Of a DNA stretch of 64,000 nucleotides, positions 1-64,000 are shown in pieces. Source of the DNA: Dastarcus helophoroides (taxonomy: Eukaryota > Arthropoda > Insecta > Coleoptera > Bothrideridae); assembly GCA_028583605.1 (NCBI GenBank), contig CM053325.1:59292813-59356812 (forward strand), in the 5' to 3' direction. Each line of letters starts with the position of its first letter. Within the stretch, counting starts at the first letter, position 1. The position numbers were made by a program, and so were the translations under genes. The notes under the pieces were generated by a model. It did no database searches. It was not told the origin of the DNA and saw only the letters and a program-made list of their open reading frames with translations.

Positions 1-334
1 TACTCTTTCCGCTCTTGCCATTACGCCACAAGTAATATTCGTATGAAGTGACTTCAGAAATATGACTCAATTTAGTGCTCTTTCACGTCACTGGACATTT
101 GTAATGTACTCACAAATTTCATGTTTTGAATTTTTAACATTTGATCCTTTCGATTTTTTTGTGAATTGCCACTATTTCAGAATTTCGACATCTTAAACAT
201 TTCCAATTTTTTTTTAAATTCTGAGATTGCTATAATTTTAATCTTAAAATTTCGTGGCAATTCAAGCGCAAGAGAAATGGGATTTTACACTTAAAAATTT
301 TAACTGTCTTCAAAAAGGAATGTTTCTTCGTCAT

Positions 335-2840
335 TTAGTTACCAAATTTTGAACTTAAACTTGATATTTCTTGATATTCTGTCATTTTCTCTAAAGGTTG
401 GAATTTTTCCATAGTTCGAATTTTTCCCAAGAGTTCAAACTTTTCCCAAGAGTTCCTAAAAAGTGCAAAATTTCCTGAAAGTTGGAATTTTATCCAAGTG
501 TGCGAAATTTTCCCAAGAGTTCGAATTTTTTCCAACAGTTCGAATTTTTCCCAAGAGTTCCTAAAAATTGAAATTTTTCTCAAAAATTAAAATTTTTTCC
601 AGAAGTTGGAATTTTTCCCAAGAGTTCAAATTTTTTCCAAGAGTTAAAATTTTTCCCAGAAGTTCGAATTTTTCCCAAGTGTTCGAATTCTTCCCAAAAG
701 TTCTTAAAAAGTTCATTTTTTCCCCAAAGGTTAAAATTTTTTTCCAAAGGTTCGAAATTTTCCCAAGAGTTCAAATTTTTTCCCAACAGTTCGAATTTTT
801 CCCAAGAGTTCTTCAAAGTTCAAGTTTTCCCCAAAAGTTGAAATTTTTTCAAAAAAATCGAATTTTTTCCGAAAGTTCAAATTATTTCCAGAAGTTCGAA
901 TTTTTCCCAAGAGTTCAAATTTTTCTAAGGGTTCAAATTTTTCCCAACCGTGCAAATTTTTCCCAAGAGTTCGAATTTTTCCCAACAGTTCGAATTTTTC
1001 CCAAGAGTTCTTAAAAAGTTCAAGTTTTCCCCAAAATTGGGATTTTTTTCCAAAAGTTCGAATTTTTCCCAAGAGTTCAAATTTTTCTAAGGGTTCAAAT
1101 TTTTCCCAACGGTGCAAATTTTTCCCAAGAGTTCGAATTTTTCCCAACAGTTCGAATTTTTCCCAAGAGTTCTTAAAAAGTTCAAGTTTTCCCCAAAATT
1201 AGGATTTTTTTCCAAAAGTTCGAATTTTTCCCAACAGTTCGAATTTTTTCCAACAGTTCGAATTTTTCCCAAGAGTTCCTAAAAATTGAAATTTTTCTCA
1301 AAAATTAAAATTTTTTCCAGAAGTTGGGGTTTTTCCCAAGAGTTCAAATTTTTTCCAAGAGTTTAAATTTTTCCCAGGAGTTCGAATTTTTCCCAAGTGT
1401 TCGAATTCTTCCCAAGACTTCTTAAAAAGTTTATTTTTTCCCCAAAGGTTAAAATTTTTTTCTAAAGGTTCGAAATTTTCCCAAGAGTTCAAATTTTTTC
1501 CCAAGAGTTCGAATTTTTCCCAAGAGTTCTTAAAAAGTTCAAGTTTTCCCCAAAAGCTGAAATTTTTTCAAAAAAATCGGTTTTTTTGCAAAAGTTCAAA
1601 TTTTTCCCAAGAGTTCAAATTTTTCTAAGGGTTCAAATTTTTCCCAACGGTTCGAATTTTTCCCAAGAGTTCGAATTTTTCCCAACAGTTCTAAAAAAGT
1701 TCAAGTTTTCCCCAAAATTGGGATTTTTTTTCAAAAGTTCGAATTTTTCCCAACAGTTCGAATTTTTCTAAAGAATTCTTAAATAGTTCAAGTTTTTCCC
1801 AAAATTGGGATTTTTATCCAAAAGTTCGAATTTTTCCCAAGAGTTCGAATTTTTCCCGAAGGTTTGAATTTTTACCAACAGTTCCTTAAAAGTTCAAGTT
1901 TTCCCCAAAAGCTGGAATTTTTCCCAAGTGTTCGAATTCTTCCCAAGAGTTCTTAAAAAGTTCATTTTTTCTCCAAAAGTTGAAATTTTTTTCCAAAAGT
2001 TTGAAATTTTCCCAAGAGTTCAAATTTTTTCCCAAGAGTTCGAATTTTTCCCAAGAGTTCTTACAAAGTTCAAGTTTTCCCCAAAAGTTGAAATTTTTTC
2101 AAAAAAATCGAATTTTTTCCAAAAGTTCAAATATTTCCAAAAGTTCGAATTTTTTCCAACAGTTCAAATTTTCTCCAAAACATGAAATTGTTTCCAGAAG
2201 TTCGAATTTTTCTCAAGAGTTCAAATTTTTTCTAAGGATTCAAATTTTTCCCAACCTTGCGAATTTTTCCCAAGAGTTCGAATTTTTCCCAACAGTTCGA
2301 ATTTTTCCCAAGAGTTCTTAAAAAGTTCAAGTTTTCTCCAAAAGTTGGAATTTTTTCCAAAAGTTCGAATTTTTCCGAAGAGTTCGAATTTTTCCCAAAA
2401 GTTTGAATTTTTACCAACAGTTCCTTAAAATTACAGGATATACTTCTTCCGGGATTGGACAGTGTCAAAGAACTACTAAAAGTGTTTGATGAACACTTTT
2501 AGTAGTTCTTTGACACGGTCCAATCCCGGAAGAAGTATATCCTGTACTGACTCTGGCCGTGGAAGCCTTCGTTATCACAGTTCCTTAAAAGTTCAAGTTT
2601 TCCCCAAAAGCTGGAATTTTTTCCAAAAAATCGAATTTTTTCCAAAAGTTAAAATTTTTCCAAAAGTTTGAATTTTTCCCAACAGTTCAAATTTTTCCCA
2701 AGAGTTTGAATTTTTCGCAACAGTTCGAATTTTTCCCAAGAGTTCTTAAAAAGTTCAAATTTTCCCCGAAAGTTGGAATTTTGTCCAAAAATGCGAATTA
2801 TTCCCAAGAGTTCGAATTTTTCCCAAGAGTTCCTAAAATT
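335..2840. repeat. AT-rich minisatellite, unit about 20-24 bp
   Basis: Tandem variants of a unit like GTTCGAATTTTTCCCAAGA run for about 2.5 kb, interrupted by TTCTTAAAAAGTTC variants. A higher-order copy is visible: the block starting at 561 recurs at 1279, a spacing of about 718 bp. The unit lacks frequent stops, so repetitive F/K-rich reading frames appear on both strands; these are not genes. A palindromic insertion interrupts the array at 2432-2546. Confidence 0.9.
2432..2546. repeat. Near-perfect palindrome, 55-bp arms, 5-nt spacer
   Basis: Arms 2432-2486 and 2492-2546 are reverse complements with one mismatch (A/C at the GGAC/GTGTC junction), separated by 5 bases. The arms are more GC-rich than the surrounding satellite and unrelated to it. 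A 14-bp direct repeat (ACAGTTCCTTAAAA) lies at 2417-2430 and 2577-2590. It could be a target duplication, but it is also part of the host satellite unit. The 30 bp at 2547-2576 belong to neither the satellite nor the palindrome. Confidence 0.85.
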
Positions 2841-5812
2841 TCAAATTTTCGATTTTTTGAAAATTATGAAATTTTATGAAATGTTTGTTGACATTTTTTC
2901 AAAATTCAATCAAAAGTTTTTTGACCTAAAATTTCAACTTTTTAAAAAAATGTTCCACCTTGATCCAAAATTTTAATTACCGAAAATTTTAACTTTTTCC
3001 AAAATTTTAAGGTCTCAATGTTTCGATTTTTGATAACCTCGATCTATCTGATAATTTTCGACTTGTTTTTAATATTCCGGTTTCGAAAATTTTGATTTGG
3101 ATTGAAAAGTTGAGTGCAAATTTCCCAACAATTCAAAATTTAAACTTTTTTAAAATTTCGAATTATTTCGTAAATTCGATAAAAATTTTCAAATCTTTTG
3201 CAAATTTTGATTTTTTTAAATTTTGGCTATAAATGTCGACCTTTTCTTTTTAAAAATTTCATCTTTTGCAAAATTTTGACTTCTTTTGGAAATTTGAAAG
3301 ATTTTGAAAACTGTTGCCTCGTTAACAAATTCCGACTTTCTTTATTGAAAATTTTAACCTTTTCTTAAACCTGCACTTTTTTGAAATTTTCGACTTTTTA
3401 TCTTGAATTCCCACCTTGTTGAAAATTCCGGCCTTTTTCAAATGTTCGAATTTTTCAAAATGTTAGTCATTTTCTAAAATTTAAAATTTTAGTCATTTTC
3501 TAAAATTTAAAATTTTTGAAAAACTTAAAAATTTTGACTATTTTTAAAATTTCAACTATTTTCAAAATTTTGACATTTTTTGCAAACTGTTGATCCTTTA
3601 TTTGAAAATTGTAATTTTTTTGTTAGATAGTTCTTAAAACCTTTTATTGAAATTTTCGACTAATACTTCGTAAAATCTCGACTCCATTTCAAAACTTCGA
3701 CTTTTTTTTCAAAATTTCGACTCTTTTTGAAAACTAGACTTTGTTTATGAAAAGTTCGAGCTTTTTTTTTAATTTTATTTATACATTTTTTAAAATATTT
3801 CCCATTGAATCTTCGACTTAAAAGAAAAGATTCTTGTTAAACATGAACTATTGAAAATTTCGATTTTTTCAAAATTTTACCTTTTAAAAATTTCAACTTT
3901 TTTGATAATTACGAATTTTTCGATCATTTTGAGTTTTTCGTTTTTTATTCACATTCCCAAAATTATTGAAAATGTTGACCATTTTAAAATTTGAAAAATT
4001 TTTTCGAAATTCTTATTTTCTTTTAAAAATTTGACTTTCTATAAAAATTTTAAATTTTTTTATAATTTAATTTATTTTTTAAAAGTGTTAATATTTTTCT
4101 TTTAAATTTTTGAGATTAATTTCGAAATAACACTCGAATTTAAGAAAATTAATAAGAAAAATTTCTATTTTTAAAATTGTGCAAAGTTTTGAAACAAATT
4201 TCCAAAAAAAAACTTCCATTTTATGTACAAATAAATTGCCAAAATTTGAAGTTTAATCAGAACAAATTGGTTTCAAGCTGGAATATTTAACCTTTGAAAT
4301 TTATCTGGAACTTCAAAATTACTAGAAAAAAATTAAATTACAACGGTAAATTGTTAATGAATTTTTTTCAACATTTTAATTAATTTTAATTTCGAAATTT
4401 TGAGACTCTTCTAGAAATGTTGACTCTTTTTAATAAAAATTTTAATAATTTCCACTTTAAAAGTAGAAATTATAATAACATTTTTGACAATTAATTTATT
4501 TGGGAAAAAAATTTTTTTTCATTAATTCCGAAAATGTTATTTTTTTTTAAATATTGTTTACTTTACTTTACCTTTTTGGAGAAATATAATCTGCTTTCGC
4601 TTGAAATTTTGAGTTTTATCTTTAAATTTCGATCTTTTTTTATCGAAATTTGAATTTTAAATTCGAACTTGAGAATTTCAAAAATAAATTTAACATTTCT
4701 AGAAAAATTGAAAATTCCGATTCAGAATTTTCTTTGGTTCTACAGTAGTAGTAATTTTTTAGAGAAATATCAAATTTTAAAAAAGGTTGAAATTTACAAG
4801 GGGCATTTTTTCTTCAAATTTCAATATTTTTCCCAAAGTTTTCTTATTTTTATGCAAATTTGAAGTTTATTTTCTCTAAAGTTATACTTAACAATTTTTA
4901 GTTTCTTATTAAAATTGCAAAATAAAATGAAATTTAAAATATTAAAATTTCGTTAAAAAACTTTTAAATTTCCAAAACAAATTAGGGAGAAATCAAAATT
5001 ATTCAAGAAAAATATTTTAAAGACAAAATCTCCAGGAAAAGTCGAAATTAAAAAAAAAATCTGTTTATAAAATGTTTACAGAAAAACACAAACTTTATGG
5101 GCAAAAAAAGCAAAATTTCTTAGAGAAAAAAAATCGAAATTTGAAAACAAATTTGAAATATCTTTACAAAAAAGTCGAAATTTTTTGTTTTTCCCAAAAT
5201 GTTGAAATTTTTGTAGAGTTTTCAGGGTTTTTTCAAACGTTTTTTGTCAAAACTACAAAATAAAATGAACTTTAAATTGTCAAAGTATCGTAAAAAAACT
5301 TGAAATTTTTAAAGCAAATTAGAGGAACACAAAGAGAAATCTGGATAAGTTGGAATTTCTGAAACAAATTTTTAGAACAACACTTTCAGGAAAAATGGAA
5401 ATTTAGAGAAAATTTCTTTTTATAAAATATTTAGGAAAAATGGAAACTTTGCAAAAGAAATCAGAATTTAAAAAAAAATCGAAGTATCTGAAAAAACTCA
5501 AAATTTTTATACAAAATGGAATTTGAGGTAAAAATTCGAGGATACCGTATTAACTTATTTTTTAAAGAAATAGTAAAATGCGCGAGGAGTTGGATATAGA
5601 TTTTTTTCTTGAAATTGTAATTATTTTCTCAAAATGTTGACATTTAAAAGAATTTGAGTTTTTTCTTAGCATTTTAATTCCTGCTCGAAATATTGATTTC
5701 TTCCTCAAAGCTTTTACAAAAATTAGTTTTTGAAAATGTGATTTTGATCAAAATTAAAAATTAAATAGGTTTTTAAATGTCGCAACTTCGTGAAAGAAGC
5801 CTAAAATTTCTA
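2841..5812. repeat. Degenerate AT-rich low-complexity region
   Basis: About 3 kb of diverged repeats of the AAAATTTYGACTTTTTTC type, with no gene, RNA or clear tandem period. The short frames in it, such as 4669-4863 and 5072-5263, have F/K-biased composition expected from the repeat. Confidence 0.75.
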
Positions 5813-6003
5813 TAAAAAGAAATCAGAAAATTTAAAATTTCTACAAAAAATTGTGTAATGAAAAGTATTCAGCAAATTTTGATAAGAAAACTTGTAAGCG
5901 AAATTCCCCCAATTTCGCTTACAAGTTTTCTTATCAAAATTTGCTGAATACTTTTCATTACACAATTTTTTGTAGAAATTTTAAATTTTCTGATTTCTTT
6001 TTA
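5813..6003. repeat. Perfect palindrome, 93-bp arms, CCCCC spacer
   Basis: Arms 5813-5905 and 5911-6003 are exact reverse complements over 93 bp, separated by five C. The palindrome abuts the subterminal region of the hAT-like right end. Perfect identity means either very recent origin (template-switch snap-back) or an assembly or sequencing fold-back artefact. Confidence 0.9.
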
Positions 6004-6097
6004 GTGGCGGTTGGAACTGCAGCACCCCCTACTGCAGTCCCACAGTGCCTATACGCCAGCCGCCACTGCCCAAGTGCATACCATTATATTGTCTTAC

Positions 6098-6473
6098 CAT
6101 TTTGTACTAAAAACGTTGCCAAACATGCGGTGCCTCCTATAATCATGCTGACGCACAAGCGTCCACCTTCTACCCCATCGTTCCATCGAAGGCCAAAGGA
6201 AGAGATAAGTGGGTAGTTCTACAGCCCCGGCCAAGAAAAAATTTAAGAATTCGTCCCCATCTAACGCGGGTGCATAATACGATAGACCCACATACACACT
6301 AGTAGTTAGTAAACCAAATAAAAGTGATTATAATAGTTTTCCATCTCAAATTTGGCGTCCTGAATAAATCCTTTATTCCATAACTTTTATTTGAAGTCGA
6401 TGTCACCTTCTGATTGCGCAGATTTAACTTAATATTGTTGAAAAAATTCGAAGGCAATTTTTTACCATTAATT
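6098..6473 (-). CDS. Transporter exon 5, with two 1-base insertions
   Basis: Encodes residues about 319-443: [11 protein letters not shown], a hydrophobic IIITFIWF helix, [11 protein letters not shown], then ELPTYL and ERWGRRWTL. An extra T at 6304 breaks the frame between WFTN and TSVYVGL, creating a TAG. An extra G at about 6156 breaks it again between RWTL and CVSMIIGG. Removing both leaves 374 nt, which fits the phases of both neighbouring junctions. The exon ends at 6098 before a canonical GTAAGA donor. The acceptor is TTTTCGTAG ending at 6474. Confidence 0.88.
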
Positions 6474-7982
6474 CTACGAAAAGAAACATTGGTTTGTAAA
6501 ATCATTAATGTCTTTGGAATACTTGGCAATTCGAACTAGAACTTCTTCAGCTTCGGAAAATCGTTCACGAGCTAGTAACCATCTGGGGCTTTCCGGTAGC
6601 AACCACCAGTGAAGGAAAAGGGCGATAAATGGGGTCGACGTTACTAAAGCTAATATCCTCCAGTCTCTTACCAACCAAACAATTACTGCTAAACTTATAA
6701 GTGCTAGAGAATATGCGATGTTGATCAAAATGGTCACAAGTGTTCTATGCCTTGGACCCACTAACTCTATTGCTAAAATTCAAGTATATGTTACCACACG
6801 CCTTAATTGTACGAGGTATGTTCAAAACGTAAGCTGACATTATCTTTTTATGAAAAAATATTTATTTATTCATCAACATTTATACTGTCCAATTCAAAGT
6901 AATCCCCCTCAGATGCAATACACTTGTGTCAACGCTTTTTCCAATCTTCAAAGCACTTCTTTTGATGGTACGGACTGGTCCTTGGTTATCTTCAAAAATA
7001 GAAATACAGAACTTGTCCGCTGAAACCAAGAAAGATTAAAAACACAGCAAAGGTTGCTCTAACGCGTTTCGACAGCCAACACAGCCAGTTTCTCTCTGAA
7101 GATGACAGCTTGGCTATCGAAACGCGTTAGAGCAACCTTTGTTGTGTTTGTAAATCTTTCTTGGTTTCAAAAGCACTTCTCATAAGCATTTTTTGGTATA
7201 GCCTTGAGCTCCTCTAGCCATGCAGTTTTTATTTCATCAATCGTCGCAAATCTCCAGTCCTTTTATTGGTCTTTTAACTTTTGGGAATAGAAAAAGTCGC
7301 AGGGGGCCAAATCAGGTAAATGTGGTGGCTGAGACATAATTGTCGTGTTGTTTTTGACCAAAAAACCTCTCACAAGCAACGATGAATGAGCAGGTGCATT
7401 ATGGTGATGCAACAGCAGTGAGTTATTTTTCAAAATTACGGACGTTTTTTTCATATTGCTTCTCGCAAACGGCGCTATAACTTCAATGTAATACTCATTG
7501 ACCGTAGCGATCTTAAAGGTAAAAACTACGCCAGGGGTCGGCAAACCGCGGCTCTTTTAAAAGAAATTTGCGGCTCCTTAAATTTCCCTAAAAAAAATAA
7601 ATAAATAAAATCTAGAGTGGACAGACACGCAGACACTCATTAAACAAGTGACCTACAGAAATCGAAATTTCCAAAAATCTAGGAATTTTCACGTTTTACT
7701 TAAATTTTGACAAAAAGTTATGATTTTAGGAAGCATTTTCGCGAAATGTTTCATTCATTTGTGTTAAAATTTTGAAAAAAACATGAAATTTCTAGAAAAA
7801 GACCAACTTGGGGAGTCGAAATTTCTAAAAAATTATCTCTCATGATTTTTACATTTTTATTTGTACAATTTTCGAAAACCTTGGGATTTCGTAAAAAAAA
7901 TTATTTTTTGTTACAAAGAAAAATCCAAATTTACGGCAAATACCAAAGTTTGAAATAAAAGCTGAAATATTCAGAAAAAGCC

Positions 7983-8068
<86 letters not shown>

Positions 8069-11000
8069 AAAGATTTCGAAAAAATTGAGAAAAAAAGGAA
8101 GACTTCAAAAAAATTGAAAAAAGGAACAGATTTCGAAAAAATTGAGAAAAAGGAATTAATTAAAAGTTCTCGATAAAAGGTAAAATTTTAGAAAAAAAAA
8201 CGTAGAATTTCGACAATAGATTGAAACCCAGGACAAATTAAAAACCTGAAATTTTTAGACAATTTTGAATTTTTTGAAATATAGTTAAATTTCGAAAAGA
8301 GAAATTATAAAAATTAACTGGAAGCTTTGAAAAAATTGTCGATCTTTAAAAAAGTCGACGGATTTCTGTGAAGAAGAAAAAAAGTTTAATTTTAGGAAGA
8401 ATTTCATGGAAAAAGTTTGGAACAACTCGAAATTTCGATAAAAAATTGCAACTTTCCAGAGAAAGCTGAATTTCAAGAAAAAAGGTCAAAATTTTCTAGA
8501 AAAAGCCGAATTTTGAGAAAAAGAAAAAGATTTCGAAAAAAAATTGGGAAAAATTATTTTAAAAAAATGAATTTATCCAAAGTTCTCAAATAAGGGCAGA
8601 ATTTCAGAAAAAAAAACATCGAATTTCGACAATATATTAAAACCTAAAGCAAATTTAAAAAACTTGAAATTTTCATATAAAAGAGAAATTGTAAAAATAA
8701 ACTGGAAGCTTAAAAAAGTGTTGTACGTCGAAGTTTTTCAGAGAAGTAAAAAAAAGTCAAATTTTTGGGAAAAATTCAAGAAAAAAGTTAACATTTTAAA
8801 AAAGTCCCAAATTTCGATAAAAATTTGCAATTTTTCAGAGAAAGCTAAATTTTGAAAATAAATTTGCAATTTCGAAAACAAGACGAATTAAAAAAAAACT
8901 CCAGATTTTTAGATAAATTCGAATTTTGCGAAAATTCGTACAATAATTTTGAAAGAAAATTCCAAGAAAATTTCGAGAAGTGTTTAACTTTTAAAAAAGA
9001 TCAAAATTTCCCAGAAAAATCAAATTTTAAGAAAAAGAAAGAAATTTCGAAAAAAATTGGGAAAAACGAAGAGATTAAAAAAAATGAATTTGTCTAATGC
9101 AAAAAAAGGGGAGAAATTTCGAAAAAAATGCATTTATCGAAAACTCTCGAAAAAGGCAAAAATTTAGAAAAACAAACGTCGAATTTCGACAATAGATTGA
9201 AACCCAAAACAAATTTATAAACCAGAAATGTTTAGACAAATTTGAATTTTTTAAAAAACTGCAAAATTTCGAAAGAAGAAATTGCAAGAATAAACTGGAA
9301 GCTTGGAAAAAAATTGTTGAAATTTAAAAAAGTCGAAGTGTTTCAGAGCAGAAGAGAAAAGTCAAATTTTACGAAAATCTTCAAGGAAAAAGTCAAAATT
9401 TTAAGAAAAGCTCTATATTTCGACAAAAAACTTACAGTTTTCCAGAGAAAGTTAAATTTTGAGAATAAATTTGAAATTTCGAGAACAAGACGATTTAAAA
9501 AAATCCAAATTTTCAGATAAATTCCAATTTTGAGAACATTTGTAAAACAATTTCGAAAGAAAATTCGAAGAAAATTTCGAGAAAAAAGGTCAGAATTTTC
9601 TAAAAAAAAGTCGAATTTTGAGAAAAAGAAAGAGATTTCGAAAAAAATTGAAAAAAATGATTTTAAAAAAATGAATTTATCCAAAGTTCTCAAATAAGAG
9701 CAAAATTTCAGGAAAAAAAATCGAGTTTTGACAATATATTAAAACCCAAAACAAATTTAAAAAACTTGAGTAAGAGTAATTGTAAAAATAAACTGGAAGC
9801 TTAAAAAAGTGTCGGACTTTAAAAAAGTCGAAGTTTTTCAGAGAAGTAGAAAAAAGGTCAAATTTTAGGAAAAATTCAAGAAAAAAGTTAACATTTTAAG
9901 AAAAGTCTCAAATTTCGATAAAAATTTGCAATTTTTCAGAGAAAATTAAATTTTGAGAACAAATTTGAAATTTCGGAAACAAGACGAATTAAAAAAACTC
10001 TAAATTTTCAGATAAATCGAATTTTCAGAGAATTGCTAAAATAGTTTCAAATGGAAAGGGAATGTTGATGAAACTTCCAATTTCGAAAAGTATTAAACCA
10101 TAAAAAAAGGTCAACATTTCCCAGAGAAAGTCAAATTAAAAAAAAAATCGAATTTTGAGATTTGAAAATAGATGAATTTCGTTCGAAATAAGAGTTGATA
10201 TTTCCGGAAAAATCTGAATTTTGAAAAAAAAGAGATTTCGAAAAATGTGAATTTGTTAAAAATTCTCAAAAAAGCAAAATTTAAAAAAAATCGTCGAATT
10301 TTAACAATAGATTGATCCCAGAACAAATTTAAAAACCCAAAATTTTTAGACAAATTTAAATTTTGTGTAAAATTGTAAAATCTCGAAAAGAGAAATTTTT
10401 AAAAACTCAAAGTTTAGAAAAAATTGTCGAACTTAACAAAGTTGAAGTTTTTCAGAGAAGAAGAAAATAAATAATTTGCAATTTTCCAGGGAAAGTTAAA
10501 TTTTGAGAATAAATTTGAAATTTCGAGAACAAGACGAATAAAAGAACTTCGAAATTCGAATTTTGAGAAAATTGGTAAAATAATTTCTAAATAAAAAAGA
10601 ATGTGGATAAAATTTCCAGTTTCGGGAAAAGTGTTGAACTTTAAAAAAAGATAAAAATTTCCCAGAGAAAGTCAAATTTTAAGAACAAAATCAAATTTTT
10701 AGATAGAGTCAAATATTCTGAAGGTGGGGGAATTACGTCGATAAAATCTCAGCTTGCAGAAACATAATAAAATGTCCAATTTTCAGTTAAAAGTTGGAAT
10801 TTCTAGGAAAAAGACCAATTCGAGGAGTCAAAATTTCTAAAATAAATGTTTTCCTGATTTTTACTTTTTTATTTGTAAATTTTCTAGAGCCTTGAAATTT
10901 CGTGAAAAAAAATCTGAATTACTTCTGTGAGAAAAAAAATCTAAATTTACAGAAACAGCAAATATCAAAGTTCGAATTAAAAGGTGAAATTTCGAGAAAA

Positions 11001-14000
11001 AGTCGAATTTTGAAAAAAAGGAAGAGATTTCGAAAAAATTGAAAAAAAGATTTCGACAAAGTAGAGAAAAAGGATTTGAATAATCGAGAAAAAGACTTCG
11101 AAAAAATTGAGAAAAAGGAACAGATTTCGAAAAAAATTGAAAAAAAAAGAGATTTCGAAAAAAATGAATTTATCAAAAATTCTCAAAAAAAGGTAAAATT
11201 TTACAACAAAGAAACGTCGAATTTCAACAATAGATTGAAACCCAGAACGAATTAAAAACTTAAAGTTTTTAGACAAATTTGAATATTTTGAAAAATTATG
11301 AAATATCAAAAAGAAAAATTGTAAAAATAAACTGGAAGCTTAAAAAATAAAAAAGTCGAAGTTTTTCAGAGAAGAAGAAAAACCCAAATTTGAAGAAAAA
11401 TTTCAAGGAAAAGGTCCAAATTTTAGGGAAAGCTCGAAATTTCGTTAAAAAATTGCAATTTTTCAGAGAAATTTAAATTTTGAGAAGAAATTTGAAATGT
11501 TGGGAACAAAACGATTTAAAAAGATACAAATTTTCAGAAAAATTCGAATTTTGAGAAAATTGGTAAAATAATTTCTAAATAAAAAGGAATGTCGATAAAA
11601 TTTCCAGTTTCGAGAAAAGTGTTGAACTTTAAAAAAAGATAAAAATTTCCCAGAGAAAGTCAAGTTTTAAGAACAAAATCAAATTTTTAGATAAATTGAA
11701 ATATTCTGAAGATGGGTGAATTTCGTCGATAAAATCGCAGCTTGCAGAAACATAATAAAATGTCAAATTTTCAGTTAAAAGTTGGAATTTCGAGAAACGC
11801 CTAATTTTGCGAAACAAGTCGAAATTTCCAGAAAATGAATAAAAGTTTATATATTTAGTAAAAGTCAATATTTGGGGGAAATTGTGAAGTTTGGTAATTT
11901 AAAAAGAATAGAAATTTCGAGAAAAAAGTCGCAATTTAGAACAAAGTCAAAAAATCTAATTTTGAAAAAAAGTCAAATTTAAGAATAGATCTAAATTTCG
12001 AACAAAGAAAATTTGAGAAAAAGATCGAAATCTTCAAAAACCTATTTTATTTAACGACTTCAAATTATTACTTCAAATTTTTACTTTTTTTATTACGAAA
12101 TCGACAAAAGATGAATTTTTGGGAAATTAATCGAATTTTCGAGTAAGCCGAAATAAAAAAAGTAAACATTTTCACAGATTGTCGAGTTTTGAGAAGGAAG
12201 ATTTAGGGAAAAAAGTCTAAATACATAGTTAAAAAAAAAGACGAGTACAGAGAAGAGTTAAAAAAGTCTAATTTGCGAGAAAAAGGCAAATTTTGAAATA
12301 AAGCTCTATATTTTGAGGAATAAAAGGTCTTTTGGGCTAAATATGTTTTCGATTGACTACATGAGTCAGAGGGGTCTCTCTCTCTGTCCCAGATTTTGTC
12401 TGATTTATCTGATTTAATTTTGAAATAAAATGTAAAATCAGAAATAAAAATTTGTGGCTCTTTGAAATTCACGAAACCAATTTTTTCATTGAGGATGGCT
12501 CTTTTGGCTTAAAAGTTTGCCGACCCCCGTTATAAACACATTAACCTTTAAGTGTGGACAAACGGTTCCCAGACCCCTTGGATTCTGCGATACATCTCGT
12601 GGCCGCCTGCGCTTCAGAATCTCAGTAGATTCGAATTTAGTTACCAAAGTAAGTAGCTATGGTAGTCGAAAAAAAAAACAGTGACATTTGATCGGATTTG
12701 GCGTGCTTATTTGGATCTTGGAACTCCTGGGTGCTTTCGTTGGGACGATTGGGCTTTGGTTTCGACGTCATAACCATATACCCATGATTTGTCACCAGTT
12801 ATGATCCTTTTGAGCAAATCAGGATCATCACTGAGGTCATTCAAGAGCTCCTGAACGATGCTCATGCGGCGATTCTTCTGATCAAAATTCAGGAGTTTCA
12901 GAACAAACTTCGCTGACACACGTCTCATGCCCAAAACATCCAAAAAAATTGCATGACACGAGCGCCGACTGATATGCCAACATCCTCAGCAACTTCTCTT
13001 ATAGTGATTCGACGATTTTGGAAAAATAATTTTCTTTACAGCTTCGACCATATTTTCTGTTGTTGATGTGCTGGGGGCGTCCAGAGCGAGGTTCGTCATC
13101 GACTTCTTCTCGTCCATCTTGGAAGAGTTTGTACCACTTGTAATCATTTTTTTTTACTTAGAGCAGACTCATCGTACGCCACTGTCAACATTTCAAGTGT
13201 TTTAACACTTGATTCCATTTTCACACAAAATTTGATGCAAATTCTTTGCTCCATTTTTTATAATAATAGAAAATCGCCGAGCACAACAAAATATGTCTAA
13301 TCTTTTTATCTGTCAAAAACAAATTAAGTATGCTATGTACTTAAAACTGTGAACATATGTTCGGGACATGTATACCAACACACAACAAAAAATCCATAAT
13401 CGAATGTACGTTACCCGCGAAACTTGAAAAGTCACCTTACTTTTTGAACAGACCTCGTATAATTCTAAGTTTATTCAATCAACAGAATCAACACCACACA
13501 TTATAAATTTTACCAATAATTACTATTACTTGCCCAAGACATACGGTGTTCCTAAAATTGCGGGTACTGTAAATCCAACCCCAATTCTGAAGAGCGTCCA
13601 AATTGGAAAGTTTGGTGCAAATGCTGTAGCAACACCGAAGATGCATTGAATTAACAAATAGATGAAGAATGCCGGCTTTCTGCCTAATCCATCTTGTATG
13701 TACCCAAAAAGGCAGTTACCTATGAGACCTCCAACTCCTAATAACACCAAAGCTATCGTGGGAAGGATGTCTTTAGAACAAACTAGATTCCACTGAAAGC
13801 AAAATCATGAATTTTGATGACTTTGTATACCTGAATGCAAGAAGATGTCTTCTTGCCTGAGTGATTACCAGTGGTAGCTCTTAGCTCTTAGCAGGGGTGC
13901 TGCTCCAGAAAATATTCAGCTTTTGTGTCAAATTCATTTATTTTTAAATTTTTAAAATTTTTTATTCATGTTGTAAATATATTTTCTACATAATTAGGCA

Positions 14001-17000
14001 GATTTTCGGGAAACGGTCGAAATTACAAGATTAAAATTGTAGTTTCTATAAAAAAGGGTTATATTTTCCAGAAATAGGTAAACATTAATCAAGGTTTTGG
14101 TAAAAAAATTAAAAATTTGAAATTATATTGTAACGCAATGTAAACAGATGAAACAGGATTTAGGGTAAAAACATAGTGGAGCCGTTCATCTCGCCGTGCA
14201 TCTCGACGTTCATCTCGCCGCTCAGAGATGTTAATTTAATTCTGTAGAATTATATGAGTACAAACATACTCAGGCAGTTCACAAAGCCACGCATCTGGCC
14301 GCGCAACTCGCCAGGACTAGCCGAACAAAATAGTTTGTTTTCGGGGATGCAGTTGCCTGAAACTCATTCTGTGATTGATTCGCTCAAGACATTCGGCCAC
14401 GAATGTATAATGCTTTAAGCAGTTGTCTTGTAGACCAGCAGTTATAAAAAGCTGCCTTTGAATTTGTAAAGAAGCAACAAAATTAACATTCTACGAAAAA
14501 TGATTATTACATTTTAAATTAAAATTGTTCTTTAGTCAACAAACTAAGATTTGATATACAGTAGGGTCCAAAAGTAACTTATAAATTTATTATTTACGTA
14601 ATTAACAATTTATGAGTAATATGCCCAAGGGGCAGGCATGTAGCCAGGGGGGGGTCCAAGGGGTCCGGACCCTCCCCGAAATGAATATTCCTCAAAAAAT
14701 TTACGATGATACGAATTGAAATATCCGTAGAAAAACCGCTGATTGTATATTTAAGCATGTAAATCATTTTCGAAATTGCCAACTATTGAGCTTATGATGA
14801 ACAAAACAGCCATGTAGACATTTTAATAAAAATTGGCAATGAGCTCAAGGCTTCCCAATACATGCACCAACCCTTTTACAATTTAATATTGACACTTAGC
14901 AGTAGGCTACGTTCAGTAATTTCAATTTTTTATTACCCCAAATTTCGACTTTCTTGACATATGTATGCATGGAGTAGAATTTTCGAGAAAAAAGTCGAAA
15001 TTTTGAGTGACAAAAGCATAGGAAGGCATTGATTTAAAAAAATTATATTTGCAGATTTCGACATTTTACAAAAGCGTAAAAAGTACACTGATTATAAAAA
15101 AAATGTTTAGGAATTTCGACTTTTTTGTCAAAAATTCGATTTTTTTTTAATTTCGATTTTTTTCTCGAAATTTTGACTTTAAACTCGAAATTTCAACTTA
15201 ACACTCGAAATTTCGACTTTTTTCTCAAAAATTCAACTTTTTTCGTGACATTTCTACTTTCTTCTTAAAATTTCGAGACTACTGTCGAAATTTTGACTAT
15301 AAACTTTAAAAAAGTCTAAAATTGAGGAAAAAAAACGAAATTTCGAGAAAAAAAGTCGAACTTTTTAGATTAATGCCGAAATTTCAAGAAAAAAGTCGAA
15401 ATTTGAAAATAACGCCGAAATTTCGAGTAAAAAGTCTAAAATTGAGAAATAAAAACCGAAATTTCGAGAAAAAAGTCGAACTTTTCAGATTAAGGCCGAA
15501 ATTTAAAGAAAAAAGTCGAAATTTGAAAATAACGTCGAAATTTCGAAAAAAAGTAGAAATTTCGAAATATTTCAAACAAAAAGACGAAATTTCGAGAGAA
15601 AAAGTCGAAATGTGCGAAAAAAAATCGAAATTTCGATAAATAAAGGTCGAAATTTCGATAAAAAAAGGTCAAACTTTTGAGTATAAAGTCGAAATTTTGA
15701 GAGAAATGTCGAAATTTCGATATTAAGGTCAAAATTTTGAGAAAAAAGTCGATATTTAAGAAAAAAGTCTAAAATTGAGAAAAAAAAACGAAATTTCGAG
15801 AAAAAAGTCGAACTTTCAGATTAAGGCCGAAATTTCGAGAAAAAAGTCGAAATTTGAAAATAACGTCGAAATTTCGAGAAAAAGTCGAAATTTCGAAATA
15901 TTTCGAGCAAAAATTCGAAATTTGAGAATAACGTCGAAATTTCGAGAAAAAAGTAGAAATTTCGAAATATTTCGAGCAAAAAAGACGAAATTTCGACAAA
16001 AAAAGTCGAAATTTTGATATTAAGGTTAAAATTTCGAGAAAAAAGTCGATATTTGAGAAAAAAGTCTAAAATTGAGAGAAAAAAAACTAAATTTCGAGAA
16101 AAAAGTCGAGCTTTTCAGATTAAGGCCGAAATTTCGACGAAAAAGTCGAAATTTGAAAATAACGTCGAAATTTCTAGAAAAAGTCGAAATTTCTAAATAT
16201 TTTGAGCAAAAATTTGAAATTTGAGAAGAACGTCGAAATTTCGAGAAAAAGTAGAAATTTTGAAATAATTCGAGCAAAAAGACGAAATTTCGAGAAAAAA
16301 AGTCGAAATTTTGAGTATACAGTCGAAATGTCGAAATTTTGATATTAAGGCCAAAATTTCGAGAAAGAAGTCGAAATTTGAGAAAAAAAAAACGAAATTT
16401 CGAAAAAAAGGGCAAAATTTCGAGAAAAAAATCAAATTTTGAGAAAAAAGTCAACATTTTGAGAAAAAAGTCGAAATTTTGAGAAATAAAGTCGAAATTT
16501 AAGAAAAATAATCTAATTAACAAAATGAAAAAAAAAAATAAAATAAAAGAAACGAATACGTAAAAGTAATTGATGTATGTTCTTATATGAAGAGTATTTT
16601 CTAGAAATTTTGATTATTTTTTTAAAATTCCGAGTTGAAATTGAAAATTCCAAGTTATTTTCTTCCCTACTACGTCTCTATAAGCATATAGTCGATACGT
16701 ATAAACGTATAAACAATTTTTTGTCGAATTCTGCTGTTTTTTCTCAGAAATTTTCAGTTGATATTCTAACTTTTTATATTTTTAAAACTTAATTTTTATT
16801 TAACATTTTGAAATAATTTAGAAATATCTACATTTTTATTTTGCCATTTCGACTTTAAGATCGAAATTTCTAAAAAATGATTTTATAAATTTCGATTATC
16901 TAAAAATTTTCTTTTCAGTTTAGCTCGAAATATTTTTTATAATGTTAGCGTTTTTTTTTTGTTTAAAATTTTAATTTTTTCTAAAGATCTATATTTTACA

Positions 17001-20000
17001 ATTTCAGTTTTTTATTTTTTTTTTAAATTTTTTGCTTTGCACTAAAAATTGTGTGTTTTTTAAAAATTTTAATCCTAGTCACGAAATTACTACTTTTTAA
17101 AACAAATTTCGAGTTTAAACCCAAAAGTTTTGCTTCATCAGATAACTTTCGGTTTTTTCTCAATATTTAAATTTTTTCTGAATATTTTGGTAAACTCAAC
17201 ATTTTGAGTTTTAAAAAAATGTACCTCAAACTTCGACCCTTCTGGATTTTTAATGATAAAATTCTTTTCTTTTTCATCGTTTTAATTTTTTGTCCAAATT
17301 TCCGCTTTTCCTGAAGATTTTTAAAATAAATTCAAAGTTTCGACAAAAATCGAAATGCAAATTAAAATGGAAGCTTCTATTGACTTTTTTTAATTTCATC
17401 TTAAATATCTAATATTCCTAATTTCGTCTTTGATCTCAAATTTTATGCTGCTCTGAAGAGTTCAAAAATCAGTTATTTTGAAAAAATTACTGGGTATCTC
17501 TAAAAAAATTTTTAAAATTTAAATTTAGAAGATTTAAATATCGAGACTGAAGTCGAACTTTCGAGTTTCAAATTATAGTCCAAATTTGGAAGTTAAGATT
17601 AGAAATTTTATGCAAAAATAAAAAATGAGCACTAAGTAAAAGACCAAGACGTTTATTGATTTAACAACTCAGCTTTGTCTTTAAATTTTGCAATATTGCT
17701 TTTTTCGAAGAAATTTCTGTGTCTCTAACATAAAAGGGGGGGGGGGGAGTTGGACCCCCCCCCCCCCCACCGAACGAAAATCCTGGCTACGTGCCTGCCA
17801 AGGGGGGCGCTACAGCCCCTATATTTACTATCGTCATATACAACAACAAGTTCTATTGTTATTTGTTATAAATATCTTACAAAATTTCATATATAATAAT
17901 TTTCACTTAATGTTTATATACTTCAAGTTATTTGAGATTATTGTATTTAAAAATTATTTGTTGTTTATACCTGTTTGAGGCAAATAATCGTTCTTAATTT
18001 CTGTAAATGATGTTATGTACAAATCCTTCTGTAATTACCAGTAATATTCTAGGACAAAATATTTGCTACCCGGGTTTCAGGGCCGCCCTGTCGGCGCCCT
18101 GATCCAAATTTCTTTCTTTTTTTATGAGCTTCACAAAACTATTAAATTTTTATAACTTTAAGGATACCTTTCTCTCGTTGACCAGTATTACCCTCTCCTG
18201 GAGTTACGAGAAGGTGCCATAAAAGTAAGCGTTAGAAAAGCATCAACTAAATGATATATTTCTACATTTTATTTATATTCATATCTGTGAACATGTTGAC
18301 TACCCCTCAGTTATAATAAAAGTGACTAACGACTACAGAGATCAGTTTCAAGTGAACTTCTTCACTATGTTCTCTAGCATCTAGGTTCGATGCGCAGCAA
18401 GCTGCCCGGCGAAATGAACGTCTGGATGAACGGCGAGATGAACGGCTCCACTATGTTTTGAATTGTATAATTTAGTAAATAAAAAAAGTTTCTAGAAAGT
18501 TCTGATAAGGGGAAAGCGGCCGCGATAACGAAACAAACGGCAGATAAGCGTTCCAGAAATTTCGGCATTCGATAAGCCTTATCTGCCGAAAATTCTGGAA
18601 GCCGGGGGCCGAAACTATAAAAAGGCGGTCAGCTTTCCCTCGAGTCAGTTAGAGTCAGTGTTAATTAGCGAGTTAGTAGAAGTCAATAATAAGTGAGTTA
18701 ACTGTCAATTGTGGTGATCCAAGTTGAGTTCAGTAATAAAGTGGGTCTTATTCGATAAGTGTAATCAATTCGAACCGATAACGCACGTAACAATATTTTA
18801 GCATTTTTGAAGAAATCTTCAAATTTACAACAAAGGTTTTAACGATATTTCAATAAAAAGTATTCAGCTTCTGGATTAAAGTCCAAAAAAAAGTGATAAA
18901 ACATCAAAATTTGAAGACAAAACGGCAAATTTTTGGAAAAAGGTCGAAATCTACAAAAAAAAAATTCAACCTTGGAAAAAACTCTCGTAAGAACTCTGAT
19001 ATTAAAACAGATCTAAAACTTAAAATTTCGAAAAATAGAATTTAAATTTAAAACGAAGCTTTCAAAATAGCTTCTAATGCACAGACCGATAGGTGTGAAC
19101 ATTTATTAGATTCGAAGTTTGGAAACCAAAGACCAGTTTCGATCTTGTTAGATCTCGTCAGTTTGGTATATCCAACTCGAATGCTAACAAATGTTCAGAC
19201 AAGTAAATACTAAAGAATTCACGGACGACAAGCGTGTGACTCTTAGTACTACCATCTATTGGTCCATAGAGGAACTATGATACACTATACACGCCTGGAG
19301 GGCTGCATGAATTTGTAGTCTAGGTTGCATTCTAGTTGCATACGACATTCACGGACGACAAGCGTGTGACTCTTAGTCCTACCATCTATTGGTCCATAGA
19401 GAAACTATGATACACTATACACGCCTGGAGGGCTGCATGAATTTGTAGTCTAGGTTGCATTCTTCTTGCATACGACATTGTTGGCGATGGCCATAGTTTC
19501 TCTATGGACCAATAGGTGGTAGTATTAACAGTCACACGCTTGACGTCCGTGAATTCTTTAGTACTTACTTGTCGGAACATTTGTTAGCATTCGAGTTGCA
19601 TACATATACCAAACTGACAAAATCTAATAAGATCGAAACCGGTCTTTGGTTTCCAAACTTCGAATCTAATAAATGTTCACACCTATTTGGTCTGTGCATT
19701 AGAATCCTTGTCTTCTGGGAAATGTTTCCTAGAGAGCAACCGCTTCTCTAGGTGGCAGTGTTTCAACTGTTGGTAGTTCAGCTACCTATGATTCACTATA
19801 CACGCCGCCTGGAGAACTGCATGAATTTGTAGTCTAGGTTGCATTCTACTTGCATATTTCAAAATAGCGTCAATATCTTTTCGAAAATATAAAAATCGTT
19901 AATTTATAATTTTACATTAAAAAAGTATAAATTGAATGTGTAAAATGGAAATATTTTGAAAGAGGTTATCCCAATTTACAAAAATATTGAAAACTGAAAT

Positions 20001-23000
20001 ATAGTCGACAAAAATAGTCAACAATTTCAAAAATTATAGATTTAAAAAAATTGAAATTTAAAAAAAAAGTTCGAAATGTTTAAAAATATCCAAAATTTTG
20101 AAAAGATGGGGAAATCTTTAGAAATACTAAAAACTTTGGAAGAAAATCTAAATATTTTAAAAATAAAAACTTCGCCAAAAATTAGAAATTTTGAAAAATA
20201 TCCGAATGCATTAATTTTTTTTAAAAATCGGAAAAAGGTGGAGCACAGATAAAGGTCGAAAATTTCAGGACTCAAAATTATGAAAAAGTCCAGATTTTAC
20301 AAATATATGACATTTTTAAACATTTTTGAAAAAAAATTGCATTTTTCAAAACAGTCATGATCTTCAAAAAGTCGAAGTTAGGAAAAAATTTTGAAAATTT
20401 GTTAACAGCCGAGATTTTTTAATTTATAGAAAACACAGAAATGTTAAAGAAAATCGAAATTTTTAAGATAACTGAAAATTGGAAAAAAGTAGAGCAGAAT
20501 TCTAAAAAGCTAAGATTTGAAAAAAAAAATAAAAAATCTCAAAAAAGTCGAAATTTTGAAAAAAAACCCAGTTTTTAAAAACACCATATTTTCAAAGAAA
20601 TAGGAAATTTCAAAAAGTTGAAGGTTTAAAAAATTACCAAACCTTAAAAAAAACCAAAATTTCTAAAAAAAACGCTGACAATTTCGAAAACACCTAAAAA
20701 AAAACTTATCGAAGAAAATAGTAGGAAATTTCAAAAACGTTTAAGAAAACTCGACATTTTCAACAAATGTAAAAATTTTCAAAAAACGGAAATTTTGAAA
20801 AAAATTTTGCAATTTTCAAAAAGATGTTCAAAGTGTTGAAATTATTAAAAAATGTCGACAATTTGTCAGAAATCGAAGTTTTTGAAAAAACTTGAAAATT
20901 TTAAAAAATTGCGAATTTTAAAAAAGAGTCAACGAAAATATCCAGAAGATTTTAAAAATATAGAAATTTTTAAATTTTTAAAAAAATCAATATTTTTAAG
21001 AAAACCAAAATTTTCAAAAGAAATTGAAAACTGAAAAAAAGTGAAGAACAACAGTATTCGGAGGAAAGGTAAGATTTGAAAAAAATCAAAAATTTTAAAA
21101 AATCCAGCTTTTATAAAATTGACATTTTAAAAAAAATATGAGTGCCAAAATGTTCAAAAAAAGTCAAAATTTGTAAAAAAGCCTAAATATTCAAATAAAT
21201 CTCAATATAAAGAACTAGTCGCAGAAAATGGTGCAAAATTTCAAAAAGGTTAAAGAAAAATCTAAATTAAAAAATAAAAGTCGAAATTAAAATAAATTCA
21301 AACATTTCAAAATATATTCTTCATGGTAGACCCTTATTGACCGGAAATATTATGTTTTTTTCAATTTATTTAACATTTCTTCGGCCCAGTTTGGAAATAT
21401 TTAAATTTTTATGATTTGTTGACAACTTTCTAAACAGTTTTTAAAATGCGACTACGTGATATTTAAATTTATTGAAAACGTCACTTCATGACAGTTTACA
21501 AATTAAGAGGTTATTTTATTTTACATAGAATAGGAATAATGAAAAATAGGAGACCAAAAATTAGATATGGAAAAAATAAAAATGTTGTTTTTTTGATAAA
21601 TTAGGAAAATATAAAAAAATATATAAAAATGGTTGTAGCACTGGACATCGATGTTTCGCTCTCATTTGAGCTCGTCAGCAGTGCATAACATGGAAAGGGA
21701 ACAATGAGGAAGAAATACTTAAAAATAAATTTTTTTTTAAAATATAAAAAAGTAAAATAAAGAAATTTTAACTAACCTCTTAATTTGTAAACTGTCATGA
21801 AGTGACGTTTTCAATAAATTTAAATATCACGTAGTCGCATTTCAAAAACCGTTTAGAAAGTTGTCAACAAACCATAAAAATTTAAATATTTCCAAACTGG
21901 GCCGAAGAAATGTTAAATAAATTGAGAAAAACATTTCAAAATATACTGCGAAATTTTTGAAATACTCGAAATTTTTAAAAGCAGTCGACGGAAAAAATCT
22001 AAGATTACAAAAGATGTCGAAACTTAAGTCAACATCTAAAAATATCTAAATTTTCAAAAAAAATTGAAAATTTGATAAAATAGCGACATTTTTGGAACCA
22101 CAAATAATTGAAATTAAAAATTTTGAAAAAAAATCAGGTTTCAAAGAATTCGAATTTTCAAACAACGTAGGAATTTTCAAAGTGAAATGTTTGAAAAAAA
22201 TTTCGAAAATTGCGATATATGTCGAGATTTAAAAGAATCAACCTTTAAAAATATGTAAATTTTCAAAAAAATTAAAAATTTGGTAAAAAGATAACATTTT
22301 TGGGACCAGAAATATTTGAGATTCAAAATTTGGGACAAAAAATCAGCTTTCAAAAATTCAACTTTTCAAACGATGTAGGAATTTTCAGTTGAATTTTTAA
22401 AGAAATAGTAAATAAAAAGAGTTTCTAGAAGGATCTGATAAGGGGAAAGCGGCCCCGATAACGAAACAAATGGCAGATAAACGTTCCAGAAATTTCGGCA
22501 AACGATAAGCCTTATCTGCCGAAAAGTTCTAGAAGTCGGGGGCCAAAACTATAAAAGGCGGTCAGCTTTCCCTCGAGTCAGTCAGTTAGAAGTCAGTGTA
22601 GTTAGTGGGTTAGCAATTAGTAAATAAGAAGTGAGTTACTGTTCAGTTGATGTGTGCCGAGTTAATTTGGTAATAAAGTGGTGTAATTCACAGGTGGCAA
22701 TCTATTCGAACCGATAAAGCCCGTAACAATATACAATTTAAAAAATCAAAATGTTCGAAAAATCGAAATAATGAAAAAGAAATTCGATAAATTGCAAAAA
22801 TTCGACATTTTGAAAAATGTCTCAATATTTGAAAAAAATGGCGAATTTTTATAAATAGTTCACAAAATGTTTGGAAATATCAAAAAATGTTAACATCTAA
22901 TAAAAATTGACATTTTCAAAAAAAAAGTCAAAATCATCAACAAAATCGAAATTTTGAAAAAAAAATCAAAGTCGGAGAAAAGCCGGAATGAGGTACAATT

Positions 23001-26000
23001 TGAAAAATAAATATGTCTTAAACAAAACCAAAATTTTGAAAATAGCTGAGCTTTTAAAAAACTCCATATTTTTCAAATATGGTAAAAAATTTTCAAAGAA
23101 TGAAATTTTGAGAAAATTTTCAAAAAAAAAACGCAATTTTTCGTAAAAATCTTAAATTTGAAAGGTCACCAATTTTAATCGCCATAATTAAAAAAACAGA
23201 AATTTTTGAAAAAGTCAAAGGTTTCAATAATCGGAATAAAAAAACATTTTGAAAAAAGCCGAAGTTCCAAATTTCTAAAAGGACAACTTTCGACAAGAAG
23301 CTAAAATTTTGAAAACAAAAAATTGATAAAAAAACTCGATGTTATCAAAACCGGTCCAAGTAGAGTTTAAATTTGAAAGAAAAAGGTAAATTTTCAAAAG
23401 CAATTCATAATTTTCTACAGGAAAGCCAAAATTTAGAAAAAACTCGAAATTATCGAAAAATTCAAAAAGTCATTACATTAAATGTTATCAGTAATTTCAA
23501 GTGGAAGCTGGGGGTGCTGTAGTTCCCTAGTGCCTATGCGCAAGCCGCCAGGGGTGATTACTGTAGAGAGAGAATTGACAGTGAAGTGTGATTCCCAAAA
23601 TATTTTCTGCAACTGTTTTTTGCACCTTGGATCAACTTATGCTTCTATCGCGTGACTGACAGTCAATTGGCAAAGGTTAACGTTTTGAATTAAAACGTAG
23701 ATATGTCCTAGCTTAACAAATTTTGTTTTTTTTTGCAATTTACCTCTTTAACAATAGTTTCCTTGAACAAGTGATCGCTAAAAACCCATCCATGTTTACA
23801 GTGAGTTGTAGGAGTGTCCTTGCTGAGATTAAATGTTGATAACGTTGTTGAAAATTCAGAGAATTTGATATCATACATTCTACATTGACTAAATCTAGGT
23901 TTACCATCTAATGTGAATTCCACAGGAATGCTGAAAATAAAATGTTAATAAATAAATAAAAAATGATAATTTTACTGAAAAAAGTATTTATTAATGTACT
24001 ACCAGCTAATTAAACTATTTTAGTATACACATCAGGAAAGTCAAACACTGTCCATAGGGAGAATCTTTATAAGAGATTTAACATTGAGAGCTAATAGTGG
24101 GATAGATGGGCGGAGCCTGGTATTCTCCTACACCGGTGTAAAAAATTCAACGCAGAGCGCAGCGAACAGTGCTGGTGGAGATTTCAGTAGTACATCATAG
24201 CTTCTAACGTGTTTTGTTACGGGATTACTACTGGCAGCAGTGGCGGCTGGTCTTCAAGAGCGCAAGAGCGTGCGTTCCTCGTGAAATAAGCGATCTATTC
24301 TTTTCCGTTTAATGTAAAAGATTTGGATTTATCACATTTTTAAACACAAGTAATGATATACTAATTAACTAATAATACTTGTGAGTGACTTGGAGTAAAT
24401 TAGGCAAAAGTTTTATTTCATTATACATTATAAGAAAATTTAAAGAAGTTGGTTTTGAAAAATGTACTTCTTGATAATTTTTGTCTTTATCAAAAATTTT
24501 CTTCTTCTGGATATGTCAACTTTCCCAAAATTGAAATTTTTATTTTTTTTTCAAAACTTCAACTTTATTTCGAAGATTGAAATACAAATTTTGTCTTCTG
24601 AAACGAAGAAAGATTAAAAAACACAACAAAGGTTGCTCTAACGCGTTTCGATAGCCAATCTATCATCTTCAGAGACATGAGTATCACTCTCATCTTCAGA
24701 GAGATGAGTTGGTTGTTCTAACGCCTTTCCATAACCAAGCTATCATCTTCAGAAAGATGAGTATCACTCTAATCTTCAGAGAGGTGAGTATCACTCTGAA
24801 GACGATAGCTTGGCTATCGAAACGCGTTAGCCAGTAACCTTTGTTATGTTTTTTAATCTTTTTTGGTTTCAAGGGACAAAAAAGATTAAAAAATACAACA
24901 AAAGTTGCTCTAAGGCGTTTCGATAGCCAATCTATTATCTTCAGAGAGATGAGTATCACTCTCAACTTCAGAGAGATTACTATCTTTCTGAAGATGATAT
25001 CTTGGCTATCGAAACGTGTTAGAGCAACCTTTGTTGTGTTTTTTAATCTTTCTTGGTTTCAGAAATAAGAAAGATTAAAAAATACAACAAAGGTTGCTCT
25101 AAAGCGTTTCGATAGCCAAGCTATCATATTCAGAGAGGTGAGTATCACTCTCATCTTCAAAGAGTTGAGTATCTCTCCGAAGATGATAGCTTGGCTATCG
25201 AAACGCGTTAGCCAGTAACCTTTGTTATGTTTTCTAGTCCTTCTTGCTTTCAGGGAACAAGATCTGTATTTCAATTTTTGAAGATAACCAAGGACCAGTC
25301 CGTTCCACTAAAAATTATCTCCAAGTTTTGAATTCTTTGAAAACTTTAAACTTTTTCCAAATTCTCGACCCTGTTTTTGAAAATTTTGACCTTTTTTTTA
25401 AATTCCCTTCTTGTTATTGAAAATTTATCTCTTTTTTCGTTAAAACTTTGACTCTCCAAATCTCGACTGTTTTGCAAATCTGACTTTTTTTAAATTCGAC
25501 TATTAATACATTTCAGTTATTTATCAAAATTTAAATTTTTCCAAATTTTAGGCTTTTGAAAACTTTGACATATACTTAAAGTGTTTGATTTTTAAATTCA
25601 ACATTTTTCAAGATTTCAGCTTTTTCTCAAAATTCTTACCTTACCAAACATCCGACTTAAATTTTTATTGAAAGTTTTGACTTTTTTAATATTTCCTTTT
25701 ATATTTTAAAAATTACTAGTTTTAAATTTTTGATATTTGTCAATTTCCATTATATTATGAAGTTTTGACTTATTTTGACAACTTTAATCCTTTCACAATT
25801 TCACCTCTTTTCAATTTTTTGATTCAACCCACCTGGGTTAATCGTTAAGTTAAAACTTTTTTGTTTTTACTTTCTGTAAATAATTAAAATACAAATCTTG
25901 TTCTCTGAAACCAGGAAAAATTAAAAAAAAAACACAACAAAGGTTGCTCTAACGTGTATCGATAGCCAAGCTGTCATTTTCAGAGAGATATTGTTTTTTT

Positions 26001-29000
26001 GTTGTGTTTTTTAATCATTTTTGGCTTCTGGGGACAAGATTTGTATTTCAATTTTTGAAAATAACCAAGGGCCAGTCCGTTCTACCAATATTTCTGTGAA
26101 TTTAAATGTGGCGAAAATTTTTACCTTTTACCTTGCAATTTCAATCTTTATTTAACATTTTGTCTACTTCCCAAAATTTTGACTGTTTTTTTAAATTTCG
26201 GTTTTTCTTAGAGATTTTTGCTGCTTTGAAATAAATTGAACTTTTATTGAAAAAATTAGAATTCTCTGGAAAAATCCGAATTCTTTGAAAAATGTCCACT
26301 TTTTATAAAGTCGAAATTTCTAAAAAAAAATTTGGAATTTTTAGAAACCGAAATTTTAAGAAACGTCCAAATTTTGAATTGCTCGGGGTTTTTAAAAACC
26401 ATCAAAACTTAAAAGAAACCTCCAAAATTTGAAAAATAGCAACGAAATTTTCAGGAAACTGAAATTTTATAAAAAAGTTAAAATTTTCAATAATGTCGGT
26501 ATTAAAAACATATATTTTTTGAATAATGGAGAATTTTATTAATGGAGATTTTTAATAAAAGTTGCAATTTTTAAAAACGGCAATTTTGAGTGGAAATGTT
26601 TAAAAGAAAAATTCTAAAAATTTATGAAATTGTTCAAATTTTCAATCAAGTCAAAATAATGTTACGTAAATTTTGAAGTAAAAATTGCCAAAACAGTTAA
26701 AATTAAAAAAAAACTCATTAATAAAAATTCAAATATTTCGAAACTGGGTCCCAGACATGTTAAATAAAATTAATAAACATAATGTTTCTGACTAACAAGA
26801 GTCCACCATGAAAAATAAAATGTCTGCAAATTTTGGAAATTTCCAAAAAAGTCAAATTTTTCTAAAAGGGTTGAAATATTCAAAAAGAGGCGAAGTTTTT
26901 AAAACATAAAATGTGGCAAAATTTACATAGACAAAATAGAATTATTCAAGAAATCGAAATTTCCAAAACAATAAAAAATTTCAAAGAAACTTTAAATTAA
27001 AATTAGCCAAATCCAAATGAAGATATCATTTTTCAAAAAATTGCAATTTGCAAAAGGTGCATTTCAAGAAAGAGCCGAAAATTTAAAATAAATAAAAAGT
27101 CATATTTTTAACTTTTTTTAGAAATTATGACTATTTTTGAAAATTTCGAATGTTTTGAAAATTTTTAAATTCCAGAACTTCTTTTCCTAAAGATTTTGAC
27201 TGGTTTAGCAATTTTTAACTCAAGATAAACGTAATTTTTTTTGGACTTTATGGAAAAGATTTAGAAAAAAAGTAGCTTTCTCAAAACGTCTAAATTTCCA
27301 AAAAAAAAGTCTAAATATTTAATTGCAATTTGCAAAAAATATATTTCAAGAAAAAGCTAAAATTTTCAAATAAGTAAAAAAATCATATTTTTAAATTTGT
27401 TTTAGAAATTGTAACTATTTTTGAAAATTTAGATTTTTTAAGAAATTTCTAAATTGCAGAAATTCTGTTTCTAAAAATTTTGACTGGTTTGGCAATTTTT
27501 ATTTCAGAATTAACTCAAACATTTTTGGATTTTATCAAAAAGATTTAGAAAAAGGGTAGCTTTCTCAAAACGTGTAAATTTCCAAAAAAAAAAGTCTAAA
27601 TATTTAATTGCGATTTGTAAAAAGTACATTTCAAGAAAAAACTGAAATATTTAAATAAATATAAAACAGTCATATTTTTAACTTTGTTTTAGAAATTGAC
27701 TGTTTTTGAAAATTAAGATTTTTTTAAAAATTTCTAAATTCTAGAAATTCTGTTTCTAAAAATTTTGACTTGTTTGGCAATTTTTACTTCAAAATTAACG
27801 TAAAGATTTTTGGACTTTATCGAAAAGATTTAGAAAAAAAGTAGCTTTCTCAAAATGTCTGAATTTCCAAAAAAAAATGTCGAGGTATTAAAAGAGGGAT
27901 GACATTTTCAAATTAATCATGTTCATAATGTGGAAGTCTTTAAAAAAGTAAAATATAAAACATTTAAACTTTGAAGAGTCAAAATTGTAGAAAAGGGGTC
28001 GAAATTTCGAAAAAGCTCGAAATTCAAAAAAAAGGTAGGACGACAGAAAATTAAAGTGGAAATTTTGAAAAGGGCAAATATTCGAAAATATCGAAATTAT
28101 AAAGAGTGGGAATTTTAAAAAGAAACTTGAATTTTATACTATTTTAAACGGGTTGAAATATTCAAAAAACTCAAACTTTTCAAAAATCAAAATTTTAAGC
28201 AAAAACCAACATTTTCGAATTTTCGAAAATCAAAATTTAGGAAAAAGAGTGAAAAATTTTAAAATCTCGGAATTTTGAAAAAAGTGAAAATTGGAAATAA
28301 AAATCAAATTTCAAAAAGGGTGGAATTTTGAGTAGAGGACGTAATTTTAAAGAAAGACATTTTTTAGTGGAGCTTGAAATCTAGAAAAGGTTCGAAATTT
28401 TTAAAATGAGACATGTTAAAAAAAATGAGATGGAGTTGAAATTTTAGAAATAAGTAACTTTTTCGAAAAAAAGTGGGATTACAAAAATTTTGTTGAGAAA
28501 GTAATGAACACTTTATTTCTTTAAAAGATCGTAGAGCGGATTTTGTTTAAAAAAATATTTTTTGTGTGTTTTTGTAGTTTAATTAGAACTTTGTAATAAA
28601 ATACATTTTATCTTCAAATGCAGTTTTCATGAAAAATTGATATAATTTTATTCCTATGAAAGCAAACAATTTTAATTAAGTAATCTAGAACCGTAACCAG
28701 ATGCAACCGCACAGAATACTTTAAGGGGCTCAGAAATGTCGATAATGATTTTTTTTTGTAGTCGATGAAAATAATTTAGAGATGATAATCCAAAAATATT
28801 TTGGAGGTTATAAGATGTTAATTAAATTTAATTCGTAAAAATACTATTAAATATCACACCTTTTGTATCACTTTTGTTTCTCTTAAATTTAATAGCTCTA
28901 TGGCACTGGAGTCACCTAAACTCTTAACTACTAATATTTTTGCATCTGCGCACCCCCTGTCAAAAAGTCACCAGCCGCCACTGACTGGCAGGCAACAATT

Positions 29001-29779
29001 TTATTCAAATGTGCGTACCACATGCTGCTTGTCCTTTTAGTGCGTTAATTTAATCAACGTCTGAGGCAAAATAAAACTAATATTCTTTGATAACCAAAAT
29101 ACATGAACCAGATTTCCTAAACAAAATAAATAATAACTCTAATGAAGAATGTAACATAATAACTCTTTAAATATTACAATATAAGGAGTTCAAATAGGCC
29201 GCCGGACTGTGCTAAACAATATTCCAGTCTGTTGTAAAACTCTCGACGAGTTTTTTCTAACATCTAAACTGGAAGATACGAGCATGCTGCGTCAAAGTAG
29301 GGGAATACGTTTAGCGATCGCAGAAAACTATGGAAAGGACAATTCTTAGTGTTTTCCATGGACAATGAAAAATGTTCCTTATCTATATAGTATGGTAGCT
29401 CTGATACTCTGATACCTAATTTCAGTTAGATGTATGAATTTTGCCTCAATTTTAATACATTATTAGATTAATTCTAATAATTACTTTTTTCAAATTAGCT
29501 TTTGAAAAATTGCGTCTACCTTATATTTCTCGCCAGTTCTCTATCGATATCCTTCAGCTCTGGCACATAGCACCAATGTTCAGGCACTGCAGCCATAAAT
29601 AACTGATTGTAAGCGTGGAAACCACATGGGAACACCCCCGGCAGCAAAATAAACCACAAAACCAATTTTTGGTATTTACCAAAGTCGCCAACTTCGACTA
29701 AAATTTTATCAAAATCCATTCGTGTATCGTGGCGACTGCACGACTTACTGATAAATCTAGGTACTTTTAATTCGGTCAT
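6098..29779 (-). CDS. SLC22-like organic cation/carcinine transporter (five exons, C-terminus outside window)
   Basis: Major-facilitator transporter of the SLC22 type (insect organic cation or carcinine transporter group), expected in the plasma membrane. Exons on the minus strand, in order: 29779-29520, 23930-23744, 13792-13534, 6772-6523, 6473-6098. Splice phases agree at every junction, giving about 443 codons; the family usually has about 550, so the last exon(s) lie left of the window. Visible hallmarks are the N-terminal MDFDKI...GKYQ start, a long cysteine-bearing loop between TM1 and TM2, the signature [11 protein letters not shown], then PESPRWLL and ERWGRRWTL. Introns are 5,589, 9,951, 6,761 and 49 nt; the three long ones are inflated by transposons. 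The last visible exon has two one-base insertions, so this is either a recent pseudogene or carries uncorrected sequencing indels. The exact substrate cannot be told. Confidence 0.88.
6523..6772 (-). CDS. Transporter exon 4
   Basis: Residues about 236-318, from [10 protein letters not shown] through two hydrophobic helices to [20 protein letters not shown] and RIAK. The acceptor TTTTAG ends at 6773 and the donor GTATT starts at 6522. The following intron is only 49 nt (6474-6522); splicing it restores RIAKINGKK, the family pattern. The reading frame is intact. Confidence 0.9.
6961..7170. mobile_element. Fold-back family X, copy inside the mariner transposase
   Basis: Runs from the outer segment GGACTGGTCCTTGG through an inverted pair of AACACA...GGTTGCTCTAACGCG arms to CTTGGTTTC. 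It is flanked by AAGCACTTCT at 6951-6960 and 7171-7180, a 10-bp target duplication within mariner sequence. The right end lacks the outer segment present on the left, so the copy is asymmetric. A long direct repeat plus one-sided truncation suits target-primed insertion better than cut-and-paste. Confidence 0.8.
7532..12529. mobile_element. hAT-ended, satellite-filled element inside mariner
   Basis: Left end CAGGGGTCGGCAAACCGCGG and right end GTTTGCCGACCCCCG are inverted copies with one mismatch over 15 bp. Both ends are followed inward by GCGGCTC/GAGCC-type motifs, usual in hAT-type ends. The 8 bases on the two sides (AACTACGC and TTATAAAC) do not match, so no target duplication survives. 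The interior has no transposase; it is degenerate 20-25 bp AT-rich repeat. A motif like GACAATAGATTGAAACCCA recurs at about 8217, 8627, 9187, 9730, 10302 and 11226, showing higher-order copies roughly 410-570 bp apart (924 bp for the last). Confidence 0.75.
7984..8070. repeat. (GA)n microsatellite
   Basis: An almost uninterrupted GA dinucleotide run of about 75 bp with minor A interruptions at its right side. Confidence 0.95.
13534..13792 (-). CDS. Transporter exon 3, followed by a GC-AG intron
   Basis: Residues about 150-235: [12 protein letters not shown], a helix, then the MFS loop signature [11 protein letters not shown], further helices and GTPYVL. The acceptor GCTTTCAG ends at 13793. 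The exon ends in TTGG and the next intron starts GCAAGTAA. Joining TTG G to CA ATA GAG gives L-A-I-E-L, as expected for the family. The alternative GT four bases on breaks the frame, so a GC donor is the supported reading. Confidence 0.88.
13793..13868. other. Remnant of host intron plus target duplication
   Basis: Unique intron sequence left of the 9.7-kb insertion. The last eight bases, GTGATTAC (13861-13868), are one copy of the target duplication. Confidence 0.7.
15310..16520. repeat. Minisatellite, unit about 20-25 bp
   Basis: Tandem units of the type AAATTTCGAGAAAAAAGTCG. Higher-order copies begin with TAAAATTGAG at about 15315, 15429, 15768 and 16066. The unit contains the palindromic core GAAATTTC. 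Long F/K/R-rich frames on both strands are by-products of the repeat. Confidence 0.9.
17737..17771. repeat. Poly-G then poly-C tract
   Basis: A run of about 13 G, a short AGTTGGA linker and about 14 C, capable of forming a hairpin or G-quadruplex, located just inside the right end of the nested hAT-ended element. Confidence 0.85.
17806..18453. other. Non-coding stretch within composite insertion
   Basis: No gene found. A hAT-like end motif CAGGGCCGCCCTG lies at about 18080 with no matching partner. The final 100 bases hold repeated GATGAACG motifs that belong to the 29-bp inverted ends. Confidence 0.5.
18454..18792 (+). mobile_element. Solo LTR, copy 1
   Basis: Homologous to 22409-22733 and, inverted, to 55146-55504. 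It contains a TATA box (ACTATAAAAAGGCGG near 18614), TCAGT initiator-like motifs about 35 bp downstream, an AATAAA signal near 18736, and ends ...CGTAACA. The left boundary is uncertain because it adjoins the inverted end at 18459. No internal region, primer-binding site or protease/RT coding is present beside it. Confidence 0.7.
18793..19071. repeat. Degenerate AT-rich repeat
   Basis: Low-complexity repeat of the TTTGAAAAAGTCGAAAT type; no gene. Confidence 0.6.
19125..19167 (-). ncRNA. Hammerhead ribozyme motif, type I (arm copy 1)
   Basis: Read on the minus strand: stem I strand ACCAAA, core CUGACGA, stem II GAUC with a UAACAA loop closed by GAUC, core GAA, a very short stem III segment ACUGGU, cleavage base C, then stem I partner UUUGGU. 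All conserved core bases are present. Stem III is only two or three pairs, a form that in animal hammerheads often acts as a dimer. This is a motif reading, not a covariance score. Confidence 0.7.
19608..19650 (+). ncRNA. Hammerhead-derived motif with core mutation (arm copy 2)
   Basis: The mirror copy of the motif at 19125-19167: ACCAAA, then CUGACAA instead of CUGACGA, stem II AAUC/GAUC weakened, GAA, palindromic ACCGGU, C, UUUGGU. The G-to-A change in the core should abolish or strongly reduce cleavage. Confidence 0.65.
19705..21351. repeat. Related repeat tail then degenerate AT-rich repeat
   Basis: 19740-19855 is related to 57431-57545 and to the inside of the fold-back element (GGTAGTTCAGCTACC, CTGCATGAATTTGTAG). 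The rest is degenerate TTTGAAAAAGTCG-type repeat without a gene. Confidence 0.65.
21352..21934. mobile_element. Fold-back element with 161-bp arms
   Basis: Arms 21352-21512 and 21774-21934 are inverted copies with a few mismatches (for example TTCTTCGGCCCAGTTTGG and CCAAACTGGGCCGAAGAA). The 261-bp centre contains a complete hammerhead motif (21638-21684). A diverged partial copy of one arm occurs at 26735-26820. No coding sequence. Confidence 0.85.
21638..21684 (-). ncRNA. Hammerhead ribozyme, minimal type I
   Basis: Minus-strand reading in order: stem I GCACUG; core CUGACGA; stem II GCUC, loop AAAUGA, GAGC; core GAA; stem III ACA/UGU around UCGA (the segment ACAUCGAUGU is self-complementary); cleavage-site C preceded by GU, i.e. 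GUC; stem I partner CAGUGC. Every conserved core nucleotide is present and stems I, II and III all pair. Stem I can extend past an internal loop (GUU with AAC). It should self-cleave after the GUC if transcribed from the minus strand. Small hammerheads with short stem III are known from animal retrozymes and Penelope-like elements. Confidence 0.85.
21935..22408. repeat. Degenerate AT-rich repeat
   Basis: TTTTCAAAAAAATTGAAAAT-like repeats; a 200-bp internal duplication is visible (about 22030 and 22240). No gene. Confidence 0.6.
22409..22733 (+). mobile_element. Solo LTR, copy 2
   Basis: About 85 percent similar by eye to copy 1 at 18454-18792: same CTGATAAGGGGAAAGCGGCC, TATA box (ACTATAAAAGGCGG near 22545), AATAAAG near 22671 and CGTAACA end. 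The divergence and lack of a coding interior argue against the two being the LTRs of one element. Confidence 0.75.
22734..23500. repeat. Degenerate AT-rich repeat
   Basis: Low-complexity GAAAAAATTTTC-type repeat up to the GC-richer right subterminal region of the 9.7-kb element. No gene. Confidence 0.6.
23744..23930 (-). CDS. Transporter exon 2
   Basis: Residues about 87-149, the extracellular loop between TM1 and TM2: [20 protein letters not shown], cysteines, and [12 protein letters not shown]...ETIVKE. The acceptor TTATTTTCAG ends at 23931 and the donor GTAAAT starts at 23743. The C-x-HGW pattern and the following TIVKE|WNLVC junction are family hallmarks. Confidence 0.88.
23931..24237. 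other. Host intron sequence
   Basis: Non-coding. It ends with the left copy of the ACTGGCAG target duplication (24230-24237). Confidence 0.6.
24584..25310. mobile_element. Cluster of three family X fold-back copies
   Basis: Three fold-backs side by side (about 24584-24872, 24880-25066, 25068-25310). Each has arms with ACAACAAAGGTTGCTCTAA and CGTTTCGATAGCC facing their complements, separated by GAGTATCACTCT-type spacers. The right outer segment (ACCAAGGACCAGTCCGTTCC) is present only after the last one, suggesting concatenation or nested insertion. Confidence 0.8.
25886..26098. mobile_element. Family X copy
   Basis: Begins AAATACAAATCTTGTTC, has one arm with AAAGGTTGCTCTAACG, a shortened centre and right arm, then GGGCCAGTCCGTTCTACC at its right end. 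Confidence 0.8.
26099..28983. repeat. Degenerate AT-rich repeat with a 3-copy tandem block
   Basis: Low-complexity repeat. Between about 27043 and 27895 a unit of about 290 bp is repeated three times, each with TCATATTTTTAA, AATTTTGACT and AAAAGTAGCTTTCTCAAAA-like segments. 26735-26820 is a diverged arm of the 21352-21934 fold-back. No gene. Confidence 0.7.
28984..29519. other. Host intron 1, remaining part
   Basis: Unique, moderately AT-rich sequence between the target duplication and exon 1. No coding or RNA feature seen. Confidence 0.6.
29520..29779 (-). CDS. Transporter exon 1 (start of protein)
   Basis: Residues 1-86 from ATG 29779. A second ATG at 29719 begins [17 protein letters not shown], the usual family start, and may be the true initiator. 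Then comes TM1 ([16 protein letters not shown]), [19 protein letters not shown], and a donor AG|GTAGAC at 29519. It joins exon 2 to give ARNISIPVEF. Confidence 0.88.
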
Positions 29780-29930
29780 AACTCAATTAAGCGGTTTATT
29801 AATTAATGAAAACATTAGGGAGCAAGTTTAATTACGTTAAAGAGGATGTGATTTTAAAACGGCAGCTTGCATCATCAACATGAATAAATGTGGAGCACTG
29901 AAGTGAAAGTTTTTCGCGATTGGATACTGT
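29780..29930. promoter_or_regulatory. Putative upstream region of the transporter
   Basis: Short unique sequence directly upstream of exon 1. On the minus strand a TCAGT initiator-like motif lies near 29900. It is followed leftward by the divergent gene's region once insertions are removed (see 37706-37869). Promoter role is inferred from position only. Confidence 0.3.
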
Positions 29931-30047
29931 CAGGGCGGGGATCGGCAAACCGCGGCTCGCGAGCCGCATGCGGCTCTTTTAAAAGACAATCTTTGTTGTA
30001 TTTTTTAATCTTTCTTGGTTTCAGGGGACAAGATTTATATTTCTATT
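29931..30047. mobile_element. hAT-type end followed by a family X fragment
   Basis: 29931-29984 starts CAGGGCGGGGATCGGCAAAC and continues with CGCGGCTCGCGAGCCGCATG, matching the end of the element at 7532. It stops after CTTTTAAAAG. From about 29985 to 30047 lies a truncated family X right arm (TTGTTGTATTTTTTAATC, CTTGGTTTCAGGGG). Confidence 0.65.
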
Positions 30048-30185
30048 CAGGGGCGGCCTTTGGGGGTGGCAAGCAGGGCAACCTCCCGGGGCCTCGCGCA
30101 CTCGCGCAATAGCACGAATTCTAATGTTCATTTGAATTTCGAGCCTTAACCGCGCATTATAAAACTGGACTCGCTGCTCCCTTAC

Positions 30186-31412
30186 GTGGTCAACAGCGAC
30201 GAGGAAGAAGTAGCAATCACGGATTGCGAAACTTCCTCTAATATGGAAACCGGAACTGACCATACAAGCGATAATCCTTTTATTTCTCAGGAGAGAAAGA
30301 GAAAAAGGAAGAAAAGGAGCACCACTACAACAGCCAGCGACAGCGAGGCCTCAGAGACGGCCACTGTCAAGGCAAAGAAAATCATGCAGAAAAAACAAGA
30401 GAAACAAGAGAAGGCACAAGATAACGGGATAACTCCACCCATTATCTTGAGAAAACAAGAAGATTGGGCAAATGTATCGAAGCTTATGAGGTTAAGCAAG
30501 ATACAATTCACAAAAGCCAAGGCGATCAGGGACAGCATAAAGGTTTTTCCTGCTCGTGTAGAAGATTACCGTGCCTTAGCAAGAATGTTAAACGAGAGGA
30601 AAGTCTCGTATCACACATTTTCGCTTCCCGAAGAAAGAAACCTTAAGGTGGTTATTAGAGGAATAGCCACCTCCCTCAAAGAAGAACAAGTTAAAAAGGA
30701 CTTAGAGAAGCAAGGATTTAACCCCCTGAAAGTGTCAAGGATGCACAAAAGGGACAAAGAACAAACAATTATGCCTCTTGTCTTCGTAGAAGTCAAGAGG
30801 GAAGAAAAGAAAATCTTCGACTTGGACAGATGCTGTGGCTTGGAAATCACAGTTGAAGCCCTAAGAAATAGAAAGGATGTCGGGTAGTGCTACAATTGTC
30901 AGCAATTTGAGCACAGTCAAAGAAACTGTCACGCAGATCCGCTCTGCGTCATCTGCGGACAGAAACATGATTCACGCAGCTGTGATCAACCCAAGTCGCA
31001 GCCAGCGAAATGCGCCAACCGGGATAGAGCTCATCACCCAGCGAGCTATCGCGGTTGTCCCGCAGCACCAAAAATCAAGAACAGTAGGATTATTGTTCAA
31101 AAGAAGACAAACAACGAAACAAGCTACGCAAGCGTAACAAAAGGACCACTTAAACAGCAGGTGACGGAAAACAAAAGTTACGCCAGCAAGCTAAAAGGAC
31201 CTCTAAAACTGACAAAGAAGGTTAAAAAAGAGAAACCGAAGAAAAAGAAGACGAAGAAAACCGAAAAAACCGAAAAAAGCGCCGGAAAGAAAGCCGAAAT
31301 GAGCATTATCTTATGCGAGATGATAATGCAATTCAACAGTGCAGGAGCAACACCAAGTGAAGTGAAAGACTTCATGGAGATGGTGCAAAAACTGTTGAAT
31401 TTAGTCGGTTAA
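30186..31412 (+). pseudogene. Jockey ORF1 (gag-like), one in-frame stop
   Basis: RNA-binding gag-like protein of the Jockey clade. One frame is open from 30186 to 31412 except for a single TAG at 30885-30887, where the family normally has Gln before the first knuckle. The first ATG is 30243. N-terminal acidic and Lys-rich stretches come first. Then follows a PRE_C2HC-type domain (VVIRGIATSLKEEQVKKDLE, near residues 155-232). First knuckle is CYNCQQFEHSQRNC, second CVICGQKHDSRSC; the third has lost a cysteine (CANRDRAH). The C-terminus is Lys-rich. ORF2 starts 3 bp after its stop. Confidence 0.85.
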
Positions 31413-31414
31413 AA

Positions 31415-34095
31415 ATGACTAGCTCTCAACAAAAAAGGAAACCCAGCTGCCTGAAAGTGGTAGCCTGGAACAGCGACGGGATTACAAATAAGATACTAGA
31501 ACTAAAGGAGTTTTTAATAGAGCACAATATAGACGTGTTTCTATTAAGCGAAACTAAATTAAATGGAAGCGACAAGATAAAAATACCAAATTATGCAATC
31601 TACAGAGCAGATAGAAATAGAAGAGGAGGAGGAACAGCAATTCTAGTTAAAACAAACCTAGATTACTATACTCCAGATCAGCCGGAAACAAGTCACTTAG
31701 AGTATAATATGGTGACAATTGGAATGAAAGATAATAAAGAAATTAGAATAGCATCGGGATACATTTCACCGAACAAAGCAGTTCTCGAAGAAGATTTTGA
31801 AAAAATATTCATCGCGAACGAAGAAACGTTTATTGTAGGAGATTTTAACGCGAAACATCCGCAATGGAATTGCAGGGTGAGAAATACTAAAGGCACAGCA
31901 CTGGAAAGATACGTCACTGAAAATGACATAGGTGTTTTGGCTTCTAGAGAACCAACACATTATGGCCATATAGGACGTCCTGATATACTGGATATAGGAA
32001 TTTTTAAGAATATAACTAGAAATATGGAGATATATACGAAATCTGAACTAAGTTCAGATCATAACCCGATATATATACAAATAGGAGAAGAAGGCTTATT
32101 GGAAGAACAACAGTTAGTTAAAAGAACTAACTGGCAAAGATACAAAAGGCATCTGGAAGAAAATCCGACATTAATGGAGGAGATTTCAAATGTCAACGAA
32201 TTAGAAAGAAGCGTCAGAAAGATACAAGAAAATATTTTGAATGCCATCAGTGTGGCGACGTACGAGGAAAGACGGGATTTTAGAAAAAAAAAATTGCTAT
32301 ATCAAAGAACTAGCAAGAGAGAAAAACAAACTAAAGAAGAAATATCACAGGACTCTTGATCCTCGAAATAAAAGGAATATGAACAGAGCACAGACTGCAT
32401 TGAGGCAGGCCTTAGAGCAGCAGAGAAATGCAGAATGGGACAGAAAGCTAGAAGAAGTAACAGTGCAAGATAATTCTCTCTGGCAACTACATAAAATTTT
32501 AAAAAGGGAAAAAACACAAACTCCCTGTATGCACACCCCAAGAGGAACTGTGTATACTCCGGAAGAAAAGGCAGAAGCTCTGGCTAACCACTTGGAGGAA
32601 CAATGCCAGCCTAGCTGCAGAAATTACAACGATGAACAAATAACACAAGTAAACAGACTCCTAAGACAAAAAGCAGTAGCAAATGAGGAAGGAGAACCAG
32701 TAAGAGAAACAAATGTGGAAGAAATTAAGTCAATAATCAAGAATATGGCGAAGAAAAAAGCACCAGGAAGAGATCAAATCTCAAATCTGGCCCTAAAAAA
32801 TCTCTAGGAAGCGGAGATTGAAAAAATCAGGAAAATTATCAACACGATAATAAAAATGGAACATTTTCCCAGCATATGGAAATTCGCACAGGTGGTGATG
32901 ATTCCAAAGCCGGGAAAAGACCCAACGTATCCACAAAATCAAAGACCGATAAGTCTTCTCCCAGCCATAGGTAAAGTGGCAGAAAAAAATAATCTGCTCA
33001 AGATTGCAAGAAGAATTAGAAAGATTAGAGGTAATACCGGAAGAACAATTTGGATTTAAACCGGAACACACCACCACACAACAGGCGTTGAGGTTGATCG
33101 AAGAAGTCGCACAAGGATTAAGCGATAAACAGTCCATGGGGTTGGTCTGATTAGATGTTGCCAAGGCTTTTGACAAAGTTTGGCACAAAGGACTAGTATA
33201 TAAAATGCATAGAGCAAATATCAATCCCAAATTAACAAGGATAATACAATCCTATTTAAAGAATAGGAAATTCGAGGTAAAATTGGACGGAATAATAACA
33301 GAAGAAAGAAGAATAAGAGCTGGGGTTCCGCAAGGTTCGGTTCTAGGCCCCACTCTATTTAACACATATATGCATGACATTCCCAAACCAAACGGAGTAA
33401 AGATAGCGCTGTATGCGGATGATACAGCGATTCTAGCAAGACACACAAGACAAGAAATAATAGTTAGAAGATTGCAAGAAGCACTTAATCAAATGGAAGA
33501 ATGGTTTAAAAAATGGCGTATTGAAGTCAATGGGGACAAAAGTACGGCCACATATATGACAAGAAAAAGGCCTCAGCCAGAGGAAATTTTAAATATTTTC
33601 AACGAAGACATTCCCTGGACAGAAGAGGCAAAATATCTAGGAATAATTCTAGATAAAAAGCTAACGTTCAGGAAACATATGGAACACGCTAAGAAGAAAG
33701 CAATAATGGCAAGGACAAGAATTTATTCGCTTCTGTGCAGAAAAAGCCGTCTAAGTCTCAGAAACAAACGATTAATTTACAAAGCAGCTATACAACCTAT
33801 AATGACTTATGGTGCAGCGTGCTGAGGATATACAGCAAAATCAAACATGAATATACTGCAAACAGTACAAAACACAACGCTAAGAATGATAGCCAACGCT
33901 CCCTGGTTCGTAACCAACCGAAGAATTCATGAAGATTTACAAATAGAAACGATATTAGAAACGGTAAAAAAAGCCGCAAGAAGAGAGTTTGATAGAGCTG
34001 AAATACACCCAAATCGACTACTTGGGGAAGTAGTGGATTATGAACCCCAAGATTATCCAAGAGTCAAAAGACCTAGGATGGTCTTAAGAAGATAA
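31415..34095 (+). pseudogene. Jockey ORF2: endonuclease and reverse transcriptase, frameshifted
   Basis: The apurinic-like endonuclease is open at 31415-32359: VVAWNSDGI, SETKL, GDFNAKHPQW, SSDHNPI. A frameshift in an A-run near 32290 moves to the frame running to 32807 (APGRDQIS). Further shifts occur near 32810 and 33000, a stop at 33150 (TGA), and a TGA at 33823. RT motifs: PISLLPAIGK, LDVAKAFDKVWH, AGVPQGSVLGP, LYADDTAIL, YLGIILDKKL. The C-terminal tail ends at 34095. It is inactive. Confidence 0.85.
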
Positions 34096-34796
34096 GAAAG
34101 TCTATTAACCTCGGGTTTTAGTGTGGTTTCCCGAGGGCAAGGTCAAATGGCTAGTAGGCGAAAGAAAAACAAGTCGCTCCACACGCGCATTAAGAGGATG
34201 TTTCTACAGAAAGAGAGATAAAGGCAGAGAGTAAAATCTGCAGCAGATGAGAGGCAGACATGGAAGGTCTAAATCTCAAAAGAGTAACTAACGGTACGAG
34301 CAGATAAGAAAGATCTGCAACGCAAGAGAGAAGGACACGGAAGGTCTAAATCTCTAAAGAAGAAAAAGAGCAGCAAGAAACAAGTGAGGTGTTAAACTTC
34401 TTATACAGAACAGAGCGACAAAGGGGTAAGAGGAAAATATTCCTGACCCCATATGGAGATTGGAAGACAAAGACAAAGACCTTACGTGGTAGTTATCGCG
34501 CTGATATCTGTCTCATTCGCTCCAATGAATGTTCCTTTCCTTCTCTTTCACATTGACGAAATTTCGTACCAGTGCCACAAGTGCTGCTAACTGCAAGGGC
34601 TAAACAAAATCTGATAGTACTCCAATTTCTCCGTGTTTACGATTCGGGGAATTTACGTGTTTTATTTCAGCTGTCAACTGTCGTCGGATTATGCTTTTAT
34701 ATTAGAGCAGTCGTCATCATTTCTAAATCTCTGATCCTTTTAAGACATTAATGCACCTTGTTTATCATGATTAATAGTTTGTTATCTTTCTGTTTA

Positions 34797-34882
34797 AAAC
34801 CGAAGGTCAAAACTTGTCCCCTGAAGCCAAGAAGGATTTTTTGAAGGTATCCAAGAACAGGTCCGTTCCACCAAAAAAAATC
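34797..34882. mobile_element. Family X fragment (outer segments only)
   Basis: Contains ACTTGTCCCCTGAAGCCAAG joined directly to TTTGAAGGTATCCAAG and GGTCCGTTCCACCAAA; the fold-back centre is deleted. Confidence 0.7.
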
Positions 34883-37559
34883 CTTGTGTTTATTAATTTT
34901 TCTTAGTTTCCAATAAATAATTTTAAAAGTCCAAATATATTTATTTATGACTTTACATTTCTAGTCAAGCATCATCACTAAAATTCATAAGAGTAGGCAG
35001 GATTTAATCAGAGAGGGGCCAGAATCTTTTTGAAAAATTGATAAAAAAAGAAAACCGCAAAACGTTTCGAGTATATGTATATTTTCATTTAACTGCATGA
35101 ACTGAGTAATCAAATTTTCAGATTAACTTAGAAATTTGGAAATAGAGTCGAACTTTGCGAGAACAGTCAGAAAATTGAATCTAAAATAAAAACCGATCCT
35201 TTGGGAAAATTTTAAAAACTATCCAAATTTCGAAGATTTCAAAAAATAACGATTTTAAAAAATACCGTCGAAATGTCGAGAAAAAGGTTGAAATCTCTTA
35301 CAAAAAAGTGAACATTTCAAGAGAAATTTTAATTTTGAAAGAGACGAGGAAAAACGAATTTTGATAAAAAGTTGGAATGTTGAGAAATTCGTGTTTAAAA
35401 TAAAATTCTAACCTTTCGAAAAATCTCAAAAATTGTTGAAAATTCGAAAAAATTATATTTTTAAAGGTCGAATTTTGTGCAAAAAAGATGTAATTTTTAA
35501 AAAAAAGTTGGAACTTTGAGAAAAATTTTTCACTGTAAACGGAAATTTTCGGAAGCCTAAAACATCCCTATTTCTAGTACGAGTCAAAATTTCTAGAATA
35601 AGACAACTTTTGAGAAACATGAAATTTTCGGAAACTTAAATTTTAAAAAAAATCAGAAAAAAAACGAATATTAAAAAAAGAAAATTCAATTTTGAGAGAA
35701 AAATGTAGAATAACGTCGTAATTTCCAAAGTGACCAATTTTTTAAAAAAAAACCCTATTTTGGGAAACGATTTTTTAGAAAACCGAAATTGAATAAAAAC
35801 CCAACATTTCAGAATAACTCGAAATTTCTAAATATGCCAAAATATTTCCAAAGGCCAAATGTTGTGAAAAAATTTGCAACTTCCAAAAACGCTTTTCTCA
35901 AAATGTTTACTTTTTTATTCTAATTTTGACATGATATTTAAATTTCAATAAAGAAATTAAATATACAAGAAATCTTTTTCTCGAAATTACCCAAAAATAT
36001 TTTTCGCAACATTTTTAATTTTTGATAATATGCCGACCTAATTTAGAGAAAACAGACGTATTTCAAGAAAACTAAAATTTAAAGGAAAAGCCAATTTCGA
36101 GGAAAAAGTGCAGAAAGTTCCAGAAACTAAAACATGGCATTTTGAAATAAAAGTCAATATTTCGAAAATAAGGCGAAATATAAAGATGAAATTTCTAGTC
36201 AAATTTAAAAAGGTCAAAATTTAAAAAAAAAAATATTCAGAAAAGTGGCCTAATTCTGATAAAAAAAATGATTTCCGAAAGAAGAGCCCAAATAGTGGAA
36301 TTTTGAGAATAAAGTCGAAATTTCTGAAAAGACGAAATTAAACTAATTTTGAGAGAAAGTCAAAATTTTTAGCAAAGTTGAATATCGAATTTTGATATAA
36401 AAATATCGGGAAAAAGGTAAATTTTAAGAAACCTGTTAAAAGTTCTGAAAAATCAAATTCCAAATGATCAAAATCTTCAGAAAAACCCGATGTTAATAAA
36501 AATAAAGGAATTAAAAAAAACGAAATCTCTGAAAAGCAGTCGACATTTCTAGAAAAACTACCAAATGGAGCATCAAAGATCGAAATTTTCCAGAAAAAAT
36601 TCAAACTTAAAGAAAAAGTGCAACTTTGAGAATAGCCGTTCGTTTGTGGAAAAAACGAGTCTTGAAAAAAAAGTCAAAATTTTAAGAAAGATACGAATTT
36701 CCAGGAAAAATATTCAGTTTTCCGGGAATATACAGGATGGGATTTCAGGATAATTTTAAATTTGCGAAAAAAGGCGGATTTTGAGAAAAATATCAGTTTC
36801 GATTTTTCTAAATTTGTTTTTTTTTGGAAATTTCGATTTTTTCCCTTAAAAAACAAAAAAAAAGATCGAAATTTTGAGAAAAAAGTCAAAATTTAGTAAA
36901 CACTCGTAATTCTTCAGAGAGAGTCAAATTTTGTCGAAATTTTGGAAAAAGGACAAATTTTGAGAAAAATGTAATTTCTAGATTTTTCTCTTAAGCGCTT
37001 GAATCAGAGGCAGACATGCACCCTGTTTTGCCCTACCCTGAGTCAGAAAATGTCCAATATTGAAATAATCGTCGAAATATTGAAAAACAAGTTGTATTTC
37101 CCCATTCCAAGGGAAATTTTCTCGGAATTTTTGTCTTTTTACAAAATTTCTAAAAAAGTCATTGTAAAAATATCCAGATAAATATTGTTATCAAAAAATC
37201 GATTAAGTTTCAAGCAAAAGGGTAAATCTTGATAAAAAAAGTCGAAATTTTCAGAAAATCAAAGTTTAAAGAGAAGTCGAAGTTTCCGGAAAAAACTAAT
37301 TTTGAGAAATGATGGAATTTCGAAAAATAAAACGATGAATTTTGAGATAAAAAATTCGAAATTTTTAGTTAAGTTGGATTCTGATAAAATAAATCGAATT
37401 TTAGGAATACATTTGAAATTCCCAAAGAAATTTATGAAAAAAGACGAATTTCGTGAAATAAGTCGAAATTTCGAGAAAATATCAATAGCTTAAAGAAGGA
37501 CGACTTTTGTCGAATAGAATTTTTTTAGAGAAGGTCTCCTCAGTACAATATAAATTTTC
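34883..37559. repeat. Degenerate AT-rich repeat
   Basis: GAAATTTTGAGAAAAA-type low-complexity repeat similar to that in the hAT-ended elements, with no gene. A GC-rich island at about 37000-37040 (GCACCCTGTTTTGCCCTACC) resembles the one at 37575-37615. Confidence 0.7.
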
Positions 37560-37705
37560 GTTAACCACACGAGCTGGAGGGGGGGGGGGCAAGCGCCCTA
37601 CCCTGCCCTATTCTGACTACGTCTATGTTAAAACTAATTCCACAAGACGAGGGCCTCTTAAAGATCTACCCGCCCGGAGCCTCGCAATGGCTAAGGCCGC
37701 CCCTG

Positions 37706-37869
37706 CAGCTGAATACAAAATATAAACAAAACTTAAATTTAAAAACCACTCGAGATAAAAAATTCGATGAAGAAATTCTTATCATAACGGTTATCAACGT
37801 AAACTGATCTTATCACATAAGTGCATACGACAAATTTCATTTTGTCAAAGGTCAGACGAGAAAGTATAG
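37706..37869. promoter_or_regulatory. Putative upstream region of the second gene
   Basis: Unique sequence between the right end of the insertion and the candidate first ATG. With 29780-29930 it may form an ancestral divergent promoter split by insertions. No specific motif supports this. Confidence 0.25.
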
Positions 37870-38079
37870 ATGGGTAGACCGGCTTTATTAAATTCCCAAA
37901 AATTGTTTGAAATATACAGCCAGCCTGTCAAATGGTATACAGTAAAATATGTGATCTGTGTAGTTGTGCTGTTTTTAATTAAACTGAAAGATGAAATTCT
38001 ATATTTTCTCTTGTGGCAATCAAAATCAAAAGATGGGAAATCAATGGAGAAACTACAAGATTTATCTGAGGATGCCAAT
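37870..38079 (+). CDS. Candidate first exon: membrane-anchor N-terminus
   Basis: 70 codons from ATG 37870 to a strong donor AAT|GTAAGTAAG at 38080, phase 0. It encodes one hydrophobic segment (YVICVVVLFLIKL and ILYFLLW) followed by a Lys/Ser-rich stretch ending LQDLSEDAN. Phase and strand fit the exon at 47972 (ASDSVDF...), and an N-terminal anchor would suit that family. The 9.9-kb gap and lack of a family match make the link an inference; it could be the first exon of another gene. Confidence 0.45.
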
Positions 38080-38256
38080 GTAAGTAAGATTTTTATTTTC
38101 ATTTCTTTTTATTGACTCTATTTTAAATGCAATTAAGTTTATTTTGCTGAGCAAACTTTTTTTTCACTGAGCAAACAATTTCATTTGTTTAAATAAACAA
38201 CAATTTAAACATTTCTAAAGTGAGCTCAGTGAAGCTAAAATTAATTTACTGTAAAG

Positions 38257-38515
38257 GCTAGGATTGTGGCATTGGATATCTTAAAGGCTTTCGACAGAGT
38301 CTGGCACCGATCTCTTCTCGCCAAATTAACATCTTATGGTCTCCCTGCTGGACTCTGTCTTTTAATATCCAATTTTGTCGCTGACAGGTCGTCGTCGATG
38401 GCATTTCATCCGGGACATTTGCGATTAACGCAGGAGTGCCTCAGGGGTCTGTTGTGTCTCCTACTCTATTTCTGTTACACATAAACGATATCTTAGCTTC
38501 AACTTCCAATCCTAT
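38257..38515 (+). pseudogene. Reverse transcriptase fragment, CR1-like LINE
   Basis: Closely similar to 63510-63775: VALDILKAFDRVWHRSLLAK, SYGLPAGLCLLISNF. It has frameshifts and ends abruptly just before the YADD box at a junction with different sequence. Confidence 0.85.
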
Positions 38516-39155
38516 ACAGGGTGAGTCACTAAGAGGGAATCGGTCTTTGGTAGGCGTATCGTTCAAAATATCTAAAAATGTCTTGAATAAAAGTTGTTCG
38601 AAATAAAGTTCTCCACAACCTAAAATTATTGCCAAATATGGCGGCCTTCCGGTTGCACCGGAAATGAACACAACTTTCTTATTTTAAATAGAACACCCTA
38701 TGTATTTTTACATTTTTTGGATTCCTTGTTAAAAATGAATATGAATTTATTGAGACGACATAGGCCCTTAGTTGAACCGTTTTCGCGTAATTTAATTTTT
38801 TTGGTTAAATTTGACGATATCGGAGCTTGACGCCATTAATGATATTTTCCAAACGCAATGACTCGGAGTTGTGTGGCATACGGTTTTGGATTCAGGGAGA
38901 AATGGAGTATTTGTTTACGTCTTTGCTGTTAGCAAGATTTCTTAAATTTCTTCACATCCGTCGACTCAATTCTTCAGTTGTTCAAACATGCATAACTTAA
39001 TTTTTTCAAATAGAACCACCTATCTTGGATTATCTTATCGGATGCGAAATTAAATTATCTTTTTTTTGGTACCAGGTATTGCCACCTTCGTCCAATAATT
39101 TTTGAGAAATTTAAAATTTTGTAAAAATTTTAATTAATTTCGTATTATCGCTTTA
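38516..39155. other. Unclassified repeat-like sequence
   Basis: Begins CAGGGTGAGTCACTAAGAGG at the junction with the RT fragment and includes AAATAGAACACCCTATGTA. These motifs look like ends of an arthropod interspersed repeat, but I cannot name it. No coding sequence. Confidence 0.4.
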
Positions 39156-39626
39156 GCCCTGGATGTCGGGGTACACACGTATATATTAACTGAAGTAAAT
39201 TTACACTTCACTTTGAGGGTTCCTACACATGCATACCCCTCTAACCTTAACTATTACATAATATTCCTATTTAATTACAATTTTATTCCTACTTCGATTT
39301 GCCGTATATTCCTAGTCTAGTCTAGTTTCTAACCTACATTTAATCTACCTAATCTACCCTTCACCTTAACCTAATCTAACCTATTTAACCTAAAGTTCTA
39401 ATCTAACGTTCCTCCTCGCGTTGTCTCTTTTTCCTTCCTCTTGCGTTACGTCTAAGGCTGGGTGCTCAATCCCCCAGCTTGTGCCATGTCAAGGTACTCG
39501 ATCCCCTTGACTTCGGATGGTTCCAGGTCAGAACTTGGAGTTCGGCGTAGGTTTCCTCCCACATTGTCCTATTCCGCTTTCTCGTAGATTCATTTCTCAG
39601 GTACTCGATCCCCCGGTAATCGAAAT

Positions 39627-40798
39627 CTACTGTTCCTCAAATGAGGACTTGAGTTCGTCAAGCTTTCCAGCGGCTTGGTTCAGAACTTCAAAGAAATTTG
39701 GGTTCCGAGCCGCTTCATCAATCTCCTCGATACTTCTTGGCCAAAGAACTCCCTTTCTTATCGCTAGCTGCTCTGTTCTGTTCCTCCATTCCTCCCGATT
39801 CCTGCATACGAACATTACATGGTCAGCATCCTCGGGCTCTCCGCATTGGCATAATGGTGAGTTCCTTTTCTCCATCCTGTGGAGGTATTCCTGAAACCTT
39901 CCGTGACCTGTAAGCAGCTGTACGCATTGCTGCGTAAGCTGCCTTCCTCTTAGACGCCTGTAGCCTTCCACTCTTCTCAGGTAGCGATGAGTCCCTCTCC
40001 CTGTTGTGGCAGAATCCCATCGTTCTTGCCACCTGAAAAAAGAACAACGCGACAGTCTGGTCCTAATAAGCCCAAAGGGCACCTTATCGTATTCATATCC
40101 CACCACCATGTTATTATTATCATTATTGCCTAAACTGCAGGCGCCTTTCGCGAGCTCGTCCGCCCTTTCGTTGCCAGTGACTCCCCGGTGTCCCTTAACC
40201 CATTCCAATCGCGTTTTATTTTGTTCTTGAAGCAGATCTTGCGCTTCCTTAACAAGTTCCGAATTTGGTTTATTTTACATGGCAGCTATTGCCGCCTTAC
40301 TATCACTCCTTATTATGCAACTTTCCAGCGTACGAGCTCGTTCTAGTGCTTTCTTAATAGCTAATACCTCCGCCTGAAACACCGAGCAATTGCCTCCGAG
40401 CCTGTATTGCCCCTTACCTATTTCCTTTCCTTTCCTATAAATAACGTGAGCTGCTCCTGTGCCTGTTTCCTGTTTGGATCCGTCTGTATAAATTTCGTTT
40501 TCCGTTGCCATTTCTTGCTTCTTTTGGTCCACTTCCTTTACCGGATGTTTCCTTCTCTTCTTGACCTTTTTCTCTATCTGTTCTGCGTTAATCTCCAGTC
40601 CCGTTTCTTCACGAATTTTTCCCCTGTCCATTCAAATATTCTTTTTCTGTTTCTTATTTCTTCTAATTTAATATCTATTGGTACCAGCCCTGCTAATACC
40701 AATGCCGCTTCCGTTGACACTGTTCGATAAGCTTTCCCTGCTTTAAGTGCCATTATTCTTTGTACGCTTAATAGCTTCCTTTTTTCTTTGACTCCCAT
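39627..40798 (-). pseudogene. R1/LOA-like C-terminus: RNase H and CCHC-like region
   Basis: Continuation of the polyprotein: 40798-40632 (VKEKRKLLSVQRIMAL, TVSTEAALVLAGL), a frameshift near 40625, then RNase H (YTDGSKQETGTGAA, FQAEVLAIKKAL, RSDSKAAIAAM). One TAA at 40275-40277 follows, then in the same frame WVKGHRGVTGNERADELAKG. Next is a cysteine/histidine segment LCQCGEPEDADHVMFVC. The stop at 39627 is probably natural. Confidence 0.85.
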
Positions 40799-40877
40799 TT
40801 TATCGTACCATAAGTTCGCCCCATATGTTATAATAGGTTCGATTGCGCCTTCGTAGATAGCTGCAATGTTTCTCCCT

Positions 40878-43090
40878 TTAAGACCCCAGTCTAGGGCCGC
40901 AGCTGCTGTAATTTTCTGTGCTACATTCTTTGCTTTCCCTGTGTTTTATGTGTTCCTTATAGTTTAATTTCTTATCTAGTATAATTCCTAAATATTTAAG
41001 CGTTTCTTTGCACCTTATTCTGCCACTTCCCATCCTGAAAGTCGGCTCTTGTTGATTTGAACTTTGTCCAAAAAATATAGCTTCCGTTTTTTCTGCATTA
41101 AATTTCACCCTACTCCTTTCGGCCCAGGCTTCTAGCATTATCAGTGCTTCTTCGCCCGCTTGTTTTGTGCCCTTCCATGCGTTATTCCTTATGATAAGTG
41201 CCGTATCATCAGCATATGCTATGATGCGACACCCATTTGGCAGCTCACATTTAAATATATCGTTATAAAATAGTTTCCAAAATAACGGTCCAGACTTCGA
41301 TCCTTGGGGGCATCCCAAGTCTACTGTTTTATTTACTTCAACTCCTTCTTCCTTCATTATCGCTATTCTCTTCCTAAAATAATCTCTTGCCAATTGGACT
41401 AAATTATCAGGACATTCATATTCTATCATCTCGTTTATTATTTTTGGCCTCCATGCGTTATCAAACGCTCCTTCTATATCCAATGATATTATTGTACAGT
41501 ATTCCCCCCTTTCCTTTGCAAGTTTAACTTCTTGAACTACCTCTTGTATAGCATCTTCCGTGCTTTTCCCTTCTTCGAATCCATATTGATCCTTGTGAAT
41601 CTTTCCTCTTCCCATGTTTATATGATATTCGACCCTACTCGCCATCAGTCCATCCAGCACTTTCCCAAGTACTGGAATAAGACTGATTGGTCTATGTTTG
41701 GTTTTATCGTTTCCTTTTGGGATCAGCTTAACCACCTGTTTTTTCCAGATGTCAGGAAATGCTCCTTTTTGAAGACATTTATTGAATAAATCAACAAATA
41801 CTTCTGGTTTGGCTTCGATTGCTTCTTTAATAATATCAGACGTTAATCCATCTATTCCTGGAGCTTTCTTTGAGCTCATTGATTTTATTATCCTTATTAT
41901 TTCTTCTTCTATGAATTCCTGATCGTTCTCTCCTCCGTTTAAGTTTTCAGCCCTTTGTCTGATTACCCCCTGTTCATCAGATTCATTTTCCTTATCTTCA
42001 TTTAGAAAGTACTTCATTAGAAGCTCTTGTGCTGTCTCTTCAGCCGTTTTTGTGTATTCGCCATTCTTTTTGCGTACGCTTTGCATCAGTACGCTACTTT
42101 TCCTTTTTCCTCTTATTATTTTGTATGCTCCTTTCCACGGATTCTGTCCCAGGTTTCTGCTACAGAGCTCCCTCCATCCGTTTAATTTTGCGTTTTCTAT
42201 TTCCTTTTTAAATTCCGTCCGCTTTTGCCGATAAGCTTCTAGCTTTTCTTTCCTCTCTTCCCCTTGTTTGTCTTGATAATCTCTTGGAGATTTGTTTACC
42301 TCTTTTTTCTTTTCTGTTAATTCTGAAGTCCACCATGGCACTGCTTTCTTATTTCCTTTCCTTTTGGGAATTACTTCCCCTGCTATCCTTTCGATAGTCT
42401 TATTTATTTTCTCGGCTACCGCGTTAATTTCTTGTTTTGTGTGCGCTTCTCTTATTTCGACTTCTATACCTTCCATTTCTTCTTTAATTCTCTTTGAGAA
42501 TTTCCCCCAATCTGCTTTCTTTGTACTAAATCCAAAGTTTTCTTCAACCCTATTCTCTCCTTCTATCGTAAACATGATGTTTCTATGATCACTCAGATTT
42601 TCTTCTTGCTCTACGTTCCATCCTTTTATTAGCGAATATATTCCCATGGAAGCTAAAGTCACATCCAAGTGGCTGCTCCCATGTGGCCCTATATATGTCG
42701 CTTCTTCTCCTTCGTTCACAATTACCAGATCCAGCTCAGCTATCAACTCGGTAATCGCGTTTCCTCTGTTATCTTCCCTCTGACTTCCCCAAGCAGGTGA
42801 CTTACTGTTCACGTCTGCTCCGATTATTATTCCGCCTCCTTTCGTTTTTAGTACGCTTATAATTTCTCTCAGTTTTCTTACTTTCATAGTGAATGTGTCA
42901 TTCTCCATTCTTCGTGCCACAGGTAGTATATACGAAGATACCGCAAACATGTGTCTATCTCCCAGATTAATACCTATTACCGTATTATAATTATCTGCTA
43001 ATTCCTTAATTTCTATTGCCCCCATTGAATTACTATTAATTAAAATCGCTGTTTTATCTCCTCCTGCGAATACTCTAGAGCACAGACGTA
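40878..43090 (-). pseudogene. R1/LOA-like endonuclease and reverse transcriptase
   Basis: An open frame of more than 700 codons from about 43090 (RVFAGGDKTAILINSNS, upstream of ATG 43025). Endonuclease: GADVNSKSPAWGSQ, SSHLDVTLAS, LSDHRNIMF. RT: SKKAPGIDGL, HRPISLIPVLGK, SLDIEGAFDNAW, GCPQGSKSGPLFWKLFYNDI, AYADDTALI, LKYLGIILDKK. A frameshift near 40942 breaks it; the thumb continues in another frame (GKAKNVAQKITAAAALDWGL). The length of intact frame shows a fairly young insertion. Confidence 0.88.
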
Positions 43091-43416
43091 TAGGTGGTGA
43101 GTTGTCTCTTTTCTACAAGTACTATTATGGAAGATGCTGGCAGGAACTAATAGGATTGATCCCCCCAAGGGCAAGATTCTTGAGGCGTACTAGACAGTCG
43201 GAGGCAGCAAATTCCTGTGCGGTCCAGCTTGACACAGTGAGGGCTTCTGTCTACGAAGACTCTTTTTTCTATAGAACTTCCAAGTTATGGAACTTGTTAC
43301 CGAATGGAATTTTTCCCAAAAATTACAACCTATTCTTATTTAAAAAGGCGATTCATCGCCATCTATCCTTGTTTCCGCATCCTACTCGCAGTGCTTTGAA
43401 AGCATTATGGGGTTAA
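43091..43416 (+). pseudogene. C-terminal tail of a LINE reverse transcriptase (plus strand)
   Basis: Encodes SLFYKYYYGRCWQELIGLIP, RARFLRRTRQS, VQLDTVRASVYEDSFFYRTS, LWNLLPNGIFPKNYN, the usual C-terminal tail of CR1/Jockey-like insect LINEs, to a stop at 43414-43416. It may be the 3' end of the LINE whose RT fragment lies at 38257-38515, split by the R1/LOA insertion; about 250 codons in between are missing. Confidence 0.75.
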
Positions 43417-43609
43417 CCTTTGCGAGTGGATTAAACTTTAAAAAAAAGAAATGTTTGATTTCAAAGCTTTAGCCTTTCGCAGTCAGGAGTCAGGGATGGA
43501 TTTAGTCACCCTTGCAAAGCAGCTTTTACCGCCATAAAAATTAGTTGCTTTGAAATTTAAATTAATCCAGAAAAGTGAAAAAAAGAGACTTCCTTTGATA
43601 TACAAATCT
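43417..43609. other. LINE 3' flank
   Basis: No gene. The motif CAGGGATGGATTTAG at about 43492 looks like a hAT-type end without a partner. Confidence 0.35.
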
Positions 43610-44025
43610 TCAAAAATTAAAATACAAATCTTATCCTCTGAAACCAAGAAAGATTAAAAAACACAACAAAGGTTGCTCTAACGCATTTCGATATCCAAGC
43701 TATCATCTTCAGAGATTCTTGGTTTCAGGGGACAAGATTTGTATTTTAATTTTTGAAGATAACCAAGGACCAGTCCGTTCCACCAAAATACAAATCTTCA
43801 AAATTTGTCCCCTGAAATCAAGAAAAATTAAAAAACAACAACACTTGCTCTAAGGCGTTTCGATAGCCAAACTATATCACTTTCAGAGAAAACAATTTTT
43901 TTCTCTGAAGATGATAGCTTGGTTAACAAAATGCGTTAAAGTAAGTTTAAATTTTTCTTGGTTTCAGGGGCCAAGATTTGTATATCAACCTTTGAAGATA
44001 ACCAAAGACCAGTTTGTTCCACCAA
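43610..44025. mobile_element. Two family X copies in tandem
   Basis: Copy 1, about 43610-43795: inner arm and outer right segment with the right arm deleted (CAGAGATTCTTGGTTTC). Copy 2, about 43796-44025: both arms around a diverged centre, ending CCAGTTTGTTCCACC. They share the ACCAAAATACAAATC junction, so one copy is joined end to end with the next. Confidence 0.8.
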
Positions 44026-47000
44026 AAAAAAAATTCACAAGATTTCGCAATCCTTGCAACCAACGGAGACATTGGAAATGATAACACCAAATAGAAACAT
44101 AATTAACACTTTATTTAACATACAAGGTTATACAGGGTATTTACAAATTTCAAAGACAACGCTTGGCAGTTGATTCGGAATGATAAATAAATACGAATTA
44201 CGAAACAAAAAATAATAAAAAATGTTTACTTTTCGAATTGCAGACTTTCAAAATTGTTATAAAAATAATTTAATTAATAATTTCATAACCTCTTTACCGA
44301 TCGTGTTGAAATATGAAACCTTTATTTATTTAGATTATTAAGGCTAGAATCTTAGTGACGTCGACCTATGTGTTATCCGACACCCCTTGAAATTCGCCAC
44401 GACAATTATCTATGTATCTTCGAAGTAGTAAATAATAATAATTACATAAAATATGTATTGATTTACTACAATACGTATTACGTTTAGTTTTTATTTTTTT
44501 TATAACTGATTAAAATGTCGTTAAGGCTGACTGTGTTGAAAGTGTTTGCAGATGTGTCTTACACCACATAAATTTTATGGCCCTTCACAGTTTGTTTGAA
44601 CCCTCTGGTTGGATAAGTAGTACATTTCAGAAATTTGTCATTCCGACAAGTGGCTGTTAGATATTCTGTCATCCCTATTTTTTTCAAGTTTAAGAATTAT
44701 TTTATTGATACTGAATGTGCCTTCTTTCCTTTTTGAAAGGCAACGTTACAATGAATAGACCACAGGGTGCTCGTAAATAGTAATTGTCTTGAAAGTGTTA
44801 TTCCTGGCCTTTTCTTCTTGGGATAAAAGTATTTTGTTTTCACTTTCCTCTTGATCCTAAAATTTATTGCCCCGCTCATGTAATTGTTCTTCCTAACAAA
44901 AATGTATGGTCTTTGAATTGCATGTCATATTTTTATTTCTTTGAATGGACTTTTAAATGACCAGCTGCATTCAACCCAATTTGGTTTCTTAAAAATGAAG
45001 TTAATTTTTTCTGATTTCAATGGAATTTCTAATTACTCCCAAAATAAACTTGTTTTAGTTAATAAATCTATTTAGATTATTTCGCATTGAAATCAGGATC
45101 ATCTAAAAAAACATTAGAGGGCAGTTGAATGGCAAATTTATCAATCTCAAAAATTCAGGTTGGTTCTGTGATTTTGTTTATCATATTCCAGATCATACGT
45201 GAATTCGTTTAGATGTGATTTGATTCATATGTTACATTACTTCAAAATCTTTTAAAGAAAATTACAATTTTTTAACTAATGCTGAAGTAATGATGTTCGC
45301 TTGACACCCTGGATTTAACAATGCTGGACATTGTTTAAAGTTGCTGCACCTATTTCTGATTAAAACTAGAGCTGTACTGGTTGTACTGATTGCCATTTTC
45401 GCTTTGCATGATCTTTTAATTTTTCCGCTCTTATGGGAATAATAAATAAAAGTAATTCCCTTTTTTGCCGAAAGCTCTAAAACCTTTATTACAGTTAATT
45501 AGTTGTCTTAGACCGGGTTGTCTGGTTCTTGTGAATTAAAAAATGTTTAGGACGGTTGTGACCTGGTCTTTTATTTTAAAGCGGTCTTGCAGCAACTCTA
45601 TTGCATAATTGATTAATAATAATAATTAGCTGATAATGACAATGATTTAATAACGTCACTTGAATCTCCTTCCACAGAATCGAAAAGATAATGAAATTTC
45701 TTAATATCAAAAATACGCTTGTCGTAATGAACTGACCACTTAAATGAATCTAAAAACAAAAATGGGAAGCGATGAGGGCTTTAAATTAGCAACAGATATG
45801 GTATTTAATTATCTCGAGCCGTTTAATAATGACAGAGTGAATCTGATTGAATTAGTAAATTTCAATTTATGTCAGTTAAAATTTTATCGGGTGTTCAAAT
45901 GAAAAAGTCATCAAGTGTGCTCTAAGTTTTTTAGAAGAGAACGTAGCGAACCCGGCATTCGATTACTTATTGATCATTTTGGTTGATCCGTCAAGGGTCA
46001 TTTTGACGTCTTATTTATCGAGAGAGGTTAAAATTTTCTAACCTAAAGAAAATCGTCTAGAAATCTATTTTACTCTTATTTTTACTCTTCTTTACAAAAT
46101 TATGCGCTTATGCTTTCAAAATAATTATAAACACAAATTTTGGGCTTTTCCGAAATTTAATAATTTCTTCCACAATTTCCGATTTTTTAAATTTCTACAT
46201 TAAACTTGCAATTCTTGTGTTTTTTTCTTAAAACTTCGGATTTCAAATGGATTCAAAATTTGAACATCAGTCTTGCAAGTCTAACCCAAGATATTGCATT
46301 AAAAAAATAAATATAGAGTATTTTCTTGGAATTATGACTTTTCACAAAATTCCTCAACCTTTCAAAATGTCATTTATTTTTCTTAAACTGTCAATAAATA
46401 TTTACGTTTTGTTTAAAATGTTCATGTTAAATAATAAATTCTAAATATTTCTAAAGATTTTGACTTATTTTCGAAATTGTGACCTCAGCCTAAAAAATTC
46501 TTAAAATTATAAATATATAAACTCGAAAACTCAAGATTTTTTGTCGAAATTTTGTGATGTCAACTTTTTTTCGAAATTCAAGATCCCCTTTTTTATTAAA
46601 TCATGGGTGGTGGGTTTCCTCAAATTTTAAAATCCCAAAATTCAAGCTTTACTTTCTATTCTTATTTCCAACACCAATAAAGATTTCAACCAGTGTTAAA
46701 GCTTTAATTTCTTATTTTTAAGGTTTTAAATTTAATCAAGACTCTTTTTTTAAGAACACAAGTCATTTATTTAAAATCTTGACTTTAAATGAAATATTTT
46801 AATTTTTTTCAAATGATTTTGATTTAGTTGCAAAATTTTATCTTTAACCTCAAAATGTTGCCATATATTTTGAAATTTTAAAACATTATGAATTTTTTGA
46901 AATCGTGGAATATTTTCCTAAAGTTGTCTATTTTTTTTACTGTTTTTCTCGTAACTTTCCTGAATTCAAAATTTTGGACTTATTTAGATATTTTTTTTTT

Positions 47001-47515
47001 ATTTTTGACCTTAATATCGAAGTATTCGATTTGAGATTTCGAGTGAAAACTTGAATATTCAAATATTTTTCTTTCGACTTTTTTCTATTTTTAAGGTTAT
47101 TTCTGCAATGTTTATCTTTTCTAAATTTACAGTTTCCATTAGCCAAGTTTCTTCTGAAAGATTATTTTTTAAATTGAAATATACTCGTATAACCAAATAG
47201 ACTACGAAATAATTCAAATCAAAATAATATTAAGACATCTATGCTCATGGCTCTTGAAAGAAATATTTTAGTACAAAGCGAAAACAATGAAATATTAAAA
47301 TATATTTAATCTACAAGCAAAAATTTGTCAACTTTATTGTAAAAGTAATTTACATTTATTTGAGCCCTAAAAATTATAAGTGCAGATAATTTACCACATT
47401 CGTTTACTGAGTACTTCAAGGTTTCCAACTGTTCCAAGTACGTGAATTGGATTTAGGGTAACAGTTTACAGCATAATAATGGAATTATAACCTCTCAGTT
47501 AAGGGCCGCTGACTT
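44026..47515. other. Non-coding, mostly unique AT-rich DNA
   Basis: No convincing exon, RNA gene or repeat. If 37870-38079 is the first exon of the second gene this is intronic. Part (46030-47160) resembles the degenerate TTTTGAAATTTTGAC repeat. Short frames at 44697-44879 and 46247-46444 lack coding character. Confidence 0.5.
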
Positions 47516-47720
47516 GGGTAGTCCCTGTAAACTTCAGAACCTTTAAGTTTGCGCATCTTTACATGCTCACGATACCGCCTCTTGTGTTCAGTTTTTGTTA
47601 GCGGTGTTTTCGTACTTAACTCAGTAGATTCTCTATTTTCAATCTCTCGTAAACGTTTTTTACGCTCTCAATATGTCTTACACTTTTCGCTATTTTTCAT
47701 ACTCTTAATATCCATAGCTG
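47516..47720 (-). pseudogene. Basic coding relic with RYRE-like motifs
   Basis: Minus-strand reading from ATG 47716 gives MDIKSMKNSEKCKTY, one TGA, then ERKKRLREIENRES, KTPLTKTEHKRRYREH and MRKLKGSE. Paired basic RxRYRE-like segments are common in N-terminal parts of arthropod transposon proteins, but I cannot assign a family. The nearby frame 47742-47960 (minus) is of unknown nature. Confidence 0.35.
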
Positions 47721-47971
47721 ATAGCCTTATCCAATGAAACGTCACTGGATTAAACGAATATGGTGCACTGCGGTGAACTGTAAACTTAACATTCTCCCAT
47801 AGTTTTCACGCCGGCCCCTCGACGCCGAGAGCGCTCGACTGGCGAGTATGTCAAAGCGAGCGACACCGTGTTCTCTCAAGCTTGAACGAAAACCCGAAAC
47901 TTCACCCCATATCTCAACATAAACATTTCCAATGTTAAAAGAGTGACTTTCTTGATTCAAATTAATTTCAG

Positions 47972-48079
47972 GCTTCAGATTCAGTCGACTTTAAAGCTGT
48001 ATCACCAGAAGGTTTCTACTTTTGTGGTTCCATAGACAGGAGGCATGAAACTAAAGCTCATGGTTTTCTTTACTTAATG
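47972..48079 (+). CDS. DUF7064-like gene, exon a
   Basis: 36 codons, phase 0 at both ends: ASDSVDFKAVSPEGFYFCGS, DRRHETKAHGFLYLM. The acceptor TTAATTTCAG ends at 47971; the donor is GTATAT at 48080. The next intron is 60 bp with a long T tract. Confidence 0.75.
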
Positions 48080-51000
48080 GTATATTATCGAGATGAATAA
48101 AAGTGTGGCATTTTGAAAACGATTTTTTTTTTTTTTTAGCTTCCAGAGAATAATCTATACCGCAGTCCTAAATTACCCAAAACTACCCTCCAATGCAGTC
48201 CAACTTCAATATTTTTAATGGATTCGTACTCGGCCGAAGGCCTAACATTTAAACCAAAAATCCCCATGAAAGAATGGAAGGTCTCGTTCAAAGGGCTATT
48301 ACGGCAAGTAAATATTTTTTTTCTAGTTATACACACAGGAAGATAAATCCAGGGGCCAGACTGTTCATATGGACGAACTAGGCATTATCCTAAAGAGTGA
48401 TAAGACAAAATGATGGTTTCATGACACATCTTTTTATTTTGGTTACTTTTTTTTTAGTCATCAAAATTGTTGGTGCTCTTTTTTTGTTTTACTATTGAAA
48501 TACAAATGTTGTTCCCTGAAACCAAGAAAGATTAAAAAACACAACAAAGTTTGCTCTAACGCGTTTCGACAGCCAAGCTATCATGTTCATTGTTACTATG
48601 AAAAAGGAATCTCACACACATCAATAATAACTCGCTTAGATTAGGAATGAGCAAGACGTGGCCACATGCGGCCCGCCCAACATTTTTCTGCAGCCCTCCT
48701 AACAGCTCTACTGTTTTAAGTAAAAATTTTGGAAAAGAAAATGTCAAACAATTTGATGAAAAAACAAGAACATAAATTTCCACGATTCATGAAATATCTT
48801 GGATATGAGCGTAGGCAAGATTTTTTTTAAGAGGGGATGGGGGTAACAAAATCATTCCAAAATACTCATGGGTAAAAAAAACCTTCTGGCTTAGTAATGA
48901 GTATTTTTACTTAAAAACTACAGAATTGGGGACATCGCATTTTCAAATTAAGGTCAAAATTAAAAAAAAAGCCCAGTCTTAAGAAAAAACCTTTTGGAGA
49001 ACGTTAAGAAATGTCGAAATTTCGAAAAAGTGGAAATGTAAAAGAAACGAAACTTCCAAAAAGAATTAAAAAACACAACAAAGTTTGCTCTAACGCGCTT
49101 CGACAGCCAAGCTATCATGTTCATTGTTACTATGAAAAAGGAATCTCACACGCATCATTAATAACTCGCTTAGATCAGGGATGAGCAAGACGTGGCCACA
49201 TGCGGCCCGCCCAACATTTTTCTGCGGCCCTCCTAACAGCTCTACTGTTTTACGTAAAATTTTTGGAAAAGGAAATGTCAAACAATTTGATGAAAAAACA
49301 AGAACATAAATTTCCACGATTCATGAAATATCTTGGATATGAGCGTAGGCAAGATTTTTTTTAAGATGGGATGGGGGCAACAAAAATCATTCTAAACAAC
49401 TCATGGGTGGAAAAGAAAACCTTCTGGCTTAGTAATGCGTATTTTTACTTAAAAACTACAGAATTGGGGACATAGCATTTTCAAATTAAGGTCAAAATTA
49501 AAAAAAAAGCCCAATCTTAAGAAAAAACCTTTTGGAGAACGTTAAGAAATGTCGAAATTTCGAAAAAGTAGAAATGTAAAAGAGACGAAACTTCCAAAAA
49601 TAAATTTTTGTAAAAAGAGTTGTAATTTCTAGAACAAGTCGAATTCAGGTAAAAAAATGCAACTTTTAAAAATAATGATTTCAGAATTTTTATTTTATTT
49701 CAATTTTGTCTTATTTTGAAATTTTTCAAGAAATCTATTTTTCAAGATTTCCTAAAAATATTTTTTTTAGATTGTTTAGATTTCTATTAAAATTTTGACC
49801 CAATTTAAAAAAGAATAAACGAATTTTATAAAAAAGTCTAAATCTTTGGAACAAATTCCATTTCAAATGGAAATGTCCAGAAACAGATAAAATTGAATTT
49901 TGAGTTAAAAGTCAAAATTTGGTGAGTAACATAAATTTTGGACAAGTTGAAATTATTGGGGATAAGATTTTTAAAAAATCAAAAAAAACTGACTTCGAAA
50001 AAAATTCAGGAATTTTGAAAATTACGTTACAAATTCCAAAAATATTGAACTTTCTAGGAAACATTCCAAATTTCCAAAAGAAGGTCCAATTTTAAAATGA
50101 AAATTTAAAAAGTTGAAATTTTCGATAAATCATATTGAAAATAAAAACCTAACCTTTCTCAAAAACTCGAGAAATATGCAAAATTCAAAAAAAAAATCAA
50201 AATTTTCAAAGATCTAATTTTGTGAAAAGACGCAATTTTCAGAAAAAAGTCCAACTCTGAGAAAAAAAATCGCAAGATTCAAAAACATTGTTCTCAAAAT
50301 TTTAAATTCAGTAAAGCTGTTGAATTTATGAGAAATCTTTTTCTCGAAATCCCCAAAAATATTTTTTGCACCAACAGAAAAGTGACAATTTTCAGAACCA
50401 TAAAACCATTTGATCTAAAAGTAATAGTTTACTGAAAAAGGCAAATATTCAAGAAAATGACAAAATTTTGAAATAAATAAACCATTTTTGAAAAATTCTA
50501 AAAGGTAGGATTTTGAAAACAAAATGGAAATTTAAAAAAGACAAATTTTGAGGAACAGGCAAATTTTAGGTATAAGATTATTTCGGAAAAATTCGAAATT
50601 TTAAAAAAAAGACGAATTTACCAAAAAAAAGAATAAATTTTTTGAAATATTAAATATCGGATATTGAGATAAAAGTCAAGATTTCCTGAAAAAGGCAAAT
50701 TTTAGGAAACCAGTCAGAATTTCTAAAAAAATCAGAATCTAATAGATCGAAATTTTTAGTAAATGTTCAGAAAAATATCGCAATTTGAAAAAAAAGACGA
50801 ATTTACCAAAAAAAAAAAGAAAAAATTTATTAAAATATTTAATATCGAATATTGAGATAAAAATCAAGATTTCTTAAAAGAGGCAAATTTTAAGAAACCA
50901 GTCAAAATTTCTAAAAAAAATTAGAATCTAAAAGATCGAAATTTTTAGCAAATGTTCACACAAATATAGGAATGCGAAAAAAATTCTAGAAAACTTTGAA

Positions 51001-54000
51001 GTTGACAAAAAATTGTCCAAAGAAAGTCAAATTAAATAAAAGTCAAAAAAAATAGTAACAACCACGAGAAAAAGACGATATTGTAAGAGAAATTTTGCAA
51101 AAAAGATCTAAATTTTGAGAAAAAGCATTTAATCTAAGTGAAACTTTGAAATTCAGAAAAAGAGTAAATTTTAAGAGAAAAATCAAATATTTATTTTCTC
51201 TGGACTCTCAGGACGAGTCAGAGGAAGGCAGGCGCCAGAAAGTTAGGTTAGGTTAGCTGTCAGGAGACTCCAAAAATTTTCAAAATTAGATATTTTCTCA
51301 AAACGTCGCTTTTTTTGAATTCCGACTTTTATGAAGTTTGGCATTTTTACAAAATTTTGCCTGACGTTTTAAAAAAGAGGTTTACCAAAATTTCGACTAT
51401 TTTTGAAAAACGTGAATTTTTTATGAATATTTCAACGCTTCAAAATTTGGCCTTTTCTTTTGTCCGAAGTTCCTCAAAATTTTAAGTTCTTTTTCAAAAT
51501 TTTGGCTATTTTCAAAATTTTGCCTTGAACTTTTTTACTATTTTTTCAGAATTTCCACATTTTTGGAAATTTTTACTTTTATGAAAATGTCGATATTTTT
51601 CTAAATTTTGGCTATTGAAATTTTGATTCAAAATTCGTCTGTTAAAAGTCCGACTTTTTCGAAAATTTGAAATGTTTTGAAAATTTCTTTTTAAAAAAAT
51701 CTCGAATTATTTTTTTTTTTAGTTAGGTGACTCCAAAAATGTTCAAAATTTGATATTTTCTTAAAACTTCGCTTTTTTTGAATTTCGACTTATAAAGTTT
51801 GGCATTTTTACAAAATTTTGCCTGACATTTTTAAAAAGAGTTCTATCGAAATTTCGACTTTTTTTTTGAAAAGCGTGAATTTTTTATGAAAATTTCAGCG
51901 TTTCAAAATTTGGCCTTTTCTTTTAAATTTCCGAAGTTCCTCAAAATTTTAAGTTCTTTTTCAAAATTTTGGCTATTTTCAAAATTTGTCTTGAACTTTT
52001 TTACTATTTTTTCAGAATTTCCACATTTTTGGAAATTTTGACTTTTATGAAAATGTCGATATTTTTCTAAATTTTATCTACTGAAATTTCGGTTCAAAAT
52101 TCGTCTGTTAAAATTCCGAATTTTTCAAAAATTCAAAATGTTTTGAAAATTTCTTTTTTAAAAAATCTCGAATTATTTTTTTTAATTAGGCGACTCCAAA
52201 AATTTTCAAAATTGGATATTTTCTCAAAACTTCGCTTTTTTTTGAATTCTGACTTTTATAAAGTTTGGCATTTTTACAAAATTTTGCCTGACGTTTTAAA
52301 AAAGAGTTTTACCAAAATTTCGACTTTTTTTGAAAAGCGTGAATTTTTTATGAAAATTTCAACGTATCAAAATTTGGCCTTTTCTTTTAAATTTCCGAAG
52401 TTCCTCAAAATTCTAAGTTCTTTTTCAAAATTTTGGCTATTTTCAAATTTTTGTCTTGAACTTTTTTACTACTTTTCAGAATTTCCTTATTATTAGAAAT
52501 TTTTTCTTTTATGAAAATGTTGATATTTTTCTAAATTTTGACTATTGAAATTTCGGTTCAAAATTCGTCTGTTAAAATTCCGACTTTTTCTAAAATTTGA
52601 AATATTTTGAAAATTTCTTTTTTTAAAAAATCTCGAATTCTTTTTTTTTTTTTTGTTAGGCGACACCAAAAATTTTCAAAATTTGATATTTTCTCAAAAC
52701 TTCGCTTTTTTGAATTCCGACTTTTATAAAGTTTGGCATTTTTACAAAATTTTGCCTGACATTTTAAAAAAGAGTTTTATCGAAATTTCGACTTTTTTTG
52801 AAAAACGTGGGTTTTTCATAAAAATTTAAACGTTTCAAAATTTGGCCTTGTTTTTTAGATTCCCGAAGTTCTTCAAAATTTTAAGTTCTTTTTCAAAATC
52901 TTGGCTATTTTAAACATTTTGACATTTTTAAGATTCGTTTATATTTTAAAATTCCAAAATTTGTATTAAACCAGATTTTATTTTTATAAATTTTAGTTTT
53001 TTCCCGAAATTTGAGGTTTTTCGTAATTTCATAAGAAATAATTAAAGAAATTAGGCAAAGAAAGACCGTCAATCAAAAAAAACTGTTAGAAACTTAGAGT
53101 TTAAAGGCGAATTGTCTGGTTTTTTCTCGAAATTTGGACTTTAGTCTCGAAATATCAACTTTTTTTATGAAATTTCAGAAGTAAAGTCAAAATTTCGACC
53201 TTATCTCGAATTGCGACTTTAACCTGGAAATTTCGAGTAAAAAGTCGAAATTTTGGTTATTAAAAATCCCGTCATCTGTCAATATTGTATTTTGGAAATT
53301 TTGACTTTTACGAAAATGTCGATATTTTTTTAAATTTTGACTATTGAAATTTCGGTTCAAAATTCGTCTGTTAAAATTCCGACGTTAGCGAAAATTTGAA
53401 ATGTTTTGAAAATTTTTTTTTAAAAATCTCGAATTCTTTTTTTTTTGTTAGGCGACTCCAAAAACTTTCAAAATTTTATATTTTCTTAAAACTCCGCTTT
53501 TTTTAAATTCAGACTTTTATAAAGTTTGGCATTTTTACAAAATTTTGCCTGACATTTTAAAAAAGAGTTTTATCGAAATTTCGACTTTTTTTGAAAAAAG
53601 TGAATTTTTTATGAAAATTTCAAAGTTTTAAAATTTTGCCTTTTCTTTTAGATTTCCGAGGTTCCCGAAAATTCCAAGCTCTTTTTCAAAATTTTGGCAT
53701 TTTTAAAAGTCGTTTATTTTTTAAAATTTCAAAATTTGTATTAAACCAGATTTTTTTTAAATAAATTTTAGTTTTTTGCGCTTTTTAGTCATTTGTTAAG
53801 AAATAATTAAAGAAATTGGGCGAAGACCACCAATAAAAAAAAAGTGTTAGAAACTTCGAGTTTAAAGGCGAATTGTCTAGTTTTTTCTCGAAATTTCGAC
53901 TTTAGTCTCGAAATATCAACTTTGTTCACAAAATTCCAGAAGTAAAGTCAAAATTGCAACTTAATCTCGAATTTCGACTTTAACCTGGAAATTTCAAGAA

Positions 54001-56258
54001 AAAAATCGAAATTTTGAAAAAAATTGAAGTAACTGAACACACCCTACCGTCATCTGTCAATATTGTATGCCTAACCTAATTTACGTGTATATTTATGGTC
54101 GAATGTTCGAGATTAAAGTCGAAATTTTGACTTTAATCTCCGAATTTCCACAAAAGGGTTCACATTTCGACATTAAAGGCGAAATACAAAAAAAAATTTA
54201 ATTTCGAAAAAAAGTCGAAAGTTTGACACTAGAGTCGAAATTTTGAAACTAGAGCCGAAATGTTGACATTAGAGTCGAAATTTTGAAACTAGAGTCGAAA
54301 TTTTGACACTAGAGTGAAAATTTCAGCTTAAATTTTGAAATTTCGAGAAAACAGTCGAAATTCCTATTAAACACGAAATAAAAAAAAATCTTTTTTTATT
54401 GATGTCCTTTTCTACACTTTCCTTGACTTCTTAAACTCGCAATTAAATATTTAAAAAACATCGATCTATCGATACCGAATACCGATGTTTAAGACGTCGA
54501 TGTTTCATTGAAAAAAATATCGATGTTCAAACATCGATGGTTTTTGAACGATGTTGCATCCCTAATCCGCATAAGTATGGGAAGAGTTTCGTTGCACCAG
54601 GCAGGTTCAGATGATTCAAAAATTAATTATTTGAATAAACGTAACATCAGTTTGCATAGATTTAAAGAATGCGTGCAGTTGCAGAATGATGTTTTGTTCA
54701 AATTCGTTGATACGTTCAAGGAGACCAACAAACTCATTATAGGATGCAATTTTATAACGTGGGCTACTCAACGTCATGAAAAATTATGAAAAGGGTACAT
54801 AGATATCAAAAGTTTGGGCAACACTGGCTTAGAACGTCCAGTCTGTTCGGCCCGGCCCTGGATAAACCATATTTACAGGCATGTTGCAATCGACTGAATG
54901 TATGAATGACACGATTCAATCCCATTTTTAGATGTGCAATGAAAACTGAAAATCTGGAGGAAGTAGTGCTTCAGGCTAAATGGAGTTCTAAATTGCCCTA
55001 TTTTCTATTTAATACTGATTTTAGCATCAAAATGTTAGCTACATGCTTGGCGAAGCAGCCATGGAATGAAAATATCTTCGAGAGATTGAGGTAATCCATT
55101 AACTTTAACTTTTTTGAAAACTACTTTTTCTAAAAATTAAAATACTGTTACTGTATCGGTTCGAATTGATTAAGACGTGAATTGAATAATACCCACTTTA
55201 TTTTCAAACTAAACTCGGATCACTACAACTGAACAATTAACTCTCTTATTGACTCTAACTGCTAACACACTACTTAACTACATTGACTCTAACTGACTGA
55301 CTAACTAACTAACTCGAGGGAAAGGTGACCGCTTTATATAGTTTTGGCTCCCAGGTTCTAGAAAAATCCTTCAGATAAGGCTTATCGTTTGCCGAAATTT
55401 CTGGAACGCTTATCTGCCGTTTGTTTCGTTATCGCGACCCCCTTATCAGATCTTTCTAGAAACTTTTCTTACGTACTAAATTCTACAATTTACATTTCGT
55501 TACAATACAAATCTTGTCCCCTGAAACCAAGAAAGATTAAAAAACACAACAAAGGTTGCTCGGTTTTTTTGACCTCTTGTTGAAAATTTTGTAACATTTA
55601 ACACAGAATTCATGACTTTTTCAAAATTTTAACTTTTTTCTTTGAAAATTCTAGCTATTTTTCAAATTTGTTTGCAGATCTTCCCTCATATATTATGAAC
55701 AGTTTGGCTCTCTGAATGGAAGTGTATCAATTAGAGAAACGTCGTATAAACTAAAAATGTCTTCGATGCGAAACCATTTTTCTGGTAAGAAAATCTACAC
55801 GCAGCGTGTTATTATAAAAGTACCTAACTCAATTATGCTTCTGTTAAGGTTACAAAAAAGACTGGTCGCAAATTCATCGATATGTTACTTTCGTTTTATT
55901 TTTAAAAGATGGCACTAATATTTCGTACGGTACATTGTCCACATACTCGTCTATACCATTCATAGAGATGGGTTACGTTGTAAATGCATCCAACACACTG
56001 CATGCGGTAGATTCTTCAGACTTTCGCTTGTATCAACATGGTAAAAATGGTCATCCTCCAATGGATATCGCTTTCATACTTACCGCCAATGGTCAACATT
56101 TTGAAGTTGCCATACAAGCTATTTCTCGTGCTGAGCACTTCATCGGTGATAGAAAAAATGCGAGGATTGTGCTCCAATTTTTGGAATGTCAAGTTAATGG
56201 TATCGAAGGAAGAGGATTTGCCGAATGGCATTACAACCAACAAATTAGCAGAGATTAA
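47972..56258 (+). CDS. DUF7064-like insect protein (at least five exons)
   Basis: Exons 47972-48079, 48140-48303, 54932-55090, 55678-55784 and 55849-56258 (stop). All junction phases agree, giving 315 codons without a stop. Recognisable family blocks: ASDSVDF...GFLYLM, SPKLPKTTLQ, DSYSAEGLTFKPKIPMKEWK, LPYFLFNTD, YYEQFGSLNGSV, RDW-like KDWSQIHRY, FIEMGYVV, HPVD-like HAVDSSDFRL and GRGFAEWHY. These match the insect proteins annotated with DUF7064/DUF7065, of unknown function and sometimes mis-annotated as phosphoenolpyruvate synthases. The N-terminus is missing unless 37870-38079 supplies it. The frame is fully intact, so the gene is probably functional. Confidence 0.8.
48140..48303 (+). CDS. 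DUF7064-like gene, exon b, followed by a GC-AG intron
   Basis: Starts after poly-T and TAG at 48139: LPENNLYRSPKLPKTTLQ, DSYSAEGLTFKPKIPMKEWK, SFKGLL. The exon ends TTA CG and the intron starts GCAAGTAAAT; joining CG to A TGT GCA gives LLRCAMK. Using the GT four bases downstream would bring an in-frame stop, so the GC donor is preferred. Confidence 0.8.
48497..49598. repeat. 534-bp tandem duplication containing family X and hAT-like end pieces
   Basis: 48531-49064 and 49065-49598 are about 95 percent alike by eye. Each starts with a truncated family X arm (AACACAACAAAGTTTGCTC), then an unrelated hAT-like end (AGGGATGAGCAAGACG, GCGGCCCGCC), then AT-rich repeat. The family X part extends left to 48497. 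Confidence 0.88.
49599..51265. repeat. Degenerate AT-rich repeat
   Basis: GAAATTTCTAAAAAA-type repeat; a local duplication of about 195 bp (around 50630 and 50820, ATTTACCAAAAAAAA then AATATCGAATATTGAG). A short TTAGGTTAGGTTAG run lies near 51243. No gene. Confidence 0.7.
51266..54060. repeat. Tandem repeat with about 463-bp period
   Basis: Units start GACTCCAAAAA at 51266, 51729, 52192 and 52662 (GACACC), then 53454, giving periods of 463, 463, 470 and 792. The last interval has a second module (about 53000-53260, repeated at 53770-54010, with AATAATTAAAGAAATT). Units share GCATTTTTACAAAATTTTGC and CCGAAGTTCCTCAAAATTTT. Confidence 0.85.
54440..54789 (+). other. hAT-like end motif and an unassigned 93-codon frame
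   Basis: 54470-54562 contains inverted ATCGATGTTTCAT/CGATGTTCAAAC motifs and ends GTTGCATCCCTAA, a hAT-like end. From 54508 a frame of 93 codons runs to 54789 (ISLHRFKECVQLQNDV, FVDTFKETNKLIIG). Composition is protein-like from about 54565 onward. No family recognised; it may be a relic of the host element's transposase. Confidence 0.35.
54932..55090 (+). CDS. DUF7064-like gene, exon c
   Basis: CAMKTENLEEVVLQAKWSSK, LPYFLFNTDFSIKML, KQPWNENIFERLR. The acceptor CCCATTTTTAG ends at 54931 and the donor AG|GTAATC starts at 55091. Phases are 1 in and 2 out, matching neighbours. Confidence 0.82.
55146..55504 (-). mobile_element. Solo LTR, copy 3, with 4-bp target duplication
   Basis: 359 bp, TG...CA ends (TGTTACTG on plus; AATGTAACG-type at the other end), flanked by ATAC at 55142-55145 and 55505-55508. 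Reverse of copies 1 and 2: the TATA box (ACTATATAAAGCGG) is near 55338 on minus and AATAAAGTGG near 55200. It is inserted in a family X fragment whose halves (TAAAAATTAAAATAC and AAATCTTGTCCCC) are still visible, so it is younger than that copy. Confidence 0.88.
55505..55562. mobile_element. Family X fragment
   Basis: AAATCTTGTCCCCTGAAACC through AACAAAGGTTGCTC, then truncated. Its outer left part lies before the solo LTR (about 55130-55145). Confidence 0.75.
55678..55784 (+). CDS. DUF7064-like gene, exon d
   Basis: SSLIYYEQFGSLNGSVSIRE, TSYKLKMSSMRNHFSG. The acceptor TTTGTTTGCAG ends at 55677 and the donor GTAAGA starts at 55785. The next intron is 64 bp. Confidence 0.82.
55849..56258 (+). 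CDS. DUF7064-like gene, last exon
   Basis: YKKDWSQIHRYVTFVLFLKD, ISYGTLSTYSSIPFIEMGYV, HAVDSSDFRLYQHGKNGHPP, DIAFILTANGQHFEVAIQAI, RIVLQFLECQVNGIEGRGFA, EWHYNQQISRD, stop TAA at 56256. The acceptor TTCTGTTAAG ends at 55848. The GRGFAEWHY ending is characteristic of the family. Confidence 0.85.
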
Positions 56259-56285
56259 ATTGTGAATTTTACTGTTGTATTAAAT

Positions 56286-56291
56286 AATAAA
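56286..56291 (+). terminator. Polyadenylation signal AATAAA
   Basis: AATAAA lies 28 bp after the stop codon of the DUF7064-like gene, with TG/T-rich sequence downstream (GTGGATATT, GCGTCTTTTTTTC). Confidence 0.6.
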
Positions 56292-57430
56292 GTGGATATT
56301 TAACAATTGCGTCTTTTTTTCATATTTAAAGTATGCTTCTAGAAGAAGGTATAAAGATCAGTAACTATAAACATGAAGATTTTAAAATAATTGACATTTT
56401 TACCCCTTACAATTCTTCAATATTAGGTTTGAATAAAAAATTAAAATATAGAACTTTAAATCTATAAACGCGAAATTTTGAATTTCAAGTCAAATATTGG
56501 AGATAAAAAACTAAAAATGCGAATTTAAAAAGATTTTACAAGTTTCAGAAAAACCTAAAATTTTGAATTTCGCATAAGACAAATTTTGAGAAACAAGTTG
56601 ATTCCGGAATCCAATTTTAAACAAGAAATTTTCAGAAAAAGTCGAAGATTAAAAGCGGTTTCTAGAAACTGCTATCGACGCGTAAAGGGTCAACATTTCA
56701 AGAAAATATTCAACAATTCAAAGAGACAGTCCAATTATTGGAGGAAAATGTAGAATTATTAAAGTAGTATGTTCGAGAGACTCAATTTTTGAAGAAAAAG
56801 TCGCAATTTTTAGAATATCAAATTTATAACAAAACCCTATTTTTGGAAAAACGTCTTCGATTTCTAAAAAACGCTAAAATTTTCAAAAGTCAAATTTTGT
56901 AAAAAAAAAGTAGAAATTTTTAGAAACAGTCGAATTTTAAGAAATAAAATGACAAATTCCAAAATTATTTTTCTTGAAATGTTTACTTTTTATTGAAATT
57001 TTAATATCGTTAATTTCGGGAAGAGTCGAACTTGCAAGTTTTTTTTTAGAAATTTTCCAAAAATGTTTTTCTTAACATTTCGACGTTTTAATTAACATTT
57101 CAATCTAATTTAGGAAAAATGAACAAATTTTGAGAATGTCGAAATTTCGAGGAAAAAGCAGCTTCGCGGAAAAAAAGTCAACATTTCCAGAAACGTAGAA
57201 TTAATTTGAAATCGAAATTTTGAAAATAATAAGTATTTTGAAAAACAGGTTATATTCGGAAAATTGAGTTTAAAATAGTCGAAAATTTCAGAGTAAATTA
57301 ATATTAAGAGAAACTTCCAAAAATGACTATATTTCAAAATTCCAAGAAGTATAATTTTGTGAAGTCAAAATTATGAAAAAGGGAATTTTGAGGAGACCTC
57401 CGCATTGGAATTAGACCCTTGGGCTTTCCT
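56292..57430. repeat. Degenerate AT-rich repeat
   Basis: AAATTTTGAATTTCAAG/AAAAGTCGAA-type low-complexity sequence like that inside the hAT-ended elements; no gene. Confidence 0.65.
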
Positions 57431-57564
57431 AATGTAACAATTTCTGCTAAACAGCAGTGGTCAAATATTGGTAGTTTAGCCGCCTATGATCCACTACACA
57501 CGTTTAAAGAGAGGGTTGTATTATTGCAGTTATGTAGTATTATATGCAGAACACCGCTTTTTCC
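57431..57564. repeat. Repeat related to 19740-19855
   Basis: Shares GGTAGTTTAGCCGCC and CTATGATCCACTACACACG with the sequence next to the fold-back element (GGTAGTTCAGCTACC, CTATGATTCACTATACACG). It forms the left border of the satellite. Confidence 0.6.
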
Positions 57565-60500
57565 CATGTCTCTCCCGACCGTAGCTGTCAAGATTTAAAT
57601 GAAATAAATGTAAAATGTGTCTAATTTAGTCAACTTTGAGATGCTGCTACCGAATTTGGCTTTTATATTGGCCTTCGATCTTTCGTTTTAACGATAGAAG
57701 TCCCCAAAGTGTATAAATTTGGATCTTCGCATTTTTCCATGTCTCTCCCGACCGTAGCTGTCAAGATTTAAATGAAATAAATGTAAAGTGTGTCTATTTT
57801 AATCAACTTTGAGATGCTGCTACCGAATTTGGCTTTTATATTGGCCTTCGATTATTCGTTTTAACGATAAAAGTCCCCAAAGTGTATACATTTGGATCTT
57901 CGCTTTTTTTCATGTCTCTCCCTACCGTAGCTGGCAAGGTTCAAATGAAATAAATGTAAAATGTGTCTATTTTAGTCAATTTTGAGATGCCGCTACCGAA
58001 TTTGGCTTTTATATTGGCCTTCGATTATTCGTTTTAACGATAGAAGTCCCCAAAGTGTATAAATTTGGATCTTCGCATTTTTCCATGTCTCTCCCGACCG
58101 TAGCTGTCAAGATTTAAATAAAATAAATGTAAAATGTGTCTATTTTAGTCAATTTTGAAATGCTGCTACCGAATTTGGCTTTTATATTGGTCTTTGATTA
58201 TTCGTTTTAACGATAGAAGTCCCCAAAGTGTATAAATTTGGATCTTCGCTTTTTTCAATGTCTCTCCCGACCGTAGCTGTCAAGATTTAAATGAAATAAA
58301 TGTAAAATGTGTCTAATTTAGTCAACTTTGAGATGCTGCTACCGAATTTGGCTTTTATATTGGCCTTCGATTATTCGTTTTAACGATAGAAGTCCCCAAA
58401 GTGTATAAATTTGGATCTTCGCTTTTTTCATGTCTCTCCCGACCGTAGCTGTCAAGATTTAAATGAAATAAATGTAAAATGTGTCTATTTTAGTCAATTT
58501 TAAGATGCTGCTACCGAATTTGGCTTTTATATTGGCCTTCGATTATTCGTTTTAACGATAGAAGTCCCCAAAGTGTATAAATTTGGATCTTCGCTTTTTT
58601 CCATGTCTCTCCCGACCGTAGCTGTCAAGATTTAAATGAAATAAATGTAAAATGTGTCTAATTTAGTCAACTTTGAGATGCTGCTACCGAATTTGGCTTT
58701 TATATTGGCCTTCGATACTTCGTTTTAACGATAGAAGTCCCCAGAATGTATAAATTTGGATCTTCGCCTTTTTTCATGTCGCTCCCGACCGTAGCTAGCA
58801 AGATCTAAATGAAATAAATGTAAAATGTGTCTATTTTAATCAACTTTAAGATGCTGCTACCAAATTTGGCTTTTATATTGCCCTTCGATTAGTCCGTTTT
58901 AACGATAGAAGTCCCCAAAGTGTATAAATTTGGATCCTCGCTTTTTTTCATGTCTCTCCCGACCGTAGCTGTCAAGATTTAAATAAAATGAATGTAAAAT
59001 GTGTCTATTTTAGTCAATTTCAAGATGCTGCTACCGAATTTGGCTTTTATATTGGTCTTTGATTATTCGTTTTAACGATAGAAGTTACCAAAATGTATAA
59101 ATTTGGACCTTCGCTTCTTTCAATGCTTCTCCCGACCATAGCTATCAAGATTTAAATGAAATAAATGTAAAATGTGTCTAATTTAGTCAATTTTAAGATG
59201 CTACTACCGAAATTGGCTTTTATATTGGCTTTCGATTATTCGTTTTGACGACAGAAGTCCCAAAGTGTTTAAATTTGGATATTCGCTTTTTTCCATGTCT
59301 CTCCCGACCGTAGCTGTCAAGATTTAAATGAAATAAATGTAAAATGTGTCTATTTTAGTCAAATTTGAGATGCTGCTACCGAATTTGGCTTTTATATTGG
59401 CCTTCGATTATTCGTTTTAACGATAGAAGTCCCCAAAGTGTATAAATTTGGATCTTCGCTTTTTTCCATGTCTCTCCCGACCGTAGCTGTCAAGATTTAA
59501 ATGAAATAAATGTAAAATGTGTCTAATTTAGTCAACTTTGAGATGCTGCTACCGAATTTGGCTTTTATATTGGCCTTCGATACTTCGTTTTAACGATAGA
59601 AGTCCCCAAAGTGTATAAATTTGGATCTTCGCTTTTTTCATGTCTCTCCCGACCGTAGCTGTCAAGATTTAAATGAAATAAATGTAAAATGTGTCTATTT
59701 TAGTCAATTTTGAGATGCTGCTACCGAATTTGGCTTTTATATTGGCCTTCGATTATTCGTTTTAACGATAGAAGTCCCCAAAGTGTTTAAATTTGGATAT
59801 TCGCTTTTTTCCATGTCTCTCCCGACCGTAGCTGTCAAGATTTAAATGAAATAAATGTAAAATGTGTCTATTTTAGTCAACTTTGAGATGCTGCTACCGA
59901 ATTTGGCTTTTATATTGGCTCTTCGATTATTCGTTTTAACGATAGAAGTCCCCAAAGTGTATAAATTTGGATCTTCGCTTTTTTCAATGTCTCTCCCGAC
60001 CGTAGCTGTCAAGATTTAAATGAAATAAATGTAAAATGTGTCTAATTTAGTCAATTTAAGATGCTGCTACCGAATTTGGCTTTTATATTGGCCTTCGATT
60101 ATTCGTTTTAACGATAGAAGTCCCCAAAGTGTATAAATTTGGATCTTCGCTTTTTTCATGTCTCTCCCGACCGTAGCTGTCAAGATTTAAATGAAATAAA
60201 TGTAAAATGTGTCTATTTAGTCAACTTTGAGATGCTGCTACCGAATTTGGCTTTTATATTGGCCTTCGATTATTCGTTTTAACGATAGAAGTCCCCAAAG
60301 TGTATAAATTTGGATATTCGCTTTTTTCCATGTCTCTCCCGACCGTAGCTGTCAAGATTTAAATGAAATAAATGTAAAATGTGTCTAATTTAGTCAACTT
60401 TAAGATGCTGCTACCGAATTTGGCTTTTATATTGGCCTTCGATTATTCGTTTTAACGATAGAAGTCCCCAAAGTGTATAAATTTGGATCTTCGCTTTTTT

Positions 60501-61352
60501 TCATGTCTCTCCCGACCGTAGCTGGCAAGATTTAAATGAAATAAATGTAAAATGTGTCTATTTTAATCAACTTTGAGATGCTGCTACCGAATTTGGCTTT
60601 TATATTGGCCTTCGATTATTCGTTTTAACGATAAAAGTCCCCAAAGTGTATAAATTTGGATCTTCGCTTTTTTCATGTCTCTCCCGACCGTAACTGGCAA
60701 GATTTAAATGAAATAAATGTAAAATGAGTCTATTTTAGCCAACTTGAGGATGCTGCTACCTAATTTAGCTTTTATATTGGCCCCTGATTATTCGTTTTAG
60801 CGACAGAAGTCCCCAAAGTGTATATATTTATATATTCGCTTTTTTCCATGTCTCTCCCGACCGTAGCTGTCAAGATTTAAATGAAATAAATGTAAAATGT
60901 GTCTATTTTAGTCAATTTTGAGATGCTGCTACCGAATTTGGCTTTTATATTGGCCTTCGATTATTCGTTTTAACGATAGAAGTCCCCAAAGTGTATAAAT
61001 TTGGATCTTCGCATTTTTTCCATGTCTCTCCCGACCGTAGCTGTCAAGATTTAAATGAAATAAATGTAAAATGTGTCTATTTTAGTCAATTTGAGATGCT
61101 GCTACCTAATTTGGCTTTTATATTGGCCTTTGATTATTCGTTTTAACGATAGAAGTCCCCAAAGTGTATAAATTTGGATCTTCGCTTTTTTCCATGTCTC
61201 TCCCGACCGTAGCTGTCAAGATTTAAATGAAATAAATGTAAAATGTGTCTATTTTAATCAACTTTGAGATGCTGCTACCGAATTTGGCTTTTATATTGGC
61301 CTTCGATTATTCGTTTTAACGTTAGAAGTCCCCAAAGTGTATAAATTTGAAT
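57565..61352. repeat. Satellite array, about 22 monomers of about 172 bp
   Basis: Monomers begin CATGTCTCTCCCGACCGTAG at 57565, 57738, 57911, 58084 and so on to about 61193, with 172-173 bp spacing. Most differ at only a few positions; units near 58780-59290 and 60700-60840 are more diverged. Each contains GATGCTGCTACCGAATTTGG and CGTTTTAACGATAGAAGTCC. No protein, tRNA or hammerhead core is present in the monomer. It runs straight into the LINE's 5' region. Confidence 0.97.
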
Positions 61353-61573
61353 CTTCGCAGGTCTATTTTAGTAGGTGGTAGACCGGAACTTTCAGTCGTC
61401 CGAGGTAGTACCACCCCACGTATCACTAGGAGGCGGTGAAATGTTGCTTACATCATATTTCCGTCTCTGACACGTGAGTCGGTTTCTGCTATTCTTCTTT
61501 TCTCATCCTATCCTTTTCCTTATTTCCCTTTTTCATCTACTCTAATCTTTTCTACTAATTATTAAAAACAAAG

Positions 61574-64000
61574 ATGATGCATTTTCTTCGTGCAAAAAAT
61601 TCCGGACTTAAACTACCCTCCCGTTTGGATGTCCGGTTGGAGGGTGTACGAGGGAACCCAAAATCGACGGAAAATTTTAATGTACCACGGACCAAGTTTC
61701 TTTTAAACAATTCATTCAAAATTCAATTCTGTAACATTCGGGGTCTAAACTCAAATCTAAACTCGGTTCATCAACACCTTCAAAATGAAAAACCACATGT
61801 ACTGTCTCTGACGGAAACCCAAGTCTCCCCATCCATCAATACAGTCCATTCGCTTTGCCCTAACTACGACTTGCACACAAAATTTCGACACAAGGGGGGA
61901 ATTTGTGCTTTTACGCGAAGCGACCTGTCCTGTCAACGAGAAGAAGCACTGGAATCTGCTGATCATGATGTGATTTGGCTGAAAATCTGGTCCAAAAACG
62001 AAGTAATATTCATTTGTTCACTTTATGTGTCTCCAAACGATCCCTCATACAGGCAGTTCTTCTCTCATCTCTCCGTAACCTTTGATCACCTACAGACGAA
62101 TTATTCAAAAGCTGAGGTTGTCTTTCTCGGTGACTTCAACGTACACAACATCCCCTGGTTAAGGTTTTCTTCCCGAACTGACGACGCGGGAAAGGTGGCA
62201 GAGGCTTTCGCCATCACTTGTGGACTATCGCAATTAGTTGAGGAACCCACAAGAATTCCTGATGTAGATACCCATCAACCTAATCTACTCGACCTTTTTC
62301 TTACAAATTCACCAAATTCGTATAAAATCTCTGTGACATCACCGCTTGGAAATTCGGATCACAAGCTTGTAGCAGCCTCTCGCTCGCTTCATATACAACC
62401 TCCTTCCCAGACGCAGTCCCGTAGGGTTTGCACTTTAACTCTGCTAACTGGGAAGAATTAAGAGACTTCTGTGCATCTTTCCTATGGAAGGAAGTCTACG
62501 TTAACTCAGACAACTTGAGTCGCCGAATCCATCGCGGAAACTATCCTGACTGGTATAGAATGCTCAATTCCCCACTTCCAAAGGAAGTCTGCCTCCAGTA
62601 AATCTTGGTTCAGTAAAAAATGTGCTCGGGCTGTCTCCTGCAAAAATTGCGCATATCGTCGTTGGCGAAATAATCCCTCAGTCGAGACTCGAACCATATT
62701 TGTAGATGCACGAAATTCTTGTAAACAGGTTATTGATGAAGCAACAGGTGACTTCGATTGTAAAATGCGCCAGAGGCTTATCAACTGTTCAAACGGTTCC
62801 AGGTCCTTTTGGGGATTTGCAAAGTCCATTGGAAAGAATTTTACATCTTCAAATTTTCCACCTTTACTCGATGAAAATAGCAATATTGCTACTACCTCCA
62901 AGGAAAAGGCTGACATATTAGTCTTAATGTTTGCTGAAAATTCCAATCTTGATTCTCGAAACGCAGAACCTCCTATTCCTCCTAAGGTTGGCACATTGAT
63001 GAGACTGAAGTTGTTTTCAGACGCACAATCAGGAAGATTCTCTTTGAGCTGGCGACACCTCGAAAGCTTCTTGCCTTGATGGTATTGTTCTATTGTTCTT
63101 AAGACAACGCACAATCAGGAAGATTCTCTTTGAGCTGGCGACACCTCGAAAGCTTCTTGCCTTGATGGTATTGTTCTATTGTTCTTAAGAAGTGCGCCCC
63201 AGAGTTGACTTCTATCCTAAGCAAATTGTTCACACTCTTTTACAACAAAGGTGTATTCCCTAACATCTGCTAGAGTGCAGCTTGTCCCTAAAAAGGGAAA
63301 AAGGAATCTGGTTAACAACTATCACCCTATATCTTTGTTACCTGTTATAACTAAAGTGATGGAAAAGGTTATCAACATCGAGATTCTCAAATATCTGAAG
63401 GAAAATAGAATCGTCTCCGACAGGCAATACGATTTAAGACAACAACGTTCCACTGGCGATCTACTGGCATATGTTACTCATATCTGTAACTCAGCTATGG
63501 AAAAACATGATGAGGCTAGGATTGTGGCATTGGATATCTCAAAGGCTTTCGACAGAGTCTGGCACCGATTTCTTCTCGCCAAATTATCATCTTATGTTCT
63601 TCCTCCTGGACTCTGTCATTTGATATCCAATTTTCTCGCTAGCAGATCTCTTCAGGTCGTCATCGATGGCATCTCATCCGAGACATTTGCGATTAACGCA
63701 GGGGTGCCACAGGGGTCTCTCTCCTACTCTATTTCTGTTACACATAAACGATCTCTTAGCTTTAACTTCCAATCCTATATACAGCTACGCAGATGATAGT
63801 AACCTTGTGTCATCTTTTTTTTCCGACAAACCATTATCTATCGCTGCTTCAGATCGACTAAGGGAACAGCAGATATAGACGATTAATCGGGGTCTCTAGA
63901 TTATTCTGGATTGGGGTAAGAACAATTTAGTCGACTTCAACGCTTCAAAAACGCAAGCCGCGATTTTCTCTAAGAAAACATCACGAGATAATGCAACAAA
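61574..64000 (+). pseudogene. LINE ORF2: endonuclease and reverse transcriptase, frameshifted
   Basis: Endonuclease 61574-62461: IQFCNIRGLNSNL, LTETQVS, HKGGICAF, VVFLGDFNVHNIPW, NLLDLFLTNSP, LGNSDHKLV. A frameshift near 62425 and a linker in another frame follow. 62765-63079 is open (RQRLINCSNGSRSFWGFAKS). 86-bp tandem duplication next, then RT at 63270-63879: VPKKGKRNLVNNYHPISLLP, DISKAFDRVWHR, INAGVPQGS, frameshift near 63720, YSYADDSNLV, stop TAG at 63876. It continues past 64000. Inactive. Confidence 0.85.
63021..63190. repeat. 86-bp tandem duplication within the LINE
   Basis: 63021-63106 and 63107-63190 are almost identical (ACGCACAATCAGGAAGATTC to TTGTTCTTAAGA). The duplication lies in the coding region before the RT domain and disrupts it. 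Confidence 0.9.

What the first reader, a model, noticed from the sequence alone, without database searches (positions are those of the whole stretch)
21638..21684. Complete hammerhead ribozyme in the centre of a 583-bp fold-back element
Seen: on the minus strand the order stem I (GCACUG/CAGUGC), CUGACGA, stem II (GCUC/GAGC), GAA, self-complementary ACAUCGAUGU, cleavage C (GUC) matches every conserved hammerhead position, with all three stems paired. Known: minimal type I hammerheads with weak stem III occur in animal retrozymes and Penelope-like elements and often work as dimers. Inference: a non-autonomous mobile RNA family is present, here unusually placed between 161-bp inverted arms.
Basis: partly seen in the sequence, partly recalled or inferred. 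Interest (0 to 1): 0.82.

Follow-up and report, generated by a model that had tools for sequence, protein, structure and literature searches.

The report
Self-cleaving RNA in jumping insect element
A real RNA-cutting motif sits in a small, protein-free jumping element of an insect (probably beetle) genome, and the way its copies are inserted points to Penelope-type enzymes as the machinery that moves it.

Summary
The hammerhead is real: core and three stems at 21638-21684 (-), Rfam HH9 42.1 bits, E 2.3e-7 per 64 kb (below the gathering score of 52). A strict descriptor finds 1 here and 4 in 7177 shuffled windows. It belongs to a dispersed family in a 539-Mb genome: 132 pieces with only 40 of 2429 candidates scored. 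The unit is a non-coding 711-bp monomer with one hammerhead, in one array at exact 711-bp spacing. The 'fold-back' is two 5'-truncated copies joined head to head. Of 45 head-to-head clusters, 33 had both 3' ends classified: 32 had one end with and one without a ~35-nt tail, 1 had two tails. Of the 32, 27 have target duplications of 11-19 bp. This is the published Penelope (PLE) signature, and two GIY-YIG-encoding families of this genome show alternative 3' ends 28-37 nt apart. Best reading: a non-autonomous hammerhead family mobilised by PLE machinery, close to animal retrozymes but longer. Its parent element was not found; cleavage, circular RNA and transcription are untested.

The parts
21638..21684 (-). 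Type I hammerhead ribozyme; predicted cut after C at 21644
   Evidence: genome copies
21317..21771 (-). Sense copy, monomer positions 256-711, 5'-truncated, with 3' tail
   Evidence: 95.8% over 457 columns to the L079 monomer
21317..21351 (-). 35-nt 3' tail, missing from the inverted partner
21770..21934 (+). Inverted, shorter, tail-less partner, monomer positions 512-676; head-to-head junction at 21770/21771
21300..21316 (.). 17-bp target-site duplication, left
   Evidence: this 17-mer occurs only twice in the window
21929..21945 (.). 17-bp target-site duplication, right (its first 6 bases also match the arm)
26721..26815 (+). Third, strongly 5'-truncated copy (monomer 616-711, 80%) with tail, no hammerhead
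19072..19856 (-). Second hammerhead element (e2): inverted arms, 2 x 130-bp tandem, different sequence
19108..19179 (-). Second hammerhead, core intact; stem III 2 bp
   Evidence: 33.8 bits, E 1e-4; fold z -4.14
19604..19675 (+). Inverted copy of the second hammerhead, degenerate (CTGACAA)
19060..19071 (.). 12-bp target-site duplication of e2, left
19857..19868 (.). 12-bp target-site duplication of e2, right

Best explanation
The window holds one insertion of a non-autonomous, non-coding retroelement family with a type I hammerhead, mobilised by Penelope-type (PLE) machinery. SHOWN: a 711-bp monomer with one hammerhead; an array with exact 711-bp spacing; scattered 5' ends; 3' ends clustering at two points about 35 nt apart; head-to-head pairs that nearly always have one end of each kind; target duplications of 11-19 bp; GIY-YIG-encoding families in the same genome with alternative 3' ends a similar distance apart. 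INFERRED: the hammerhead trims or releases monomer RNA (a 711-nt linear or circular unit from a tandem transcript); a PLE protein nicks both strands of an AT-rich target; reverse transcription starts inside the RNA, on one strand at the tail site and on the other at the tail-less site; the two incomplete cDNAs join at their 5' ends, leaving an inverted repeat with the hammerhead wherever a cDNA reaches far enough. At 21.3-21.9 kb the tailed cDNA reached monomer 256 (with hammerhead), the tail-less one only 512 (without).
For: Hammerhead. Copies. Conservation in 38 segments of 29 loci from the whole-element DNA search: mean divergence 0.4% in the hammerhead, 1.4% in the arm, 2.8% after it; 1 of 400 47-nt windows is lower; 32 of 38 strictly intact. 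Spacing 711, 711. Of 135 3' ends, 62 lie within 10 nt of monomer 711 and 50 at 668-690; 5' ends scattered. One tailed and one tail-less end in 32 of 33 head-to-head clusters with both ends classified (1 TT, 0 tt; 12 of 45 had an unclassified end); tailed side longer in 27 of 32. Duplications >=10 bp in 27 of those 32 and 30 of all 75 clusters, against 6 of 375 random pairs. PLE precedent: inverted pLTR pair, 31-bp tail on one, TSD (PMC3846280, passages); two internal RT start sites delimiting the tail, both strands cut and extended (PMC11167929, passages and main text); 5' truncation (PMC8969392, passage). Same genome: 91 GIY-YIG matches, 150 of 1070 candidates scored; in 11 loci taken, two families (A, 6 loci; B, 5 loci) whose shared 3' regions stop at two points 28-37 nt apart.
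Against: No autonomous PLE with this family's pLTR or tail was found: none of the 11 GIY-YIG loci taken carries it as its own 3' end (a short copy lies 1.1 kb past the ORF in L080). The monomer has no long ORF. No transcription, cleavage or circular-RNA data. A circularised monomer is not unusually structured (z -0.60). In the one PLE studied in vitro, ribozyme mutants inserted as well as wild type (PMC11167929), so the ribozyme may be dispensable for insertion. 23 of 135 3' ends lie at neither site. Duplications >=10 bp were found in only 3 of the 43 other clusters. For the window alone the duplications are less striking against random pairs from the whole, repeat-rich window (16 of 1500 reach 12 bp, 4 reach 17) than against local pairs (1 and 0 of 1489). 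The DNA-search loci were chosen by similarity to the window copy, which itself has a tailed and a tail-less arm, so that sample leans towards the arrangement; the window copy is counted among the 32. The Rfam-chosen loci alone give 12 mixed and 1 double-tailed, tailed side longer in 9 of 12. In the Rfam-chosen loci 13 of 400 windows are less diverged than the hammerhead and 29 of 50 are strictly intact.
Confidence: 0.8

Rival explanations
1. A typical animal non-LTR retrozyme: tandem hammerhead monomers cut out as circular RNA, with the inverted arrangement incidental.
For: Non-coding, GC 30.8%, one hammerhead per 711-bp monomer in a head-to-tail array. Published animal retrozymes are non-coding tandem repeats with type I hammerheads (PMC7229834, first part and passages).
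Against: The published size is about 170-400 nt. Among the clusters examined the commonest layout is head-to-head with one tailed and one tail-less end, which the passages that I read on retrozymes do not mention. A circularised monomer folds no better than shuffles.
Confidence: 0.35
2. A fold-back or MITE-like DNA transposon with inverted termini that happens to carry a hammerhead.
For: 165-bp arms, 97% complementary, near the ends; flanking direct repeats.
Against: The shorter arm differs from copy to copy, from 47 to over 1000 bp; the two outer ends are not the same (tail on one only); duplication length varies 11-19 bp; 5' truncation and head-to-tail copies are retroelement traits.
Confidence: 0.04
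3. The hammerhead is a chance or decayed motif, or is carried only by descent, with no selected role.
For: Rfam gathering score not reached; MFE fold lacks stem III; fold z -0.94; PLE hammerhead mutants insert normally in vitro; in the Rfam-chosen loci 13 of 400 windows are as conserved or more.
Against: Chance: 4 hits in 7177 shuffled windows. Decay: mean divergence 0.004 in the hammerhead against 0.014 in the arm across 38 segments. A second element of different sequence in the window also has an intact core with different but paired stems.
Confidence: 0.12

Closest known systems
Penelope-like elements (Penelope/Poseidon clade; A. vaga Pen families, Anolis PAc)
   Same: Inverted and tandem pLTR-like copies, tail of ~31-40 nt on one end, variable TSD, AT-rich targets, hammerhead in the repeat unit (PMC3846280 passages; PMC11167929).
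   Different: No RT or GIY-YIG ORF in the 711-bp monomer; the hammerhead has a stem III and lies ~320 nt from the 3' end; TSDs 11-19 bp against 8-10 bp in the A. vaga cases read.
Animal non-LTR retrozymes (Cervera & de la Pena 2020)
   Same: Non-coding, low GC, type I hammerhead once per monomer, tandem copies (PMC7229834).
   Different: Monomer 711 bp instead of ~170-400; mostly head-to-head paired copies with a PLE-type tail; circular RNA not tested.
Rfam RF02275 Hammerhead_HH9
   Same: Best-matching model over its whole length, including UUA/UAC flanks of stem I.
   Different: 42.1 bits, under the gathering score of 52; here a mobile family, whereas HH9 is (recalled, from no call) a conserved motif of amniote introns.
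Schistosoma SMalpha / W-elements
   Same: Dispersed, non-coding, type I hammerhead (PMC6155905 figure legend; PMC8490949 passages).
   Different: Head-to-head tailed/tail-less pairing not mentioned in the passages read.

Membership tests
Type I hammerhead ribozyme | Conserved core CUGANGA ... GAA ... UH with three stems, open at stem I | tested here: met
Type I hammerhead ribozyme | Rfam HH9 gathering score reached | tested here: not met
   42.1 vs 52; best genome copy scored 45.9
Type I hammerhead ribozyme | Self-cleavage | not testable with these tools
   needs in vitro transcription
Penelope-like element, autonomous | ORF with RT and GIY-YIG domains in the element | tested here: not met
   no long ORF in six frames of the 711-bp monomer; so not filed as an autonomous PLE
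Penelope-type insertion structure | Inverted or tandem pLTR-like copies with 5' truncation | tested here: met
   45 of 75 clusters head-to-head
Penelope-type insertion structure | 30-40 nt tail on one end | tested here: met
   32 of 33 classified head-to-head clusters; 12 of 45 unclassified
Penelope-type insertion structure | Variable target-site duplication | tested here: met
   27 of 32 mixed-end pairs, 11-19 bp; 3 of 43 other clusters >=10 bp
Penelope-type insertion structure | Autonomous partner sharing the tail/pLTR | tested here: inconclusive
   11 GIY-YIG loci taken of 91 matches; none shares it as its own 3' end
Animal non-LTR retrozyme | Non-coding, low-GC monomer with one type I hammerhead in tandem | tested here: met
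Animal non-LTR retrozyme | Monomer of ~170-400 nt | tested here: not met
   711 bp
Animal non-LTR retrozyme | Abundant circular RNA of monomer length | not testable with these tools
   no RNA data; self-pairing of the circle not unusual
Fold-back / MITE DNA transposon | Same inverted termini at both ends and fixed-length duplication | tested here: not met

The most novel reading that the evidence does not exclude
The family is the missing link between animal retrozymes and Penelope elements: a ribozyme-bearing RNA monomer, perhaps circular, that a PLE protein inserts by priming on both nicked strands of one target, obligatorily starting one cDNA at the tail site and the other at the site ~35 nt upstream. 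The fixed tailed/tail-less pairing would then record how one dimeric PLE complex handles both strands, and would explain inverted pLTRs in general.
Probability: 0.45. Interest if true: 0.75.

Novelty: new variant of a known kind. Interest (0 to 1): 0.58.

Why it matters
A review of retrozymes names PLEs and Terminons as likely mobilisers because they co-occur and share hammerheads, but states that animal retrozymes show no conserved motif from which the mobilising retrotransposon could be deduced (PMC7761336, passages); a curation guide says only that they 'may rely on PLEs' (PMC8969392, passage). Here a hammerhead-bearing, protein-free family carries the PLE insertion signature in 32 examined clusters, in a genome whose GIY-YIG families show alternative 3' ends a similar distance apart. 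That makes the question testable by sequence alone. The near-absolute pairing of one tailed with one tail-less end is also a constraint on how PLE protein inserts both strands, which the in vitro work left open.

Tried and rejected
Chance motif: rejected by shuffles. MITE/fold-back DNA transposon: rejected by unequal ends, variable arms and variable duplications. Ribozyme-defined 5' ends: I expected 5' ends to pile up at the cut (monomer 386); they do not; a few lie at 341-349, at the start of stem I, too few to interpret. Highly paired RNA circle: not supported. The possible ORF start after the tail (MKNKPIPLTERTDSANGECF) does not lead into a long frame. Relatives elsewhere: exact-pattern scans of viral contigs and genome contigs and a plasmid search found nothing, as expected for a eukaryotic repeat. 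Parent PLE: not found in the 11 GIY-YIG loci taken. The monomer's internal part has a GTTCGACCC stretch like a Pol III B box (consensus recalled); a chance match is likely, so no claim is made.

Literature searched for novelty: (CC0/CC BY/CC BY-SA papers only). The original PLE-hammerhead paper (PMC4209133) and the Terminon paper (PMC5850863) are not held; I know them only from citations and recall.

Full report
THE OBSERVATION. On the minus strand, 21684 to 21638 reads stem I GCACTG, core CTGACGA, stem II GCTC-AAATGA-GAGC, GAA, the palindrome ACATCGATGT, C, and CAGTGC. Rfam's HH9 hammerhead model matches over its whole length at 42.1 bits, E 2.3e-7 for the 64-kb window, though under its gathering score of 52. 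A strict descriptor finds one such site in the window and four in 7177 shuffled windows. Plain folding neither helps nor hurts much: z is -0.94, and the minimum-energy fold keeps stems I and II but trades stem III for a competing pair.

A SECOND ELEMENT IN THE SAME WINDOW. The window holds another hammerhead at 19108-19179 (-), 33.8 bits, inside a second inverted structure (e2, 19072-19856). Its stems differ in sequence but pair: stem I ACCAAA/TTTGGT, stem II GATC/GATC. Its inverted copy at 19604-19675 is broken in the core (CTGACAA). Both elements have flanking duplications, 17 bp for the first (21300-21316, 21929-21945) and 12 bp for e2 (19060-19071, 19857-19868). Each occurs only twice in the window. 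Of 1489 local random pairs, 1 reached 12 bp or more and none 17; of 1500 pairs from the whole, repeat-rich window, 16 reached 12 and 4 reached 17. The two targets share TTTCAAAATA at the same offset of two bases from the element's 3' end, which suggests one insertion machinery; with two sites this is only a hint.

THE FAMILY. The window lies in a 538.9-Mb genome in 50 contigs. The host is probably a beetle: a gene fragment in L061 has eight relatives, and the four with a species name are all beetles; a TTAGG-type array lies beside one copy, L041. A LINE protein of the window had only two named relatives among 24, a butterfly and a fungus, which does not decide the order. HH9 gives 43 matches in the genome with 58 of 46564 candidates scored. 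The window element as DNA gives 132 pieces with 40 of 2429 candidates scored. Both counts are lower bounds.

THE UNIT. A locus on contig 3 (L079) shows exact 711-bp spacing between three successive 3' ends and holds five hammerheads. Five other loci show a tail followed by the same internal part and the next unit, with small length differences. The 711-bp monomer has no long reading frame. Its hammerhead lies at monomer 345-391, cut after 385. The window element is monomer 256-711 on the minus strand joined at 21770/21771 to an inverted monomer 512-676. So the 'fold-back' is two truncated copies of one unit, joined 5' end to 5' end.

HOW COPIES END. Across 71 fetched loci (L009-L079), 5' ends are scattered while 3' ends gather at two places: of 135 ends, 62 lie within 10 nt of monomer 711 (tailed), 50 at 668-690 (tail-less) and 23 elsewhere. 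Of 75 bounded clusters, 45 are head-to-head. Both 3' ends could be classified in 33: 32 have one tailed and one tail-less end (the window copy among them), one has two tails, none has two tail-less ends; 12 have an unclassified end. The tailed side is longer in 27 of 32. Duplications of 11-19 bp flank 27 of these 32; 30 of all 75 clusters have one of 10 bp or more against 6 of 375 random pairs. The loci are not a random sample: 30 were picked as most similar to the window copy, L079 from the same list, and 40 regions by hammerhead score. The Rfam-picked loci alone give 12 mixed and 1 double-tailed, with the tailed side longer in 9 of 12.

CONSERVATION. In 38 segments from 29 loci found by DNA search, the hammerhead's mean divergence from the majority letter is 0.004, the arm's 0.014, the region after the hammerhead 0.028 and before it 0.076; one of 400 windows of 47 nt is lower; 32 of 38 hammerheads are strictly intact and 6 carry one change, 2 of them in the core and 4 in stems I or II. 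In the Rfam-picked loci, which were chosen for hammerhead score, the values are 0.028 for the hammerhead and 0.056 for the arm, 13 of 400 windows are lower, and 29 of 50 are strictly intact. This is evidence for constraint, but no tree-aware test was made.

MECHANISM. These are features described for Penelope-like elements. In Adineta vaga a full insert has an inverted pLTR, a 31-bp tail on one of the inverted pLTRs, and a 9-bp target duplication (PMC3846280, passages). The Anolis PLE protein cuts and extends both strands and starts reverse transcription at two internal sites; the tail is the stretch between them (PMC11167929, passages and main text). In this genome, GIY-YIG gives 91 matches with 150 of 1070 candidates scored. 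I took 11 loci. The two families seen (A: L080-L083, L086, L090; B: L084, L085, L087-L089) have shared 3' regions that stop at two points 28-37 nt apart (A: L082, L083, L086 at 85, 83, 83 of the L081 reference against L090 and L080 at 113 and 119; B: L089 at 120 of the L084 reference against L085, L087, L088 at 153, 157, 157). Three of the ORFs were scanned and have the GIY-YIG domain; that they are PLEs is inferred, since RT was not tested. So the tail pattern of the hammerhead family resembles that of resident GIY-YIG elements. Neither A nor B shares its sequence, so the parent remains unknown.

WHAT IS INFERRED. That the hammerhead cuts; that it yields 711-nt units; that a PLE protein supplies the enzymes; that the two strands are primed at different sites. 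The in vitro PLE study found that killing its hammerhead did not reduce insertion, so a role in RNA processing, amplification or circle formation is more likely than a role in insertion itself.

VERDICT. The inverted arms are best read as a by-product of PLE-type insertion. The family is filed here as a new variant: non-autonomous, PLE-mobilised, retrozyme-like. It fails the published retrozyme size range and has no PLE protein of its own. That PLEs move retrozymes has been proposed (PMC7761336; PMC8969392). What I did not find in the listings and passages seen is the direct structural link and the near-strict tailed/tail-less pairing.

Noticed in passing
window 7096 (+), 24796 (+); related copies near 24.6-25.3, 43.6-44.0, 48.5, 49.1, 55.5, 30.0 kb: A dispersed repeat of the window carries a minimal hammerhead-like motif (CTGAAGA..GAAACGCGTT) also found after the GIY-YIG ORF of family B in 4 of 5 loci; these look like PLE pLTR pieces and may explain some of the weak microRNA hits.
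   Followed up: partly
L080 921-1056; L082 2363-2701: A short head-to-head copy of the first family lies 1.1 kb, and an e2-like copy 1.8 kb, downstream of GIY-YIG ORFs; possibly chance.
   Followed up: no
L059 795-1281; L055 904-1272: e2-like copies lie beside or between pieces of first-family copies, with hammerheads that differ from the window's e2 at several bases.
   Followed up: partly
L041 near 1874: A tailed 3' end abuts a CCTAA/TTAGG telomere-type array inside contig 5.
   Followed up: no
window 57555-61358: 22 copies of a 173-bp (or 11 of 345-bp) tandem repeat, 93-94% matches, without a ribozyme match.
   Followed up: no
window 30150-33825, 39627-43112, 61559-63796: Three broken LINE-type retrotransposons with endonuclease and reverse transcriptase domains.
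   Followed up: partly
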